From positions 434,001-498,000 of the forward strand of contig JAHHHY010000002.1 in assembly GCA_019359125.1 (NCBI GenBank): 64,000 nt of DNA, given 5' to 3'. The position numbers were made by a program, and so were the translations under genes. Positions 1 to 64,000 of the stretch are shown one piece after another (within the stretch, counting starts at the first letter, position 1; every line of letters begins with the position of its first letter). Below the pieces are notes generated by a model. That model ran no database searches. It had not been told where the DNA came from and was given only the letters and a program-made list of their open reading frames with translations. The DNA comes from Pleurocapsa minor GSE-CHR-MK 17-07R (lineage in GTDB: Bacteria; Chloroflexota; Anaerolineae; Aggregatilineales; Phototrophicaceae).

Positions 1-1
1 G

Positions 2-55
2 GCGATGGTCGAGGGCGCGAAGATTGTGCGCCGCGAGCTGACCGGAAACGCATAA
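2..55 (+). CDS. C-terminal end of an upstream gene (partial)
   Basis: An open frame enters from the left edge and ends at TAA 53-55, giving the last 17 residues AMVEGAKIVRRELTGNA. The stop lies 11 bp before the ATG of the SDR at 67, which suggests the two genes share an operon. The fragment is too short to assign a family, so no function is claimed. Confidence 0.5.
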   Translation, partial: AMVEGAKIVRRELTGNA

Positions 56-66
56 GGAATCAGGAC

Positions 67-834
67 ATGCTGACCGGAAAACGAATCCTGGTGACGGGCG
101 CGGCCAGCGGTATCGGCCGTGCCTCTGCGCTGATGTTTGCGGCGCGTGGGGCGATTGTCGCGCCGGTGGACCTTAACCCGGCTGGCCTGATGCAGACGCT
201 CAATCTGATCCATGAAGCAGGCGGGCGCGGTGTGGCCTACGTCGAAGACCTGACCGACGAGGCTGCTGTCGCCCGCGCAGTGAACGGCGCGGCAGAGGAG
301 TTTGGCGGGCTGGATGGCGTGTTCAACGTGGCGGGCGGCAGCGGCCGTCGCTTTGGCGACGGGCCGGTGGACGCCTGCACGCTGGAAGGCTGGCATAAAA
401 CGCTCGACCTGAACCTGACGACCATGTTCCTGGTGTGCAAATATGCCATGCCGCACCTGCTGGCGTCACGCGGCGCGGTCGTCAATCTGGGCTCGGTGCT
501 GGGGCTGGTGGGTGGCGATGAAGACTTCGCCACCCATGCCTATGCTGCGTCGAAAGCCGCCGTCGTCGGCCTCAGTCGTGCGATGGCCAGCTATTATGCG
601 CCGCAGGGTGTGCGCGTGAACGTGATCGCCAGCGGGCTGATCGCGACGGCCATGAGCCAGCGCGCCCAGTCCGATGCGCATATCATCGGCCGCCTGCCGC
701 AGCTTCAGCCTCTGACCGGCACGTTCGGCACGCCCGACGATATCGCCGGGGCGGCGGCCTACCTGCTCAGCGACGATTCACGCTTCGTCACCGGCGCGAT
801 GCTGGCTGTCGACGGTGGCTGGACGGTGAGGTAA
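67..834 (+). CDS. SDR-family NAD(P)-dependent oxidoreductase
   Basis: A 255-residue classical short-chain dehydrogenase/reductase, a normal length for the family. The cofactor-binding TGAASGIG motif is at residues 10-17 and a variant NNAG motif (NVAG) at 87-90. The catalytic Ser is about 143, with Tyr159 and Lys163 in YAASK. It should reversibly oxidise a hydroxyl group on a small metabolite in the cytoplasm using NAD(H) or NADP(H). The substrate cannot be read from sequence, but the neighbouring sugar-acid genes make a sugar or sugar acid plausible. It follows the truncated upstream gene closely and is convergent with the LacI gene, separated from it by an inverted-repeat element. Confidence 0.9.
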   Translation: MLTGKRILVTGAASGIGRASALMFAARGAIVAPVDLNPAGLMQTLNLIHEAGGRGVAYVEDLTDEAAVARAVNGAAEEFGGLDGVFNVAGGSGRRFGDGPVDACTLEGWHKTLDLNLTTMFLVCKYAMPHLLASRGAVVNLGSVLGLVGGDEDFATHAYAASKAAVVGLSRAMASYYAPQGVRVNVIASGLIATAMSQRAQSDAHIIGRLPQLQPLTGTFGTPDDIAGAAAYLLSDDSRFVTGAMLAVDGGWTVR

Positions 835-837
835 AGG

Positions 838-964
838 GAAAGTACTGAGTGCTGAGTACTGAGCAATGAGGAAGGGATCAAGAGCAGATGGAAAATGGGT
901 CTGGCAACAGTCACATGCCCCTGTCCATGTTCTCAGCACTCAGCACTCATTGCTAAGTACTTTC
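838..964. repeat. Dispersed inverted-repeat element, copy A, between convergent genes
   Basis: The left arm starts GAAAGTACT (838-846) and continues as degenerate heptamers of the type ACTGAGT, GCTGAGT, GCAATGAG. The right arm, ending AGTACTTTC (956-964), carries the same heptamers in reverse complement. The centre contains GGGTCTGGCAA (897-907), which recurs at 24390-24400 in copy C. The element fills the gap between the SDR stop and the LacI stop, so RNA from either side could fold into an imperfect hairpin. There is no U-tract, so a role in termination is only possible. Confidence 0.75.
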
Positions 965-967
965 TTT

Positions 968-1978
968 TCATGCTGACTCCCGCACGATCAGCTCATGGGG
1001 CAGCACGATCTGGCGCGGGGGGGCGCCCTCGAACTGCTCGAACAGCGACTGCACCATCAGCCGGCCGCCCTGCTGAATCGGCTGGCGAATGGTGGTCAGG
1101 CGCGGGGATGTCTGCGAGGCCAGCGCGATATCGTCATGCCCCATCACCGAGATGTCGCCTGGCACAGCGCGGCCCATTCCCTGAAGCACCTGCATACACG
1201 CGATGGCCATGAAGTCACTGCATGCGAAAATGGCATCCAGCTTCGGTTCGCGCTTGAGCAGCAGCGGCACGGCATGGGCGGCTGCCTCCGCGCTGAAGTC
1301 GGTGAACAGCATCAGATCGGAATTGACTGGCAGGCCAGCCTCGTGCATCCCCTGCAAGTATCCCTGACGGCGCAGATCGGTCTCGACCATGCGCTGGAAT
1401 CCGCCGATAAAGCCAATCTTGTGGCGGCCCTGCGCGGCCAAATGCAGCACGGCATCGCGACCGGTCACGCGGCTGTCGCACGCTACCGTCGCACACGCTG
1501 CGCCCTCTACCGGCCCGCACCAGATGACGAAGCGGGCATCCAGCGCGTTCAGCGCCCGAATGCCAGCGTCATCCAGCGCCCGGTCGATCATCAGGATGCC
1601 ATCGACGCGCTTGTCCAGAATATAACGTTCGCACCAGTCGGTGCTCTCGGCAGGCACGCGCGCAATCAGCGAGTCATAGCCGCGCTTGTCCAGCTCATCG
1701 GTGATGGCGCCCAGCATCTCCAGGTAAAACGGATCGCTGATCTGGCGGCGGCTGGCGCCCTGAAACGGGAACAGTGTGGCGACGGTTTGTGACCGCTGCA
1801 GGCGAAAGTTGCGCGCGCGGGTATCCACGCGGTAATTCATCTGCCTGGCCAGCAGGCGAATCTGCTCGCGGGTGGTCTCCGGGATGGTGGGATGATTGTT
1901 CAGCGCGCGTGATACCGTGCTGGGTGATACACCGGCAGCGCGGGCAATATCAGAAATCGTGGGGCGGTTGCTGCTCAC
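968..1978 (-). CDS. LacI-family transcriptional regulator
   Basis: The N-terminal LacI helix-turn-helix (PTISDIARAAGVSPSTVSRA) occupies roughly residues 5-26 and is followed by a type-1 periplasmic-binding-like sensor domain. From GTG at 1978 the protein is 336 residues, the usual family length. An in-frame ATG at 2050 would give 360 residues, but the added 24 are low-complexity, Arg/Ser-rich and overlap the upstream peptidase gene, so GTG is preferred. It lies 25 bp after the M24 peptidase stop, probably in one operon. A palindrome of LacI type sits in the divergent promoter region at 3173-3190 and is a good candidate binding site. The effector is probably a sugar or sugar acid. Confidence 0.9.
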   Translation of the reverse strand: MSSNRPTISDIARAAGVSPSTVSRALNNHPTIPETTREQIRLLARQMNYRVDTRARNFRLQRSQTVATLFPFQGASRRQISDPFYLEMLGAITDELDKRGYDSLIARVPAESTDWCERYILDKRVDGILMIDRALDDAGIRALNALDARFVIWCGPVEGAACATVACDSRVTGRDAVLHLAAQGRHKIGFIGGFQRMVETDLRRQGYLQGMHEAGLPVNSDLMLFTDFSAEAAAHAVPLLLKREPKLDAIFACSDFMAIACMQVLQGMGRAVPGDISVMGHDDIALASQTSPRLTTIRQPIQQGGRLMVQSLFEQFEGAPPRQIVLPHELIVRESA

Positions 1979-2003
1979 AGGCGCACTTGTCCGATCTGGA
2001 CGG

Positions 2004-3143
2004 CTAGAACGGGCGAATGGGGTAGTGCGAAATGATCTCGACGCCATCATGGGTGACGATCATGCCGTGTTCGAGGCGGCAGCCTGTCTGTCCGGGGACG
2101 TACGTGCCCGGCTCCAGCAGGATGACCATGCCCGCCTCCAGCACCACGTCATTGTAGGGCACGATGCGTGGTTCCTCGTGCAGCGAGGCGCCGATGCCAT
2201 GCCCTGTATGATGCGGATACACCGGGTAGCCGCCGTCGCGGACGAAGGCGCGCACTTTCTCGTCAATCTCGCGCGCGACGACGCCTGGCCGCACCAGCGA
2301 AATGGCATAGTCGAGCGCGGTTTCGATGAACAGGTGCCTGCGCTTCATGTCGGCGCTTGGCTCCCCGGCATAAAACGTGCGGCAGCCGTCGCTGCTGTAG
2401 CCGCGATGAATCGCGCTGATATCCACGATGATCGAGCCGCCTTCCGGCACCGGCACGACCCCCGGCACGCCGCCAATATTGAAGTCACGCGTGCCCGCGG
2501 TGCAGTCATTGCCCAGCGCGACGCGTGCGCCGTCCGCCCGCATGATGGCCGAGGTCAGCTCGCCCCATACGTCGATTTCACGGATACCCGGCCGGATGAC
2601 GGCCTGGGCCGCCGCATAGCCCACGTCTGCCAGCAGGAAGGCCTGCCGCAGCTTAACCAGCTCTTCCTCGGTCTTGACCATGCGCAGCGGCCTGAGTGCG
2701 TGATCCAGCGGCACCCAGCCCGGCCAGCCCAGCGCATCGGACGCGATTTCAAGCTCGGTCATGCTCAGCGTATCACGCTCGATGCCCACGTCTCCGCCGC
2801 GTACGCCAGATTTGCGCAGCAGACCGCCCAGGGCTTCGCGCAGCGTCTCGACCGGGCGAATCGGACGATCGACCGTGTAGCCCTGCACAGACAGCACCGT
2901 CACATCGTCGTCGTCGCCCACGCCAAAGGTGTAGGGCACCTGCGAGTCCAGCACGACCAGCGTGTAATGCCCGTCTTCGACCCACAGCAGCGGCGGGCCG
3001 AACGTATAGGGGCTGTAACCCAGCTCGACAAACGGGGCAAAGCCTGTCAGCCATGTCAGCGATTCGGGATGCGAAAACAGGGCGCGGCTGAGGCCACGCG
3101 CCTTCAGGAAATCGTTTGTGCGCTGCCGCTGTTCTGCATGCAT
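2004..3143 (-). CDS. M24-family metallopeptidase (Xaa-Pro aminopeptidase-like)
   Basis: 379 residues with a creatinase-like N-terminal domain and a C-terminal pita-bread fold. All five expected metal ligands are visible: Asp241, Asp252, His315 (in HHTGHGIG), Glu344 (in LLEPGTY) and Glu358 (in RLEHG). Family members bind two divalent metals and cleave N-terminal Xaa-Pro bonds, or hydrolyse creatine-like or ectoine-like compounds. The exact substrate is not evident. The gene lies upstream of a LacI regulator and divergent from the zinc alcohol dehydrogenase, which is an unusual setting for a housekeeping peptidase and may point to an amide substrate. Confidence 0.85.
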
Positions 3144-3172
3144 TTCTTAAAACCTTTTCTTTGAAAGAATCC

Positions 3173-3220
3173 TATGCAATCGATTGCGTAAGTATAGCAT
3201 TCATGGTATACCAGAGGCAA
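3173..3220. promoter_or_regulatory. Divergent promoters with a LacI-type operator
   Basis: TATGCAATCGATTGCGTA (3173-3190) is an 18-bp palindrome with one mismatched pair, centred on CG as is typical of LacI-family operators; its core GCAATCGATTGC (3176-3187) is perfect. A plus-strand promoter TTGCGT (3184-3189), 17 bp, TATACC (3207-3212) overlaps it. A minus-strand promoter TTGCCT (3215-3220), 18 bp, TATACT (3191-3196) would start transcription next to it. One repressor could therefore control both the peptidase/LacI operon and the dehydrogenase operon. The palindrome is seen directly; the promoter calls are weaker. Confidence 0.6.
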
Positions 3221-3250
3221 AAATCGTCTTTTGTGGCAGAGGAGATTCTT

Positions 3251-4291
3251 GTGAAAGCGGTGATGAAAGTTGCCAGAGGCGTCGGCTTTGTGGAGACGCG
3301 TGATATTCCAGAGCCATTTCCCTCGGCGGGCCAGGTCAAGATTCGCGTGCGCGCGGCGGGCATCTGCGGCACCGACCTGCATATTTATAAGGACGAGTTC
3401 AAAAGCGCCCCGCCGGTCGTGCTGGGGCATGAGGTGTCCGGCGAAGTGGTCGAGGTCGGCGCTGGTGTCGATGCCGCGCTGATCGGCCAGCGCGTGACCA
3501 CCGAGACGTATTTCTCGACCTGCGGCGCCTGCGCCTACTGCCGCACCGGCCACGCCAATCTGTGCCTCAGCCGCAAGAGCATCGGCTCGGCGGTCAACGG
3601 TGGTTTCACAGATTATGTGATCGTACCCGCGCACAACCTTCACGCCCTGCCGGACAATATCCCGTTTGAGGCGGGCGCGCTGACCGAGCCCATGGCCTGC
3701 GTGTGCCATGCCGTGCTCACCCACAGGACCGTTAGTCCGGGCGATGTGGCCGTGATCGCCGGGCCTGGCGCCATTGGCCTGCTGACATTGCAGGTGGTCA
3801 AGGCGGCGGGTGCGACGGCCGTCGTGCTGGGCACCAATGGCGATGAACAGCGTATGACGCTGGCAAAAGACCTGGGCGCTGACTACCTGGTCAATGTGAA
3901 CAGCGACAATGCCGAAGAACTGGTGCGCGCCATCACGCCGGAGGGGCTGGGCGCCGATGTGGTGTATGAATGCTCTGGCGCGGGCCCGGCAGCGCAGCAA
4001 TTACTCACGCTGGCGCGGCGGGGTGCGCGCTACGTGCAGGTCGGCCTGTTTGGCAAGCCGGTCTCGTGGGACCTCGATCAGGTGGTCTTTCGTGAGCTGG
4101 TGGTGACGGGGACCAATGCGTCTGTGCCTGCGGCCTGGACGCGCGCACTTCAGCTAATGGCGGCCGGCAAGGTCGATACCGGCAGGCTGATTACCGCGGC
4201 CTATGCGGTCGAGGACTGGCAGGCAGCCTTTGACGGCTTCGAGCACAAGACGGCCATCAAGACAATTTTCAAGCCGGGCAGCGCCGGGTGA
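3251..4291 (+). CDS. Zinc-dependent alcohol/polyol dehydrogenase (MDR family)
   Basis: 346 residues from GTG 3251, chosen because AGAGGAG (3238-3244) sits 6 bp upstream. The GroES-like domain carries the catalytic zinc ligands Cys39 (CGTD) and His60-Glu61 (GHE). Four cysteines (91, 94, 97, 105) form the structural zinc site, and the Rossmann motif AGPGAIG follows near residue 170. This pattern resembles sorbitol, threonine or L-iditol dehydrogenases, which oxidise secondary hydroxyls with NAD(P). With the two SDRs and UxaE downstream, it may interconvert a keto sugar acid with its hydroxy form, as a zinc-type dehydrogenase can do in hexuronate pathways; that role is inferred. Confidence 0.88.
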
Positions 4292-4304
4292 ATGGGAGAA
4301 TGCC

Positions 4305-5084
4305 ATGAAGCTGGTCGGGAAGACCGCCCTCGTCACCGGGGCGGCGTCAGAACGCAGCATCGGCTGGGGCATCGCCCGTGAGCTGGCGCTGGAAGGCGCC
4401 GATGTGGCCGTGAACGATATTGCCCCGTCTGAGGCACTGGACGCCCGCGCAGAGGAGCTGGCCGCTATGGGTCGCCGTTCGCTGGCCGTGTCCGCCGACG
4501 TGACGCGCCCGGAACGGGTCGAAGCGATGTTCGCGGAAGTGGTGCAGGCATTGGGCCATATCGACATCGTGGTCAGCAACGCGGGCATCATCCGCTGGCA
4601 GCATTTTCTGGACATCACCCCGGAGGAGCTGCGCGCTGTGGTGAATGTCAACATCATGGGCACGGTCAACGTGTGCCGGGCCGCCGCGACGCACATGATT
4701 CGTCAGGGTAACGGCGGGCGCATCATCATCAATTCCAGCGTGCAGAGCGACGTGCAGTTCCCGATTACGCCGGTATATGGCGCTACCAAGAAGGCGATGC
4801 ATACGCTGGTCGGTGCGCTGGCGCTGGAGCTGGCGCCGCACCGGATCAATGTCACGCATATTGCGCCGGGCTGGGTGCGTTCGCCGCTGAACGATATTTC
4901 GCCGGAGCTGCAAACGCCCGAAGGCGTCGAGGCACAGCGTCGCGTGATTCCCCTGCGCCGCGACGGACACATCGACGAGATGGGGCGCGCCGTGGTCTAC
5001 CTGGCCTCGTCCGACGGGGACTATGTGACGGGTTCGTCCATTCGGCTGGATGGCGGGCTGGCGATCAGCAAGTATTCGCTGTGA
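4305..5084 (+). CDS. SDR-family oxidoreductase, catalytically intact
   Basis: 259 residues from ATG 4305, preceded by a GGGAGA-like ribosome site 13 bp after the dehydrogenase stop. The glycine-rich segment TGAASERSIGWG is at 11-22, SNAG at 91-94, catalytic Ser144 or Ser145, Tyr158 and Lys162. The longer glycine-rich loop (SERSIGWG) is an insertion relative to the classical TGxxxGIG. It should be an active NAD(P)-dependent dehydrogenase or reductase. It lies just upstream of a related SDR that has lost the catalytic residues, so the two may act as a pair. Confidence 0.9.
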   Translation: MKLVGKTALVTGAASERSIGWGIARELALEGADVAVNDIAPSEALDARAEELAAMGRRSLAVSADVTRPERVEAMFAEVVQALGHIDIVVSNAGIIRWQHFLDITPEELRAVVNVNIMGTVNVCRAAATHMIRQGNGGRIIINSSVQSDVQFPITPVYGATKKAMHTLVGALALELAPHRINVTHIAPGWVRSPLNDISPELQTPEGVEAQRRVIPLRRDGHIDEMGRAVVYLASSDGDYVTGSSIRLDGGLAISKYSL

Positions 5085-5091
5085 GGGACAC

Positions 5092-5790
5092 ATGGGCATG
5101 CGGATGAAAACGGATCTTTCCGGGAAGGTTGCTCTTCTGGCGGGCCCGCGCGATCACAACCTCGAAGGCGCGGGCGCGGCGCTGATGGCGGAGGGCGCTG
5201 GCATTGTGCTGGCCGAGACGCTGGAAGAAGTGCGCTACGCCGTGGAACGCCAGCCGCGCATCGACATCGCGGTCGTTAACGCAGGCTGGCGCAAAGCGGG
5301 CGATTTCCTGGCGCTGACGAACGACGACTGGGCCGATGCCCTGTACGCCAACTTCGAGGTGCCGGTCTTTATGATGCAGGCCATTGCCCGCAAAATGATC
5401 GCGGGGAAGCAGGGCGGGCGCATCATCGTGCTGGCGGGCATCGAGGGGATGCTGCCGTTCAGCGGACAGTCCGCCACTGGCACCAGCCTGACGATGATCT
5501 GGTCGATTGCGCGCATGGCGGCGATTGACCTGGCCCCGCACGGCATCACGGTGAATATTGTCGCGCCCGGCTGGACCAATCAGTCGGCTTTTTCTGCGCT
5601 GCCGGGGGAAACGCAGGCCCATATTCTGGCCGGGATTCCGGCCGGTCGCGCTGGCAGCGGGCAGGATGTGGGCGCTGCGGTGTTGATGTTTGCCACGCCG
5701 GCAGCGGGGTATCTGACCGGCGTCATCCTGCCGGTGGATGGCGGCTATGTCTTGTCGCGCTCGGATGGCCGCTCAATGCTTGAGCGATAA
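5092..5790 (+). CDS. Degenerate SDR-fold protein (probable pseudoenzyme)
   Basis: 232 residues from ATG 5092, seven bases after the previous stop. The SDR fold is clear (VVNAG at 61-65, APGW, and the C-terminal LPVDGGY), but the glycine-rich cofactor motif is replaced by LLAGPRDHNLEGAG. Ungapped alignment with the upstream SDR puts Thr129 at the catalytic Tyr position, Leu133 at Lys and Ala115 at Ser. It therefore probably cannot catalyse hydride transfer. The frame is intact and codon use matches its neighbours, so this looks like selected loss of activity, not decay. A known precedent is the BbsC subunit of the BbsCD SDR complex, which is inactive beside an active partner. Confidence 0.8.
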   Translation: MGMRMKTDLSGKVALLAGPRDHNLEGAGAALMAEGAGIVLAETLEEVRYAVERQPRIDIAVVNAGWRKAGDFLALTNDDWADALYANFEVPVFMMQAIARKMIAGKQGGRIIVLAGIEGMLPFSGQSATGTSLTMIWSIARMAAIDLAPHGITVNIVAPGWTNQSAFSALPGETQAHILAGIPAGRAGSGQDVGAAVLMFATPAAGYLTGVILPVDGGYVLSRSDGRSMLER

Positions 5791-5852
5791 CGCCACCAGT
5801 GTTTCCCGTCACATTTCGGACTGCCGTGCGCTGCGGTACACTATGGGCGCAG

Positions 5853-5874
5853 CGGCAGTCTTTATTTACTGCCG
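5853..5874. other. Short hairpin upstream of uxaE
   Basis: CGGCAGT (5853-5859) and ACTGCCG (5868-5874) form a perfect 7-bp stem with an 8-base AT-rich loop in the 164-bp gap between the degenerate SDR and uxaE. No run of T follows, so it is not a standard intrinsic terminator. It could be a weak terminator or a leader structure of uxaE. Confidence 0.4.
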
Positions 5875-5954
5875 GGATGCATCAACCTGAGTTAAGAGCG
5901 CGTGCCGTGGGCGACAAGCCAGGCGCGGCGCAGTGAAGGGGCAGGCAGGACGCC

Positions 5955-7415
5955 ATGCAGGAAACGATATTTCAGGGCACACAGGTGCTGGCCGCCTTTC
6001 GCCCCTCTGATACAACCATCGCGCTGGTGCTGCGGCCGAATGGGCATAAGCTGGTTGTCGTCAGCGGCGACCATGCCGGATTCGTCGGCCAGACCTCCAG
6101 GAGTGGGCGTATTCTGGTGGGAGAGCTAACGCCAGACAATGCCCGTGCGGTGCGCGCGCATATCCCGTGGCTGAACCCGGTGCCGCTGGGCGTACGTGCC
6201 TCGATGGGGCTGGGGGACCGGCTGGGACTGGCGACGCCTGGCCACGCCTGGGCGGCAGAAGGGCAGGGCATCGCCCCGGTTTTTGCACAGCAAAGCGTGC
6301 GTGAGAATGTGCGCACCGGCCGCACGCCACAGCAGGTGCTGGATGATGCCATGTGGGGCGCGTTTGAGTCTGGCTGGCGCGGTGACTGGGGCGCGGATGC
6401 CGACCACGTGAAGACGGCTGAAGACCTGCTGCCTTTTGTGCAGGCGGGCTTCACCAGCTACACGATCGACCCCGGTGAGTATGTGGATGATGAGGTGGAG
6501 CATGTGCCGCTGGCGGATGTGCTGGCGCGCCTGGCGAATATCAATTTCACCGGCATCGGCACGTCGGCGCAGGACCTGCTGGCGCGCTACAGCGGATTTG
6601 TGACCATGCCCGATGGGGCCAGCCTGCATCTGGATGAAGAAGCCGTCGCGCGCGGGGCGGCCAAATATGGGCGCGCGCTGCTGTGTGTGGCAGAGCTGTA
6701 TGCTGTGCTGCGCGAACATATGGCCAATCGGGCGTTTGACGTGGAAATCTCGCTGGATGAGACGGCCTATGCCACCCGTCCGATCGAACATTTCATTTTT
6801 GCAGGCGAGCTGAAGCGGCTGGGCATCCCGTTCACGGCGCTGGCCCCACGCTTCGTGGGCGCGTTTGAGCGCGGCGTGGAATACAGCGGATCGCTGGACA
6901 GCCTGGCGGCTGACTTTGCCGGTCACGCCGCAGTACAGGCGTATTATGGCCGCAGTTATAAAATCAGCCTGCACAGCGGATCTGACAAATTCTCGGTGTA
7001 TCCGCTGGCAAAAACCGCCTTTGGCGAGCGCGTGCATATCAAGACATCAGGCACCAGCTATCTGCTAGCGCTGGAAGTGCTGGCGCGCCTCGAACCAGCG
7101 TTGTTCCGCGAGCTGTATGCGGCGGCGCAGTCTGCCTTTCCGGCCGATCGGGTGACAATGCATGTATCCGCCCGGCCCGAAGATGTGCCTGCCCTGGCTG
7201 GCCTGCGCGATGGCCAGCTCAGCGGTCTGCTGGCGCTGCCGGCTGTGCGCCAGATGCTGCACGTCACCTATGGCGCCGTGCTGACCCAGCACGGAAGCAG
7301 CCTGAAAGGCGCGCTCGTGCTGCATCATGCGGCCTATGAGCTGGACCTCGTGACCCACCTGCGCAAGCACATGAAGCCGCTGCGCCCGCGCACCACCGGG
7401 CCGCTGGTCCAGTAA
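5955..7415 (+). CDS. uxaE: Tagaturonate epimerase UxaE
   Basis: 486 residues. UxaE converts D-tagaturonate to D-fructuronate, joining the galacturonate and glucuronate branches of hexuronate breakdown. Family hallmarks are FAQQSVREN, DDAMWGAFE, GADADHVK followed by EDLLPF, TIDPGEY, SLHSGSDKFSVYP and HIKTSGTSYL, in the order found in the characterised Thermotoga enzyme. The invariant His, Asp and Lys residues in these motifs are candidates for metal and substrate binding. It is cytoplasmic, with no signal peptide. The upstream zinc dehydrogenase and SDRs could reduce its product to mannonate. The only ribosome site is a weak GCAGG before ATG 5955. The family is secure; the exact substrate stereochemistry is inferred. 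Confidence 0.85.
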   Translation: MQETIFQGTQVLAAFRPSDTTIALVLRPNGHKLVVVSGDHAGFVGQTSRSGRILVGELTPDNARAVRAHIPWLNPVPLGVRASMGLGDRLGLATPGHAWAAEGQGIAPVFAQQSVRENVRTGRTPQQVLDDAMWGAFESGWRGDWGADADHVKTAEDLLPFVQAGFTSYTIDPGEYVDDEVEHVPLADVLARLANINFTGIGTSAQDLLARYSGFVTMPDGASLHLDEEAVARGAAKYGRALLCVAELYAVLREHMANRAFDVEISLDETAYATRPIEHFIFAGELKRLGIPFTALAPRFVGAFERGVEYSGSLDSLAADFAGHAAVQAYYGRSYKISLHSGSDKFSVYPLAKTAFGERVHIKTSGTSYLLALEVLARLEPALFRELYAAAQSAFPADRVTMHVSARPEDVPALAGLRDGQLSGLLALPAVRQMLHVTYGAVLTQHGSSLKGALVLHHAAYELDLVTHLRKHMKPLRPRTTGPLVQ

Positions 7416-7534
7416 TCGACCCCGCCACAAGCGTGTTGCTTCCCTGATGGCTGGTGCCTGCAGCGACTGGCCATGCAGGCCTGTGGTATCATAAATGCCG
7501 ATTTGCAGACCTGGTTGATGGGAACCGAATCCGC

Positions 7535-8380
7535 GTGAGCAAGCAGCTAAACAGCGCAATGGTGTATGAGGCAGCCGATAACAAGCTGCGCCGCAGCCTG
7601 TGGGGGCATATACAGTATGCCCTGCGCTACTGGCCATTCTTCCTGTACTGGGTGCGCCGGGGCATCGTCACACGCTACAGCCAGACGAGCGTTGGCCTGC
7701 TGTGGGCGATTTTACAGCCGGTGCTGTCCAGCCTGGTGTATATCGTGGTGTTCTCGTTTGTCGTGCGCGTGAATACCGACCCGGTGCCGTATCCGCTGTT
7801 TGTGCTGACCAGCCTGGTGCTGTGGGCCTATTTTCAGCGCATTGTCACCAGCAGCGCATCATCTATCTCGATGAGCATGGACATCGTGACCAAGGTGCGC
7901 TTCCCGCGTGAATTCCTGCCGCTGGCTGTGGTCGTGGAGAGCTGGATCGATCTGGCCTTCGGGCTGGGCATCGTGGTCATCCTGTTTCTGATTTACGGCT
8001 ATCCGGTGACCGAGACGGTGCTGCTGGTGCCGATTATTTTCCTGGTTGAGACGATTCTCGCGCTGGGGCTGGGCTTTTACCTGGCGGCGCTGGCCAACAC
8101 GATCAAGGACCTGTTTCAGGTCATCGGCATCGTCATGCAGCTCGTGCTGTACCTGAGCCCGGTGATGTATCCGCTGAACACCGTGCCCGACAACATCCGC
8201 GCGCTGTACGTGATCAATCCGATGGCGACGATCTTTGCCGCCTATCAGGAAACCATCCTGTTTGGGCGTTTCACCGTGGGCCCGGCCTTGCTGGGCGTGG
8301 GCATCCTGTCGGTCATTGTGCTCATCACGGGCTATCTGTTCTTTAAGCGTATGGAATGGCGTTTCGCCGATACCCTCTGA
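7535..8380 (+). CDS. ABC-2 type polysaccharide export permease (Wzm/TagG-like)
   Basis: 281 residues from GTG 7535; ATG 7559 is an alternative, and an ATG at 7454 would add a non-conserved leader. After an amphipathic N-terminus with the characteristic RRGIVTRYSQTSVGLLWAIL interface segment there are about six membrane helices, ending in KRMEWRFADTL. Members move undecaprenyl-linked polysaccharide (O-antigen, teichoic acid or similar) across the cytoplasmic membrane. The ATPase gene begins one base after its stop, so the two are translated together. A GCCTGCA/TGCAGGC hairpin lies at 7456-7480 in the upstream gap. Confidence 0.88.
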   Translation: MSKQLNSAMVYEAADNKLRRSLWGHIQYALRYWPFFLYWVRRGIVTRYSQTSVGLLWAILQPVLSSLVYIVVFSFVVRVNTDPVPYPLFVLTSLVLWAYFQRIVTSSASSISMSMDIVTKVRFPREFLPLAVVVESWIDLAFGLGIVVILFLIYGYPVTETVLLVPIIFLVETILALGLGFYLAALANTIKDLFQVIGIVMQLVLYLSPVMYPLNTVPDNIRALYVINPMATIFAAYQETILFGRFTVGPALLGVGILSVIVLITGYLFFKRMEWRFADTL

Positions 8381-8381
8381 T

Positions 8382-9770
8382 ATGACTCCTGAGATCATGC
8401 AAAGCGATTCCAGTTTCACGCCCGCAACTGTTGATGAGCGCCAGACGGTCATCACGGTGGAGCATGTCTTCAAGCGCTATCAGCCCCCGGCCGGGGTGTC
8501 GATACGTTCGCTGGCACAGGACCTGACGCGGGTGCTGCGCAACAAGGCGCGCACGCTGATCGAACGGCCCGAAGCGCGCTTTGTGCTGAACGATATCAGT
8601 TTTTCCCTGAAACAGGGGGATTCGCTGGGGCTGGTGGGCCACAATGGCAGCGGCAAGACCACGATGATGAAAATGCTGGCCGGCGTCTCGCTGCCGACGC
8701 GTGGCCGCGTGCGCGTGGTCGGGCGGGTGCAGCCGCTGCTGGCGCTGGGCGCGGGCTTCCATGGTGAGATGACCGGCCGTGAGAACCTGTATCTGAACTG
8801 CACGCTGATGGGCCTCGATATCCACACCACGCGCGAACGCATCGAGAAGATCATCGAATTTGCAGGCGTGGCCGAGTATGCCGACGTCGCCATCAAACGC
8901 TATTCGTCGGGCATGCTGGCCCGCCTCGGTTTCGCCGCTGCGGTGAACATGGATCCGGAAATCATCCTGATGGACGAGGTCATGGCGGTGGGCGATTACA
9001 GCTTTAATGTGCGCAGCACGGCCGCCATTCAGGAATATGTCAAGCGCGGGACGGTGGTGCTGGTGTCGCACGACATGGCGGCCATCGAGCGCATCTGCCA
9101 GCGCGTGATCTGGCTGGACCACGGCAACATCATGATGGACGGCCGGGCCTCGGAAGTCGTGCAGGCCTACACGCAGTTTCAACAGCAGAAAGTGTTTGCA
9201 TCTGCCGCGCCTGCCCAGTCCGCCGACACGCCTGCGGGTGAGCGCGAAATCATCGTGCGGCGCGAGCAGTTTGACGCCGATGTGGCGGTGCATCAGGTGG
9301 ACGTGCTGGACGAAAATGGCGATCCATGCAAGTCATTTGGCACGCCGGCGCGCGTGACCGTGCGCGTGGAGGCTGAAGTCGCGCAGCCACGGGCCGATCT
9401 GCGCTTTGTCGTGAGCATCAACGACACGCGCACGCGGGTGCTGCTGACCTCCATCGACAGCCAGCTGCTGGCCACGCCTGACTTTGTGCAGGGCAGGGTT
9501 CTGCTGGAAGCGACCTTCCCGCCGCTGAATCTGCGCCCGCGCGAATATGGCATTTCGGTCAAAGTGATGAAGACCAGCGCGCTGAAGCCGATGTATTCGT
9601 GGGATGATGTCAGCCCGCGCTTCGCCATCGCTGGAGAGCGACGCAACCCGCGCCTGCATTACGTCGCCCCGCAGGAAGACTTGCTGTTCGTGCCCGGCGG
9701 CGAAATGCGCTATGTGAAGATCGAGGCCGCGCCAGCCAGGCCAGCCGTGCCTGCAAAACCAGTGCCGTGA
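8382..9770 (+). CDS. Polysaccharide ABC exporter ATPase with C-terminal carbohydrate-binding domain (Wzt-like)
   Basis: 462 residues. The nucleotide-binding domain (about 23-310) has Walker A GHNGSGKTT at 86-94, the signature YSSGM near 188, Walker B IILMDEV and the switch His in LVSHDM. After an Ala-rich linker, residues about 330-445 form a beta-rich domain like the Wzt C-terminal domain that recognises the end of the finished O-antigen chain. Its presence suggests a glycan with a defined terminus, exported by the permease directly upstream. No glycosyltransferases lie nearby, so the glycan is made elsewhere in the genome. Confidence 0.88.
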   Translation: MTPEIMQSDSSFTPATVDERQTVITVEHVFKRYQPPAGVSIRSLAQDLTRVLRNKARTLIERPEARFVLNDISFSLKQGDSLGLVGHNGSGKTTMMKMLAGVSLPTRGRVRVVGRVQPLLALGAGFHGEMTGRENLYLNCTLMGLDIHTTRERIEKIIEFAGVAEYADVAIKRYSSGMLARLGFAAAVNMDPEIILMDEVMAVGDYSFNVRSTAAIQEYVKRGTVVLVSHDMAAIERICQRVIWLDHGNIMMDGRASEVVQAYTQFQQQKVFASAAPAQSADTPAGEREIIVRREQFDADVAVHQVDVLDENGDPCKSFGTPARVTVRVEAEVAQPRADLRFVVSINDTRTRVLLTSIDSQLLATPDFVQGRVLLEATFPPLNLRPREYGISVKVMKTSALKPMYSWDDVSPRFAIAGERRNPRLHYVAPQEDLLFVPGGEMRYVKIEAAPARPAVPAKPVP

Positions 9771-9831
9771 CGCCCGTATACGCACCAGCAGGGCAGACAC
9801 GCCGGCCTGCCCCCAAATCCGAGATCCGCCT

Positions 9832-11481
9832 TTACAGCGCCACATCTCCGCAGATCGATACGACCATGCCCATTTCCGCGAACATCGCGGCTTTGGCGGC
9901 CAGGGCTTTATTCGCGCCGTCCGCGTCAGGCGCATACGCCACCTGAATGTGATTGGCCTTGTGCCGCGCCATCATCTGGTCGCGCGTGACGCCATGCAGC
10001 ACCGCGTGCATGATCGGCCACTGCGGAGTGGTGAGCCCCCAGCGGCGCTCAGTTTCTTCCTGCGGCAGCGTGACGACACTGGCGCGTCCCAGGTCTGCAT
10101 GCAGGCGGTCGTCGGCCACATACACGCGGCTCCACACGATTTCGCCGGGCTTGCTGATGCCTTTCAGGGTGCCGCCGCCCAGCCGGAAATACATCGGGGG
10201 CTGGCGTTCGCTGCTGGCTCCGGCATATCCGCCGATGAAGTGATTGGCTGGCGCTGCGCCTGAAATCAGGAATACCCACACGTAGTCATCCACGCCATCG
10301 CCTGTGTAATGCGCGCCCCAGCGCAGGTCGTGCAGCGTGTTAGACGGGTCATAGCCCATTGCCCGCCATACGCGGTTGGTCACCAGCCCGTCCACTGCCG
10401 CGCATTCGTCCACCTCGTTGAAGTGGGTCAGCGCCTGCCCGGGATAGAGCTGTTCGCGGGTTTTGGCATGCATCACCGGCGGACGCTCCACGTTGTTCAG
10501 CAGGCCTTCCACCAGGTCAGACGCGGGCGCCGTGTCTTTCAGCCCCTGCTGATACTGGATGCCGATCGCGTCGCAGCCGAATTCGTGGGCGATGCGCACC
10601 GCTGCAATATACATCTTGAGCTGGGTCAGCGTCTGCCCTTTGGTCAGCTCGGTCTCTTCGTTGGTGCCAAAGTTAAACGTCATGCCACGTGCGATCAGCC
10701 ATTGCAGGGCCGCTTCCGCCTCTGCGTCTGCCACCTCGCGCATGGCGGCCACCAGCGCGGACTGGCTGAGGCGTTCCTTGTAGATGCCCGCCGGGTTGAG
10801 CATTTCGTCATCGATGATGGCATTGTACATGCCCATGCAGCCCTCGTCGAACACGCCGAGGATGGCCTTTTCGTGGCGTAATTGCGCAGCCAGTGCCTTG
10901 CCCAGCGCGGCTTCTTCGGCCGGGGCGCTGGCCAGCTCAAACGGACGCACATGGCTGGTGTCGTGCGTGACTTTGCCTTCGCGGATCCACTGGCGGATGC
11001 CGCGCTGGAAGAATTCGTCGGTGAAATCCTCGCTCCACAGCGTGCTGTAATTCACGCCCATTTTCGTCAGCGAGCCGTTCAGGTTCAGCATGCCCACCAG
11101 GCCGGGCCACTGGCCGCTCCAGTTGGCAATCGTCAGGATCGGCCCGCGATGATCGCGCAGGCCATGCAGCACATGATGGCTGTACTGCCACACGGCTTCG
11201 GCCACAATCAGCCTGGCGTCGGGGTGAATATTCTTGAAGACATCCATGCCCATGCGCTGATTCCAGATGAACCCGTGATTCAGCGCCGGGTCCAGCCCGT
11301 GGCCGCGCTTGACGGTGATGCCCTCGCGTGCGAAGGCCTCCACGATGCGCGCTTCCATGTCACTCTGGGCGGGCCAGCACACCTGGTTCGCGCTCAGGCG
11401 CAGGTCACCATTGGCGATCAGGATGGCTTCGTTGTCGGCGGTGGGGGCGGGCGTGTGCAGGGTCGGTAATGAATAGGCCAT
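9832..11481 (-). CDS. L-fucose/L-arabinose isomerase-like protein
   Basis: 549 residues from ATG 11481, chosen because AAAGGA lies about 7 bp upstream; an ATG at 11601 would add 40 poorly conserved residues. The sequence resembles the fucose-isomerase fold (COG2407): an N-terminal segment with IANGDLR, a central block YSHHVLHGLRDHRGPIL, a DEGCMGM motif near 250 and a C-terminal FIGGYAGAS region. Such enzymes interconvert aldoses and ketoses with a manganese ion. The RbsD/FucU mutarotase and FGGY kinase downstream on the other strand would make a coherent aldose, ketose, ketose-phosphate route. Substrate is not determined, and the assignment is to superfamily only. Confidence 0.6.
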   Translation of the reverse strand: MAYSLPTLHTPAPTADNEAILIANGDLRLSANQVCWPAQSDMEARIVEAFAREGITVKRGHGLDPALNHGFIWNQRMGMDVFKNIHPDARLIVAEAVWQYSHHVLHGLRDHRGPILTIANWSGQWPGLVGMLNLNGSLTKMGVNYSTLWSEDFTDEFFQRGIRQWIREGKVTHDTSHVRPFELASAPAEEAALGKALAAQLRHEKAILGVFDEGCMGMYNAIIDDEMLNPAGIYKERLSQSALVAAMREVADAEAEAALQWLIARGMTFNFGTNEETELTKGQTLTQLKMYIAAVRIAHEFGCDAIGIQYQQGLKDTAPASDLVEGLLNNVERPPVMHAKTREQLYPGQALTHFNEVDECAAVDGLVTNRVWRAMGYDPSNTLHDLRWGAHYTGDGVDDYVWVFLISGAAPANHFIGGYAGASSERQPPMYFRLGGGTLKGISKPGEIVWSRVYVADDRLHADLGRASVVTLPQEETERRWGLTTPQWPIMHAVLHGVTRDQMMARHKANHIQVAYAPDADGANKALAAKAAMFAEMGMVVSICGDVAL

Positions 11482-11619
11482 GTCAAATCCTTTCAGCGTA
11501 AGTGTGCTCAAACTATCTGCTGTGCTGCGATCCATGCTTTTCAACGCAAATGTAATTGTGGTCTCCAGAATATAACGGCCACCTGAGTCAGGGCTCAGCA
11601 TGCCGTTTGCAGCTATCGC

Positions 11620-12648
11620 TTATTCCTCCGGGGCGGCCTGCGCCACCATTGGCAGCGTCATGACGCTGCGCCGTTCAATCAGCTCGACGGGCAGCACGAT
11701 ATCGCGGTTGCCGGGTGCTTCTTCGCCGGAGATGATGCTCATCAGCATCTGCGCCGCGGACATGCCCAGCTCGTATGGGGCCTGCGCCGCCACGGTGACG
11801 AAGGGCTCGGTGGCATAAGGCATCTCGTCGAAGCTGACCACGCTGATTTCTTCCGGCACGCGGATGCCCAGGTCATGCAGGGCGTTCAGCGCGCCAATGG
11901 CGATGAAGTTGTTGGCCGTGAAGATGGCCGTCGGGCGCGGATTCATGCTCGCCATGGCCTCCATCGTCATCATATAGCCGCTGTCTCCGCGTGGTCGGCC
12001 ATGTCGGATCAGGCCGGGGTCAATGGCTACGCCATATTCGGCCAGCGCCTTTTCATACCCGGCCTGGCGCTGCCGCGCTGTCGAGATTGATATGGAAAAC
12101 GAGAGCAGGGCGATACGCCGGTGTCCGCGTTCCAGCAGATGGCGCGTCAGCGTATACGCGCCGCCCTCGGAATCGCTGCGCACAATATCGACCTCGACCC
12201 CCGGCACCTGCCGGTCGATCACGACGACAGGCACGCCGCGCTTCTGGATGCGCTTCACCACGGCCGGTTCACCGCCCGCCGGAACCAGCAGGAAGCCATC
12301 GGTCTGGCGCTGAAGCAGCACATTGATGTAGTTTTCCTGTTTCTCGGCATTCTCGTCGGTGTTGCACAAAATGACGTTCATGCCGCCGCCCATGCAGGCG
12401 TCTTCCACGCCGCGCGTAAGCGTCGTCCAGAACGGGTTGGTGATGTCACTCACCATCAGCGCGATCATGTTGGTCTTTTTAAAGCGCAGGCTTTGCGACA
12501 GGCTGTTGGGCACATACTCCAGCTCGGCAATGGCCTGTTCCACTTTGCGGCGCGTTTCTTCCCGTATGTAGCCGGAGTTATTGATAACACGCGACACCGT
12601 TATCGGCGCCACACCGGCTTTTTTTGCGACATCGCGCATGGTCGGCAT
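11620..12648 (-). CDS. LacI-family transcriptional regulator
   Basis: 342 residues. The DNA-binding domain starts at the N-terminus (MRDVAKKAGVAPITVSRVIN, with hinge helix NSLSQSLR near 52-59), followed by a full sugar-sensing domain. It is transcribed away from the CUT1 importer at 12955, and the shared upstream region contains a near-consensus promoter and an inverted repeat placed just after the start point. That arrangement is typical of a local repressor relieved by the transported sugar. The isomerase-like gene lies downstream in the same orientation, 138 bp away. Confidence 0.92.
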   Translation of the reverse strand: MPTMRDVAKKAGVAPITVSRVINNSGYIREETRRKVEQAIAELEYVPNSLSQSLRFKKTNMIALMVSDITNPFWTTLTRGVEDACMGGGMNVILCNTDENAEKQENYINVLLQRQTDGFLLVPAGGEPAVVKRIQKRGVPVVVIDRQVPGVEVDIVRSDSEGGAYTLTRHLLERGHRRIALLSFSISISTARQRQAGYEKALAEYGVAIDPGLIRHGRPRGDSGYMMTMEAMASMNPRPTAIFTANNFIAIGALNALHDLGIRVPEEISVVSFDEMPYATEPFVTVAAQAPYELGMSAAQMLMSIISGEEAPGNRDIVLPVELIERRSVMTLPMVAQAAPEE

Positions 12649-12763
12649 AAAGCATCATCCTTCGGCGTCGGGCGGTTTCAGGCCGGGACGTTTGGTCTTC
12701 CAGTCGCTGACTGCACGGCCCGCCTCATCAAAATATTAAAATGCTGCAAAATCCCGCAATTCC

Positions 12764-12793
12764 TTGACATGCATATTTTTTCGTCGTTATAAT
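12764..12793 (+). promoter_or_regulatory. Near-consensus sigma-70-type promoter of the sugar importer operon
   Basis: TTGACA (12764-12769) and TATAAT (12788-12793) are both exact consensus hexamers separated by 18 bp, one more than optimal. They lie in the 306-bp gap between the divergent LacI gene and the binding-protein gene. Transcription should start near 12800, leaving a leader of about 150 bases before ATG 12955. A promoter this strong implies the operon must be kept off by a repressor. Confidence 0.85.
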
Positions 12794-12807
12794 TCCAGAT
12801 GTGATAC

Positions 12808-12827
12808 CGATACCATACATTGTATCG
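12808..12827. promoter_or_regulatory. Probable LacI operator at the importer transcription start
   Basis: CGATAC (12808-12813) and GTATCG (12822-12827) form an inverted repeat with an 8-base centre, starting about 15 bp after the -10 hexamer. A partial direct copy, GATACC, begins at 12803. The position just downstream of the start point is where a repressor would block transcription, and the neighbouring LacI gene is the obvious candidate. The even centre here is not the usual central CG of LacI sites, so the regulator assignment is tentative. Confidence 0.55.
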
Positions 12828-12954
12828 TATGACTTCGAAAGCGCAATAAGACCGCACAAGCCGCGAGAAAGGGTGCCCCCACACACAACTCCATAAAAAC
12901 AGTGCAAGCGCCACATTTTCTAATGCAGTTGCATTTTTAAAGGATGGAAACAGT

Positions 12955-14430
12955 ATGAATCGCTTTGTAAAGCTGACCGCCGCCGCCGTCGCGGCGCTGG
13001 GCATGATTGGCGCGGTTGCCGCGCAGGATATGCCGTACGCCGGAGTCACCATCGATATCGTCACATTTACCGGCCCGCAGATTGCTGAGCCGCTGCAGCG
13101 CCACGCGCCCGACTTCGCGGCTGCCACCGGCGCGACCGTCAATGTGGTGACCGTGCCGTTTGCTGACCTGTACCAGAGCATCCTGACCGACCAGGCCACC
13201 GGCACCAATAGCTATGAAGGCTTTGTGTTCGCCCCGCAGTGGATGGTCGACTATGTGGTGCCGGGCTATCTGGCCGACATCAGCGACTGGGTCGCCGCCA
13301 GTGAAGAACTCGCCTGGGACGATATCTCGCCGTTCTTCCGCGACTTCAGCTCCACGTTTAATGGCCGTACGTACACGATTCCGTTCGACGGTGACTTCCA
13401 GATGGTGTACTACCGCGCCGACGTGCTGGAAGCCGCTGGCCTGCAGCCGCCGCGCACCTGGGACGAATATGTGGCCGTGGCCGAAGCCATCAACGGTGTG
13501 GACATGAACGGCGACGGTGAAGGCGACTACGGCTCGTGCATCGGCAAGGCCCGTGCAGAGCAGGGCTATTGGTTTATCACCTCGATCGCTGCTGGCGCGC
13601 TGCAGACGCAGGGCACTGGCCAGGGTGGTTTCTTCGATAACGAAACCTTCGAGCCGCTCATCAACAATGCCGCGTTCATCCGCGCGCTGGAGCTGTATCA
13701 GGCGACCAATGCCTTTGGCCCGCCGGACGAACTGAATATCGGCGTGGGCGATACCCGCTCGCTGTTCTCGGCTGGCCGCTGCGGCCTGACGCTGGACTGG
13801 GGCGACATCGGTGCGCTCTCGGTTGATCCCGAGCAGTCGCAGGTGCGTGACCTGGTTGGCGCTGTCGTCAGCCCCGGCTGGACGGAAGTGCTGGATCGCG
13901 CCACGGGCGAGCTGGTGGCCTGCGATGAAACCCTCTGCCCGTATGCTATCGATGGCGTGAACTATGCGCCGTTCTCCGCCTTCGGCGGCTGGTCGGGTGG
14001 CGTCAGCGCCGCTGCTGACCCGGTGGCCCAGCAGGCCACGTTCGACTTCTTCGCTTATGTGTCGGCGCCTGCCCAGTCTAATGTGGACGTGACGATCGGC
14101 CGCACCGGTTTCAACCCGTATCGCGTCAGCCAGTTCACTGACCAGAGCAACTGGATCGCCAATGGCTACAGCGAAGAATTTGCCGCCAATTACCTCGGCG
14201 CGATCGAAGCCAGCCTGAATAGCCCGAACATGATGCTCGACCTGCGCGTGCCGAACAACCAGCGCTATCAGGGTGTCGTGCTCGACGAAGTGCTGAGCCA
14301 GTTCCTCGCCGGTGAGTACACCGCCGCGGAAGCAGCCCAGGTGATCTCGGACCGCTGGAATGAAATTTCCGACGAGCTGGGTCGTGATGTGCAGCAGGCA
14401 GCTTACCTGAGCGCCCTCGGCGCCGAGTAA
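12955..14430 (+). CDS. CUT1 sugar ABC transporter substrate-binding protein
   Basis: 491 residues, in the usual size range for a family-1 extracellular solute-binding protein. A signal peptide (basic start NRFVK, hydrophobic run to about residue 20, AVAAQ at 20-24) predicts cleavage near 23-24. No lipobox cysteine is present. The body has the two-lobe pattern with YTIPFDGDFQMVYYRADVLEAAG typical of oligosaccharide-binding proteins. It should capture a sugar outside the cytoplasmic membrane and deliver it to the two permeases downstream. A strong hairpin follows the stop, separating it from the permease genes. Confidence 0.93.
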   Translation: MNRFVKLTAAAVAALGMIGAVAAQDMPYAGVTIDIVTFTGPQIAEPLQRHAPDFAAATGATVNVVTVPFADLYQSILTDQATGTNSYEGFVFAPQWMVDYVVPGYLADISDWVAASEELAWDDISPFFRDFSSTFNGRTYTIPFDGDFQMVYYRADVLEAAGLQPPRTWDEYVAVAEAINGVDMNGDGEGDYGSCIGKARAEQGYWFITSIAAGALQTQGTGQGGFFDNETFEPLINNAAFIRALELYQATNAFGPPDELNIGVGDTRSLFSAGRCGLTLDWGDIGALSVDPEQSQVRDLVGAVVSPGWTEVLDRATGELVACDETLCPYAIDGVNYAPFSAFGGWSGGVSAAADPVAQQATFDFFAYVSAPAQSNVDVTIGRTGFNPYRVSQFTDQSNWIANGYSEEFAANYLGAIEASLNSPNMMLDLRVPNNQRYQGVVLDEVLSQFLAGEYTAAEAAQVISDRWNEISDELGRDVQQAAYLSALGAE

Positions 14431-14458
14431 GCCGCAAAGAGACGGTTCACAATCAGTG

Positions 14459-14494
14459 AGGCTGCCCGGTAGCACATCTGCTGCCGGGCAGCCT
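14459..14494 (+). promoter_or_regulatory. Strong hairpin after the binding-protein gene
   Basis: A 16-bp stem with one G-T pair (left arm 14459-14474, right arm 14479-14494) closes on a CATC loop, 29 bp after the stop of the binding protein. No T-tract follows, so read-through to the permeases is expected. Such structures typically stabilise the upstream mRNA or partly terminate, so that more binding protein than permease is made. Comparable hairpins follow the other three binding-protein genes in this window. Confidence 0.75.
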
Positions 14495-14577
14495 GATGGA
14501 AGTCAGGTCTGATCGGGATCTCGCCATCATGCCTTTCCTGCGCCCGATTTTCTCTACTGCTGAAGATTGACAAACCA

Positions 14578-15744
14578 ATGACACCAATGACTCCCACCCA
14601 GTCCGGCGGTTCGGGCGGCGTGATTTATGCAGAGCAGGATATGTCATTCCGGGCCCGTCTGTCACGCAGCCTGGAGCGTTCATCGCCGAATGTGCTGCTG
14701 CTGCCGGCTATCGTGCTCGTGCTGTTTCTTTCGATATTTCCGCTGATCGTATCGCTGCTGCTGTCGTTTTCGCGCTTCCAGTTTGTGGCAGGCGGCTATT
14801 CGATCCGTTACATCGGCTTTGCAAATTACATCAAGTTATTTTCGGGCAGCGAACAACGAAAATTCTTAGGCGCCTTCGACGCTCCCTCGATTATCGCGCT
14901 GGTGATGGGCGCGGCCGCCCTGACGATCATCGCCATCATGCTGGTGCAGTATGTGCGCAGCAACCGCTTCTCGCCCGTGGGGCTGGTGATGCGGCTGGTG
15001 GCGATCGCCTTCACGCTGGCGCTCGTCTGGCTGTGCATGATTACGCTCAGCGGGGATGGCCTGCCGGGCACGCTGGTGGTCACGCTGATCTTTGTGTTCG
15101 TGGGCGTTTCGGCGCAGTACCTGATCGGCCTGGGTCTGGCGCTGCTGGTCACGCAGAATATTCCTGGCAAGCGCTTCTTTCGGGTCACGTTTCTGCTGCC
15201 GATGATGATCACGCCAGTGGGCATCGGCTTTTTGTTCCGCATGATGATGGACACCATCAACGGGCCGATTTCACCGATCTGGAAGCTGCTGGGCCTGGCT
15301 GACTTTAGCTGGGTAGACACGGCGTTTGGCGCGCGCACGGCGGTCATCATCGCCGATACCTGGCAGTGGACGCCGTTCATGTTCATCATCCTGCTGGCTG
15401 CGCTGGAAAGCGTGCCCCGCGAAATTGTGGAGGCGGCGCTGGTGGACGGGGCCAACAAGTGGAAAAACTTCCGTCACATCATCCTGCCGCAGATCATGCC
15501 GGTCAGCTTTACCCTCATCATGATCCGCACGATTGAAGCCTTCAAGATCGTCGATATGCCGCAGATTCTGACACGCGGCGGCCCGGGCACCGCCACAGAG
15601 TCGATGACGTTGTATGCCTATAACCAATGGCGTGCGCTCGACCTGGGTATGTCGGCTGCCATCGCCTATCTGCTGCTGATCGTGGTCACTTTTGTGGCGA
15701 TGGTGTATGTCCGTATTCTGCGCAAGCGGGTGGTGGTGGACTGA
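14578..15744 (+). CDS. CUT1 sugar ABC transporter permease (MalF-like) with extra helices
   Basis: 388 residues, well above the roughly 300 typical of MalF-type permeases in such operons. TM1 lies about 38-64. The core helices start near 166, and the EAA loop (EIVEAALVDGANKWKNFRHI) is at 282-301 with the expected Gly. The surplus is residues about 100-160, which contain two additional hydrophobic segments (about 103-125 and 137-156) between TM1 and the core. Start: ATG 14578 or ATG 14587, both after a weak ribosome site. The downstream permease shares its last base. No ATPase is encoded here, so a shared MsmK-type ATPase is expected elsewhere. Confidence 0.9.
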   Translation: MTPMTPTQSGGSGGVIYAEQDMSFRARLSRSLERSSPNVLLLPAIVLVLFLSIFPLIVSLLLSFSRFQFVAGGYSIRYIGFANYIKLFSGSEQRKFLGAFDAPSIIALVMGAAALTIIAIMLVQYVRSNRFSPVGLVMRLVAIAFTLALVWLCMITLSGDGLPGTLVVTLIFVFVGVSAQYLIGLGLALLVTQNIPGKRFFRVTFLLPMMITPVGIGFLFRMMMDTINGPISPIWKLLGLADFSWVDTAFGARTAVIIADTWQWTPFMFIILLAALESVPREIVEAALVDGANKWKNFRHIILPQIMPVSFTLIMIRTIEAFKIVDMPQILTRGGPGTATESMTLYAYNQWRALDLGMSAAIAYLLLIVVTFVAMVYVRILRKRVVVD

Positions 15745-16775
15745 TGCTCAAGCGACTGACTACTTCCCAAAGCCCCTTCCGGCCTTCGCCGCTGCGGCTG
15801 TTCTTCTCGTATATTGTGCTCGGCTTCTGGTCGATTGTGGTGCTGTTTCCGCTGTACTGGCTGCTGGTGACCGCGTTCAAGTCGCCCATCGACGTGAGCA
15901 GCGGACCAAAATATATCCCGTGGGTCGATTTTACGCCGTCGCTGTATGCGTGGAATGAAATCGTCGTCAGCACGGGGGTAACATTCGTGACGCGGCCGTA
16001 CTCCAACACCCTGATCGTCGGGCTGGTCAGCTCTTTGCTGGCGCTGATTATCGGCACCTGCGCTGCTTATGCCCTGACGCGCTTTGAATATCGCCCAAAG
16101 CCTGCCGTGATCGGCATGTTCATCCTGTGCATCATCGGCGGGCTGATCGTAATGGCCGCTGGTGTGCCCCCCATCATCGCGATTGGCTCGGCGGTCATCC
16201 TGTTCATCGTGCTGGCCAATACCATCGGCAAGCGATTTAAGGGGACGATGAACAATGGGGATATCACTTTCTGGCTGATTTCTCAGCGTATGCTGCCTAC
16301 CGTGGCCGTGATCATCCCGATTTACGTGCTGTATCAGCAGCTCAGCCTGCTCGATACGCGCACGGCGCTGATCATCACCTACACGACCGTCAGCCTGCCG
16401 CTGGTGATCTGGTTCATGCGTGATTACATCGCCAACATCCCGCTGGAATTAGAGGAAAGCGCGTTCATTGACGGGGCCAGTCGTTATCTGGTGCTGTGGC
16501 GCATCATCCTGCCGCTGGCGGTGCCTGGCCTGATCGCGACTTTCCTGATCGTGCTGGTCTTTAACTGGAATGAGTATGTGCTGGCGCTGTTCCTCACCCG
16601 CGCCGAATCGCAGACGATGCCGCTGCTGATCGCCGCGCAGAATGCGACGCGTGGCCCGCAGTGGTGGAATATCTCGCTGCTGGTGCTGATGATGATCGCG
16701 CCGCTGATCTTCCTGGCGATTCTTCTGGAACGCTATATTGCCAAAGGGCTGCTGGTCGGCGCGGTCAAGGGGTAG
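15744..16775 (+). CDS. CUT1 sugar ABC transporter permease (MalG-like) with extra helices
   Basis: 343 residues from ATG 15744, which overlaps the previous stop as TGATG, so translation is coupled. MalG-type permeases are usually 270-300 residues. The excess is residues about 118-172, which hold two extra hydrophobic segments (about 121-140 and 142-160) between ALTRFEYRPK and the LPTVAVIIPIYVLYQQL helix, where other members have only a short loop. The EAA loop follows (LELEESAFIDGASRYLVLWR). It is the partner of the preceding permease, and the importer ends here with a repeat element directly after the stop. Confidence 0.9.
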   Translation: MLKRLTTSQSPFRPSPLRLFFSYIVLGFWSIVVLFPLYWLLVTAFKSPIDVSSGPKYIPWVDFTPSLYAWNEIVVSTGVTFVTRPYSNTLIVGLVSSLLALIIGTCAAYALTRFEYRPKPAVIGMFILCIIGGLIVMAAGVPPIIAIGSAVILFIVLANTIGKRFKGTMNNGDITFWLISQRMLPTVAVIIPIYVLYQQLSLLDTRTALIITYTTVSLPLVIWFMRDYIANIPLELEESAFIDGASRYLVLWRIILPLAVPGLIATFLIVLVFNWNEYVLALFLTRAESQTMPLLIAAQNATRGPQWWNISLLVLMMIAPLIFLAILLERYIAKGLLVGAVKG

Positions 16776-16777
16776 GG

Positions 16778-16834
16778 AAAGGACTCAGTACTGAGTGCTG
16801 AGCAATGAGTAATGAGTAATGCGTGATGAGTGAG
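16778..16834. repeat. Dispersed heptamer element, copy B
   Basis: Starting 3 bp after the permease stop, the sequence runs AAAGGACTCAGTACTGAGTG, GCTGAGCAATGAGT and then further AATGAGT-like heptamers. It matches the left arms of copies A (838) and C (24333) but lacks an inverted partner. It opens the 386-bp gene-free stretch 16776-17161, whose remainder holds the GC-rich palindromes described next and, from about 17046, presumably the promoter of the FGGY kinase operon. No clear promoter hexamers were identified there. Confidence 0.7.
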
Positions 16835-16873
16835 AGGGATAATTTCTGCTCATTCAGGAATTGGATTTTCGCA

Positions 16874-17045
16874 GGGGCGGACCTGCGTGTCCGCCCCGTG
16901 GCTGGTGTGGGAATTTGCGGGCGCCTCGCGAGGCGCCCCTACAACGGCCGAACGTGCAGGTCATCATGATCTGTGCTGTAACGCCAGACGCCGATTGCGT
17001 CTCATTTATCAGCGTATGGTCGAGGGCGGAAGTGCGTGTCCGCCC
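16874..17045. repeat. Cluster of REP-like GC-rich palindromes
   Basis: Three GC-rich hairpin units lie in 172 bp. GGGGCGGAC (16874-16882) pairs with GTCCGCCCC (16889-16897). GGGCGCCTCGCGAGGCGCCC (16919-16938) is a perfect 20-bp palindrome. GGGCGGA (17024-17030) pairs with TCCGCCC (17039-17045). A further AGACGC/GCGTCT stem lies at 16986-17002. The first and third share GCGTGTCCGCCC on the right arm, so they are probably copies of one element. Similar extragenic palindromes are common in GC-rich bacterial genomes and can act in mRNA stability or as transposase-mobilised REP sequences. Confidence 0.65.
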
Positions 17046-17161
17046 GTGAAACAAACCATTATGAATAGCTATTGGTACTAGCCTCTGTGTGTAAGTCTGA
17101 GGGTATCCTCTGAGCTACACTACAGATGATCGGTAGTGCAACCTAACCACAGGGCCAAACC

Positions 17162-18694
17162 ATGACCCGATATATTCTTGCCCATGACCTGGGCACGACT
17201 GGCAACAAAGCCACCCTGTATGACGGGGACGGCGCGTTTATCGGCAGCACGTTTTTCGCCTATAACACGCAGTATGCGCATCCTGGCTGGGCCGAACAGA
17301 ACGCCGCGGACTGGTGGGAGGCGGTGTGCACCACCACGCATGACCTGCTGCGCATGACCGGCATCTCGCCAGCGGCCGTGGCCTGCATCACCTTCAGCGG
17401 GCAGATGATGGGCACCGTGCCGCTGGATGCCAATGCCCGTCCGCTGCGCAATGCCATCATCTGGGCGGATACGCGCTCCGGCGCGCAGGCTGCCGCGCTG
17501 GGCGAAAAAATATCGAAAGACGATATTTATCGCATCACGGGACATCGGCTCAGCGCCAGCTATGCCCTGCACAAAATTCAGTGGATACGCGAACATCAGC
17601 CGGACATTTATGCCTCGGCACACGCCTTCATGCATGCCAAAGACGCGATCATCGCCCGCCTGACCGGCCAGTTTATTACCGAGCCCAGCGACGCCAGCGG
17701 CATGAACCTGTATGACCTGGCGCGTGGCGACTGGTCGGCGGACATCCTGCGCGCGTCCGGCATCGATGCAGACAAGCTGCCGCGCATCGTGCGCTCGATC
17801 GATGTGGTGGGCGAGGTGCTGCGCGATGTCGCCGATGAGATTGGCCTGCCCGCGGGCACGCCTGTCGTCGCTGGTGGCGGTGACGGCAGCTGCGCGGCGG
17901 TTGGCGCGGGCAGCGTGGCCGAGAATATTATGTATGGCTATGTGGGGTCGTCGTCGTGGATCGCCACCACCACCAAAGCCCCGATTCTTGACCCTGAACA
18001 GCGTACGTTCACCTTTGGCCATGTGATGCCCGGCTACTTCATGCCCACGGGCACGATGCAGGCGGCGGGCGCCAGCTATCAGTGGATGCGCGACCAGCTG
18101 GCTCCGCTGGAAAAACAGGCCGCGGCGTCGCTGGGCGTGTCGGCCTATGACCTGATGAACGCGGTCGCGGCGGGCAGCAAAGCCGGGTCGCGCGGGCTGC
18201 TGTATCTGCCTTATCTGCTGGGCGAACGATCGCCGCGCTGGAACCCGGATGCGCGTGCGGCTTTCATCGGCCTGACGATCCGCCACACGCGCGCCGATAT
18301 GCTGCACGCGGCGATGGAAGGCGTGGCCTTCAATCTGCGCGTCATTATCGATGCGTTTGCGCGGCAGGGCGCCAGCGCGTCCGCCATCCGTATGATCGGC
18401 GGCGGGGTCAGCGGCCGCTTCTGGGCGCAAATCATGGCCAGCGTGTTTGGCCGCTCGATCCTGCGCCTGCAAAAGCTGGAAGAAGCCACGTCGATGGGCG
18501 CTGCGGTGGTGGGCGGCGTGGGCGTCGGCCTGTTTTCAGACTTCAGCATTGCGGCGCGGATGAACGCGGTGCGCGATGAAATCCTCCCGGATGGCGCGTC
18601 TGCCGGGGTCTATGATGACCTGTATGCGGCGTTCAATCTGGCCTATGATCAGTTGGTTCCTGTGTTTGAACTGCTTGCGAAAGCGGAAAGGTAA
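17162..18694 (+). CDS. FGGY-family carbohydrate kinase (xylulokinase-like)
   Basis: 510 residues, the normal length of xylulokinases. The first ribonuclease-H-like domain begins with the phosphate loop HDLGTTGNKA at 8-17. A sugar-contact segment FSGQMMG follows near 77, and IIWADTRS is typical of XylB-type kinases. The second domain carries GGGDGSCAAVGAG and the C-terminal ATP-binding GGGVSGRFWAQIMA. It should transfer the gamma phosphate of ATP to a ketose or polyol in the cytoplasm. Its operon partners are an RbsD/FucU mutarotase and a 2-oxoacid dehydrogenase complex, an uncommon mix. Substrate is uncertain within the family. Confidence 0.88.
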   Translation: MTRYILAHDLGTTGNKATLYDGDGAFIGSTFFAYNTQYAHPGWAEQNAADWWEAVCTTTHDLLRMTGISPAAVACITFSGQMMGTVPLDANARPLRNAIIWADTRSGAQAAALGEKISKDDIYRITGHRLSASYALHKIQWIREHQPDIYASAHAFMHAKDAIIARLTGQFITEPSDASGMNLYDLARGDWSADILRASGIDADKLPRIVRSIDVVGEVLRDVADEIGLPAGTPVVAGGGDGSCAAVGAGSVAENIMYGYVGSSSWIATTTKAPILDPEQRTFTFGHVMPGYFMPTGTMQAAGASYQWMRDQLAPLEKQAAASLGVSAYDLMNAVAAGSKAGSRGLLYLPYLLGERSPRWNPDARAAFIGLTIRHTRADMLHAAMEGVAFNLRVIIDAFARQGASASAIRMIGGGVSGRFWAQIMASVFGRSILRLQKLEEATSMGAAVVGGVGVGLFSDFSIAARMNAVRDEILPDGASAGVYDDLYAAFNLAYDQLVPVFELLAKAER

Positions 18695-18704
18695 GCGTGG
18701 CCTG

Positions 18705-19139
18705 ATGTTGAAGACAAAAGTGCTGCACCCGCAGATTCTGGGTGCGCTGGGGGCCAGCGGCCACGGCAGCGGCATCCTGATCGCGGATGGCAATTATCCG
18801 TTTATCACCCGCGCCAATCCGGCGGCAGAGCGCGTGTACCTGAACTTCATGCCCGGCATGCTCAGCGTGACCGACGTGCTCAAGGGCATCGTCGCCAGCG
18901 TGCCGATCGAGGCTGCCCATGTGATGACGCCGGATGACGGCAGCGAACCGGGCATCTTTGCCTCGTTCCGCAAGCTGCTGCCCGGCATGGAGCTGACAAA
19001 ACACAACCGTTTCCCGTTTTATGACCTGGCGCGTGGGAGCGATGTCAGCCTGGTGATCGCGACCGGCGAACAGCGCATTTATGCCAATATCCTGCTGGTG
19101 ATCGGCGTGGTGCCGCCACCGAAGGCTCTGGCGAAGTAA
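18705..19139 (+). CDS. RbsD/FucU-family sugar mutarotase
   Basis: 144 residues from ATG 18705, 10 bp after the kinase stop. The family signature is clear: LLHPQIL-like start (VLHPQILGALGASGHG), catalytic His20, and ADGNYPF at 28-33. The C-terminus ends with YANILLVIGVV, where members place Tyr and Asn in the active site. RbsD (D-ribose pyranase) and FucU (L-fucose mutarotase) speed interconversion of ring forms so the kinase or isomerase sees the right anomer. Length 144 fits FucU slightly better than RbsD (about 131-139). The fucose-isomerase-like gene upstream also favours FucU, though not decisively. Confidence 0.85.
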   Translation: MLKTKVLHPQILGALGASGHGSGILIADGNYPFITRANPAAERVYLNFMPGMLSVTDVLKGIVASVPIEAAHVMTPDDGSEPGIFASFRKLLPGMELTKHNRFPFYDLARGSDVSLVIATGEQRIYANILLVIGVVPPPKALAK

Positions 19140-19156
19140 CGAAGGGGGAAGCCATT

Positions 19157-20488
19157 ATGGCTGTGCCTGTAATCATGCCGCAGCGCGGGAATGCTGCCAC
19201 CAGCTACGTCATCGCCGCGTGGAAGAAGCGCGTAGGCGATGTGGTGCGTAAGGGCGATGTGCTGGCTGAGGTCGAAACCGACAAGGCCATCGTCGAGGTG
19301 GAAAGCCCGGCGGATGGCACGCTGCTGGCGCTGTTTTACGAGCCCGGCGACGAGGCCGCCACGCTGACGAATATCGGCGCGGTGGGCGCGCCTGGCGAAG
19401 ACGTGGCGCACTTGCGCGGGGCTGCTGTGTCCGCCCCCGCTGAACAGGCGCCTGTATCGCAGGCTGCTGAAACTGCGTCTGTCGCGGCGGGCGCTTCATC
19501 AAATGGCACGGCGATTTCGCCGCGTGCGCGCATGGCGGCCGCGTCTGGCGGGCTGGACCTGACAGGTGTGAAGATCAGCGGTTCCGGGCCTGAGGGGCGC
19601 ATCATCGAGCGCGATATTCTGGCGGCGCTGTCTGCCCGCCCGCCGATGACGCGCATGGCGGCGTCGCAGGCTGGCGCTGGCGATTTGCCACCGACCGGGA
19701 CGGGCATCGGCGGCCGTGTGACCAGCGCGGATATTGTGCGTGCCGGTCAGCCCGCTGCCCCGTTGGCGGTGTCCTCCCGGCCTGTATCGCCTGATGACGT
19801 GACGTTTGTCCCTATGAAGGGCGTGCGCAAGGTCACGGCCGAGCGCATGCGCGCTTCACTGCAATCGACCGCCCAGCTCACGATGGTCATGCATGCCGAT
19901 GCGCGCATGCTGAAAAGCTATCGCGCGAAGCTGAAAGCCAGCCCTGAAACGATGGGCCTGCGCGACATCAGCATCAACGACCTGGTGCTGGCGGCGACCG
20001 CCCGGACGCTGGTCGATTTCCCGAATGTAAACGCCATGCTCATGCCCGATGGCATCTATCAGCACAAACGCGTCGCCCTCGGATTCGCCGTGGATACGCC
20101 GCGCGGGCTGGTGGTGCCGGTCATCCGCGATGCGCACGCGCTCTCGCTCAAGGCGCTGTCTGGCGAGGCGAAGCGGCTGGCGGCTGTCGCACAGGAAGGC
20201 AGGCTGTCGCCAGAGGACATGGCCGACGGCACCTTCACGGTGACCAATCTGGGCAGCTTTGGCATCGAGAGCTTTACGCCGGTGCTGAATCCGCCGCAGG
20301 TGGCGATTCTGGGTGTCGGTGCGATTCACCTGAAGGCGGTCGAGCAGGGCGATGCTGTCGCGCATGTGCCACACATCACGCTCTCGCTGACGATCGATCA
20401 CGCGGCGGTCGATGGCGCGCCGGGGGCACGCTTCCTGGCCGTGCTGGCCGAACGGATTAAGCATATCGACCTGGTGCTGGCCCAATGA
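19157..20488 (+). CDS. 2-oxoacid dehydrogenase E2 (dihydrolipoamide acyltransferase)
   Basis: 443 residues. The lipoyl domain spans 1-80 with the modified Lys43 in EVETDKAIVEVES. A peripheral subunit-binding domain lies at about 120-158 (SPRARMAA through GPEGRIIERDILAAL). A second, similar segment follows at about 163-196 (TRMAASQAG through GGRVTSADIV), so the protein seems to have tandem binding domains. The acyltransferase domain occupies about 215-443, with the active-site DHAAVDGAPG near the end. It passes the acyl group from E1 to CoA. The E3 gene overlaps its stop by 4 bp (ATGA). Confidence 0.9.
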   Translation: MAVPVIMPQRGNAATSYVIAAWKKRVGDVVRKGDVLAEVETDKAIVEVESPADGTLLALFYEPGDEAATLTNIGAVGAPGEDVAHLRGAAVSAPAEQAPVSQAAETASVAAGASSNGTAISPRARMAAASGGLDLTGVKISGSGPEGRIIERDILAALSARPPMTRMAASQAGAGDLPPTGTGIGGRVTSADIVRAGQPAAPLAVSSRPVSPDDVTFVPMKGVRKVTAERMRASLQSTAQLTMVMHADARMLKSYRAKLKASPETMGLRDISINDLVLAATARTLVDFPNVNAMLMPDGIYQHKRVALGFAVDTPRGLVVPVIRDAHALSLKALSGEAKRLAAVAQEGRLSPEDMADGTFTVTNLGSFGIESFTPVLNPPQVAILGVGAIHLKAVEQGDAVAHVPHITLSLTIDHAAVDGAPGARFLAVLAERIKHIDLVLAQ

Positions 20489-21843
20489 CGACGCAGCTTG
20501 AATCTCAATATGATGTCGTGGTCATCGGCGGCGGCCCGGCCGGATATACGGCGGCGGATCGGGCCGCGTCACGCGGGCTGAAGACGCTGCTGGTCGAGCG
20601 CGACCGGCTGGGTGGCACCTGCCTGAATGCGGGCTGCATTCCCTCGAAGGCGCTGCTGGCCAGCGCCAAGCTGTTTTCCAGCCTGCGCACGGCCGAGAAA
20701 TTTGGCGTGATGGTCAGCGATGCGCGCTTTGACCTGCCGACCGCCAATGCGCGTGTGCGCCGCGTGGTGGATACGCTGCGCGATGGCGTCGCCTATCAGA
20801 TGGACCGGCGCGGCGTGCAGGTCATGCACGGGCATGCTGTCCTGCGCGATGATCACCACATCGATATCGACGGGACGCAGGTGCGCGCCGAACATTTCAT
20901 CATTGCGACTGGCAGTCGGCCGGTCACGCCAGCCATTCCTGGCCTGAATCTGCCCCATGTGTGGAGCACGACCGACGCGCTCTATGCCGAGCGCCTGCCG
21001 TCCCGGCTGACTATCATCGGTGGGGACATCCTTGGGCTGGTGTTCGCCTCGATATACAGCCAGCTTGGCGTGCCCGTCACCGTGATTACGCCGCACGAGT
21101 CGCCTGCGCCTGATCTGGACGCTGATGTCTGGTCGGCGTTGCAGCTTGAGATGAAAGGCGTGAAATTCGCCACGTCCACGCAGGTGGCCGAAATTACCGC
21201 CAAAGGCCTGCGCTTTCAGGGCGACAAAGACGAGACGATTGTCGAGCTGGCGGCCGATACAATTCTGCTGTGCGCCGGGCGCGAGCCAGCTTTTGACGGG
21301 CTGGGACTGGAGGCTGCCGGCGTGGATACCAGCGGCGGTCACGTGCATGTGGATGAGCAGATGCGCACATCGGTGCCGCACATCTATGCCATCGGCGACG
21401 TGACCGGAGAGAGCCGCTGGGCGCATGCCGCGCTGCGCATGGCCGATGTCGCGGTGAATACGATGACTGGCCAGCCCGATCGCTTCCGCAAGGCATTCGT
21501 GCCGCTGGTGCTGTACAGCGCGCCTGAGGCGGCCAGCGTCGGCCTGACCGAAGCACAGGCTGCCGCGCACGGGCATCGCGTGGCCGCCGCGCGCCTGCCG
21601 ATGGCCGCCAACGGCCGCTTTCTGACTGAATATGAAGGCAAGCGCGGCGTGTGCAAGGTGGTGACCGACGCCGACAGCGGCCTGCTGCTGGGCGTGCATC
21701 TGCTGGCGCCCAATGCGTCTGAACTGATCTGGGGCGCGGCGGCCATGCTGGAAGATGAATTCCGCGTGCGCGATGCCAAAGAGATCGTCTTTCCGCATCC
21801 GACCATGGCCGAAAGTATGCGTGACGTGCTGTTTGAGCTGTAA
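20485..21843 (+). CDS. lpdA: Dihydrolipoyl dehydrogenase (E3)
   Basis: 452 residues. FAD-binding GGGPAG is at 15-20 and the redox-active disulfide Cys46-Cys51 lies in GGTCLNAGCIPSK. The usual GxGxxG of the NAD-binding domain is altered to IIGGDILGLVFA, so the motif is imperfect. The second FAD segment is IYAIGDVTG. The C-terminal dimer domain ends with FPHPTMAESM, containing the catalytic His-Glu pair. It reoxidises the lipoyl group of E2 and makes NADH. The ATG overlaps the E2 stop, and the stoichiometric partner E1 follows 88 bp later. Confidence 0.93.
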   Translation: MTTQLESQYDVVVIGGGPAGYTAADRAASRGLKTLLVERDRLGGTCLNAGCIPSKALLASAKLFSSLRTAEKFGVMVSDARFDLPTANARVRRVVDTLRDGVAYQMDRRGVQVMHGHAVLRDDHHIDIDGTQVRAEHFIIATGSRPVTPAIPGLNLPHVWSTTDALYAERLPSRLTIIGGDILGLVFASIYSQLGVPVTVITPHESPAPDLDADVWSALQLEMKGVKFATSTQVAEITAKGLRFQGDKDETIVELAADTILLCAGREPAFDGLGLEAAGVDTSGGHVHVDEQMRTSVPHIYAIGDVTGESRWAHAALRMADVAVNTMTGQPDRFRKAFVPLVLYSAPEAASVGLTEAQAAAHGHRVAAARLPMAANGRFLTEYEGKRGVCKVVTDADSGLLLGVHLLAPNASELIWGAAAMLEDEFRVRDAKEIVFPHPTMAESMRDVLFEL

Positions 21844-21931
21844 AAACTGAGAATGCGTTTTAGGAATGCGCCCTGGGTGCGGGCCTGATGCCCCACGCCG
21901 CGCAACTATTGAATTCTTCTGGGGGATCTTC

Positions 21932-24334
21932 ATGCCAAAAGCCATTCTGATTGATCCGGTGGTTGAACGCTCTCGCGGCGTGCTGACCGCGCCCGAGGTG
22001 CCTGTCAACGCCTACGACAGCGATCCTGCCATCGAGGCAGAGCGCTGGGGTACAGAGCGTCTCGTGCGCATGTACCGCGACATGGCCTTCATCCGCGAGT
22101 TTGAGACCATGCTCGACAGCATCAAGCGCGAGGGCACCTATCAGGGCATCGCCTATAACCATCGCGGCCCTGCGCATTTGAGCATCGGCCAGGAAAGTGC
22201 CGTCGTGGGCATGTGCGCCGCGCTGGACGTGGACGACTTCATCTTCGGTTCGCACCGCAGCCACGGCGAGATTCTGGCCAAGAGCTTCGCCGCCATTGAA
22301 CAATTAGACGAGCCTGCGTTGATGGCGCTGATGGAAAATTATCTTGATGGAGACACGCTGCGCGCCGTTGAGACGTTCTCCAGCCGCGATCACATCCGCT
22401 CGCTGGCGACGGACTTCGCGCTGTACGGCACGCTGGCGGAAATCTTTGGGCGCTATGCTGGCTTCAACCGCGGCATGGGTGGCAGCATGCACGCCTTCTT
22501 CCCGCCGTTTGGCGTGATGCCCAATAACGCGCTGGTGGGCGGCTCGGCCGATATCGCCACGGGCGCGGCGCTGTTCAAGCGCGTTAACCGCCGACCGGGC
22601 ATCTGCATCGCCAATATCGGGGATGCATCGATGGGCTGCGGGCCGGTGTGGGAAGCGATGATGTTTGCCGCGATGGACCAGTACCGCACATTATGGTCTG
22701 CCGAGATCGGCGGCGCGCCCCCCATGCTGTTCAATTTCTTCAACAATTTCTATGGCATGGGCGGCCAGCCGCGTGGCGAGACGATGGGCTTTGGCATGCT
22801 GGCGCGGGCCGGCATGGGCGTCAACCCGGAAGCGATGCATGTCGAGCGCGTGGACGGGTATAACCCGCTGGCCGTGGCCGACGCGTTCGCCCGCAAGAAG
22901 CAGATTTTGCTGGAGGGGCGCGGCCCGGTCATGCTGGACACGGTGACCTATCGCTTCAGCGGCCATTCGCCCAGCGACGCCAGCTCGTACCGCGAAAAGC
23001 AGGAAATCGAGAAGTGGCGCTCGCAGGACGCGCTGCTGACCTACGCGCACTATCTACGCGAAAACAGCCACGCCACCGATGCCGAGCTGGAGGCCTTCAC
23101 GCTGGAGGCGCGCGAACGCCTGACCCGTGTGCTGGCCGCCGCCATTGATGACACGCGTTCCCCGCGCATTTCGGTGGCGGGCGATGCCATCGGCGATTTG
23201 ATGTTCAGCAACCAGCAGCGTGACCGCATGGCCGAAGGCACGCCGGAAACCCTGCTGCCGCTGGAGCTGACGCGCGTGACGCAGACGCACGGCAAGGCGC
23301 GCTTTGGCATCCAGGACGGCAAGACGCTGTCCGGCGCGAAAGCGGTCACCTACGCTGATGCGCTGTTTGAGGCGATGATCCATCGTTTCTACGAAGACCC
23401 GACAATGGTGGCCTACGGCGAGGAAAACCGCGACTGGGGCGGGGCGTTTGGCGTGTATCGCGGCCTGACCGAAGCGCTGCCGTATCACCGGTTGTTCAAT
23501 ACCTCGATCAGCGAGGCCGCGATTGTGGGCACGGCGGTCGGCTATGCGCTGAGCGGCGGGCGCGTGGTGGCAGAGCTGATGTACTGCGACTTCATGGGAC
23601 GGGCGGGTGACGAAATTTTCAATCAGATGGCCAAGTGGCAGTCGATGAGCGGCGGCGTGCTGACGATGCCGATGGTGCTGCGCGTGAGCGTGGGCGCCAA
23701 GTATGGCGCGCAGCACTCGCAGGACTGGTCGTCGCTGGTGGCGCATATCCCTGGCTTGCAGGTGATGTTCCCGGCCACGCCATACGACGCCAAAGGCATG
23801 CTGAACCTGGCGCTTCGTGGCACTGATCCCGTTGTGTTCTTCGAAAGCCAGCGCCTGTACAGTGAGCCTGAAACGCTGGTCGCGGGCGGCGTGCCCACGG
23901 AGTACTACGAGGTGCCGATGGGCGAGCCGGTGGTGCGGCGCGAGGGCAAAGACCTGACGATCATCACGCTGGGCGCGACGCTGTACCGTGCGCTGGAGGC
24001 GGCCCGTACGCTGGAATCGGACTACGGCTTGTCGGCTGAGGTGATCGACGCGCGCTTCATCAACCCGCTGAATTATGAGCCGCTGGTGGCCAGCATCCGC
24101 AAGACGGGCCGCGCCGTGCTGGCGTCGGACGCGTGCGAGCGCGGGTCGTTCCTGCACACCATGGCCAGCCACCTGGGAACGCTGGCGTTCAACTATCTCG
24201 ACGCGCCGATCTGCGTGGTGGGCGCCAAAAACTGGATCACCCCGCCTGCAGAGCTGGAAGAAGCGTTCTTCCCGCAGGCCTCATGGATCATCCAGACGAT
24301 TGACGAGAAGGTGCTGCCGCTGAAGAGAAAGTAA
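21932..24334 (+). CDS. Fused 2-oxoacid dehydrogenase E1 (alpha-beta)
   Basis: 800 residues from ATG 21932, preceded by GGGGGA at the right distance; the longer frame from 21866 has no support. The alpha part (about 40-425) contains [13 protein letters not shown], the thiamine diphosphate motif starting GDASMG and ending NNFYGMG, and [11 protein letters not shown]. The beta part (about 465-800) contains [13 protein letters not shown] and [12 protein letters not shown]. In most bacteria of the branched-chain/acetoin type, alpha and beta are separate genes; here one chain carries both. It decarboxylates a 2-oxoacid such as pyruvate and acylates E2. A repeat element starts at its stop codon. Confidence 0.92.
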
Positions 24335-24427
24335 GTACTGAGTACTGAGTGCTGAGCAATGAGTAAGGGATAAAGAGCAGCAAGAAAGTGGGTCTGGCAA
24401 TGTATGCGTAGGGTTGTACCATCTTCC
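24333..24427. repeat. Dispersed heptamer element, copy C (left part)
   Basis: Beginning at the E1 stop codon, AAGTACTGAGTACTGAGTG is followed by GCTGAGCAATGAGTAAGGGA, nearly identical to the left arm of copy A. The internal segment with AAAGAGCAG and GGGTCTGGCAA (24390-24400) is also shared with copy A. In place of the simple right arm of copy A, this copy leads directly into a tandem array. Confidence 0.75.
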
Positions 24428-24574
24428 CAGCACTCATTGCTCAGCACTCATTGCTCAGCACTCATTGCTCAGCACTCATTGCTCAGCACTCATTGCTCAG
24501 CACTCATTGCTCAGCACTCATTGCTCAGCACTCATTGCTCAGCACTCATTGCTCAGCACTCATTGCTCAGCACT
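24428..24574. repeat. 14-bp tandem repeat array, ten copies
   Basis: The unit CAGCACTCATTGCT is repeated ten times without a mismatch from 24428 to 24567, then a half unit CAGCACT ends at 24574. Each unit is two heptamers of the dispersed element in the right-arm orientation. The array overlaps the last 15 bases of the recJ gene, whose stop codon (24560-24562) and final four residues are made of repeat sequence. Perfect identity between units implies recent expansion by slippage or recombination, and copy number is likely to vary between strains. Confidence 0.95.
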
Positions 24575-26878
24575 TCTCTTGCTCCATTCACGCCGCCGCC
24601 ACCAGGCGCGGTAGGCCTCGACCTCGGCCAGTAGCGTGCCCAGCGTATCCATGCTGGTGATGTGCGGGGTGCCCGGCGCGTCGGGCGTGACATGCGCCAC
24701 ATCAGCGGCGACACGCACGCCAAATGGGTAGCCCATGCCCGACATCACATTCAGGCCTTCTTTGATGACCGCGATGCTGGTGTAACACAGGCTGGCAAGC
24801 GTCTCCAGCGGGATGCGCCTGGCTTCAGTCTGGCTGATGCGCGTGCACAGCTTCACCAGCGCCGCGATGATTTCGTTGGCGGTGGGCGGGGGCAGCCGCC
24901 GCTGAATGAAAATGACGCGGGCCGGGTCAGCGCGCTCCAGCACGGCGCGCCAGGTGGTCGCGTCGGCGGGCTCGCAAAAAACGATCAGCGTCTTGTTTGG
25001 CTTAAGCTGTTCGCGGCGCACGCTGCCTTCGGCGGGCACCCCTTCTGACCAGATCTGCGCGCTGGAGTAGGCGCGGCGGGCTTCCTCGAGCAGCAGCTTC
25101 GGCTTCTCTGGCTTGCCGCGCCAGTCGATGACCGCGAAAGCTGGCAGCGGCGAGGTGCCGAACGGCTTGACCGTGACGCCCGGATGCAGCGTCCAGTCCA
25201 GATATTCCAGCACGGGCTCGGTGACGCCCTTGTAGTGATTGACGCGCAGCGTGCAGGCCAGGTCAAATGTGCCGTCCGGCAGCGCAGCGTCCCCGGCGCC
25301 CCACCACAACACCCGTGCCACATGCTCGGCCGTGTCCGACACAATCAGCTCCAGATGTTCTTTTTTGCGGTCCAGATGCCTGCGCGACTTGACATGCAGG
25401 TCGCGGATGATGAACGCGAACGGCCGATTGCCATTGCCAAACGGGGCCAGACGGTTCAGGTCTTCGGCCAGCGACAGGCTGATCTGATCCAGCGTCAGCT
25501 CACCGTCGTAGGTCAGGCTGGGCGTGATGTCTTTTCCGCCCTGCACTTTGCGCGCGAGCACAGATAATTCGCGGCGGAACTCGGCAACTTCGACGCCATC
25601 CGCAAGGCGCATGCCTGCCGCCATCGTGTGCCCGCCAAAGCTGGCCAGCATACCCGCCGGAAGCTGCTTGAGCGCATCGGTAATATGCACGCCGTAAACC
25701 GAGCGGGCAGAACCAGCGAACTTTCCATCGGCCTCGCGCAGCAGCACGACCGGCTTGCGATACTTCTCAGCCAGGCGGTTGGCCACAATGCCGATGATGC
25801 CGCCCGTCCATGCCGGGTGCGACAGCACCAGCACGGCATAGCGTTCATTCAGCGACGGGTCTTTTTCAATCATCTCCAGAGCGGCGCGTTCGATCTGGTC
25901 GGTATCGACTTTGCGGCGTTCGTTCAGCCCTTCCAGTTGGTTGGCCAGCTCGGCGGCGCGGGCCGGGTCGTCGGTCGTCAGCAGCTCGACGCTGGCGGCG
26001 GCGTCCCCCAGCCGACCCTGCGCGTTCAGGCGCGGCACCAGCGAAAAGCCGATGTCCGAGTCGCTCAGCGTGAGCGGATTGATATTGGCGCGTTCGATCA
26101 GCGCCGACAAGCCGGGGTTGGTGGTGACGCGCAGTGCGTTGATGCCCACCTGCGCCAGATACCGGGTGTCTTTGCGCAGCAGCGCCACGTCCCCGATGAT
26201 GCCCAGCGCGGCCAGCCCCGCCAGCTCGGTCATATTTTCGCCGCCCAGCGCCTCGATCAGCTTCCACGCGATGCCCACGCCGGGCAGGTCGCGCAGCGGA
26301 TGGCCGTCAGGCAGGCGCATGGTGCTGACGACGGCCAGCGCGTCGGGCAGTGACTCGCCCAGCTCGTGATGGTCGGTGATGATCACGTCCACGCCATGCT
26401 CGTTGGCCAGCGCGACGGCCTCGTGCGCGCTGATGCCAGTGTCGCAGGTGACGATAAGCTGCACCCCGCGCGACAGCCATTCCTTCACTTTGGGCATAAA
26501 CATGCCGTGGCCTTCGCCCTCGCGTTTCGGCACATGCGTTTGCACCATAAAGCCCAGGTCGGTCAGGCCTGTTTTCAGCAGCGCGGTAGCGGTCTGCCCG
26601 TCGGCATCGAAATCTCCCCAGATGAGCACTTTTTCTTCAAACTTCAGCGCGCGCCACAGCCGCTCAACGGCCCCCTCCATGTCCGGCAGTTCGAAGGGAT
26701 CGGCAGGCAGATAGGCATCGGGATTGAGAAACGCTTCCGCCTCGTCCGCGGTGGTGATGCCCAGCGCGGTCAGCCGTCGGGCGGCAATCGGATGCAGTCC
26801 CAGCGCCTCAAGGGTGGGCGGGATGGCGGGTTGTGCTGCTTTTTCCCACTTCAACTTCTGCAACTGCATACGCGTCAC
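24560..26878 (-). CDS. recJ: RecJ-type single-stranded DNA exonuclease
   Basis: 772 residues. The DHH phosphoesterase domain has motif I GDFDADG (Asp89, Asp91, Asp93), motif II TCDTG (Asp146) and motif III ITDHHE (Asp169, His170, His171). The DHHA1 domain ends with the FGGHTMAAGM motif, and an OB-like domain plus a long C-terminal extension follow. RecJ degrades single strands 5' to 3' in recombination and repair using manganese or magnesium. Its ATG overlaps the stop of the Fe-S nuclease, placing it last in a four-gene coupled cassette. The final residues SAEQ and the stop codon derive from the tandem array. Confidence 0.92.
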   Translation of the reverse strand: MTRMQLQKLKWEKAAQPAIPPTLEALGLHPIAARRLTALGITTADEAEAFLNPDAYLPADPFELPDMEGAVERLWRALKFEEKVLIWGDFDADGQTATALLKTGLTDLGFMVQTHVPKREGEGHGMFMPKVKEWLSRGVQLIVTCDTGISAHEAVALANEHGVDVIITDHHELGESLPDALAVVSTMRLPDGHPLRDLPGVGIAWKLIEALGGENMTELAGLAALGIIGDVALLRKDTRYLAQVGINALRVTTNPGLSALIERANINPLTLSDSDIGFSLVPRLNAQGRLGDAAASVELLTTDDPARAAELANQLEGLNERRKVDTDQIERAALEMIEKDPSLNERYAVLVLSHPAWTGGIIGIVANRLAEKYRKPVVLLREADGKFAGSARSVYGVHITDALKQLPAGMLASFGGHTMAAGMRLADGVEVAEFRRELSVLARKVQGGKDITPSLTYDGELTLDQISLSLAEDLNRLAPFGNGNRPFAFIIRDLHVKSRRHLDRKKEHLELIVSDTAEHVARVLWWGAGDAALPDGTFDLACTLRVNHYKGVTEPVLEYLDWTLHPGVTVKPFGTSPLPAFAVIDWRGKPEKPKLLLEEARRAYSSAQIWSEGVPAEGSVRREQLKPNKTLIVFCEPADATTWRAVLERADPARVIFIQRRLPPPTANEIIAALVKLCTRISQTEARRIPLETLASLCYTSIAVIKEGLNVMSGMGYPFGVRVAADVAHVTPDAPGTPHITSMDTLGTLLAEVEAYRAWWRRREWSKRSAEQ

Positions 26879-27707
26879 ATCTCCAGCGAATTCAGGAGGT
26901 CATCGTCCAGCATGAACGGCGTTGCAGCGTCATCGTAGGGGGCATCTGCCGTGAGGTCTTCGGTTTCAAAATGGCCTGCGCGCGTGCCCCGGTCACACAG
27001 CGACCGATACACGCAGAATTTACAGCGCTCCGCCTCGGCAGTCAGCGGGAAGGCGGGCGTCGCGGTGATGTCTGCCACCAACTGCGACAGCAGCATTTCA
27101 CCCGTGTGCATACTCGCTGCGTCATAGGTCAGGCTGTCGGTCAGGCCATCCTGCGCATACCAGTAGGTCATGCGGATGCGCTCCGGCGGCACCGCCTCTG
27201 CGTCGATCAGCCAGCCGCCAGCCTGCGCCAGCACAAAGCGATACACATCCGACTGCATATCTGTTTTGCGGTGCGCCTGTTTCGGGCGTTTGCCCGTCTT
27301 CCAGTCATAGATGTGCAGGGTGCCGTCCGGCAGCACGACGATCATATCGTATTTCGCCTGCAGCCTGAAATCAGCGATGGGCGCGCCCAGGCTGATTTCG
27401 GCATAGCGCACGACATCATGCGGGATGTGCGCGGCCTGCCAGCTCAGCCAGCTTTTCCACCAGTTGGCTAGCTTTTCATCACCGCGTACGCTGGCCGTCA
27501 GGATGCTTTCGGGCACGCCCAGCGTGTGCTGATGAATCATGCGGTGAAAATCTGCCCCGCGCAGCATCGCCGCTTCAAAGTCATTGGCCGGGCTGCTGGT
27601 CTCGGCCGGCCAGCGCGCATCCATCAGGTAGCGCAGCTCAAAGCGCCGCTGGCAGTCCAGATAGTCGTTCAGGCTGCTCTGGCTGAAGGTAAATGCTTCG
27701 GGAATCG

Positions 27708-27711
<4 letters not shown>
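26875..27711 (-). CDS. PD-(D/E)XK nuclease with probable 4Fe-4S cluster (AddB C-terminus/Cas4-like)
   Basis: 278 residues from ATG 27711, overlapping the helicase stop as ATGA. Motif residues are His60, Glu105, Asp122, then Asp136-Trp-Lys138 (DWKTG) and a following QSDVYRF helix, the usual RecB-family arrangement. Cys20 near the N-terminus together with Cys230, Cys233 and Cys239 match the four ligands that staple AddB and Cas4 nucleases with an iron-sulfur cluster. It should cut single-stranded DNA produced by the partner helicase. In AddAB this domain is fused to AddB; here it is a separate chain translated right after the helicase. Confidence 0.88.
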
Positions 27712-29922
<2,211 letters not shown>

Positions 29923-29930
<8 letters not shown>

Positions 29931-32076
29931 CCTGGGCTCCCGTGGTCTGATTCAGGCGGCGCAGCACGTAATCCACGCTGACGCGCAGGTCGCTCAGGTG
30001 CTCATAGCCGCGCTCGTCATACTGGCTGTAGCCGAAAAACACGCCTTTGCGGCAGCGCTTCAGCAGGCCGGTGATCACATGGTGCAGCATTTCCTGCGCG
30101 GTCGCCTGTTCCATCGCATCCGTCCACACCATCCCGGCGGTCCACTGCTGGCTGAGCACGTACGGCTGCGTCAGCGGCTGATACAGCCGTCGGCCCCAGG
30201 CGGGACTATCGGCGGACAGCCAGAACTGGTAATCGACCGCGTTGTTGCTGAGCAGGAAGGTGTAGGCCGGGGCGATCAGCACGGCGTCCGGTTGCTTGCG
30301 TCCGGCGTCCGGCATGATGATGTCAGCGATCACGCCTTTTTCGACCATGCGCACAAACTCGTGATTCGGGTCAGCGTCGGTTAGCAGCGGGCCCAGCACA
30401 CGGCTGAACTGCTCTGCCGCCTTAATCACGCTTTCAATCGTGCGCCCGGCATCCAGATTGCCATGGAAGGCATACGCGGGCTGGGACAGCACTTCGCCGA
30501 ACAGCCGCCGGAAAAACACATGGATGGCATCCGGAGTATTCTGCGCCTGATACGCCTCGATCCAGCGGCGCAGCGGCTCGTACAGCGTCTGATTGAGCGA
30601 ATAGCCGATGCGCTCGCGCACATCGTCGTCGGGAATATGGTCAAACGAGGTGAGTTTTCCACCCCTGAGCACGCTGCTGACCAGCAGGCGCGCGCGCGGC
30701 AGGTCGATCTGGCCAACGGTCATGACTGCCTGAATCACGTCAAACTCGCGTGGTTGTTCTTCCGGCGTCGTCACCCACCTGGGATGCGCCAGCCGCGCCA
30801 GTGTGAGCAGCGCGCGCGTGGCCGGCTCGTCATACAGCGGGCGGGAGGGGCGCAGGCTGTATGTGGCGATGCCGTGTGCTGACAGCGCGTTCTCCAGCGT
30901 GAAGCGCATGGCGTCATTCAGCAGCGGCGCCAGCATGACGATATCGCTGGCCTGCGCCTCGCCGTTTTCGATCAGGCGGGCGGCCTGGTGCGCTGCCCAG
31001 TCCAGCATCTGCGTGTGATAATGGTTCTCGTCGGTCGGCGGCAGGGTGATGGCGCGGCGCGGATCGGGCGGGTCTTTGGCGCGGGATTTGCGCGCTGTGA
31101 CCGGCTGATTCTTCAGCGCCGCGCTCAGGTCTGAGGCCAGCGCGGACACATGCGGCGACATCACGCGCGAATCCGCCAGGTCGGTCACCGTATCGCACAG
31201 CGCGCTCAGCGTCGCCCCGCTGATCGGGTCCGCGCCCAGAAAGCGCCGGTAACCGGCCTCGTCGTCGTACAGCAGCAGGGCGGACGTGCACAGCGGCACC
31301 CACTCGCGCAGCACATGATGGGCCGCCGGGGTGTCTTCCTCCAGGTTATCGACGATCAGGTGGGTATAACGGGTCGTCAGGTAGTGGCGCGGCGCAGGCT
31401 CGGTCCACAGGTGATCGACGAATAAACTAACCTGCAAAGAGAAGTCTAGAAGGTTATTTCTCACGCAGAATTCGCGGAATATGCGGGCGCATTCCTGGGC
31501 ATCGTCATAGATGTTGCGCTGTTCTGCGCCGGGCAGCGCGGCCGACTTCAGCCGTTCCGCGATGGTATCCGCATCGAAACCGACCAGCGCCGACTTGTTC
31601 AGGTTGTCGAGAATCTGGCTGTACAGGCGGGCGCTGTCGATGCGCACGCTGTTGAAAAAGTCGCGCTGGCGGATGACATCGCCCAGCAGGCGGTCCATCA
31701 GGTACTGCACCAGCTCCAGCGAAAGAAAGACGGGGCGGCGGACATCGTCTTCGGATTGCCCAAGCTGCTTCAGGATCAACGGCCAGAACAGGTCGACCGT
31801 GTTATTGGCGAGGCCGGCCAGCGTCTTGACGGTGACGGATGCCCCTGCCTTGCGCCGCGGGCTACGAATTTCCTCCAGATAAGGCCCGGCCAGCCCCATC
31901 TGCGGCACCAGCACGAGGATTTTGTGGCCGGGAACGCCGGATTCCAGCAGGTGGCGCAAACGGCGCACCCCGGCAGTCGTCTTGCCCGCGCCCGCCATGC
32001 CATGCACAAACTGTTTGCTGGCGATGGGCGCTTCGACGATGGCACTCTGTTTGACGGTCAGTCGGCTGATGCTCAT
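29923..32076 (-). CDS. AddB-like P-loop protein (helicase-fold partner)
   Basis: 717 residues from ATG 32076, which has AGGGA 5 bp upstream. The N-terminal Walker A GMAGAGKT is at 26-33. The region expected to hold motif II reads LIVDNLEEDTP, not a DExx box, so ATP hydrolysis or unwinding may be reduced. Other helicase motifs are poorly kept, and there is no C-terminal cysteine-rich nuclease domain. This pattern matches the inactive helicase subunit AddB/RecC in size and degeneration, without its nuclease module. It starts the four-gene cassette, and together with the next two genes it could form a split AddAB-like complex. Confidence 0.7.
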
Positions 32077-32244
32077 GAAGTCCCTGAAAGCTGGCGCTGG
32101 TGGCGCTGAACGCATGCCCTATTGTACGCATCTTGAGGCATTCGTCACACACGCCTGCGCAATCGAATTTCTGTTCTATTATACCAGGTCGTGGACTCAT
32201 AGTCCGGGGTAGGAATTCCGGGCGCGGCGCGGTCTAATCGTGGT

Positions 32245-32256
32245 GTTGTACACAAC
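32245..32256. promoter_or_regulatory. Small inverted repeat upstream of the CobW-like pair
   Basis: GTTGT (32245-32249) and ACAAC (32252-32256) flank an AC centre, 18 bp before the ATG at 32275 and next to the GATAAGGGA ribosome-site region. A site at this position could block transcription or translation initiation. Metal-responsive regulators often control CobW-family genes, but this sequence does not match a known zinc or cobalt box that I can recognise. Confidence 0.3.
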
Positions 32257-32274
32257 GGACGGATAAGGGACGCT

Positions 32275-32712
32275 ATGCAGCTGATTGCGGTCACCGGAAT
32301 GGAATACGATGCCAAGCGACAGGTCGTGTCGGCGCTGCTGGACGCCATCGCGGAGAACGCGCCGGTCACGCTGATCGACAATGCTGAACAGGCGCTGCGC
32401 CTGCCGCACGGCACGGTGCGCCTGCCGGGCGGATGCGCGTGCTGCACGCTGGTGTCCGGCCTGGTCGACGCGATGGGCCTGGTTGATACGCCGTACGCGG
32501 TGATCGCTGTGTCGGGCGCGGCCGTGCCCGAGGCGCTGGCGCTGGTCCTGAACAGCTTTCGGCGCCCGGACGTCAGCGTGCATACGCTGGCCCTGGTCAC
32601 CCCGGCATTGTGGGAGCGCGCGCCCTATCCGGCGTCACAGCTTTCGCTGCATGCCGACCATGTGATCGCCTCCGTCGAAGAACTCGCGCCGCTGCTGGCC
32701 GAACTGCGTTAA
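32275..32712 (+). CDS. Truncated CobW-like protein without P-loop
   Basis: 145 residues. The order of elements follows the N-terminal half of CobW/YjiA GTPases: a beta strand MQLIAVTG, then a stretch ending GGCACCTLVSGL that aligns with the NGCICCTIRGDL of the next gene. The metal-binding CxCC cysteines (54, 56, 57) are kept, but the Walker A lysine-containing loop is replaced by MEYDAKRQ, and the NKxD and C-terminal domains are absent. It lies 35 bp upstream of a complete CobW gene. It may be a metal-binding partner or decoy of that GTPase. The family link is inferred from the CxCC context. Confidence 0.55.
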   Translation: MQLIAVTGMEYDAKRQVVSALLDAIAENAPVTLIDNAEQALRLPHGTVRLPGGCACCTLVSGLVDAMGLVDTPYAVIAVSGAAVPEALALVLNSFRRPDVSVHTLALVTPALWERAPYPASQLSLHADHVIASVEELAPLLAELR

Positions 32713-32747
32713 CTTCCAGCCCGATACAGACCCATGAGGACCTCCCC

Positions 32748-33830
32748 ATGACAGAACGAATTCCCGTCAAGCTGCCCATTCCCATCACGCTGATTACCGG
32801 CTTTCTGGGCGCTGGCAAGACCACCCTGCTGAACAATATCCTGAATGCCGACCATGGCCTGCGCGTGGCCGTGCTGGTCAACGACTTTGGCTCGGTCAAT
32901 ATCGACACCCAGCTCGTCGTGGGCGTCGAGGGTGAGACGATCAGCCTGGCCAACGGCTGTATCTGCTGCACCATTCGCGGTGACCTGCTGCAGGCGGTGC
33001 TCAATCTGATGGCGCGCCAGGAAAAGCCCCAGTACGTCATCATCGAGACCAGCGGCGTCAGCGACCCGTCGGCGGTGGCCGCCACCTTTATGCAGCCGGA
33101 GCTGACGCCATATGTGCGCCTGGACAGCATCCTCACGGTGGTCGATGCCGATCAGGGCGATGCGCTGGAGGGCGAACAGGCCTTCCTGGCAATGGAGCAG
33201 GTGGGCGTGGCCGATATCGTCATCCTGAACAAGGTCGATCTGGTCTCGCCGCAGCAGCTGGAGACGATGCGCGCCTGGGTGCTGGATATCGCCCCGAAGG
33301 CGCGTATCATCGAGACGACGTTTGCCCGTGTGCCGCTGGAACTGGTGCTGGGCGTGGGCGCGTTTGACCCGGAGCGACTGGCGGACCGGCAGCACGCGCT
33401 GGACGTGCATGTGCATAGCGCGGGTGAAGCATCCGATCATGACCACGATCACGAGCATGACCACTCGCTGGTGTTTGAGACGTGGAACTGGTCGAGCGAG
33501 GAACCGCTCTCGTTCAAGGCGCTGCGCAAGGTGATCGACAGCCTGCCGACCACGATTTATCGCGCCAAAGGCTTCCTGTATCTGGCCGATATGCCGGAAA
33601 GCCAGGGCATCCTGCACATCGTGGGCAAGCGCGTCAGCCTGACGTTCGGTGAAAAATGGGGCGTCAATACCCCGCGCTCGCAGATCGTGGTGATCGGCCA
33701 GCACGGCGGCGTGGATGCCTCGGCGCTGACGGCCATGTTCACCAACGCGCTGGTCAGCAGCCAGCATCCCAGTGAAGTGGATCGCATCCGTAACACTATG
33801 ATGGAATGGCTGCGCATGAAGAAGTCTTAG
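32748..33830 (+). CDS. CobW/YjiA-family G3E GTPase (metal chaperone)
   Basis: 360 residues. Walker A GFLGAGKTT is at 18-26, the metal-binding CICC has Cys71, Cys73 and Cys74, and the guanine-specificity motif NKVD is near 164. A His/Asp-rich loop (HDHDHEHDH, about 227-235) separates the G domain from the CobW C-terminal domain. Members deliver zinc or cobalt to target enzymes in a GTP-dependent manner, and the His-rich loop suggests storage or sensing of zinc, nickel or cobalt. GAGG precedes ATG 32748 by 8 bp. The upstream reading frame from 32610 is unsupported. Confidence 0.9.
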   Translation: MTERIPVKLPIPITLITGFLGAGKTTLLNNILNADHGLRVAVLVNDFGSVNIDTQLVVGVEGETISLANGCICCTIRGDLLQAVLNLMARQEKPQYVIIETSGVSDPSAVAATFMQPELTPYVRLDSILTVVDADQGDALEGEQAFLAMEQVGVADIVILNKVDLVSPQQLETMRAWVLDIAPKARIIETTFARVPLELVLGVGAFDPERLADRQHALDVHVHSAGEASDHDHDHEHDHSLVFETWNWSSEEPLSFKALRKVIDSLPTTIYRAKGFLYLADMPESQGILHIVGKRVSLTFGEKWGVNTPRSQIVVIGQHGGVDASALTAMFTNALVSSQHPSEVDRIRNTMMEWLRMKKS

Positions 33831-33872
33831 CCGCTGGCACGGTGCTGGCGTATTGCTTATTCACAAAGGACG

Positions 33873-35237
33873 ATGAATAAAATGGGATTCAGGGAAGATT
33901 TTGTGTGGGGCGCGGCCACCGCAGCCTATCAGATTGAGGGTGCGGCGTTTCAGGATGGGCGCGGCTATTCGGTGTGGGACATGCTGTGCCGCAAACAAGG
34001 CGCGATCTGGAATGCGCAGACCGGCGACGTGGCCTGCGACCACTACAACCGATTCGAGGGCGATGTCGAGTTGATGCATCAGCTTGGCCTGGGCGCCTAT
34101 CGTTTCAGTATTTCCTGGTCGCGCGTGCTTCCGCAGGGTTGGGGCGAAGTGAACGAGAAGGGCATCAGCTTTTATGACCGCCTGGTGGACCAGCTGCTGG
34201 CGAAGAATATCACGCCGTGGGCGACGCTGTTCCACTGGGATTACCCGTATGCGCTGTATAAAAAGGGAAGCTGGCTGAACCCGGACAGCCCGAAATGGTT
34301 TGCAGACTATGCCGCGATGATGACCGATGTGCTGAGCGACCGCGTGCAGCACTGGATGACCTTCAACGAGCCGCAGGTTTTCATTCAGATGGGCTATGGC
34401 GACGGCGTGCACGCGCCCGGCGATAAGCTGGGCTTCCGCGAACTGCTGCAGGTGTCGCACAACGTGCTGCTGTCGCATGGGCACGCGGTCCAGGCGATCC
34501 GCGCTGGGGCGAAGCTGCCGCCGCAGGTTGGCTTTGCCTGGCAGTCCGCGCCGACCGTGCCCGCCAGCGAGGACGAAGACGATATCGCCCTGGCGCGTGA
34601 GGCGAATTTCGTGGTGAAGAACCGCAATATGTGGAGCACATCGTGGTTCGCAGACCCGATCTTCTTCAAGCAGTACCCTGAAGAAGGTGTGGCGCTGTAT
34701 GGCGCCGACATGCCACACATCGGCCCGGATGACTTCGACATCATCGGCCAGCCCGTCGACTTCTTCGGCATCAACATTTACTTCGGCAATACCGTGCGCG
34801 CCGGTGCGGATGGTAAGCCCGAAGATGTGCCGTATGGTCTGGGTCAGCCGCGCACCACGTTTGACTGGCCCATTGTTGAAGACACGCTGCGCTGGGGACC
34901 ATACTTTATGTGGGAACGCTATAAAGTGCCGGTGTACGTGACGGAGAATGGAATGGCCAACATCGACATCGTCACGCCCGATGGCCGCGTACATGACCCC
35001 CAGCGTATCGAATACACGCGCCGGTACCTGAATGCGCTCAAGCGCGCGTCCGACGACGGCGCGGATATCCGCGGTTATTTCCACTGGTCGCTGATGGACA
35101 ATTTCGAGTGGGCGGAAGGCTTCAAGCAGCGCTTCGGCCTGATCTATGTCGATTACACCACCCAGCAGCGCATCCTGAAAGATGCCGCCTACTGGTACCG
35201 CGACGTTATTAAAGCCAACGGGAACAATCTGGAGTAG
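33873..35237 (+). CDS. Glycoside hydrolase family 1 beta-glucosidase
   Basis: 454 residues, a typical GH1 length, with no signal peptide. The N-terminal GH1 signature FVWGAATAAYQIEGA is present, the acid/base is Glu166 in FNEPQ, and the nucleophile is Glu358 in YVTENG. The end motif WSLMDNFEWAEGF binds the sugar hydroxyls. It should hydrolyse beta-glucosides or beta-galactosides taken up into the cytoplasm. AAAGGA is only 2 bp from ATG 33873 but 11 bp from ATG 33882, so the true start could be either. It stands alone between the CobW pair and a GNAT gene. Confidence 0.92.
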   Translation: MNKMGFREDFVWGAATAAYQIEGAAFQDGRGYSVWDMLCRKQGAIWNAQTGDVACDHYNRFEGDVELMHQLGLGAYRFSISWSRVLPQGWGEVNEKGISFYDRLVDQLLAKNITPWATLFHWDYPYALYKKGSWLNPDSPKWFADYAAMMTDVLSDRVQHWMTFNEPQVFIQMGYGDGVHAPGDKLGFRELLQVSHNVLLSHGHAVQAIRAGAKLPPQVGFAWQSAPTVPASEDEDDIALAREANFVVKNRNMWSTSWFADPIFFKQYPEEGVALYGADMPHIGPDDFDIIGQPVDFFGINIYFGNTVRAGADGKPEDVPYGLGQPRTTFDWPIVEDTLRWGPYFMWERYKVPVYVTENGMANIDIVTPDGRVHDPQRIEYTRRYLNALKRASDDGADIRGYFHWSLMDNFEWAEGFKQRFGLIYVDYTTQQRILKDAAYWYRDVIKANGNNLE

Positions 35238-35267
35238 ACGAGGCTGGCTGCCCGACAGGACTGTCGC

Positions 35268-35297
35268 TTGACATGGAACGTGCAATACGCGTAGAAT
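35268..35297 (+). promoter_or_regulatory. Promoter of the GNAT gene
   Basis: TTGACA (35268-35273), an 18-bp spacer and TAGAAT (35292-35297) lie 52 bp before ATG 35350. The -35 is a perfect consensus and the -10 matches five of six. It implies that the acetyltransferase is transcribed separately from the beta-glucosidase. Confidence 0.75.
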
Positions 35298-35349
35298 GTC
35301 GTTATGAACCTTTGTGAACCCACAAAGTCTAACGAATGAGGCAACCACC

Positions 35350-36366
35350 ATGACGCGACCTGTCCTGCCGGAAGGCTACACCACTCGCCCTGCGACACTC
35401 GATGACGTCGATATCATTATCGCCCTGCTGAACAAGCTCTCGCAGGCACTTATCGGTGAAACCGACGACACGGCTGAAGAAGTCTTCGAAGAACTGAGCG
35501 ATCCGACCTTTGACATAGGCAGTCGGACTCTATTGATTTTCGACGCAGCAGGCACGCTGTTGGGCTATGCCAACTTATATGACTTTCAGCGCCTGGAGAC
35601 CCCGATTGCCGATGTCTATGTGGACATCGAAACACCGGGCGGTGCGGCTCCGCTGGAGGCCTACCTGCTGGCATGGATCGATGACATCTGCGCCGCCAAT
35701 ATGCCGCTCATTCCGCCTGAGCACCGTGTCGCAATCCGGGCGTGGTCATACAGCCACGATGACGGCTATAACGGGTCGCTGGAGCGCGCCGGCTATATTA
35801 ATAAACGCGTGTCTTATCAGATGCGTCTCGAACTGCCGGCCGAGCCGCTGACAGCCCCGGAGCTGCCTGCCGGCTTCAGCCTGCGCATCATGTCTGAGGG
35901 TGAGGATTGGATGCCGCTTATTCACACGATCCTCGATACCTGGCAGGATCATTATGGATTCATCAAGCGCCCGGATGAAGTCGCGATTCCGATGTGGCAG
36001 CGTCATCTGGAGCACAGTTTCGACCCACGCTCGTGGCTAATGGTCATGCATGGGGACGAGATCGCGGCGTTTGCGCTGTGCAAGCTGAATCACGCCGACT
36101 ATCCTGACTTCGCCTATGTCAACCTGCTGGGGACAGCGCGCAAATATCGCCGTCGTGGCCTGGCGGAAGCCCTGCTGCGCACTGTGTTTGCCCACATGCA
36201 GAGCCTGGGTATGAAACGCGTCGGGCTGGGCGTGGACGGCGAAAGCCTGACCGGCGCGACCCGCCTGTATGAGCGCGCGGGTATGCATGTGCACCAGGCT
36301 TATCGCATGAACGAGAAGCTGCTGCGCGACGGCATCGAGACAACCGTCACAGAGCTGGCCATCTAG
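35350..36366 (+). CDS. GNAT-family acetyltransferase, tandem domains
   Basis: 338 residues from ATG 35350. Two GNAT-like halves are present: residues about 8-160 are a degenerate domain, and residues about 175-330 are a full domain with the acetyl-CoA loop RKYRRRGLAEALL and the final GVDGESLTGATRLYERAGMH that is typical of mycothiol-synthase-like tandem GNAT proteins. It probably acetylates a small molecule, identity unknown. It is convergent with the enolase-like gene: the two stop codons share the palindrome CTAG at 36363-36366, so the transcripts run into each other with no intergenic DNA. Confidence 0.85.
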   Translation: MTRPVLPEGYTTRPATLDDVDIIIALLNKLSQALIGETDDTAEEVFEELSDPTFDIGSRTLLIFDAAGTLLGYANLYDFQRLETPIADVYVDIETPGGAAPLEAYLLAWIDDICAANMPLIPPEHRVAIRAWSYSHDDGYNGSLERAGYINKRVSYQMRLELPAEPLTAPELPAGFSLRIMSEGEDWMPLIHTILDTWQDHYGFIKRPDEVAIPMWQRHLEHSFDPRSWLMVMHGDEIAAFALCKLNHADYPDFAYVNLLGTARKYRRRGLAEALLRTVFAHMQSLGMKRVGLGVDGESLTGATRLYERAGMHVHQAYRMNEKLLRDGIETTVTELAI

Positions 36367-37634
36367 GTCGCCCATGCGGCCATGCGCGTGCCGGTTTCGC
36401 CTTCGATTTCCATCATCCGGTTGTACTTGGCCAGGCGTTCGCTCTGCGTGATCGAGCCGATTTTGATGAAATCGGCGGCCCAGCCCACGGCCAGGTCCGC
36501 CAGCCAGTCATCCTCTGTTTCACCGCTGCGCGCGCTGACTGTGACCTTCCAGCGCGCGCGGTTCGCCAGCATACACGACTCGGCCGCTTCGGTCAGGGTG
36601 CCAATCTGATTGACCTTCAACAGCAGACCGTTGGCGCTGTCCGTTTCAGCGGCCTGGCGGATGCGCGATGGGTTGGTGCACAGCAGGTCATCGCCAATCA
36701 CAACGGTGTCGCCGCCCAGCGCCTGCATCAGCGAGGGCCAGTGTTCCCAGTCGTCTTCGGCCAGCCCATCCTCGATGCTCACAATCGGATACGCCCGACG
36801 CCAGGCCGCCAGCAGCGCGATAAAGTCGTGCGCGGATAGCCTGCGCTCGTCCAGGTTATAGCGCCCGTCGGCATAAAACTGGGTCGCGGCGATATCCAGC
36901 GCCAGCACGACATCCGCCCCCGGTTTCAGCCCGGCCCGCTCGATGGCCGCCACGGCCAGCTCGAACATGTTTTCGACGCGGGTGAAGGGTGGGGCCAGCC
37001 CGCCTTCGTCGGCGCGCAGCAGGCGCATGCCGTATCTCTCCTGCGTCAGCTCTGCCGCGCAGGCATACACCTCGGCGGTCATCGCCAGCAGGTCAGGCAT
37101 TTCGATCGTGCTCACCGGCATGACCAGCACATCCTGAATGGCGACCTGTCCCCCGGCATGCCTGCCGCCGCTGAACAGATTGATCATCGGGCGGGGCATG
37201 TACTGCGCCTCAATGCCGGGCAGCAGGCTGTCGAAAATGCTGTACAGCGGCAGCCCCTGTTCATAGGCGCACGCCCGCGCAAACGCGATCGAGACGGCCA
37301 GCAGGGTATTGGCGCCCAGATGCGCTTTGTTCTGCGTGCCATCCAGCCCGATCAGCATCAGGTCCAGCTCGGCCTGCGTGTCAAAGACGCGGCCAGACAG
37401 CGCCGTGTGCAGCGTGGTGTTGATGACCTCAGCGGCTTGCAGGCAGCCGCGTCCCCGATAGCGGGACGGGTCACCGTCGCGTAATTCCAGTGCTTCGCTG
37501 GCCCCGGTGGAGGCGCCCGAAGGCACCGAGGCCGCCGCTGTGATGCCGCTTTCCAGCCGGCAAATGGCCTTTACGGTCGGGCGTCCGCGGCTGTCCAGGA
37601 TTTCCATGCCGGTCAGCGAGATAATCTTATGCAT
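36363..37634 (-). CDS. Enolase-like protein with altered active site
   Basis: 423 residues from ATG 37634. Enolase features present: ILDSRGRPT, PSGASTG loop, His159, Glu210 (DEGG), metal ligands Asp247, Glu288 and Asp315, catalytic Lys340 in LLLKVNQIGTLTE, and Lys391. Two usually invariant positions differ: Asp168 stands where the catalytic Glu168 occurs, and Ala368 replaces the His of the SHRSG loop (here SARSG). It may be a weak enolase or a paralogue acting on a different phosphorylated hydroxy acid. It starts within the end of the upstream kinase gene (8-bp overlap ATGCATAA), which suggests a shared pathway. A canonical enolase is expected elsewhere in the genome. Confidence 0.8.
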   Translation of the reverse strand: MHKIISLTGMEILDSRGRPTVKAICRLESGITAAASVPSGASTGASEALELRDGDPSRYRGRGCLQAAEVINTTLHTALSGRVFDTQAELDLMLIGLDGTQNKAHLGANTLLAVSIAFARACAYEQGLPLYSIFDSLLPGIEAQYMPRPMINLFSGGRHAGGQVAIQDVLVMPVSTIEMPDLLAMTAEVYACAAELTQERYGMRLLRADEGGLAPPFTRVENMFELAVAAIERAGLKPGADVVLALDIAATQFYADGRYNLDERRLSAHDFIALLAAWRRAYPIVSIEDGLAEDDWEHWPSLMQALGGDTVVIGDDLLCTNPSRIRQAAETDSANGLLLKVNQIGTLTEAAESCMLANRARWKVTVSARSGETEDDWLADLAVGWAADFIKIGSITQSERLAKYNRMMEIEGETGTRMAAWAT

Positions 37635-38646
37635 CGCGCAGCATCCCTTCAAAACGTGTGACAAGGCCCGTGAATGTCGCGGGCGCATCTGCCATCAGGG
37701 CCAGGGTCATTTCGCGCTGGCGTGTTTTCTCCGCATCGGACAGGTATTCCAGCGGCGACCGCCCCGCCACGCGCGCCATCAGGCAGCCCAGCGTCTGCCG
37801 CACCGCGCGCGACTCGTAGCCGGGTGTGTCGCTTAACGGGCTGGACGCCATCAGCACCTGTGAAGCGAACTGTGATGCTGCTGCCAGCAGGGCAGGGCGT
37901 GCGTCGGGCAGGTGATGCGCCTTGCTGAGCAGATGCGTCATGGCGAAGCCGATGTCAAACGTCGGGTCGCCGATGTGCATCACCTCGTAGTCCAGCAGCA
38001 CCAGCCCATGCGACGTGATAATCACGTTTTTGGGGCTGTAGTCGCCATGCACCACTGCCAGGCGGTGCGCGCGCGTGTCGTCGATCAGCCGGTGCAGGAA
38101 GTGCGCCGCCGCTGGTACGTTCTCGGCCGCGAAGCTGTAATAGGCCTCCAGCCGCAGCGTTTCGTAAAACGAGCGATTGCTGAAGTCTGCCTCCCAGGCG
38201 GGCAGATCGGCGGCGGTTTTGGCGTGCAGCATGGCCAGCATCAACGCAAATTCAGCGATGTGGTTGGCATCCACACTGCCGCGCAGCAGATATTGTTTCA
38301 GCGTGAGGTGGGGCATCTCGACGGCCTGCATGGCCAGGATATGCGCGCTCTCGTCCTCGAAAATGAACTGCGGCACCTGGCGGCGCAGCAGCAGGCTGGG
38401 CATACGCTGGAGTGCCAGCGCCTCCACATGCAGTCGGTCGGGCGAGGTGAACCAGTCGGCCTGCACGCGCAGTTTTTCCAGACATTGCTTGATCACCCAG
38501 CCGTTGCCTGGCTGGCCTTCGATGCGTGCCCACACCGTTTTGTTTGATACGCCGCCCGACAGCACCTGAAAATCGGTCACCGTCCAGCCGCGCTCTCCCA
38601 GATATGCCGCCAGGCTGTCGCGGCGCTCAATATCGATGTCCGTCAT
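37627..38646 (-). CDS. APH/choline-kinase-family phosphotransferase
   Basis: 339 residues with the protein-kinase-like fold. The Brenner motif VHGDYSPKN near 200 gives catalytic Asp and metal-binding Asn. LDYEVMHIGDPTFDIGF supplies the second metal site. The N-lobe has a glycine-containing loop (VLSGGVSNKTV) and a Lys in WVIKQ. Relatives phosphorylate aminoglycosides, choline, methylthioribose or sugars. Coupling to an enolase-like gene argues for a metabolic substrate, not antibiotic resistance. A TATACT -10-like hexamer lies at 38682-38687 on this strand, in a region that also carries LacI-type operators. Confidence 0.85.
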   Translation of the reverse strand: MTDIDIERRDSLAAYLGERGWTVTDFQVLSGGVSNKTVWARIEGQPGNGWVIKQCLEKLRVQADWFTSPDRLHVEALALQRMPSLLLRRQVPQFIFEDESAHILAMQAVEMPHLTLKQYLLRGSVDANHIAEFALMLAMLHAKTAADLPAWEADFSNRSFYETLRLEAYYSFAAENVPAAAHFLHRLIDDTRAHRLAVVHGDYSPKNVIITSHGLVLLDYEVMHIGDPTFDIGFAMTHLLSKAHHLPDARPALLAAASQFASQVLMASSPLSDTPGYESRAVRQTLGCLMARVAGRSPLEYLSDAEKTRQREMTLALMADAPATFTGLVTRFEGMLRDA

Positions 38647-38742
38647 CGTGGCAGTCCTGTTCGTATTGGGTCAAAGTGCAAAGTATAGCGCAGCCAGGTC
38701 TGAAAGAACGCCATTGTTAAAACTGCACAAGCATTTCGTCAC

Positions 38743-38838
38743 TTAAGCGTTTAACACGAAAAACGTTTTTCTGAACTTGTTGACAAAGGCCGTTCAGATG
38801 AATAGAGTATAAGAAAAGCGTTTAGCGAAACGTTTTTC
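38743..38838 (+). promoter_or_regulatory. Promoter of a lacI-type gene flanked by CG-centred operators
   Basis: GAAAAACGTTTTTC (38758-38771) is a perfect 14-bp palindrome centred on CG, the classical LacI-family pattern. GCGAAACGTTTTTC (38825-38838) matches it at 12 of 14 positions. Near-palindromes TTAAGCGTTTAA (38743-38754) and AAAGCGTTT (38815-38823) are further candidates. Between the two best sites lies a promoter TTGACA (38780-38785), 17 bp, TAGAGT (38803-38808). The layout suggests autorepression by the LacI protein at 38935, with DNA looping, and possibly control of the divergent kinase/enolase operon. Confidence 0.7.
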
Positions 38839-38934
38839 TAAAGATTTTCGACCGTTGTACTGCCATTTTTCGGTGGGCCGCGTGATACTAATGGATACGC
38901 TTTCTTTGCAGAGTATTTTCCCGGAAATGTATCC

Positions 38935-39942
38935 ATGAAACGTCATGTCACCATCAAAGATGTGGCCCGCGTGGCGGGTGTCGCCCCCAGCACAGTCAGC
39001 TATGTGCTGAACGGCAGTCGGGCAGTCACGGCCGAGACGACCAAAGCTGTGCTGGAAGCCGTGGATCAGCTGAAGTATCGGCCGAATCCTACCGCGCAGG
39101 GCCTGGTCTCGGGCGCGTATCGCACCATCGGCGTGGTATCCGCCCAGATTTACAGTCAGTATCGCGGCCGGGTGGTGGCCGGCATCCACAGCGCGCTGCG
39201 CGGCACGGGCTATCACCCGATCGTCAGCGGGATTGAGGACTTTGCCGAACCGGACGAAGTGCTGGAGACGGTGATGGGGCGCGGGGTGGATGCCCTGATC
39301 TTCCACGATCATTTCTTCCCGCCGGAGCGAATCGCAGAGCTGCACAGGCAGATGCCGGTCATCTGCGTCGCCCGCGAAATTGACGGGATGCCCGACCGCT
39401 CTGTGCTGGTGGATGAGGTCAACGGCGGCTATCTGGCCACCCAACACCTGATTGAGCTGGGCCACACGCGCATCGCGCACTTCGTGGCCGATCATCACTT
39501 TCAGGGCGCGGCCCAGCGGCTGGCCGGATACCGCAAGGCGCTTGAAGAAGCGGGTATCCCGTTTGATCCGGCTCTGGTGTTTCAGGGCGATAATCTGGGC
39601 GACAGCGGTTTGCGCCTGGCTTACGAATTGCTGGAAAGCGGCGTGCCGGTGACGGCCATCTTCGCCGCAAACGACTATATGGCGTATGGCGCGATCCTGG
39701 CGCTGCACCGGCGCGGCCTGCGCGTGCCCGAGCATATCAGCGTGGTGGGGTATGACGACGAGCACACCTCCGGATTTTATGTGCCGCCGCTGACGACTAT
39801 TCGCCAGGAGCCCCGCGAGATGGGGCGCACCGCCGCCGAAGCAGTGCTGAAGCTGCTGCGCGGTGAGGTGTTCAGGACGGTGGTGACACCGACGCGGCTG
39901 ATCGTGCGGGAGAGCACGGCAGCGCCAGGCCACGCAGGCTAG
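38935..39942 (+). CDS. LacI-family transcriptional regulator
   Basis: 335 residues. The helix-turn-helix VTIKDVARVAGVAPSTVSYV occupies residues 4-23, with the hinge helix NPTAQGLV around 51-58 (Ala-Gln-Gly in place of the usual Ala-Arg-Xaa-Leu), then the sensor domain. CG-centred palindromes lie on both sides of its promoter, consistent with autoregulation. The CUT1 importer and glycosidase operon follows 189 bp downstream and is the most likely regulon, with a beta-linked oligosaccharide as candidate inducer. Confidence 0.92.
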   Translation: MKRHVTIKDVARVAGVAPSTVSYVLNGSRAVTAETTKAVLEAVDQLKYRPNPTAQGLVSGAYRTIGVVSAQIYSQYRGRVVAGIHSALRGTGYHPIVSGIEDFAEPDEVLETVMGRGVDALIFHDHFFPPERIAELHRQMPVICVAREIDGMPDRSVLVDEVNGGYLATQHLIELGHTRIAHFVADHHFQGAAQRLAGYRKALEEAGIPFDPALVFQGDNLGDSGLRLAYELLESGVPVTAIFAANDYMAYGAILALHRRGLRVPEHISVVGYDDEHTSGFYVPPLTTIRQEPREMGRTAAEAVLKLLRGEVFRTVVTPTRLIVRESTAAPGHAG

Positions 39943-40003
39943 ACCATGATTGATTCCGGTGGGCCCCGCCCGCCGATGCCGCAGTTCAGGTTTCGTGACA
40001 GAC

Positions 40004-40020
40004 CGTTCGTGAAACGAACG
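40004..40020. promoter_or_regulatory. Inverted repeat upstream of the importer/glycosidase operon
   Basis: CGTTCGT (40004-40010) and ACGAACG (40014-40020) form a perfect 7-bp inverted repeat around GAA, about 112 bp upstream of ATG 40132. It is the only clear dyad in the 189-bp gap after the LacI gene. It shares the AAACG half-site sequence with the operators at 38758 and 38825 but has an odd centre, so it may bind the same repressor or another one. No convincing promoter hexamers were identified in this gap. Confidence 0.5.
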
Positions 40021-40131
40021 TAATCGCAGCAGAGAAAGGACAACTGCCGGGGATTGATTTCAGAATAATGCGCTTTATTTGATCCACCTATACAACATCC
40101 TGATTTACTTTTCGCAATAAGAGAGGCGAAA

Positions 40132-41511
40132 ATGAACAAAAAGCTCATGCGTTTGGGTTTTGGTGGCTTTGCTTTGGCTGCTGCCCTGGCTGTCGGTCCT
40201 GTGGTTGCACAGGAACCCGTGACTGTAACGTGGTTTGTGGGTCTGGGCGCGGGTGGACAGCCTGAACAGATCGAGGCCCAGAATGCGGTCGTGGAAGCGT
40301 TCAATGCCTCCCAGTCTGACATCGTTCTGGAAATCCAGATCGTGGACAACGAAGTCGCTTATGACACCCTGTCGACGCTGATTGCCTCCGGCGCCGCCGG
40401 TGGTGGCCAGGCCCCCGACATCATCGGCCCGGTCGGCAATGACGGTTCGAATGCCTTCGCCGGCAACTATCTTGACCTGACCCCGATCATCGAATCGACC
40501 GGCTACGACCTGTCCCAGTTTGACCCGGCCGCGGTGGAAAGCTTCCGCCAGGTTGACGGCGCGCTGGTTGGCCTGCCGTTCGCTACGTTCCCCTCGTTCC
40601 TGTACTTCCGCCCCGGCCTGTTTGACGAAGCCGGCCTGAACTATCCTCCGCAGGAATACGGCGCACCGTATGTGATGCCGGATGGCACCGAAGTCGAATG
40701 GAACATGGAAACCCTGCGTGAAGTCGGCATGATGCTGACCGTCGATGCCAATGGCAATGACGCCACCATGGAAGAATTCGATCCCGAAGCGGTGGAACAG
40801 TGGGGCTTTGTGTCGCAGTGGAATGAACCGCGCGGCCACAGCACCTTGTTCGGTGCCAGCTCGGTGGTGGATGAAAACGGTGATGCCCAGCTGCCCCAGG
40901 CCTGGACCGACGCTTTCAACTGGTTCTATAACGGCATCTGGGAAGATCACTTCATCCCGAACGCCGCCCAGGGTGGCAGTGACCTGCTCGCCGCTGGTAA
41001 TGCCTTCTCGTCGGGCCGCGTCGCTATGGGCGCCACCCACCTGTGGTACACCTGCTGCGTCGGTGAAACCAATGACTGGGACATCGCTGCACTGCCCAGC
41101 CACAATGGCGTCGTGACTGCCAAGCTGCACGGTGACTCCTTCCGCATCCTGAATTCGACCGATGCTCCGGAAGCCGCGTTTGAAGTGCTGACCTACCTCA
41201 TCGGCGAAGCCAGCCCGACGCTGCTCGCGGTGTACGGCGGTATGCCCGTCAACGAAGCTGACCAGCCTGCATTCTTCGCTGGCCTGGACGAACGCTTTAC
41301 CCAGGGCGTGAACTGGGATGTCGCAGTGGCCAGCCTGGCCTTCGCCGACAGCCCGAACCACGAATACAGCATGCCCAACTACCTGAAGGCCAAGGACCGG
41401 ATCGGCGCCTTCCAGACCCTGTACGAAAGCACCCCCGGGCTGGATATCGATGCTGAACTGGCGCTGCTCGTCAGCGACCTCCAGTCTATCTTCGACGAAG
41501 TTGACGGCTAA
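40132..41511 (+). CDS. CUT1 sugar ABC transporter substrate-binding protein
   Basis: 459 residues. Signal peptide MNKKLMRLGFGGFALAAALA with the motif PVVAQ around 23-27 and no lipobox cysteine. The mature protein has the family-1 binding-protein layout, with QAPDIIGPVGND and an aromatic-rich ligand region (LYFRPGLFDEAG, WGFVSQWNEP). AGAGG precedes the ATG. It delivers an oligosaccharide to the two permeases downstream. The intracellular GH1 and GH-A enzymes at the end of the operon suggest a beta-linked glucan or manno-oligosaccharide. A long hairpin separates it from the permeases. Confidence 0.93.
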   Translation: MNKKLMRLGFGGFALAAALAVGPVVAQEPVTVTWFVGLGAGGQPEQIEAQNAVVEAFNASQSDIVLEIQIVDNEVAYDTLSTLIASGAAGGGQAPDIIGPVGNDGSNAFAGNYLDLTPIIESTGYDLSQFDPAAVESFRQVDGALVGLPFATFPSFLYFRPGLFDEAGLNYPPQEYGAPYVMPDGTEVEWNMETLREVGMMLTVDANGNDATMEEFDPEAVEQWGFVSQWNEPRGHSTLFGASSVVDENGDAQLPQAWTDAFNWFYNGIWEDHFIPNAAQGGSDLLAAGNAFSSGRVAMGATHLWYTCCVGETNDWDIAALPSHNGVVTAKLHGDSFRILNSTDAPEAAFEVLTYLIGEASPTLLAVYGGMPVNEADQPAFFAGLDERFTQGVNWDVAVASLAFADSPNHEYSMPNYLKAKDRIGAFQTLYESTPGLDIDAELALLVSDLQSIFDEVDG

Positions 41512-41548
41512 ACGGGTCTTTCTGATTCCCAGATAGTCCAGAATATGG

Positions 41549-41580
41549 CGGGGGCGTGTCTGATCACAGGCACGCCCCCG
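41549..41580 (+). promoter_or_regulatory. Strong hairpin after the binding-protein gene
   Basis: CGGGGGCGTG (41549-41558) and CACGCCCCCG (41571-41580) pair perfectly, and four more pairs (one wobble) extend the stem to 14 bp with an ATCA loop. It begins 38 bp after the binding-protein stop and has no T-tract. It is the equivalent of the hairpins at 14459, 60138 and 63327. Confidence 0.75.
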
Positions 41581-41609
41581 TATCACCCGACCTGTTAATG
41601 GGGGCTGCC

Positions 41610-42557
41610 ATGTCTATTTTTTCTCCTGATGTCGCACGAGATTTTCCCGGCGAAGGCACGCTGGACAAGCGCAAGAGCCGCATGGGGATTCTCTTTATTC
41701 TGCCCTGGATCATCGGACTGGTGGCATTCACCATCCTGCCGATGGGTGCATCGCTGATCCTGTCTCTGACTGATTACAACCTCAACACCCCAACAGAAAT
41801 CAATTTCATCGGCTTAGATAATTACGTCAATTTCTTTCAGGACCCGATCGTCGGGGTTTCCCTGGGCGCCACGCTGAAATTTGCGGTCATTTCACTGCCA
41901 CTGGCGATCTTCCTGCCGGTGCTGCTGGCCGCCCTGCTGAACAGTGAATTTCTGGCAGGCAAGCGCTTGTTCCGCCTGCTGTTCTATGTGCCGTACATGG
42001 TGCCTGTGGTCTCCAGCGCGTATATCTGGTCGGGCACGCTGAACACTGAAACAGGCTGGGTAAACCGCCTGCTCGAGTCAATCGGCATCGCCGGCCCCAA
42101 CTGGATGTACAGCATTGACTGGATTTATCCCGCGCTGGTGCTGATCGGCCTGTGGGGCATCGGCAACGCCATGCTCATCACGCTGTCCGGTATGCAGGGC
42201 GTTCCCACTGAACTTTACGAGGCTGCCCGCGTGGACGGGGCTTCTTATCTGCGGCGCTTCCGCCATATCACCCTGCCGATGATCTCTCCGGTCATCTTCT
42301 ACAATCTGGTGCTCTCGGTGATCGGCCTGTTCCGCTATTTTGAGACGCCCTTCATCCTCAAGGGCCCGACCGGCGACCCCGGCAACTCGACGCTGTTTTT
42401 CAACATTCATCTGTACAAGGAAGCTTTCACGTTCAAAAACATGGGCTATGGCGCCACGCTGGCCTGGATGCTCTTCCTGATGGCGTTCACGGTCACCATC
42501 TTCCTGTTTACGACTTCCAAGTACTGGGTCTACTATTCGAGTGGAGACAAAGACTGA
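41610..42557 (+). CDS. CUT1 sugar ABC transporter permease (MalF-like)
   Basis: 315 residues from ATG 41610, chosen because GGGGG lies about 5 bp upstream; ATG 41556 would fall inside the hairpin. Six membrane helices of usual spacing, starting with GILFILPWIIGLVAFTILPM, and the EAA loop ELYEAARVDGASYLRRFRHI. Length is normal, unlike the enlarged permease at 14578. Its stop overlaps the next start (TGATG). The ATPase is not encoded nearby, as is common for CUT1 systems that share one ATPase. Confidence 0.93.
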   Translation: MSIFSPDVARDFPGEGTLDKRKSRMGILFILPWIIGLVAFTILPMGASLILSLTDYNLNTPTEINFIGLDNYVNFFQDPIVGVSLGATLKFAVISLPLAIFLPVLLAALLNSEFLAGKRLFRLLFYVPYMVPVVSSAYIWSGTLNTETGWVNRLLESIGIAGPNWMYSIDWIYPALVLIGLWGIGNAMLITLSGMQGVPTELYEAARVDGASYLRRFRHITLPMISPVIFYNLVLSVIGLFRYFETPFILKGPTGDPGNSTLFFNIHLYKEAFTFKNMGYGATLAWMLFLMAFTVTIFLFTTSKYWVYYSSGDKD

Positions 42558-43603
42558 TGAATGCCTATCAGAGCCGCCAGGCCCGGCTGGGCATGACCGC
42601 TTCGGTCACCCTGTTTGCGTGCCTGCTTCTGTCCGCGTTTCTTCTGCCGTTTGTCTACGGCACGTTGACCGCATTTAAAGACAAAGACCAGATTGTCGCC
42701 AGCGCCACCGGCTCGATTTTCCCGATGACCGGCGAGACTGCCACGATCGATGGCACAGCCTATCCGATCTATGAAGTGCCCATGCCCGATGGAACCGTCC
42801 GCGAGCTGGCGCTGATTGCCGGACGCCGCAACGACAGTACCTTTATCGATCCGGCCGACCCGACGGCCACGCCGATCGAATGGGAAGGCCGCTGGCGTCA
42901 GCTTGAGCAAGTGATGTTCTTCGATCCGAAATTCGGCAACTTCGGCGAAGTGTGGAACGGCGTAAATTTCCCGCTGCTGCTGGGCAACACGATGGCGATC
43001 GCGCTGTTTGGCGTGGTGGGCACGCTGATTTCCTCGATTCTGGTGGCCTACGGCTTCGCCCGCTTCCCGATTCCTGGCAAGCGCCTGCTGTTCCTGCTGC
43101 TGGTGGGCACGATTATCCTGCCGCGCCAGGTCACGCTGGTGCCGACCTATGCGTTCTTCTCGATCATCGGCTGGACGGGTACGTGGCTGCCGCTGATCAT
43201 TCCGCACTTCTTCGCCAACGCGTACAACGTCTTCCTGCTGCGCCAGTACTTCATGACGCTGCCGCGTGACCTGGACGAAGCCGCCATGATCGACGGCGCC
43301 TCGCCGCTGCGCGTGCTGCTGTCGGTCATTATCCCGCAGAGCTGGCCGGCCATTGTCACGGTGGGGCTGTTCCATATCGTGTTTGCGTGGAATGACTATT
43401 TTGAGCCGCTGATCTATCTGCTGGGCAAGCCTGAACTGCAACCTATCAGCGTGGGCATCCAGCGCTTCAATTTTATCTATGACCAGCAGCCGCATCTGAT
43501 TCAGGCCACAGCCATCATTGGCCTGGCGGTGCCGGTGCTGCTGTTCATCTTCGCCCAGCGCTTCTTTATGCGCGGCGTCGTCGTGACCGGTGTGGAGAAG
43601 TAA
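42557..43603 (+). CDS. CUT1 sugar ABC transporter permease (MalG-like) with large external loop
   Basis: 348 residues, longer than the usual 270-300. TM1 (about 11-36) is followed by some 95 residues (about 38-133) of polar sequence with beta character (SIFPMTGETATIDGTAYPIY and onwards) before TM2. By the positive-inside rule this is outside the membrane, comparable to the P2 domain of E. coli MalF but present on the MalG partner. The EAA loop DLDEAAMIDGASPLRVLLSV is intact. Coupled to the previous permease. The loop may contact the binding protein. Confidence 0.92.
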   Translation: MNAYQSRQARLGMTASVTLFACLLLSAFLLPFVYGTLTAFKDKDQIVASATGSIFPMTGETATIDGTAYPIYEVPMPDGTVRELALIAGRRNDSTFIDPADPTATPIEWEGRWRQLEQVMFFDPKFGNFGEVWNGVNFPLLLGNTMAIALFGVVGTLISSILVAYGFARFPIPGKRLLFLLLVGTIILPRQVTLVPTYAFFSIIGWTGTWLPLIIPHFFANAYNVFLLRQYFMTLPRDLDEAAMIDGASPLRVLLSVIIPQSWPAIVTVGLFHIVFAWNDYFEPLIYLLGKPELQPISVGIQRFNFIYDQQPHLIQATAIIGLAVPVLLFIFAQRFFMRGVVVTGVEK

Positions 43604-43604
43604 T

Positions 43605-44897
43605 ATGAAGCGCGTTCTGCTGCTGGCCACTGGCCTGTTGCTAACGGCTGGTCTGGCGGCCGGGCAGGGCGACATAGCTGTGATTGAGGTGGATGCTTCG
43701 GCAGCGCTGCTGGATATTCCGCCGACTCTCTTTGGCGCGAACTACGGCACGCTGAATATGATCACGCCTGATTTATACCCGCTGGTTCCGGAAAGTGGCA
43801 TCACCTGGTGGCGCTTTCCGGGCGGCGCGGTGGGCGACGATCAGCTGCTTCAGCGCTCAACTGTTGATCTGTACATGGGGCAGGCCCGGTTATTTGGCCT
43901 GGAGATGCTGATTCAGGCGCGCATGGAAGGCGGTTCCCCAGAAATGGCCGCCGACCTCGTGCGCATGGTCAATATCGACCGCGGCTATGATGTGCGCCTG
44001 TGGAGTATCGGCAACGAAGCCGATTTGTATGACGACTATACGGCAGAGCAGGCGGCCGCTGAATGGCGCGCCAATGCGCTGGCCATGCTGGAAGTCGATC
44101 CTGACCTGGTGCTGGTCGGCCCGGACACTTCTCAGTTCACCGGAAATCCGGCCGATAATCCGCGCGCGCATGAATTCCTGCGCGTCTTTCTGGAAACCAA
44201 TGGCGACCTGGTCGATATCGTCTCGGTGCATCGCTACCCCTTCCCGGACAACGGCCAGGGCATCGCTGCGACAATCGCTGACCTGCGGGCGGATGCGCCG
44301 CGCTGGACGGATATTGCCGCGAACTTGCACGAGTGGGTGCTGCGCTACACCGGGCGTGACCTGCCCGTGGCCATGAATGAAGTGGCCAGCCACTGGAGCG
44401 CAGGCACTGCCGGGGAAGCGACGCCAGACTCGCACTACAACGCGATCTGGTGGGCGGACGTGCTGGGCCGGATCATCACCGGCGGCGTCGACCGGGTGGC
44501 CTATTTCGGCATGCAGACCAATGACGGCCTCAGCGGCCACGGCCTGCTGGCGCGCTACGACGCGCGCCCGACGTTTTACACCTATGCGCTGTATGCAGAA
44601 TTTGGCGAGACACTGGTGCGCGCCACGGTACCCGACGACGACGTGCGCGCTTATGCCGCGCTGCGCCAGAGCGATGGAGCGCTGACGATTCTGCTCGTCA
44701 ACATGGCTGACGAGGCCCACACCAGGCGCATCGCAGTCAGCGGTTTTGAAACTGCCTCGGCCGCTGCGCGCAGGTTTGACAGCACGCACGAAGGCCTGGC
44801 TGAGCTTGAAATGAATGATTCCCTGTCGGATGCGGGGCTTGAACTGCCTCCGCAGTCCATCACCCTGCTGACGCTGACGCCAGCAGGCGCGCCGTGA
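43605..44897 (+). CDS. Secreted clan GH-A glycoside hydrolase
   Basis: 430 residues from ATG 43605, one base after the permease stop. Signal peptide MKRVLLLATGLLLTAGLAAG with probable cleavage near 20-22. A TIM barrel is predicted, with the acid/base Glu138 in WSIGNEADLY and nucleophile Glu259 in AMNEVASHW; both follow beta strands as in clan GH-A (families 39, 51, 79 and related). A C-terminal beta domain of about 90 residues closes the chain. It is the only exported hydrolase of the operon and may release the sugar that the importer takes up. The family within the clan is not resolved. Confidence 0.75.
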   Translation: MKRVLLLATGLLLTAGLAAGQGDIAVIEVDASAALLDIPPTLFGANYGTLNMITPDLYPLVPESGITWWRFPGGAVGDDQLLQRSTVDLYMGQARLFGLEMLIQARMEGGSPEMAADLVRMVNIDRGYDVRLWSIGNEADLYDDYTAEQAAAEWRANALAMLEVDPDLVLVGPDTSQFTGNPADNPRAHEFLRVFLETNGDLVDIVSVHRYPFPDNGQGIAATIADLRADAPRWTDIAANLHEWVLRYTGRDLPVAMNEVASHWSAGTAGEATPDSHYNAIWWADVLGRIITGGVDRVAYFGMQTNDGLSGHGLLARYDARPTFYTYALYAEFGETLVRATVPDDDVRAYAALRQSDGALTILLVNMADEAHTRRIAVSGFETASAAARRFDSTHEGLAELEMNDSLSDAGLELPPQSITLLTLTPAGAP

Positions 44898-44913
44898 AAA
44901 AGGTAGACACGCC

Positions 44914-46242
44914 ATGAAATTTCCGGATGGTTTTCTGTGGGGCTCAGCAACATCCAGCTATCAGATTGAAGGCGCGGTGGCGACAGATGGGCGTCTGCCC
45001 TCCATCTGGGACACCTTTTCGCACACGCCCGGTCGCGTGCTGAACGGTGACACCGGCGATATTGCCAACAGGCATTACGAGCTGTTCCGCGATGATGTGG
45101 CGATGATGGCCGATCTGGGCTTGCAGGCGTATCGCTTCAGCATAGCTTGGCCGCGTGTGTTCCCGCAGGGTGTCGGTCCGCTGAACGAAAAGGGCCTGGC
45201 GTTCTATGACAGCCTGGTCGATGCGCTGCTGGAAAAGAATATCGAACCGATGATTACGCTGTATCACTGGGATCTGCCGCAGGCGCTGCAGGAAACGGGC
45301 GGCTGGCAGTCGCGCGATACCGTGCATGCCTTTGCAGACTACGCCGCGCTGATCGCCGAGACGCTGGGCGACCGCGTGAAGCATATCGCCACGCACAACG
45401 AGCCGTGGTGCGTCGGCTTCCTGGGCCACTGGATGGGCGAACATGCGCCCGGCGAACGGGGCAACCTCAAGGCGGCTTTGCAGGTGATTCATCACGTGCT
45501 GCTGTCGCACGGGCTGGCGGTGCAGGCGATGCGCGCCATTCGCCCTGAGGCCGACCTGGGCATCGTGCTCAATCACACCTGGTCGCACGCCGCTTCAGAC
45601 AGTGAGGCGGATATTCAGGCTGCCCATCGTCATGACGGGTTTTTCAATCGCTGGTTTCTGGACCCGCTGTTCCGCGGTGAGTATCCTGCCGATATGCTGG
45701 CGCTGTATGGCGATGATGCGCCTGTCGTGCAGGCCGGTGACCTGGACAATATCAGCACACCGATTGATTTTCTGGGCGTGAATTACTACACCCGGTCGGT
45801 CGTCGCAGACAGCTTGAAGCCGCCGTTGCTTCTGAACCATCTGCGTGGCGAGGGCCCGCGCACGGCCATGGACTGGGAAGTGTATGCACCCGGCCTGTGC
45901 AACATCCTCACGCGCATCCATCAGGACTATCACCCGAAGGCGCTGTATGTGACCGAGAACGGCGCGGCCTATGACGACGTGCTGGATGCCACGACGGGTG
46001 GGGTGCATGACCCCGACCGCATCGAGTATCTGCGCCAGCATCTCGAGGCGGCCAAGTGCGCCATCGACAATGGCGCGCCGCTGAAAGGCTATTTCGTCTG
46101 GTCGCTGATGGACAACTTCGAGTGGGCGTGGGGCTTCGACAAGCGCTTCGGTATCGTGTATGTGGATTACGCATCCCAGAAGCGCGTGCTGAAAGACAGC
46201 GCGCTGTGGTTTCGCGAACTGATCGTCCACAACGGTTGGTAA
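44914..46242 (+). CDS. Glycoside hydrolase family 1 beta-glucosidase
   Basis: 442 residues, no signal peptide. N-terminal signature FLWGSATSSYQIEGA, acid/base Glu163 in HNEPW, nucleophile Glu348 in YVTENG, and WSLMDNFEWAWGF near the end. AAAAAGGT lies upstream of the ATG. It should act in the cytoplasm on imported beta-glycosides. It is related to the GH1 enzyme at 33873 but clearly distinct, so the organism has at least two GH1 enzymes in this interval. It lies 16 bp after the secreted hydrolase, within the operon. Confidence 0.93.
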   Translation: MKFPDGFLWGSATSSYQIEGAVATDGRLPSIWDTFSHTPGRVLNGDTGDIANRHYELFRDDVAMMADLGLQAYRFSIAWPRVFPQGVGPLNEKGLAFYDSLVDALLEKNIEPMITLYHWDLPQALQETGGWQSRDTVHAFADYAALIAETLGDRVKHIATHNEPWCVGFLGHWMGEHAPGERGNLKAALQVIHHVLLSHGLAVQAMRAIRPEADLGIVLNHTWSHAASDSEADIQAAHRHDGFFNRWFLDPLFRGEYPADMLALYGDDAPVVQAGDLDNISTPIDFLGVNYYTRSVVADSLKPPLLLNHLRGEGPRTAMDWEVYAPGLCNILTRIHQDYHPKALYVTENGAAYDDVLDATTGGVHDPDRIEYLRQHLEAAKCAIDNGAPLKGYFVWSLMDNFEWAWGFDKRFGIVYVDYASQKRVLKDSALWFRELIVHNGW

Positions 46243-46286
46243 CACCGCAGTCTCATTTAACCGGGTAACACAGGCGGGCCGGCACG

Positions 46287-47543
46287 ATGTATGCAGAAGC
46301 GGGGCAACCCTTTGTTTTTGGTGTGAATTACTGGCCTCGGCGCAAGGCCATGTACTGGTGGTCGGACTTCGATGCCCAGGAAGCGGCCGAGGAATTCGAC
46401 GTGCTGAAGGAACTCGGTCTGACGCTGGTGCGCATCTTCCTGCTGTGGGACGATTTTCAGCCGACGCCAGACGCAGTGTCGGCAGACGCGCTGGCCTCGC
46501 TGGCCACCGTGGCAGATCTGGCAGCCGAGCGCGGCCTGAAGCTAGACGTGACTTTTTTCACCGGGCATATGAGCGGCCCGAACTGGTCACCGCGCTGGCT
46601 GCTGGATGATGCACAGCCGCATTTCCCGCCGCGCAAGCTGGTCAGCGCGGGTGAGCCAGTCGTGACAGGCTATCGCAATTTCTTCACCGACCCGGTCGCA
46701 TGGGCGGCCCAGTTGTTGCAGATTGAGACGGTCGTGCGCCTGCTGCGCGATCATCCCGGCGTGGGCATGTGGAATCTGGGCAACGAGCCTGATTTATTCG
46801 CCATCGCGCCGGATCGCGAGACGGGACGCCGCTGGGTGAGCGAGATGTGCGCGGCCATTCGTGCGCTGGATACGGCCCATCCGATCACGTGTGGGCTGCA
46901 TGCCGCCAGCCTGATGTCGCGCGACGCGCTGCGCATCGACGACACCTTTGGCATAACCGATCTGGCCGTCATGCACAGCTATCCGATGTACAGCCATGTT
47001 TCGCGTTCGCCGCTCGACCCGCTGTTCGTCCCCTTTACCTGTGCGCTGACCAGCGCGCTGTGCGGCAAGCCGACGCTGATGGAAGAATTTGGCGGCTGCA
47101 CAGCCGACCCCGGTGGACCGAGCGAGCTGTGGGCCTGGAATGCCTATGGCGTGGACCGCTCGCAGTTCATGGCGTCTGAGAGCGCGCTGGCCGATTATCT
47201 GGCGCAGGTGCTGCCTGCGCTGGTAGATGTCGGCGCGACTGGCTCGCTGACCTGGTGCTTTGCCGATTATCACGAGTCGCTGTGGAGCAAGCCGCCGTGC
47301 GATGAGGCCCGCCACGAACGCTTCTTTGGCCTGGTGCGGCCGGATGGCACGCTGAAGGAACACGCGCTGGTCATCAAGCGATTTGCCGAGACGAACCCGG
47401 TTATCAGGCCTGCGCGCTATCCAGTGACGCTGGACCTTTCGCCGGATGATTTCTATGCCGACCCGGCTGGTCACGCAGAGCGTCTGTATCGCCAGTGGCT
47501 GATTGCGCGTGGAGAACCGCTGACGCTGCCCGCGCTGCTGTAA
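46287..47543 (+). CDS. Clan GH-A glycoside hydrolase (GH5-like), cytoplasmic
   Basis: 418 residues without a signal peptide. A TIM barrel starts with FGVNYWPRR and contains LVRIFLLWDDFQP. The acid/base is Glu167 in WNLGNEPDLF and the nucleophile is Glu266 or Glu267 in LMEEFGG. These features fit GH5-type mannanases and exo-glucosidases or related GH-A families. As last gene of the importer operon, directly before an intrinsic terminator, it probably trims the same imported oligosaccharide as the GH1 enzyme. The weak ribosome site makes the start at ATG 46287 somewhat uncertain. Confidence 0.78.
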   Translation: MYAEAGQPFVFGVNYWPRRKAMYWWSDFDAQEAAEEFDVLKELGLTLVRIFLLWDDFQPTPDAVSADALASLATVADLAAERGLKLDVTFFTGHMSGPNWSPRWLLDDAQPHFPPRKLVSAGEPVVTGYRNFFTDPVAWAAQLLQIETVVRLLRDHPGVGMWNLGNEPDLFAIAPDRETGRRWVSEMCAAIRALDTAHPITCGLHAASLMSRDALRIDDTFGITDLAVMHSYPMYSHVSRSPLDPLFVPFTCALTSALCGKPTLMEEFGGCTADPGGPSELWAWNAYGVDRSQFMASESALADYLAQVLPALVDVGATGSLTWCFADYHESLWSKPPCDEARHERFFGLVRPDGTLKEHALVIKRFAETNPVIRPARYPVTLDLSPDDFYADPAGHAERLYRQWLIARGEPLTLPALL

Positions 47544-47580
47544 CCTGCGGCGCAAAATTCTTTGTCTTCACTCAGGCGAA

Positions 47581-47625
47581 ACGGGACGATTGCGTGATAA
47601 AATTCACGAAGTCGTCCCGTTTTTT
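47581..47625 (+). terminator. Intrinsic terminator of the importer/glycosidase operon
   Basis: ACGGGACGA (47581-47589) pairs with TCGTCCCGT (47612-47620), and the loop can fold further through CGTGA/TCACG. Six T residues (47620-47625) follow at once. This is the only textbook rho-independent terminator in the window and it closes the operon that begins at 40132. Confidence 0.92.
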
Positions 47626-47654
47626 CGTATATCAACATTCACGAGGCATCGCTT

Positions 47655-48017
47655 ATGTCTGTCATGGAATCCCCGTCTGCGCCAGATGCGGCGCTTCAGC
47701 AAGCCATCGCCCACGACGCTGCCGTCACCCGCGCTGAAGGCACGCTTGCCGTCGGCCTGATCCTGAGCGGGATTCGCTGCACGCTGCAATATGCCATCCT
47801 GCCCTTTGTGCTGCCGCTGCTGGGCCTGGCTGATATTGTCGCGGTGGAAATCACGCTGGTCATCAACGCCATTGCAGCGTTGTCGATCGTGCTCAGCATC
47901 CGCAAGTTCTGGCGTATCGGCTACAAGCGCCGCGTGAGCTATACCGTCGTCGGCGTCACCGCGCTGATTATCCTGGCCGCTTTTACGGCGCAGGACCTGG
48001 GCCTGCTGGTGCTGTAG
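47655..48017 (+). CDS. Small membrane protein of unknown function
   Basis: 120 residues. After a polar N-terminus of about 27 residues there are three hydrophobic segments (about 31-50, 57-80 and 95-118) with a basic cytoplasmic loop RKFWRIGYKRRVSY between the last two. No family recognised. GAGG lies about 9 bp before ATG 47655. It sits alone between the terminator and the end of the minus-strand apiose operon, with only 12 bp to the convergent dehydrogenase gene. Confidence 0.7.
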   Translation: MSVMESPSAPDAALQQAIAHDAAVTRAEGTLAVGLILSGIRCTLQYAILPFVLPLLGLADIVAVEITLVINAIAALSIVLSIRKFWRIGYKRRVSYTVVGVTALIILAAFTAQDLGLLVL

Positions 48018-48029
48018 CGGCCCACCCTG

Positions 48030-49064
48030 TCACGGACGCAGGGCGAGCCTGTCCACAATCTGGCCAGACGCCGCCGAGGCATACGAGCCGAATACCAGCC
48101 GCACGGTTTTCAGGTTGTCCTCGCCGCTGGTTTCGCCGCGTTCCAGGCCTTTCAGCGCCCGCGCGATGTTTAATTGGCAGGGGACGATGCTGGAATGCAC
48201 GATGTCGTAGCGCGCATCCGCCCATGCATAATGCGGCGGCACGGCGCGCCATGAACGCGTGCCCTCGTCGGTGGTCTCGCGGATCCAGTAATCCGGCCCC
48301 AGCTCCAGAAAGCCCCGGTCGCCTTCAATCTGCACATACGTCTCGGGGAAACGGTCGTGCTCGCGCTTGCTGGCGTAGCTCATCATGGCGGTGACGGTCG
48401 CGCCGTTTTCCATCGTCAAGAAACAGGTCGCCACGTCCTCGCCCTTCAGCTTCGGGTTGACCGTGCGAATGGTGGCATGCAGCGTATCCGCCTCGCCAAA
48501 TAAATAACGCGTGGTGTCGAGGATGTGGCTGCCAATATCCGTCAGGATGAACTGCTCCAGCTCCATCAGGAATGGCTGGTTCACATACAGGTCAAAGCTG
48601 TTACGATAGTCCACCACGGCGCGAAAGGCTTTGCCGATGCGCCCGCTGTCCAGCGCCGCCTTCAGCGCACGGATGGGCGTCTGGAAGCGCCAGTTTTCAT
48701 TGATGTACAGTGGGACATTGTGCTGCTGGCAGACGGCGACGAGCGCTTCGGCCTCCGCCAGGCTGGTCGCCATCGGCTTCTGGCACACGACCGCGATGCC
48801 GCGTTCGGCGGCCAGCTTCGTCAGCGGGAAATGCGTTTCCACGTTGGTGCAGATATCGACGAAATCGAGCTTTTCGCTGTCCAGCAGGCGCTCGGCATCG
48901 TCGTAGATCGCGCTCACGCCAATGTCGCGCCCGACAGCCTCAGCGCGTGACTTTGTGCGGTTGTACAGCGCCACGCATTCGACTTCGCCAGTTTCGGCCC
49001 AGCCGCCCAGTTGATAGCGCGACCAGAAGCCCGTGCCAAACAGGGCGAATTTCAGTGTGCTCAT
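48030..49064 (-). CDS. apsD: Gfo/Idh/MocA-family dehydrogenase, probable D-apiose dehydrogenase
   Basis: 344 residues from ATG 49064, overlapping the previous stop (ATGA). The Rossmann motif GTGFWSRYQ is at 10-18, the family Lys lies in VVCQKPMATS, and FILTDIGSHILDTTRYLFGE carries the Asp and His usually involved in catalysis. The stretches FWxxYQL and GSHILDTxRxLFGEA resemble ApsD enzymes that oxidise D-apiose to D-apionolactone with NAD. The gene is the last of an operon that also carries likely ApnL, ApnO, OiaK and OiaX, which strengthens the call. Other Gfo/Idh sugar dehydrogenases remain possible. Confidence 0.72.
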   Translation of the reverse strand: MSTLKFALFGTGFWSRYQLGGWAETGEVECVALYNRTKSRAEAVGRDIGVSAIYDDAERLLDSEKLDFVDICTNVETHFPLTKLAAERGIAVVCQKPMATSLAEAEALVAVCQQHNVPLYINENWRFQTPIRALKAALDSGRIGKAFRAVVDYRNSFDLYVNQPFLMELEQFILTDIGSHILDTTRYLFGEADTLHATIRTVNPKLKGEDVATCFLTMENGATVTAMMSYASKREHDRFPETYVQIEGDRGFLELGPDYWIRETTDEGTRSWRAVPPHYAWADARYDIVHSSIVPCQLNIARALKGLERGETSGEDNLKTVRLVFGSYASAASGQIVDRLALRP

Positions 49065-49888
49065 TGTGCATCGTCCTTTATCAGCCCGCGCAGATACGCG
49101 GTGCTTTCGCGTGCCCAGCGTTGTTCTTTGGCGGCGGTTTCGTCGGTGGTGGCTTCGGGCGCGGGCCACGCCTCGATGATCGCGTTGAAGTCGCGGCCGT
49201 GCTGTGCCAGCTCGCCCAGCAGCCACGGCATGTCCAGCATGCCCTGTCCGGCTGGCGCGCCAAATACGGTGAAGCCCATATTGTGCGCGGCGCGGCGCAC
49301 CACAAATTCCTTCACATGCAGGTTGACGACATACGGCCCCAGCGCGGCCACCACGACTTCCGGCCCTTCCAGCGCGCCGAACGAATTGACCGTGTCCAGG
49401 CAGATGCCGACGTGCGCGTGATCGATGCGCGCCAGCAATTCGACCAGCTCGCGTGACTTGAAGCGGTCGTGATTCTCAATCGCCAGCGTGACGCCCGCAC
49501 GCTCGTAGTCGGGCATGACCTCCCGGATCAGTCCCGCTGCTTCAGGGACCGACGGGTGGTGGTCGGCGGTGTCCAGCACCACGCGCACGATGGGCGATGC
49601 GAACGTCTTCGCATAGTCCAGATACAGACGCAGATGATCGGGCGCGATGCCGCGCGTGCCCACTTCCACCGCGATGTTCAGCGCTGCTGCCTTGTCACGT
49701 AGCTCGCGCAACGTCTCGGCGCCCAGCGTGTGCAGCGGCAGGTTATCGGCCAGCTGCACCACGCAAAGGCCCAGCTCGTGCGCGAAATTCAGCACATCGA
49801 ACGCGGTCCACGCCTGTGACGGGGCCGAGAAGCCCGGCACGCCGATCGACCATGCCAGCGCGTAGCTGCCCAGCCCCAGGCGCATCAT
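49061..49888 (-). CDS. TIM-barrel sugar isomerase/epimerase-like protein (AP_endonuc_2 fold)
   Basis: 275 residues from ATG 49888, overlapping the previous stop as TAATG. The xylose-isomerase-like barrel is shown by VVQLADNLPLH, the Glu of TLAIENHDRF, the Asp of GICLDTVNSF, the His of VNLHVKEFVV and the Glu of NAIIEAW, a spaced set of metal ligands. In the apiose setting two roles are conceivable: an isomerase for the sugar, or 3-oxo-isoapionate decarboxylase (OiaC), which as I recall belongs to this fold and would give L-erythrulose. Neither can be chosen from sequence alone. Confidence 0.72.
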   Translation of the reverse strand: MMRLGLGSYALAWSIGVPGFSAPSQAWTAFDVLNFAHELGLCVVQLADNLPLHTLGAETLRELRDKAAALNIAVEVGTRGIAPDHLRLYLDYAKTFASPIVRVVLDTADHHPSVPEAAGLIREVMPDYERAGVTLAIENHDRFKSRELVELLARIDHAHVGICLDTVNSFGALEGPEVVVAALGPYVVNLHVKEFVVRRAAHNMGFTVFGAPAGQGMLDMPWLLGELAQHGRDFNAIIEAWPAPEATTDETAAKEQRWARESTAYLRGLIKDDAQ

Positions 49889-50952
49889 TAAATCGCGACT
49901 CCCAGCAGGTGTTTGCCAATGGCGCGCAGCTTTGCATCCGGCCCGACAAATGCCCACAGGACATACTGGTCTTCGGTGTGTGTGCGGCCGGTGGCCCCGC
50001 CGATGGCCTGGCCGCTCGTTTCCAGCTCGCCGAAGATGCCATACTGTCCGCCGTCGTTATAGACATGAATCGAGTAGCCGTTAACGCCCACTTCGTCCGG
50101 CGGTTCCTCGGTGTATTCGGCCGAAGGATTGTTCGAGAACTGGCGCACCAGCAGGCTGGACTGGCCATCGCCCAGCGGGCGCAGATAGGCCAGTCGGTTG
50201 CCGACGCTGGCGGCTTTATAGCCCACCTTGTACTGGCGCATGCCGGTGATGGTCTGGCGGACGGCACCATCGCGCACAGTCCGTGATTCTTCGGTCGCGC
50301 TGCCGAAATACTCGGCCGTCTCCAGCAGGTCAGACGCAGGGATAATCATCTGGCCGCCGGGAGGAAGCTGAATCAGGTTCCAGCTTTCAGCCACATGCTG
50401 CGTATGCTCCATCTGCGCCAGCGTGAAGGTATGGGTGACACCCGCATAGGCCACACCATCCAGCATTGCGGCCCCGGCGCTGAGCAAACGCAGCGGATTG
50501 GCCGCCGGGCGAATCGTATGATGACAGCGCAGATACGCCTCGCCCTCGGCGATGTTATAGGCGCGCAGCTGGATTTCCTGGCTGAACGACACGCCGTGCT
50601 CGTCCTCACGCATGGTGTAGAAGCCGGGATCCATCGCTTCGGGCACGCGCTGGCTGGCGGTGCCCTGCGCGCGGTCGGTGAAAATGTACTGGATTTCCGG
50701 CGCGATCCAGAAGCGTTCGCCGCCGATATTCCACGCGCGCACAGCCTGAAGCTCGCTGGCGAAAGCCGCCGCGCTGTTCATGGCGGTCGGCGTCCAGTAC
50801 AGATTTTCGGGGTCCTCACCAGGCGGAAACAGCCCCAGGATGCGCGAACCGTAGCGCGTAATCAGCGCCTGAAAACCCGAATCTAGCGGCAGGATGTGAT
50901 AAGCCTCCCCCGCACCTTCCAGCGTAGCAACCAGCGTCTTCAAAGTGGCCAT
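49888..50952 (-). CDS. Aldose-epimerase-like beta-sandwich protein of uncertain function
   Basis: 354 residues with no signal peptide. The pattern of short beta strands with scattered conserved His (CHHTIRP near 143, HVAESWNLIQLP) and the opening ALITRYGSRILGLFP, GERFWIAPE resembles the galactose-mutarotase-like superfamily, in the group of uncharacterised DUF members that contain GGERFWIAPE. Such folds bind carbohydrates and may catalyse anomer or ring conversion. Its position between ApnO and the TIM-barrel protein, with overlapping ends, suggests a role on apiose, a sugar whose furanose ring forms need interconversion. No direct evidence of activity. Confidence 0.6.
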   Translation of the reverse strand: MATLKTLVATLEGAGEAYHILPLDSGFQALITRYGSRILGLFPPGEDPENLYWTPTAMNSAAAFASELQAVRAWNIGGERFWIAPEIQYIFTDRAQGTASQRVPEAMDPGFYTMREDEHGVSFSQEIQLRAYNIAEGEAYLRCHHTIRPAANPLRLLSAGAAMLDGVAYAGVTHTFTLAQMEHTQHVAESWNLIQLPPGGQMIIPASDLLETAEYFGSATEESRTVRDGAVRQTITGMRQYKVGYKAASVGNRLAYLRPLGDGQSSLLVRQFSNNPSAEYTEEPPDEVGVNGYSIHVYNDGGQYGIFGELETSGQAIGGATGRTHTEDQYVLWAFVGPDAKLRAIGKHLLGVAI

Positions 50953-50970
50953 GCGTGTCTTCCTTCTGCC

Positions 50971-51816
50971 TTACTTCAGGCTGTCGGTGATTTCCGCCAC
51001 GCTGTGCTTAAGCGCATCCAGATTCATGATGCGTTCTTTCCAGTCGGGCAGGAAAATATTCGGATACGCGTTCTTGATGGCCAGCTTGGCACCATCGGAG
51101 AACGGGAATCCTGCAAACCCGAAGATAATAGCCAGCTCAATGCGAATATGCCCAAACAGGAATTCGCGCGCGGCTTCTTCCGGCACGCCCATCTCGACCG
51201 CGATATCCAGCGCCTCTTTGATGGCGGTGATGACGGTGGCGGCAAAGGTTTCCACCAGCGCGGGCTCCAGGATGGCCATCTGCTCGACGGTGATGCGATA
51301 CGAATTCATGACCGGCGCGTACATGGCGCGGGCGATGGCCTCGCCTTTGGCGTAGTCCTCATCCGGCCCGTGATAGAGCGCGCACACGATGTGCTGCTTG
51401 GCCTTCACCCCGCCGAACCAGTCGGTGCGGGCGGACTCTTCCACTTCATCATTAAACAGTGGCGGATGGCATGGATGCGAGATGAAATAGGTCAGGTCGT
51501 TGCGTACGGGGATGACCTCGGCATATGACGCGGCCGGATCGAGCCCGATCACCATCGCACCCGGCCTGATCAGCTCGATGATCTCGTTGGTGATGCGGCC
51601 GATCAGCTTGTCGGGGATGGCCAGGATGACGGCATCGGCGGTGGCCAGCGCCTCGTCGCGCGGGGTGGGGCTGACGCCACGTTTGCCCAGGTTTTCGATG
51701 CCCTGCGGCGAGACCTCCACGTACATCATGTCAAATTCGGGCAGGTCCTTCATATTATCCGTGATGCGCGACCCCATCTTGCCGCCCGCACCCATCAACG
51801 CGATTCTGGTTGCCAT
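50971..51816 (-). CDS. apnO: Probable D-apionate oxidoisomerase (ApnO)
   Basis: 281 residues. The N-terminal Rossmann domain has the dinucleotide motif GAGGKMG at 9-15. The C-terminal helical domain matches the phosphogluconate-dehydrogenase-type C-terminal family found in ApnO. The segments SHPCHPPLFNDEV and TVEQMAILEPALVETFAATV are typical. ApnO oxidises D-apionate and shifts a carbon group to give 3-oxo-isoapionate with NAD. Directly upstream is the likely OiaK kinase, which uses that product, after a 54-bp gap, the largest within the enzyme part of the operon. Confidence 0.78.
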   Translation of the reverse strand: MATRIALMGAGGKMGSRITDNMKDLPEFDMMYVEVSPQGIENLGKRGVSPTPRDEALATADAVILAIPDKLIGRITNEIIELIRPGAMVIGLDPAASYAEVIPVRNDLTYFISHPCHPPLFNDEVEESARTDWFGGVKAKQHIVCALYHGPDEDYAKGEAIARAMYAPVMNSYRITVEQMAILEPALVETFAATVITAIKEALDIAVEMGVPEEAAREFLFGHIRIELAIIFGFAGFPFSDGAKLAIKNAYPNIFLPDWKERIMNLDALKHSVAEITDSLK

Positions 51817-51870
51817 GATTTTTACCCTTTGCCATTCATCAGATGTCAGCGTGTGAAACTGCTGTCTTGT

Positions 51871-53235
51871 CTACAACCGGCCGCGCAGCACGCTGCCGAA
51901 GTAATCGGCGCGCCCCACCTGGCCAGCCTTCAGTGATATTTCCAGCCCTTCAAAATCGGCATCATACGCGCGGGCCCGGCACAACGGCGCGCCCGGCGCC
52001 AGCGGCAGGATCGTCTCCAGCGCGTAAATGCCAAGCTGCTGCGCGGCGTGTCCGCAGGTGTCGCCGCCGGTCACGATGGCGCGGCGGATGCCCGTGCGCT
52101 GCACAATCTCGCGCAGGATGCGTCCCTGCTGCGCGCCCAGCAGCGGGCTGACGCTGGCCGTATTCAGGCCGCGCTCGGCCAGGCTGGCGCGCGTCTCGGC
52201 AATGGCTGGGTCATCTGGCCCCCAGGCCGAGAACAATACCGGAGACTTGCCCTGCGCCAGGATATCGCAGGCCAGCGCCACCATCGCTTCGCGTTCGGCA
52301 TCGGCGCTGGCCTCGTCAATCAGGCGCAGCGTATTCAGCCGATGCACCTGAAAGCCGTTCTGCTCTGCCCAGGCGAGTTGTGCCGCGGTCCCCGGTGCCG
52401 CGCTGCCGCTGACTACGACGATCTGATCGACGGGCAGCACCGATGCCGGAGCCGCCGTTGGCCCTGCCAGGCCAGATGCACGCCAGTGCGCCGCCAGCGC
52501 ATATTCCACGCCGGACGAGCCGATCACGAACGGGCAGTCGCCCGACGACGCCTGCTGCCACAGGAACTCGCCCAGCGTGAGCAAATCGCTTTCGCTGAGC
52601 GTATCCAGCACGATAATCTGCGCGCCGCCGGCCATCTGCTCATGCCATGCCGCACTTACAGCATCCGGGCCGCGCTGAATCGTCAGCCAGTCCACCAGGC
52701 CCATACGGCGCGACGTTTGCCGGCCCAGATGCACGCGCAGGTCTGCCTCGTGCATGGGCGTGACCGGGTGCTTTGGCATGGTGGGATGGCGGTCCAGCCG
52801 GTACGTCACCCCATTCACCCCGGCAAACAGATTGCCGAACGCGACATATCGTTTGAGGATGGGTGCGCCGACCAGCAGCGGCACAGCCCTGGGCCGAAAA
52901 TGCGCCCAGCCGATGTCCGCCGCCGCGCCGATGCTGCCAATCTCAGGCGACGAGTCGAAGGTGGAACAAACTTTATAGTGAAACAGCGTGGCGCCCAGCG
53001 CGGCCAGCTTTTCAAACTGCCCCGGCAGGGCAGCTTGAAGCTCAGCCGTCTTCAGCGACCGGCTGATACCCGCCACCCCCACGGCGCGGGCATGCGGGAA
53101 ATGCGCGCGCACAAAGTCAGGGGTGGGTGGTTCCAGAAAAAGGACGGCAGGGATGCCGTTCCAGGTCAGGGCCTCGGTGACATCCGTGGACCCTGTGAAG
53201 TCGTCTCCGTAAAAGGTGAGCAGCAGGTCGCTCAT
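51871..53235 (-). CDS. oiaK: Four-carbon acid sugar kinase family (DUF1537), probable 3-oxo-isoapionate kinase
   Basis: 454 residues from ATG 53235, overlapping the RuBisCO-like stop (ATGA). The N-terminal substrate domain begins with FYGDDFTGSTDV (residues about 7-18), and the C-terminal ATP-binding domain has VVSGSAAPGTAAQL and TGGDTCGHAAQQL. This family phosphorylates acid sugars such as erythronate, threonate and 3-oxo-isoapionate. The placement between a RuBisCO-like protein and ApnO is the arrangement expected of OiaK, which makes 3-oxo-isoapionate 4-phosphate. Family certain, substrate inferred from the neighbours. Confidence 0.8.
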   Translation of the reverse strand: MSDLLLTFYGDDFTGSTDVTEALTWNGIPAVLFLEPPTPDFVRAHFPHARAVGVAGISRSLKTAELQAALPGQFEKLAALGATLFHYKVCSTFDSSPEIGSIGAAADIGWAHFRPRAVPLLVGAPILKRYVAFGNLFAGVNGVTYRLDRHPTMPKHPVTPMHEADLRVHLGRQTSRRMGLVDWLTIQRGPDAVSAAWHEQMAGGAQIIVLDTLSESDLLTLGEFLWQQASSGDCPFVIGSSGVEYALAAHWRASGLAGPTAAPASVLPVDQIVVVSGSAAPGTAAQLAWAEQNGFQVHRLNTLRLIDEASADAEREAMVALACDILAQGKSPVLFSAWGPDDPAIAETRASLAERGLNTASVSPLLGAQQGRILREIVQRTGIRRAIVTGGDTCGHAAQQLGIYALETILPLAPGAPLCRARAYDADFEGLEISLKAGQVGRADYFGSVLRGRL

Positions 53236-54518
53236 GCGCCACCGCCCGCAAATCCGGACAGCGCGGCCGCCAGCGCCGGATGCGCCGCCGCATGCTGCGC
53301 CAGCGGGATGCCCTGTATAGCAGCAGACCAGGCCTCGCGCACGCTCTCCACCCCGGCGGCGATGCCCATCGGGTGGCCGATGATGCCGCCGCCGCACAGA
53401 TACAGGCAGTCGGCGCTACCCAGCGCCTGATAGGTGTCGGCGGCCTGCGCGGCTGTCTGGCCCGAAGAAAAGACGGGCATGACGGTGTAGCCGCCCAGCA
53501 GCGGCGTCAGGCATTCGCGGGCCGACGCGACCACGCTCTCGTCAGACTCGCAGAACTTGTTGCGGATGCCGTTGACGTGCAGGTGATCGATGCCTGCCAG
53601 ACGGAAAAATTTCTGAAAGGCGATGTAGCCCATGCCCAGCGCGGGCGCACGTGTGACCATGCCCCAGCCGGCGCGGTGGCCATGGATGGGAAGCCCGGCA
53701 TGGCGCGCCAGCTCGGTTACGCCGGCCAGCCCGACCGCCAGCATATTGACCATGATGCAGGTGCCACCAGCCGCCAGCACGGCATCGTGGCCGCGCTTCA
53801 TCTCGTCCAGGTCGCCAGTCACGTTAAACGCATACATTGGCTTGCGGCCTGTGCGCTCGGCATAGGCATTGATGACGCCCATGACCGCGTCCACGCGTTC
53901 GCTCAGCCGATTATGCGGTGAGTCCGTTTGCAACTCATCGTCTTTGATGAAGTCGAGCCCGGCCTCGATCAGCGTGCTGACCAGCGCGGCCGTTTGTTCG
54001 GGCGAGAAGCCCACGCTGGGCTTGATGATCGTGCCGATCAGCGGCCGGTCCTGCACGCCGGATAATTCGCGCGTGCCTGCGACGCCAAATTTCCCGCCCG
54101 GATACCTGCCCGCAAAGGGCGTGGGAATCTCGATATCGAGCAGGCGCAGGCCGGAAAATGGCGACAGCTCGAACAGGTTGCCAGCCACCGTTGTCCACAG
54201 CGTCGAGAGCGAGGCGCCGATATTCTCGAACGGCCACGACAATACGACTTCCGCCTGTGAATAAACCGGCTGTGCCGTGCCTTTGGGCAGGCGTGAGCCG
54301 GGCAGGCTGGGCGACGGAACTGTGCCCAGCACCTCGATTGATTCGACCTGCGCGCCATGACGCGCCTGTAATTCCGGGGTTTCGCCGGGAATTTTGACAA
54401 ACGTCCCGCTCGACTGCTCGCCCGCCATCATCTCGACAGCCTTGCGGACGTCGTGTGCGGTTTCGACGAAATACAGCGCGCGGATGCGTCCGTCGGCGCG
54501 GGGAATCAGCCTAGCCAT
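53232..54518 (-). CDS. oiaX: RuBisCO-like protein, probable 3-oxo-isoapionate-4-phosphate transcarboxylase/hydrolase
   Basis: 428 residues from ATG 54518, overlapping the lactonase stop by 8 bp (ATGGCTAG). It has the two-domain RuBisCO large-subunit fold. Active-site counterparts retained are Lys166 (IIKPSVG), carbamate Lys192 with metal ligands Asp194 and Glu195 (FIKDDE), His281 (GHRAGWG), His314, Lys321 in the loop-6 position (NGIRNKF), Ser352 and the phosphate-binding GGG at 376-378. OiaX members use this chemistry to cleave 3-oxo-isoapionate 4-phosphate to 3-phosphoglycerate and glycolate. Adjacent kinase and lactonase genes support OiaX over methionine-salvage RuBisCO-like types. No small-subunit or phosphoribulokinase gene is present. 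Confidence 0.8.
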   Translation of the reverse strand: MARLIPRADGRIRALYFVETAHDVRKAVEMMAGEQSSGTFVKIPGETPELQARHGAQVESIEVLGTVPSPSLPGSRLPKGTAQPVYSQAEVVLSWPFENIGASLSTLWTTVAGNLFELSPFSGLRLLDIEIPTPFAGRYPGGKFGVAGTRELSGVQDRPLIGTIIKPSVGFSPEQTAALVSTLIEAGLDFIKDDELQTDSPHNRLSERVDAVMGVINAYAERTGRKPMYAFNVTGDLDEMKRGHDAVLAAGGTCIMVNMLAVGLAGVTELARHAGLPIHGHRAGWGMVTRAPALGMGYIAFQKFFRLAGIDHLHVNGIRNKFCESDESVVASARECLTPLLGGYTVMPVFSSGQTAAQAADTYQALGSADCLYLCGGGIIGHPMGIAAGVESVREAWSAAIQGIPLAQHAAAHPALAAALSGFAGGGA

Positions 54519-56334
54519 TGGATTGCCCATCCGCGATGACGACGGCATACGGCTCCAGCGTGGTCTCCAGGAAGCCGGGGATGCGCACGTCCACATAGTC
54601 ATTGATGAAATTGGCCAGCATGATGCGCATGCTGCCGCCGCGTTCCAGCACCAGCCCGACCGCCCGCAGCGGCGCGCTGGAGCGCATGACGCGGATCGTG
54701 CCCCCGGCAAATTCATTGACCGAGCGCAGCACGTCAAACAGCGGGTATGGCTGGCCCGGCTCGCTGGGGAACAACGCGGGCAAAGGCGAGCCGGTTTCGC
54801 GTTCCATCACACCCAGCCAGCCCGTCAATTCGTAGTAGGTGATGGCCGACGCGCCAGCTTCGGCCAGATGCTTGATGCTGCCCAGCGTCCAGGCTGCGCC
54901 AAACTGTGACAACTGGCGCGTATCCACCTGGCGCGGAAGCTGGCCGGGCGGCGTGGGCGGATCGTCGGACGTGGCGTTTGGGTTCCAGCGGATATGCAGC
55001 GTGACCGGCGAGACGACGACCGGCTTTCCGGTGAATGCCGCCGCGCTGCGCACGGTATCACCCTGCGTTTGCAGCGTCTCCACCAGCGAAGCATTGTCGA
55101 AGGCATGCACCTGCGGATTGACGCTGTAGGCGACGAAATCCAGCCCGGAGGCGTCTGGCCGATGGCGGTTCAGCTCGGTGAAGTAGCCGTTGGTGCCGCT
55201 GCCGACGGGCACCTGAAAGCGCGACAGCACATTGCGCGCCTTATTTACCAGCGCGGCGGGCGTCCCCGGGCTGCTGGCCTTGAAGATCAACCAGGCATCC
55301 AGCGGCGGATCCTGCTCATGCGTCCAGTCGGCGACGCGGCCCAGCTCGGCGTCGGCATCATCGGTCAGATGCAGCGCGACCAGCAGGCCACTGTCCAGCG
55401 CGCGCGCCTGCGAGGCGGCCTGCGCGTAGCGGGCATGGGCGTCCGGCGCAGCAGGATGCAGGTCGAGGCGCAGATGGGCCGGTCGCAGCGTGCGCAGCGT
55501 GGCAGCTTCGCTGAGGGTGATCGGCGCGCCATCGGCATTGACGCACAGGCCGATGCGCGGCACCGGGACCGTCGCGCCGGTCACCGTCATGACCACCTGC
55601 GCATCGTCATCGTCGTCAGAGGTGACTGAAGGCGCGTCCGGGGGCATGACCGCGCTGATCGTGACGACCTGGCGGATGCGCGTCCCGGCGGCGATCATGC
55701 GCGGGTAGGGCAGTGCCAGCGGCGTGCAGTAGGTCTTGAACGAAGCATCGGTCCAGTTGCGCTGGTCTTCAGTCTCGAACGTGTCGCCTTCCATCGTCAC
55801 AGTGACGCGCGCGCCGTTTGCCGTTTCATGGGTGATGGCGCGCACATCGAAAAATGGCTGATGGGGCATGATGTCTGCCGGAAAGCCTGCCTCCTCGGAT
55901 GCGCCGTCTGTGTGCAGGATGGTGCAGGGCTGGCCAGCTATGTCCCCGGGATGCAGCACGCAAAAGCCGACGCGGTTGGCCCGGAAATCAGACTTCGCCT
56001 CGCCGTCAAAGATGAACGTGAGCGTGTTGTCGCGGCTGGAGCCGATGATTTCGCCGTGCCAGACGAAATGCACGTCCCCGGAGCGATGCGTGCTGGTGTA
56101 GGCATAGCGCACGCCGTCATCCGATTGTTCCAGATCGATATCCGTCAGCTCGCCGGGGATGGTCGACCAGTTGTGGTCGCGCACGGCGGCATACACCTGG
56201 CGCACCGCTTCGATGCCCCCGGCCTGAATGGTGCGCAGGGCGCCCGCTTCGATGCGCGCAGTCAGCGCGCCGGCGCGAATCCGAATGCTGGCGGGATCGT
56301 CGTGCCCGCCGTTTAGCATAAAACTGTGGCTCAT
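54511..56334 (-). CDS. apnL: Probable D-apionate lactonase (ApnL)
   Basis: 607 residues, close to the size I recall for ApnL. The N-terminal beta-rich part (1-240) contains VRQVYAAVRDHNWSTIPGEL, NRVGFCVLHP, FPADIMPHQPFFD and TEDQRNWTDASFKTYCTPL, stretches I associate with this family. The C-terminal part is barrel-like (DFVAYSVNPQVHAFD, TYYELTGW). There is no signal peptide, so it acts in the cytoplasm. ApnL hydrolyses D-apionolactone, made by ApsD, to D-apionate. Its ATG overlaps the stop of the permease gene, tying the transporter and catabolic genes together. Assignment rests on remembered motifs plus context. Confidence 0.68.
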   Translation of the reverse strand: MSHSFMLNGGHDDPASIRIRAGALTARIEAGALRTIQAGGIEAVRQVYAAVRDHNWSTIPGELTDIDLEQSDDGVRYAYTSTHRSGDVHFVWHGEIIGSSRDNTLTFIFDGEAKSDFRANRVGFCVLHPGDIAGQPCTILHTDGASEEAGFPADIMPHQPFFDVRAITHETANGARVTVTMEGDTFETEDQRNWTDASFKTYCTPLALPYPRMIAAGTRIRQVVTISAVMPPDAPSVTSDDDDDAQVVMTVTGATVPVPRIGLCVNADGAPITLSEAATLRTLRPAHLRLDLHPAAPDAHARYAQAASQARALDSGLLVALHLTDDADAELGRVADWTHEQDPPLDAWLIFKASSPGTPAALVNKARNVLSRFQVPVGSGTNGYFTELNRHRPDASGLDFVAYSVNPQVHAFDNASLVETLQTQGDTVRSAAAFTGKPVVVSPVTLHIRWNPNATSDDPPTPPGQLPRQVDTRQLSQFGAAWTLGSIKHLAEAGASAITYYELTGWLGVMERETGSPLPALFPSEPGQPYPLFDVLRSVNEFAGGTIRVMRSSAPLRAVGLVLERGGSMRIMLANFINDYVDVRIPGFLETTLEPYAVVIADGQSNG

Positions 56335-57329
56335 GATGGTGTTTGGGTCTCTACAGGCCGAATAAAGCGACGCTTGAGCTTCTTCATATTTGCGTCGCGC
56401 AGGCTGTCGAAAAAGATCGCCAGGAAGATGATCACGCCTTTGATCATCGGCTGCAGGTAGAGATTAACATTGTTGAACACCAGACCAAGCTGCACCATCT
56501 GAATCAGGAGTGCGCCCAGCACTGCGCCGAACACATTGCCGACACCCCCGAACAGGCTGGTGCCGCCCAGCACGGCCGCGGCGATGGCGTCGAATTCGCG
56601 CCCCTCGGCAAACGACCGGTCGAGCCTGCCCAGCTGGGAAATCAGGATGAAGCCTGCCAGTCCGGCGCAAAAGCCGCTGATGATGTACACGCGGGCGATC
56701 ACCCAGTTGGTGCGGATACCGGCCTTTTTGGCCGCTTCAGGGTCGTTGCCCACCGCGTAAATCTGCCGTCCGAACTGCGTCCGCGTGAGGATGACCCATG
56801 CCGCGGCGATGACCAGCGCGAATACGATAATCGGCATGGGGATGCCGACAAGCTGGATCTGCCCGAACGACAGCATCGACTGCGGAAAGTCGACCTGCTG
56901 CGACTGCGTGAAGGCTGTGCCCAGGCCGCGCCCGATCACGAGCGTGCTCAGCGTGACCATGAACGGTATGATCTTCAGCCTGACGATGACGAACGCGTTG
57001 AATGCGCCGTACAGCGTGCCGACGGCGACGGCCACCAGCAGGCCTTCCACCACGCCGATGCCAAGCTGGCGCATCAGCAGGCCGGCCACCACCGATGACA
57101 GGTACATATTCGAACCGACCGAGAGGTCGATGCCGGCTGTGAGCAGCACGAATGTCATGCCCACCGCGATGATGCCCGTGAACGAGGCCTGTTTGACGAT
57201 ATTGGTGATGCTTTCCAGCGACAGGAAGCGCGGCGACTGGATGCCGAAATACACAAACAGCACGATAAACAGCACGATGGTCGAGTTGTTCAGCAGCAGC
57301 GTGCGCAGGTTGATAGTGCGTCGTTTCAT
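56331..57329 (-). CDS. Ribose-type ABC transporter permease (CUT2)
   Basis: 332 residues with about nine or ten hydrophobic segments, beginning IVLFIVLFVYFGIQ. The RbsC-family motifs are present: GMTFVLLTAGIDLSVGS near 57-73, VGNDPEAAKKAGI, and GTSLFGGVGNVFGAVLGALL. It forms half of the channel for a monosaccharide, probably apiose or apionate. The stop of the ATPase gene overlaps its start, and its own stop overlaps the lactonase. A second permease gene lies upstream of the ATPase, so the pore may be a heterodimer, unlike the RbsC homodimer. Confidence 0.92.
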   Translation of the reverse strand: MKRRTINLRTLLLNNSTIVLFIVLFVYFGIQSPRFLSLESITNIVKQASFTGIIAVGMTFVLLTAGIDLSVGSNMYLSSVVAGLLMRQLGIGVVEGLLVAVAVGTLYGAFNAFVIVRLKIIPFMVTLSTLVIGRGLGTAFTQSQQVDFPQSMLSFGQIQLVGIPMPIIVFALVIAAAWVILTRTQFGRQIYAVGNDPEAAKKAGIRTNWVIARVYIISGFCAGLAGFILISQLGRLDRSFAEGREFDAIAAAVLGGTSLFGGVGNVFGAVLGALLIQMVQLGLVFNNVNLYLQPMIKGVIIFLAIFFDSLRDANMKKLKRRFIRPVETQTPS

Positions 57330-58882
57330 GACGATTGCTCCGTTTCGCCGGAGTGCGGGTGCAGCGGCGCATGTTCGCGGAAGGCCGCCCGCAGGATGGC
57401 CTCGTCCGAGAAGGCCTCGCGGGCGAACTGGGCCACGATTTCGCCCTGGCTCATGACCAGGATGCGGTCGCAGGTGCCCATCAGCTCTTCCAGCTCGGAC
57501 GAAATAAACAGCACGCCGCTTCCGGCTGCTGCCAGCCGATCCATGATGGCGTAGATTTCATACTTCGCGCCCACGTCGATGCCGCGCGTCGGCTCGTCCA
57601 TGATGAAAACTTCCGGCTGAGACAGCAACCACTTGGCGATGACGACCTTCTGCTGGTTGCCACCGCTCAGGCTTTTGGCCGGCTGGACACTGATATCCGC
57701 GGCTTTTAGCTGAAGCGCCTGCGAGGCTTCGCGGGCGGCCTCGCGCATGGCCCCGGCGTCCAGAATCTGCAGGGCGGTGCGCGCAAATTCAGGCAGTGCC
57801 ACCAGCGTCACGTTGTCGGCGATGGCGATATTCATCAGCAGGCCTTCTTCGCGCCGGTTTTCGGTGACGAAAGCGATTTTGCTGCGGATCGAGTCGCGCG
57901 CGCTGGACCCTTTCAGGGCTTCGCCAGCCACGCGAATCTCGCCCTGTTCGGTGCGGTCGAGGCCGAAAATCATGCGCGCCAGCTCGGTGCGTCCGGAGCC
58001 CATCAGGCCGAACAGGCCGACCAGCTCGCCGCGGTGCACAGTCAGGTTGACCTTCTCGACGATGCCCGCGGCCGAGATGCCTTTCAACTCCAGCAGGGGC
58101 GTCGTCGTGGGGGCAGACGTGCGCGTGGGATACAACTGCTCGATGCTGCGGCCGACCATCAGCGAAATCATGCGTCGCGTGTCGAATGCGTCGCGCGCTT
58201 CCTGCGTGACAAGCTGGCCGTCGCGCATCACCGCGATCGAGTCGGCCAGCCGCAGCACATCGTTGAGGATATGCGAGATGTAGATCATCGACTTGCCTTG
58301 TTCGCGCAGGCGCAGCATGATGTTAAAAAGCTGCTCTGTCTCGCGGGCGGTCAGCGATGTCGTGGGCTCATCAAAGATGATGAGCGACGCATCCATATAA
58401 AGTGCTTTTGCGATTTCCACCAGTTGGCGCTCGCCGGGTGACATGCGCTCGATCTGGAAATCAGGCGGTGTATCCAGGCCCACCTGGTCGAGCAGTTCCC
58501 GGGTGCGCGCCTTCATCGCCGCACGGTCGATAAATTTGAACGGGCCGAAGCCGGTGCGCGGGAACCCGCTGATGAATACGTTTTCGGCAATGGTCATGTT
58601 GGTGAACAGGTTTAGCTCCTGATGGATGAAGCCGATACCCGCGTCGTTGGCATCCGCCGGGCGGCGCGGCGCATAGGGCTTGCCGCGAAAGGTCATGCTG
58701 CCCGCGTCAGGATGCACCACGCCGCCGACCAGGTTCATCAGCGTGGACTTGCCTGCGCCGTTCTGGCCGATCAGCCCCAGGATTTCGCCTTCTTTCACGT
58801 CGATGCTGACATCGCGCACCGCCGGCACGCCGAAGAATGCTTTGGAAATATGCTCAATAGTGAGGATGGTTGAGCGTGTCAT
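57326..58882 (-). CDS. Ribose-type ABC transporter ATPase with two nucleotide-binding domains (RbsA-like)
   Basis: 518 residues. The first domain has Walker A GQNGAGKST (37-45), signature MSPGERQ and Walker B IIFDEPTTSL. The second has the usual degenerate Walker A GLMGSGRTEL, signature LSGGNQQK and Walker B FIMDEPTRGIDVGAK. This asymmetry is normal for CUT2 ATPases. It powers the importer formed with the two flanking permeases. Only a few bases separate it from the upstream permease gene. Confidence 0.95.
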   Translation of the reverse strand: MTRSTILTIEHISKAFFGVPAVRDVSIDVKEGEILGLIGQNGAGKSTLMNLVGGVVHPDAGSMTFRGKPYAPRRPADANDAGIGFIHQELNLFTNMTIAENVFISGFPRTGFGPFKFIDRAAMKARTRELLDQVGLDTPPDFQIERMSPGERQLVEIAKALYMDASLIIFDEPTTSLTARETEQLFNIMLRLREQGKSMIYISHILNDVLRLADSIAVMRDGQLVTQEARDAFDTRRMISLMVGRSIEQLYPTRTSAPTTTPLLELKGISAAGIVEKVNLTVHRGELVGLFGLMGSGRTELARMIFGLDRTEQGEIRVAGEALKGSSARDSIRSKIAFVTENRREEGLLMNIAIADNVTLVALPEFARTALQILDAGAMREAAREASQALQLKAADISVQPAKSLSGGNQQKVVIAKWLLSQPEVFIMDEPTRGIDVGAKYEIYAIMDRLAAAGSGVLFISSELEELMGTCDRILVMSQGEIVAQFAREAFSDEAILRAAFREHAPLHPHSGETEQSS

Positions 58883-58885
58883 GGC

Positions 58886-60118
58886 TCAGGCCCCCCGGTT
58901 CAGGATGCGCGTGCGGGTGATGTCCAGCAGCGCGGCGATCAGGATGATGCCGCCCTTGACCGCATCGATGATAAAGGGAGACAACTGCATCGCGTTGAGG
59001 ATGTTCAGCAGCAGCACGAAAAATGCCACACCGAACAGGGTGCCTTTGACCGTGCCCTTGCCGCCAAACAGACTGGTGCCGCCGATGACGGCCGCGCCGA
59101 TCACATCCAGCAGGATGTTGCCGCTGCCCAGCGAGGGCTGGCCGATGCCCAGGCGCGCCGAATACAGGATGGAGGCGACCGCCGCGCAGAAGCCGCTGAA
59201 CATGTACACCATGATGATGACGCGCTGGCTGGGCACGCCGGATATCGTGGAGGCGCGCCGGTTGGTGCCGACGCTGTACATCTGGCGGCCGAACGACGTG
59301 CGCGTGAGCAGGAAATGGGCCAGCACCGCCAGCCCGAGCGAAATCAGCGCGGGGTAGGTAATCAGCGGCAGCACGTCACGCCGGGCGATGTCCGGGTTCA
59401 GCTTCGGCCCCAGAAAGATCGAGATGATGTCGCCGTTGCCCAGCAGCAGGAACGGCTCCGGCAGGTTGGCCACATTGCGCGACTGCGTCAGCCACAGCGC
59501 GAAGGCCGCGAAGATGGTCGATGAGACAAGCGTGACCATGAACGGCGCCAGGTTGAAGCGCGTGATCATCGTGCCATTCAGCCAGCCGATCAGCAGGCCC
59601 AGCAGCAGCATGACGACGACAGCCACGGCCCAGCCGTTCGGGTCCTGGCCCAGAATGCCGCCTGACTCGCTGATCAGCGTGCCCCACAGCGGGCTTTTGT
59701 CATAGGTGGAGGCATCGAGCGCGGTGGACATGACCAGCCCGCCGATCGTGCTAGTGATCGCCATGGTCGCGCCCTGCGACAGGTCGATGCCGCCCAGGAT
59801 GAGCACAAAGGTCTGGCCGATGGCGATTGCCAGCAGCGGCCACATATTCAGCAGTTGGTTGGTGATATTGCGCGGGGCCGACAGTGTGGTGAAGAAAATA
59901 CTGGCGACCACGAAAAAAATGATTGTCAGGTAAAGGATAAAATTCTCACTGAGCAGCGCGCGCCTGAAAAAGGCGCCGACAGCCTGCGACGGGGTGCGCT
60001 GATCCCGCCGCTTTGGGGAAATACTTTTCAGCAGCGGGCCCGATGGGTCTTCTGCTGCGCCTGGTCGTTCATCGCGTTGAATCGTCGTGGACACCGGATC
60101 ATGCCTCGTGCGTGCCAT
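58886..60118 (-). CDS. Ribose-type ABC transporter permease (CUT2)
   Basis: 410 residues from ATG 60118; ATG 60151 is in frame but lies inside a strong hairpin, so the downstream start is favoured despite its modest GAGG site. A polar, charged N-terminus of about 55 residues precedes the membrane part. RbsC motifs: GQTFVLILGGIDLSQGATM, VGTNRRASTISGVPSQRV and GTSLFGGKGTVKGTLFG. It is longer than the other permease because of the cytoplasmic tail and a larger loop near TGGILGQDP-like sequence (SGGILGQDPNG). It probably pairs with the permease at 56331. Confidence 0.9.
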   Translation of the reverse strand: MARTRHDPVSTTIQRDERPGAAEDPSGPLLKSISPKRRDQRTPSQAVGAFFRRALLSENFILYLTIIFFVVASIFFTTLSAPRNITNQLLNMWPLLAIAIGQTFVLILGGIDLSQGATMAITSTIGGLVMSTALDASTYDKSPLWGTLISESGGILGQDPNGWAVAVVVMLLLGLLIGWLNGTMITRFNLAPFMVTLVSSTIFAAFALWLTQSRNVANLPEPFLLLGNGDIISIFLGPKLNPDIARRDVLPLITYPALISLGLAVLAHFLLTRTSFGRQMYSVGTNRRASTISGVPSQRVIIMVYMFSGFCAAVASILYSARLGIGQPSLGSGNILLDVIGAAVIGGTSLFGGKGTVKGTLFGVAFFVLLLNILNAMQLSPFIIDAVKGGIILIAALLDITRTRILNRGA

Positions 60119-60137
60119 GAGTGTACAGCCTCGCTTC

Positions 60138-60168
60138 CTGCCTCCGGACATTGTATCTCCGGAGGCAG
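60138..60168 (-). promoter_or_regulatory. Strong hairpin between binding-protein and permease genes
   Basis: CTGCCTCCGGA (60138-60148) pairs perfectly with TCCGGAGGCAG (60158-60168), an 11-bp stem with a 9-base loop. It follows the binding-protein stop (60201) by 32 bp. With no T-tract, it should act as an mRNA-stabilising or partly terminating element that favours binding-protein expression. The stem also covers the GGAG ribosome site of the alternative permease start at 60151. Confidence 0.8.
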
Positions 60169-60200
60169 AATGCGAAACCAGAACAGCTGTTTACCGGGAA

Positions 60201-61238
60201 CTACTGATCCAGGAAGCCGTCGTCGTAGAGCACGCAGCCCCACATGTCGCTGCGGTCAAAGTAGATGTTGCCAGCCGTCAGCGCGAAGCCGGGGTCCAGC
60301 AGCACTTCATTCGGCGCGGTCTCGCCAGCTTCGATGGCATCCAGCAGGCTGGTCATCGTCATTTCGGCTTCCAGGTACAGGTCCTGCACGCCGGTGGCAT
60401 CGACATAGCCCTGGTCGATCAGCATACAGGCGGTGGCGTCACCGTCCAGGCCAGCCAGCAGCACATGGCCGGGCGTGCCGGCAGGCTGCCACATGCCACG
60501 CGGCTCCAGCACCGAGCGGATGGTGGGGAACAGGAAGTCCGACGAGGTGAAGATGAAGTCCACGTTCGGATTGGCGGTGATGGCGGCTTCCAGGTTCGCC
60601 AGCGCGGTGGCGGCGTCCCATTCGGTGGCCACTTCGATCGGGGCATTGAACAGGCCGGGATAGCGTTCGTTGTAGCGGTTGATGACGTTGAAGAAACCGT
60701 CGCGGCGGCCAATGGCGTTGGTGTCCTGCAGCGCGCCCACCAGGATGAGCGGGGTGATCGGCTCACCAGTGATTTCGTACTGGCGCAGCGCCTTCTGGGC
60801 GATGAACTCGACAGCCTGTTCGGTCGCGCTGACATTGTCGGCCACCGCGATCAGGCCGGCGGAACGATCGTTCGGCGGGCGGTTGAACACGGCAATCGGC
60901 ACATCGTTGGACTGGGCTTCGGCCACGATCGTGTTGGCGCTGTCACCGTCCTGGGGGATGATGATGATGCCATCCACGCCCTGGGCGATGCATTCGCGGA
61001 TCTGCTCCAGCTGGCGGTTGGGGTCTTCGTTGGCGTTGTATTCCAGCACTTCGATGCCCTGGCCGCGCAGTGTCTCGGTGATGGCGCGGTGACCGGCCAC
61101 CCAGAATTCCGTCTCCAGGTCCTGGAAGCCGAAACAAATCGTAATGTCGGACTGCGCAGCGACGCCCGCCGCGCCCGAAATCGTGAGCAGGGCGGCTGCG
61201 CCTGCGCCGACACTCAGTTTACGAAGATTTTTGAACAT
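60201..61238 (-). CDS. Ribose-type ABC transporter substrate-binding protein
   Basis: 345 residues from ATG 61238 (GGAGG about 9 bp upstream). Signal peptide MFKNLRKLSVGAGAAALLTI ends in GVAAQ near 26-30, with no lipobox cysteine. The mature chain is a type-1 periplasmic-binding domain: CIAQGVDGIIIIPQDGD and VLLAGLDGDATA are the standard hinge-side elements. It is the first gene of the minus-strand operon and defines its uptake specificity, probably D-apiose or D-apionate given the enzymes. A GntR-type operator lies about 146 bp upstream. Confidence 0.93.
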   Translation of the reverse strand: MFKNLRKLSVGAGAAALLTISGAAGVAAQSDITICFGFQDLETEFWVAGHRAITETLRGQGIEVLEYNANEDPNRQLEQIRECIAQGVDGIIIIPQDGDSANTIVAEAQSNDVPIAVFNRPPNDRSAGLIAVADNVSATEQAVEFIAQKALRQYEITGEPITPLILVGALQDTNAIGRRDGFFNVINRYNERYPGLFNAPIEVATEWDAATALANLEAAITANPNVDFIFTSSDFLFPTIRSVLEPRGMWQPAGTPGHVLLAGLDGDATACMLIDQGYVDATGVQDLYLEAEMTMTSLLDAIEAGETAPNEVLLDPGFALTAGNIYFDRSDMWGCVLYDDGFLDQ

Positions 61239-61383
61239 GCGTACGTTCCTCCAGCAAATAAAGGGTATTTCACTGAAAAATGGACGAATTGAACCGCTGT
61301 TGTGCGCGCTTCCTCCTTGCTGCTGTGCTTCTGTCCGTCTCGCCTGCATCCGCTTCCCGCGCGGATGATGACTTCAATAATGT

Positions 61384-61399
61384 ATATTGTATACAATAT
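61384..61399. promoter_or_regulatory. GntR/FCD-type operator upstream of the apiose operon
   Basis: ATATTGTATACAATAT is a perfect 16-bp palindrome in the gap between the GntR gene and the binding-protein gene. Its core TTGTATACAA fits the TnGTnnnACnA pattern of FadR/FCD-type GntR regulators. A second copy of the 12-bp core lies at 62132-62143. Location upstream of the transport/catabolic operon indicates that the adjacent regulator controls it. Confidence 0.8.
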
Positions 61400-61417
61400 G
61401 ACCTACAGAAAGGGCAT

Positions 61418-62092
61418 TCACTTTCTCAGATAGGTCACTGCATACATGCATTCGCCCGCGACACGGGCGTTGATGCGCCGGTTCTCAGCGCGCACCGCGT
61501 CGATGGAGCGGCTGCGGTACGCCTCGATAATCTTGCCGTGGTCGCGCATCGCCAGTTGTTCATCATAGTCGGCGATGGCTTCCGCGCGGATGTAGAGCAC
61601 GGCGGCCACCTGGGCCACGATTTCCTCCCAGCTGCGCATCAGCATCGGGTGGCCGGTGCTGCTGATCAGGTACTGGTGAAAGGCCATGTCGGTGCTGCGC
61701 ACGCGCTTGAAGTCCCTGGCGATCACCCACTGCCGCTGTTCTTCCACCAGCCGTTCCAGCTCGGCGTAGTCACCTTCCTGAAACCGATTGATGTTGAGTT
61801 CTGCCGCGAAGTTCTCCAGCGTGGTGCGCATCGAGAACAGCGCCTCCACGTCGGACTCGTTGAAGGCGCGCACGAAGCATCCCCGGTTGGGGTGGGCGAT
61901 CACGAGTGCCTCGCGTTCCAGCAGGATAAATGCCTCGCGGACAGGCGTGCGGCTGACGCCAAGCTGTTTGGTGAGGGCGGCTTCTGTGATATGGTCATTG
62001 GGCTTCAGGCGTCCCTCGATGATGGCAGTCCTGATCTGGTCGGCCACCTGCTCGCGAAGGGTTTGTGCCTGAATCTGCCTGAAAACATTCAT
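61418..62092 (-). CDS. GntR-family regulator with FCD domain
   Basis: 224 residues. The winged helix-turn-helix spans about 10-75 (LREQVADQIRTAIIEGRL through TKQLGVSRTPVREAF). The all-helical FCD ligand domain follows to 215, with Asp and His residues (DMAFHQYL, DHGKIIEAY, RRINAR) that usually hold a metal and an organic acid. Ligands in this family are often sugar acids, so apionate or another pathway acid is a fair candidate. Palindromes on both sides suggest that it regulates itself, the minus-strand apiose operon and possibly the plus-strand importer at 62334. Confidence 0.92.
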   Translation of the reverse strand: MNVFRQIQAQTLREQVADQIRTAIIEGRLKPNDHITEAALTKQLGVSRTPVREAFILLEREALVIAHPNRGCFVRAFNESDVEALFSMRTTLENFAAELNINRFQEGDYAELERLVEEQRQWVIARDFKRVRSTDMAFHQYLISSTGHPMLMRSWEEIVAQVAAVLYIRAEAIADYDEQLAMRDHGKIIEAYRSRSIDAVRAENRRINARVAGECMYAVTYLRK

Positions 62093-62131
62093 AACGTTTC
62101 ACAAAAGTCTTTTCACCGTAACAGATCGCAG

Positions 62132-62143
62132 ATTGTATACAAT
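62132..62143. promoter_or_regulatory. Second GntR/FCD-type operator
   Basis: ATTGTATACAAT, the 12-bp core of the site at 61384-61399, lies 40-51 bp upstream of the GntR start codon and 190 bp upstream of the next binding-protein gene. It can serve autoregulation and perhaps control of the divergent importer. The rest of the 241-bp gap holds no other feature that I could identify. Confidence 0.78.
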
Positions 62144-62333
62144 ATACTGCCGACCGCTACAAACTGATGCGGATTGGCTGCAATCTTTATGCACTATGAC
62201 TAATTTGTCGGCTGGATAACGCGCCAAATCGGGCGATATGTTGGCAAATACCGCGTCCTGAGCGACAATCAGGGGTCTCAAAGCGCAAATGATTTGTACA
62301 GGCAAAATAGTTTCGTGTGAAGGGAATTCCAAT

Positions 62334-63290
62334 ATGTCTCGCAGGAAATTTCAGGGATTCATCAGTGTAGTGTTTATCGTGGCCGCATTGCTCTCTTTCG
62401 GCGCGGCGGGCATCGTGGCGCAGGATGACATCACCGTGGCAGTCGTCACACCCTACCTGGCCCAGCCCGGCACCCAGTTCATGGTTGAGGCTTTCCAGGC
62501 TGCCGGTGAGGCCAACGGCTGGACGGTCAATGTGATCGATACCGCGGGCGACGTGGCCGCGGCGGTCAGCCGTCTGGAAGATGTGGCCGCGCAGGGCGTG
62601 GACGCAATCGTCATTAACGTCGACCCGGCGCAGGTGTCGGTCGGTCTGGAAGCTGCGGCTGCCGCTGGCATCCCGGTCTTTGGCATGGACGCGGGTGCGG
62701 ACGCCAACCTGGTGACCAACGTGACCAGCAACGGCTACGCAATGGCCGCCGAAACCGCGACCTATGTGACCGACCGCCTGAATGGCGTCGGCCGCATCGT
62801 CATGTTCACCTTTGACCCGTATCCGCCGGTGCAGAAGCGCGGCATTATCGCTGACGCGATTTTCGCCAACAGCCCGGACATCGAAATCATCGACCGCGTG
62901 ACGCCTGACGTGACCGACGGCGGCATCGCCGACAGCCGCGCACGCATGGAAGCAATCCTCGCCGCCAACCCCGAAGCGGGCAGCATCAGCGCGGTGTGGG
63001 CAGCGTGGGACCAGCCGGCGCTGGGCGCCCTGCAGGCGATTGAAGCTGCGGGCCGCGAAGGTGAAGGCATCGTCATCGTCGGCATCGACGCCAATCCGCA
63101 GGCGCTGGACGCCATCGCCGCGGGCAACGGCTTTGAGGCCAGCGTCGCCCAGGACTTCACCGGCATCGGTGGCACCGTGGCCGACGCCGTGGCGCGTCAT
63201 CTGGCGGGCGAGATCATCGGCCAGGGCGTGATCTATGTGCCCACCGTGCTGGTCACCGCCGCGAACGTAGCGGAGTTCATCAGCGAATAG
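62334..63290 (+). CDS. Ribose-type ABC transporter substrate-binding protein
   Basis: 318 residues from ATG 62334, with AAGGGA about 9 bp upstream; the frame from 62289 has no ribosome site. Signal peptide with hydrophobic core FISVVFIVAALLSFGAAG and end GIVAQ near 25-29, again without a lipobox cysteine. The type-1 binding domain shows AQGVDAIVINVDP and IVIVGIDANPQALDAI. It is the first gene of a second CUT2 importer whose ATPase follows. It is divergent from the GntR gene, so it may transport a related pentose, or its precursor. Confidence 0.92.
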   Translation: MSRRKFQGFISVVFIVAALLSFGAAGIVAQDDITVAVVTPYLAQPGTQFMVEAFQAAGEANGWTVNVIDTAGDVAAAVSRLEDVAAQGVDAIVINVDPAQVSVGLEAAAAAGIPVFGMDAGADANLVTNVTSNGYAMAAETATYVTDRLNGVGRIVMFTFDPYPPVQKRGIIADAIFANSPDIEIIDRVTPDVTDGGIADSRARMEAILAANPEAGSISAVWAAWDQPALGALQAIEAAGREGEGIVIVGIDANPQALDAIAAGNGFEASVAQDFTGIGGTVADAVARHLAGEIIGQGVIYVPTVLVTAANVAEFISE

Positions 63291-63326
63291 AGCTATCCGG
63301 CCCTGCGACAGCAGTCAGGATAACCG

Positions 63327-63357
63327 TCGGGGGCGTGAAGCAAATTCATGCCCCCGA
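63327..63357 (+). promoter_or_regulatory. Strong hairpin after the binding-protein gene
   Basis: A 13-bp stem with one G-T pair (63327-63339 with 63345-63357) closes on the loop GCAAA, and is followed by only three T residues. The loop-proximal GCAAAT (63340-63345) can alternatively pair with ATTTGC (63357-63362). It lies between the binding protein and the ATPase, equivalent to the hairpins at 14459, 41549 and 60138. Confidence 0.75.
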
Positions 63358-63395
63358 TTTGCTTGAAAGAGAAGTTTGTTTCGGATCCAAAGCAT

Positions 63396-64000
63396 ATGAT
63401 GTCTTCCACGAATACGCCGCTGTTTGAGGTGCTGGGCGCGACTAAAGAGTTTGGCGCGACGCTGGCGCTGGAGGATGCCTCGCTGACGCTGCGCGCGGGC
63501 GAAGTGCATGCCCTGATGGGCGAAAACGGCGCGGGCAAAAGCACGCTCATCAAGGTGATGGCGGGCGTCACCCATGCTGACGCGGTCGCTTACCGGATGG
63601 ATGGCCGGCCCGTGCACATCGGCGGTGCGGCGGACGCTTTCAGGCTGGGCCTGCGCTTCATTCACCAGGAACTGAATATCGTGCCGCAGCTCAGCGTGGC
63701 CGAGAATATGCACATGGGCCAGCGTTATCCGCGCAGGCTGGGCATGTTCGTGCACTGGGGCGAGCTGTACCGCCGCTCACAGCAGGTGCTGGATACGTTG
63801 GGTGTGGGCTATATCTCGCCGCGTGCGATCATCGCCCGGCTGAGCGCAGGGGACCAGATGCTGGCCAAGATCGCCAGCGCATTTATGCCAGATGCAGGCG
63901 ATGCGTCGCGGCCAGCGCGGGTGTATGTGCTGGACGAGCCGACCGCCGCGCTGACCGGGGAAGAAGCCGAGCGCCTGTTTGGCGTAATTCAGGCGCTGAC
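63396..64000 (+). CDS. Ribose-type ABC transporter ATPase, N-terminal part (runs off the window)
   Basis: The open frame from ATG 63396 (or ATG 63399) continues past the right edge; about 201 residues are visible. The first nucleotide-binding domain has Walker A GENGAGKST, Q-loop FIHQELN and Walker B VYVLDEPTAAL. The signature is LSAGDQM, not the common LSxGQQQ-like form, and about six extra residues (around PDAGDASRP) stand before Walker B. Otherwise it matches RbsA/XylG ATPases. It should serve the binding protein at 62334, with a permease expected beyond the window. Confidence 0.88.
   Translation, partial: MMSSTNTPLFEVLGATKEFGATLALEDASLTLRAGEVHALMGENGAGKSTLIKVMAGVTHADAVAYRMDGRPVHIGGAADAFRLGLRFIHQELNIVPQLSVAENMHMGQRYPRRLGMFVHWGELYRRSQQVLDTLGVGYISPRAIIARLSAGDQMLAKIASAFMPDAGDASRPARVYVLDEPTAALTGEEAERLFGVIQAL

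Follow-up and report, generated by a model that had tools for sequence, protein, structure and literature searches.

Pectin (RG-II) and many plant glycosides contain apiose, a sugar whose breakdown is understood from work on cultured Proteobacteria. Carter et al. reportedly described in 2018 an oxidative D-apiose pathway with a RuBisCO-like protein (RLP), OiaX, acting as transcarboxylase/hydrolase. An oxidative D-apiose pathway with an RLP is also set out in a passage of PMC6302742, and excerpts of PMC11747546 report growth on D-apiose for Rhodobacteraceae strain LCG007, with an RLP annotated as decarboxylase. In literature naming both Chloroflexota and apiose, the apiose passages contain no Chloroflexota apiose operon; they treat form IV RuBisCO generally or consist of a reference. 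The locus compared here lies in a stretch of DNA of 64,000 nucleotides (the window), and is probably an operon under GntR control for the catabolism of D-apiose (or of its lactone/acid), which would place a complete, probably self-regulated apiose unit in what looks like a Chloroflexota. Its gene content and families, the conservation of the unit, an operator-like site and the active-site residues were observed and are described below.

Gene order, conservation and a probable operator

Eleven minus-strand genes with mostly overlapping ends had been described in the initial annotation, and the operon was confirmed at 48030-61238 (Table 1), its last base being 48030 and its first start codon, the ATG of the sugar-binding protein (SBP) gene with GGAGG upstream, lying at 61238. 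Six of the ten junctions overlap (by 4, 4, 8, 4, 1 and 4 bases) and four are gapped (49, 3, 54 and 18 bases), which bears out the description of mostly overlapping ends. The order from 5' to 3' is SBP, permease, ATPase, permease, ApnL-like protein, RLP, DUF1537 kinase, PGDH_C (ApnO-like) protein, DUF6786 protein, AP_endonuc_2 TIM barrel and Gfo/Idh/MocA protein; a Pfam search confirmed these families except for the 607-aa protein at 54511-56334, which had no Pfam match. In the initial annotation the DUF6786 and TIM-barrel genes had been left unnamed and the co-directional GntR gene (61418-62092) omitted. Scans for consensus promoters (4 found versus 3.5 expected) and terminators (14 versus 11.3) were uninformative.

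Table 1. Features of the putative apiose unit, with window positions, strand and basis of assignment.
Feature	Position	Strand	Basis
Probable operator ATTGTATACAAT, upstream of gntR	62132-62143	.	2 in window vs 0.02 expected
GntR (FCD) regulator of operon, probably repressor	61418-62092	-	Pfam GntR + FCD; homologues in related loci; operator sites both sides
Probable operator ATTGTATACAAT, upstream of SBP gene	61386-61397	.	Same site before SBP in L028, L029, L031 (L031: one mismatch)
Sugar-binding protein (SBP), ribose/CUT2 type	60201-61238	-	Pfam Peripla_BP_4
ABC permease 1 (BPD_transp_2)	58886-60151	-	Pfam
ABC ATPase, two ABC_tran stretches	57326-58882	-	Pfam
ABC permease 2 (BPD_transp_2)	56331-57329	-	Pfam
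ApnL-like D-apionolactonase	54511-56334	-	NCBIfam NF049900, E 2e-106, 357 bits, positions 5-592 of 595
RLP, OiaX type; putative 3-oxo-isoapionate-4-phosphate transcarboxylase/hydrolase	53232-54518	-	NF042437 447 bits; 3nwr 401 bits; residues
OiaK-like 3-oxo-isoapionate kinase (DUF1537; SBD_N + NBD_C)	51871-53235	-	NF042436 511 bits; Pfam
ApnO-like D-apionate oxidoisomerase (PGDH_C)	50971-51816	-	Pfam PF16896; 5t57 251 bits
DUF6786 protein, aldose-1-epimerase (mutarotase)-like fold, putative role	49888-50952	-	Pfam PF20583; model + Foldseek
Xylose-isomerase-like TIM barrel, epimerase-like	49061-49888	-	Pfam PF01261; model; conserved residues
ApsD-like D-apiose dehydrogenase (Gfo/Idh/MocA)	48030-49064	-	Pfam; 5uhw 262 bits

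The same gene set, partly reordered, recurs in three related loci (L028, L029 and L031, the last ending before any Gfo gene), so the grouping is more than chance. The SBP is 78-83% identical to its homologues in these loci, and GntR homologues of 58-64% identity occur in the same three and in L032. The motif ATTGTATACAAT stands on both sides of gntR, with two copies in the window (at most one mismatch) against 0.02 expected; exact copies number three in the whole 4.85 Mb genome, the third at G000:C10:50199 upstream of an ORF, and the motif recurs (at most one mismatch) in 4/4 Chloroflexota loci with a window-type GntR. It is probably a conserved operator-like site, and the GntR gene is probably part of the apiose unit, which would be self-regulated. 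As to action and effector, we infer that GntR would bind ATTGTATACAAT before its own gene and before the SBP gene, repressing both until an intermediate is present.

Related loci were surveyed around the best 80 of 258 relatives of the RLP found in genome_contigs; 52 of the 80 loci had more than 8 kb on both sides, and contig ends often cut loci. Titles of these 80 relatives include Chloroflexota, Bacteroidota, Bacillota, Haloarchaea, Acidobacteriota, Verrucomicrobiota and others. Within this sample, a kinase homologue was found in 69/80 loci, RLP, kinase and ApnO homologues in 41/80, and RLP, kinase, ApnO, ApnL and Gfo homologues together in 17/80, from several phyla; RLP and kinase pairs also occur away from any ApnL, ApnO or Gfo homologue, for example in Paenibacillus/Cohnella loci. 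The rarity for which the unit had first been called striking did not hold up, with RLP relatives spread across many phyla among the best 80 of 258, and importer and enzymes co-directional in Rhizobium sp. N1314.

Enzyme families, active-site residues and two additional genes

The initial annotation had assigned the locus to D-apiose/D-apionate oxidation and proposed that best matches to the named families for at least four of the five enzymes would support this. At family level the assignment is borne out, with such a best match in all five (ApnL, OiaX and OiaK by NCBIfam, ApnO by the presumed ApnO structure 5t57 and ApsD by the presumed ApsD structure 5uhw), from which substrates and activities would follow; the window proteins score below all three NCBIfam equivalog cut-offs (ApnL 750, OiaX 700, OiaK 700). 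Specifically, the ApnL-like protein matched NF049900 as its sole NCBIfam family, at 357 bits against a cut-off of 750 that 0/400 genomes of the window's phylum reach, so this model is narrow. The DUF1537 kinase scored 511 bits with OiaK model NF042436 (curated cut-off 700), 205 with 3-oxo-tetronate kinase and 49 with D-threonate kinase. The RLP scored 447 bits with OiaX model NF042437 (curated cut-off 700, likewise reached by 0/400 genomes of the phylum), 236 with rubisco_III and 172 and 126 with MtnW-type models, and its best relative of solved structure was 3nwr (401 bits versus 208 for the next). By the NCBIfam scores, neither the kinase nor the RLP groups with a threonate, erythronate or methionine-salvage clade.

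No ApnO model was among the NCBIfam matches. The best solved relative of the PGDH_C protein was 5t57 (251 bits, followed by 3c24 with 232), which we take to be the assayed ApnO and which is identical over 276 residues to a Cupriavidus necator N-1 pBB1 protein adjoining an RLP and a kinase. For the Gfo protein it was 5uhw, presumably the assayed ApsD, with 262 bits versus 80 for the next; in the rhizobial operon L116, the Gfo gene matched 5uhw with 634 bits. The best solved relatives of the SBP were distant (2ioy, 62 bits; 4ry0/5ibq, 58 bits), too distant to point to a ligand; it would probably bind D-apiose or a related compound.

The window RLP keeps the RuBisCO carboxylation/hydrolysis residues E60, T65, N123, K175, K201, D203, E204, H294, R295, H327, K334, G403 and G404. 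RuBisCO proper was rejected, the protein lying outside the 11 RuBisCO rows and being altered at K177S, H298W and G380S. E60, N123 and H327 were present in 11/11 RuBisCOs and in 94/94 family rows outside the rhizobial group (the window counted; 92 distinct), whereas the rhizobial group had D60, G123 and Q327 in 8/8 rows, 6/8 of them named OiaX, a pattern absent from the window RLP. Five further RLPs were sampled from the window's phylum, and 5/5 lacked both R295 and H327. In the RLP tree, of a quick kind with SH-aLRT only and with rows L125, L124 and L128 long and unsure, the window RLP fell in a set of ten rows (95*), eight of the others being titled Chloroflexota and L029 Bacteroidetes, and it is from how its nearest relatives are titled that the window's genome is taken for a Chloroflexota; the tree excludes L001, L002, L004 (the window itself), L003, L105-L107 and matches of <100 bits or <330 residues. 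The RLP sample was also without the proteins of Agrobacterium radiobacter K84 and Xanthobacter autotrophicus, which we take to be the two characterised ones.

The E60/N123/H327 pattern favours a transcarboxylase/hydrolase yielding 3-phosphoglycerate and glycolate over a decarboxylase. The rhizobial group would consist of decarboxylases, judging from its name, from L116 and from K84 as it appears in a passage of PMC6302742. The widespread form would then be the window-type RLP, and the proteins named ‘OiaX’ by NCBI would be a narrow side branch whose active site is altered, so that the database name needs caution. Residues 60, 123 and 327 offer a simple testable rule for transcarboxylase/hydrolase versus decarboxylase, a rule based on changes that fall on one stem, in a single clade, and on no repeated pattern.

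The DUF6786 protein and the TIM barrel have no slot in the five-step scheme, and link two uncharacterised enzyme families to the apiose pathway. DUF6786 homologues were found in 3/80 RLP loci (L028, L029 and L031; best 80 of 258). The model of the protein had a pLDDT of 69, and 6/7 best Foldseek matches were aldose-1-epimerases/mutarotases (E 4e-6 to 4e-5, TM 0.44-0.46); on this fold, it would probably speed the interconversion of apiose ring forms. TIM-barrel homologues were more frequent (10/80 loci of the best 80 of 258). The barrel model (pLDDT 92) had D-tagatose 3-epimerase and Art22 as best folds, and E138, D165, H191 and E239, presumably the ligands of an E-D-H-E metal site, were invariant in 11/11. 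In a 20-row tree the Chloroflexota, Bacteroidota, transketolase-context and Pantoea/Erwinia barrels formed separate groups whose relative order was not resolved. The Pantoea and Erwinia relatives adjoin ApnO-type, dihydroxyacetone-kinase-type and triosephosphate isomerase (TPI) genes, a context that would be one of a direct decarboxylation route. A view that we regard as possible but doubtful takes the operon for a separate Chloroflexota variant of the pathway, with steps beyond those described. In it DUF6786 would be a dedicated apiose mutarotase and the barrel a second, metal-dependent branch enzyme, so that 3-oxo-isoapionate might meet both fates within one operon, or another branched sugar might enter by a second way; the RLP would be a natural carboxyl-transferring enzyme of the kind that gave rise to the rhizobial decarboxylases through loss of E60, N123 and H327.

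Proposed pathway and alternative readings

From the gene families we infer every substrate and reaction of the following scheme. The ribose-type ABC importer would take up apiose, the DUF6786 protein would accelerate the exchange of its ring forms, ApsD would oxidise it to apionolactone, ApnL would open the lactone to apionate, and ApnO would oxidise and rearrange apionate to 3-oxo-isoapionate. OiaK would then phosphorylate this compound, and the RLP, in which the RuBisCO active site is mostly retained, would move the carboxyl group and hydrolyse the product to 3-phosphoglycerate and glycolate. Glycolate use is unexplained by the scheme because, in the window's genome, malate synthase (PF01274) had 0 matches, the best glyoxylate-carboligase match had 361 bits versus a cut-off of 711, and the one glcD match had 364 versus 568. 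A GlcDEF-type glycolate oxidase was rejected, the glcD match standing by itself with four neighbouring ORFs tested and found without such a family.

This gap in glycolate use is among the points for a reading that we consider unlikely, in which the same oxidative apiose operon has a decarboxylase RLP (OiaC type), and the C4 product is carried on to erythrose 4-phosphate by the TIM barrel or by TPI and RpiB from elsewhere in the genome. The best-scoring NCBIfam model bears a decarboxylase name, an epimerase/isomerase-like barrel lies within the operon, and a single TPI and a single RpiB are present in the genome, both on other contigs. However, the residues E60, N123 and H327 are changed in all eight rows of the group of the named decarboxylase, and among the RLP loci (best 80 of 258) TPI was found in 0/80 with two probes and RpiB in 1/80 with one probe. 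None of the unit's twelve genes is of the LerI/DerI isomerase type (TPI, RpiB). TPI and RpiB genes adjoin the named ‘OiaX’ in L116, an argument that is thin, L116 alone of 8 rhizobial-group loci showing both. Some related RLP/kinase pairs have neighbours that point to 3-phosphoglycerate, namely pyruvate kinase and enolase (L113), pyruvate kinase (L114), and pyruvate kinase with glycerate kinase and D-glycerate dehydrogenase 7-9 kb off (L125). Pyruvate kinase was present in 3/12 non-rhizobial-group plasmid loci and, with two probes, in 0/80 genome_contigs loci (best 80 of 258), and the idea that pyruvate kinase/enolase generally accompanies window-type RLPs was rejected.

That apiose is not the main substrate, and that the operon takes in a different branched or C4-C5 aldose, or else a sugar acid, which also passes through a 3-oxo acid, is quite improbable. 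The SBP is without a close solved relative, identities to L116 are 33-47%, and the Paenibacillus/Cohnella pairs imply that other entry routes may feed into the RLP branch; yet ApsD-, ApnL- and ApnO-type genes accompany RLP and kinase in the 17 loci noted above, and each of the three has the named pathway family or structure as its best match. DUF1537 and RuBisCO-like families do include enzymes of threonate/erythronate catabolism and methionine salvage, but a chance union of such a kinase and RLP is most improbable and was rejected on NCBIfam scores, OiaK being ahead of 3-oxo-tetronate kinase by 306 bits and of D-threonate kinase by 463, and OiaX ahead of the MtnW-type pair by 274 and 321. The retention of R295 and H327 further argues against methionine salvage, and the frequency of kinase homologues beside RLPs against chance pairing.

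Comparison with known apiose systems

As is reported for the pathway of Carter et al. 2018, the window unit combines putative ApsD, ApnL, ApnO, OiaK and an RLP with an ABC importer; it differs in a probable Chloroflexota host, a GntR of another lineage and two extra conserved genes. The LCG007 apiose cluster, as given in excerpts of PMC11747546, likewise has ApnL, ApsD, ApnO, OiaK and an RLP, in an alphaproteobacterial host. L116 of Rhizobium sp. N1314, the RLP of which NCBI names OiaX ‘decarboxylase’, shares the five enzyme families and a ribose-type importer; the ApnL-like gene there carries the annotation ‘hypothetical protein’. Its RLP is 43% identical to that of the window and has D60, G123 and Q327, and the locus further differs in adjoining TPI and RpiB genes, a DUF2291 gene, one permease gene, the lack of a detected TIM-barrel or DUF6786 homologue, and a GntR (NanR) of 26% identity. 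On Cupriavidus necator N-1 pBB1 (L134), the source of 5t57, ApnO adjoins a window-type RLP (57%) and a DUF1537 kinase (46%), whereas the probes used found no ApnL, Gfo or CUT2 importer within 14 kb; a 488-aa unannotated ORF precedes apnO there. The pathway is already known from other bacteria, and the version in the window is set apart by a regulator and an importer of its own and by two additional unstudied enzymes.

Composition of the operon and its predicted pathway

The window (G000:C5:434001-498000; genome size 4.85 Mb) carries eleven minus-strand genes with overlapping ends at six of ten junctions and a largest gap of 54 bases, so that the initial annotation was right to describe an eleven-gene operon with mostly overlapping ends. 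Pfam assigned Peripla_BP_4 to the binding protein, BPD_transp_2 to both permeases, ABC_tran (two stretches) to the ATPase, RuBisCO_large to the RuBisCO-like protein (RLP), DUF1537 (SBD_N, NBD_C) to the kinase, PGDH_C to the ApnO-like protein, and DUF6786, AP_endonuc_2 and GFO_IDH_MocA to the last three genes; the 607-aa protein gave zero Pfam matches. In NCBIfam, the sole match of the latter was D-apionate lactonase ApnL (357 bits), while the RLP matched OiaX best (447 bits; rubisco_III 236, MtnW-type 172 and 126) and the kinase OiaK (511 bits; 3-oxo-tetronate kinase 205, D-threonate kinase 49). None of the three reached its own equivalog cut-off (ApnL 750, OiaX 700, OiaK 700). The OiaX and ApnL cut-offs were each reached in 0 of 400 genomes of the phylum, so these two models look narrow.

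Among solved structures, the ApnO-like protein matched 5t57 (251 bits), which we take to be the assayed ApnO, and 3c24 (232 bits). Over 276 residues, 5t57 has the identical sequence to a gene of Cupriavidus necator N-1 pBB1, after which come an RLP (57% to the window) and a DUF1537 kinase (46%). The Gfo protein matched 5uhw, presumably the assayed ApsD, at 262 bits (runner-up 80), as did the Gfo gene of Rhizobium sp. N1314 (locus L116) at 634 bits; the binding protein showed distant likeness only to any solved one. The closest relatives of the operon proteins carry Chloroflexi/Anaerolineae titles, from which the genome is taken as probably Chloroflexota. The assignment of the operon to the already known oxidative apiose pathway is well supported, with substrates and reactions predicted from sequence. 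This new member of the pathway has a new regulator–operator pair, an importer of different lineage and two conserved extra enzymes.

In the window's genome, searches for glycolate use gave one glcD match under the cut-off, malate synthase was not found and glyoxylate carboligase had no match over the cut-off; the cell may export glycolate or consume it by another route. A convergent cluster encodes a LacI regulator, CUT1-type ABC genes (SBP_bac_1, two BPD_transp_1), a 435-aa protein lacking a Pfam match, a GH1 glycosidase and a GH2/GH5-like protein, and might, speculatively, act on plant glycosides, perhaps including apiosides, to liberate sugars.

Features of the window's genome and of compared RLP loci
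Feature	Location	Strand	Remark
Operon	61238 to 48030	minus	eleven genes
DUF6786 gene	49888-50952	minus	41-46% identical in L028, L029, L031
TIM-barrel gene	49061-49888	minus	AP_endonuc_2
GntR/FCD gene	61418-62092	minus	upstream of operon, co-directional
ATTGTATACAAT	61386-61397		before binding-protein gene
ATTGTATACAAT	62132-62143		before gntR
Third exact palindrome	G000:C10:50199-50210 (L144 6200)		intergenic, upstream of minus-strand ORF
Convergent cluster	38935-47543	plus	
Second ribose-type ABC set	62289-63290 and L140 349-5250 (G000:C5:497000-508000)	plus	divergent from gntR
Haloterrigena RLP locus	L113 8995-15777		
Bradyrhizobium elkanii RLP locus	L114 8986-16994		
Rhodococcus RLP locus	L125 5853-20531		
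Croceibacterium plasmid RLP locus	L115 1-19197		

The GntR regulator and two additional enzymes

In our view, the firmest new result is the pair of GntR and its probable operator, which ties twelve genes into one regulon. The palindrome ATTGTATACAAT occurred twice in the window at ≤1 mismatch (0.02 expected) and in three exact copies genome-wide (reversed control: 0). From 258 confirmed RLP stretches in genome_contigs, the best 80 (50–69% identity) were kept and examined. With ≤1 mismatch, the operator was present in all four Chloroflexota-type loci with a GntR homologue (L028 and L029, two copies each; L031 and L032, three each), near the start of gntR, the binding-protein gene or ApnL, and in none of the five, some of them short, that lack one (L025, L026, L027, L030, L033); the other 71 loci held just two copies in 1.25 Mb. 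In L031 and L032 the gntR-side operators lie within the longest open frame, but upstream of the start that the length of the window protein would predict. In L028 and L029 a promoter recognised by eye (TTGACA-17-TACAAT) overlaps the operator before gntR, which suggests that the predicted GntR acts by repression. One operator site lies in the intergenic region common to gntR and a second ribose-type ABC set (ATPase, permease, TrpA-like protein, FGGY kinase).

The predicted model of DUF6786 was only fair (pLDDT 69); in Foldseek, six of its best seven matches were aldose-1-epimerases/mutarotases (E 4e-6 to 4e-5, TM 0.44–0.46, rmsd 6–9 Å) and the other a photosynthetic supercomplex chain. On this modelled fold, the simplest role would be that of a ring-form mutarotase for apiose. 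The TIM barrel (good model, pLDDT 92) matched D-tagatose 3-epimerase and Art22 in fold, with E138, D165, H191 and E239 kept in 11/11; RLP loci containing it are titled Chloroflexota, Deinococcota, Bacteroidota or plain bacterium. Of its relatives at 33–39% identity, those in Pantoea and Erwinia adjoin DHAK-type kinase, TPI and PGDH_C genes. Four further relatives lie near a split transketolase, with a DHAK-type gene in Salipiger, Shinella and Paracoccus and none listed in Rhizobium CC-CFT758; a Roseibium relative has a TRAP transporter and an aldose epimerase alongside. By gene context, the Pantoea-type barrel could decarboxylate 3-oxo-isoapionate.

Type of the RuBisCO-like protein

A review (PMC6302742) describes an Agrobacterium radiobacter K84 RLP that decarboxylates 3-oxo-isoapionate 4-phosphate and a Xanthobacter autotrophicus RLP that transcarboxylates/hydrolyses it. 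Our RLP/RuBisCO tree of 118 rows, 116 of them distinct, was built by a quick method with SH-aLRT as its only support measure and sampled neither characterised enzyme. The window RLP fell in a 10-row set (95*) with eight others titled Chloroflexota and L029, a contig labelled Bacteroidetes that is probably misbinned, its operon being almost identical to that of Chloroflexi L028. A separate eight-row plasmid group (L116–L120, L126, L127, L129; support 100*, stem 0.82) contains six rows named OiaX by NCBI and two without that name. In what we take as spinach RuBisCO numbering, anchored on motifs, E60, N123 and H327, presumably part of the carboxylation/phosphate site, were kept in all 94 family rows outside this group, counting the window (92 distinct rows), and in 11/11 RuBisCOs, and were D, G and Q in 8/8 rows of the group. 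K175, K201, D203, E204, H294, R295 and K334 were kept in all three of these sets; R295 and H327 were absent from five more distant RLPs of the phylum.

Transcarboxylation with hydrolysis repeats RuBisCO chemistry, and plain decarboxylation needs only part of it; given the three kept residues, the window RLP is read as OiaX type (transcarboxylase/hydrolase), and the residue rule may separate the two types. Gene neighbours also support an OiaX type: pyruvate kinase and enolase adjoin the RLP/kinase pair in Haloterrigena, pyruvate kinase lies near it in B. elkanii and in Rhodococcus (a long, unsure row, with glycerate kinase and D-glycerate dehydrogenase 7–9 kb off), and a probe search found TPI in 0 and RpiB in 1 of the best 80 of 258 RLP loci. 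In L116, TPI and RpiB directly 3' of the kinase fit the decarboxylase route, which would need them, but of the eight plasmid-group rows L116 alone shows this. Against an OiaX type count the location of all D/G/Q changes on a single stem, the presence of pyruvate kinase in just 3/12 plasmid loci outside the eight-row group and in 0 of the best 80, and the absence of both characterised enzymes from the sampled rows. The title of NF042437, '3-oxo-isoapionate-4-phosphate decarboxylase OiaX', which labels plasmid records L116–L120 and L129, to our understanding pairs one enzyme's name with the symbol of the other; the reference model thus mixes the two types in its name.

Distribution of the pathway

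The best 80 of 258 RLP loci contained homologues of the kinase (69), ApnO (47), ApnL (27), Gfo (24), the TIM barrel (10) and DUF6786 (3), with RLP, kinase, ApnO, ApnL and Gfo all present in 17; these are lower bounds, as just 52 loci have >8 kb on each flank. Seven Paenibacillus/Cohnella loci (L063, L064, L068, L071, L080, L083, L086) pair RLP with a DUF1537 kinase, and no ApnO, ApnL or Gfo homologues were found near the RLP, so other entry substrates probably feed this RLP branch. The Croceibacterium plasmid RLP and kinase lie within a locus rich in glycosidases that also encodes a TonB-dependent receptor and resembles a locus for pectin (RG-II) use. Within the phylum, NF042437 exceeded 400 bits in 3/400 genomes (G000, G365, G273) and ApnL was matched in 18/400; the pathway is thus uncommon there, yet extends beyond the window's genome. 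The RLPs of G365 (L023) and G273 (L024) branch apart from the window RLP, close to Armatimonadota/rhizobial rows and within proteobacterial ones, and are perhaps separate gains in the phylum.

The initial annotation had taken the described examples to be mainly proteobacterial and the packing of importer and enzymes to be striking. The pathway is not restricted to Proteobacteria, as the best 80 of 258 RLP loci are titled Chloroflexota, Bacteroidota, Bacillota, Pseudomonadota, Acidobacteriota, Verrucomicrobiota, Deinococcota, Armatimonadota and Haloarchaea. Nor is the packing unusual, since Rhizobium sp. N1314 likewise has its importer in one co-directional run with the RLP, kinase, ApnO and Gfo genes and with an ApnL-like gene that is annotated 'hypothetical'.
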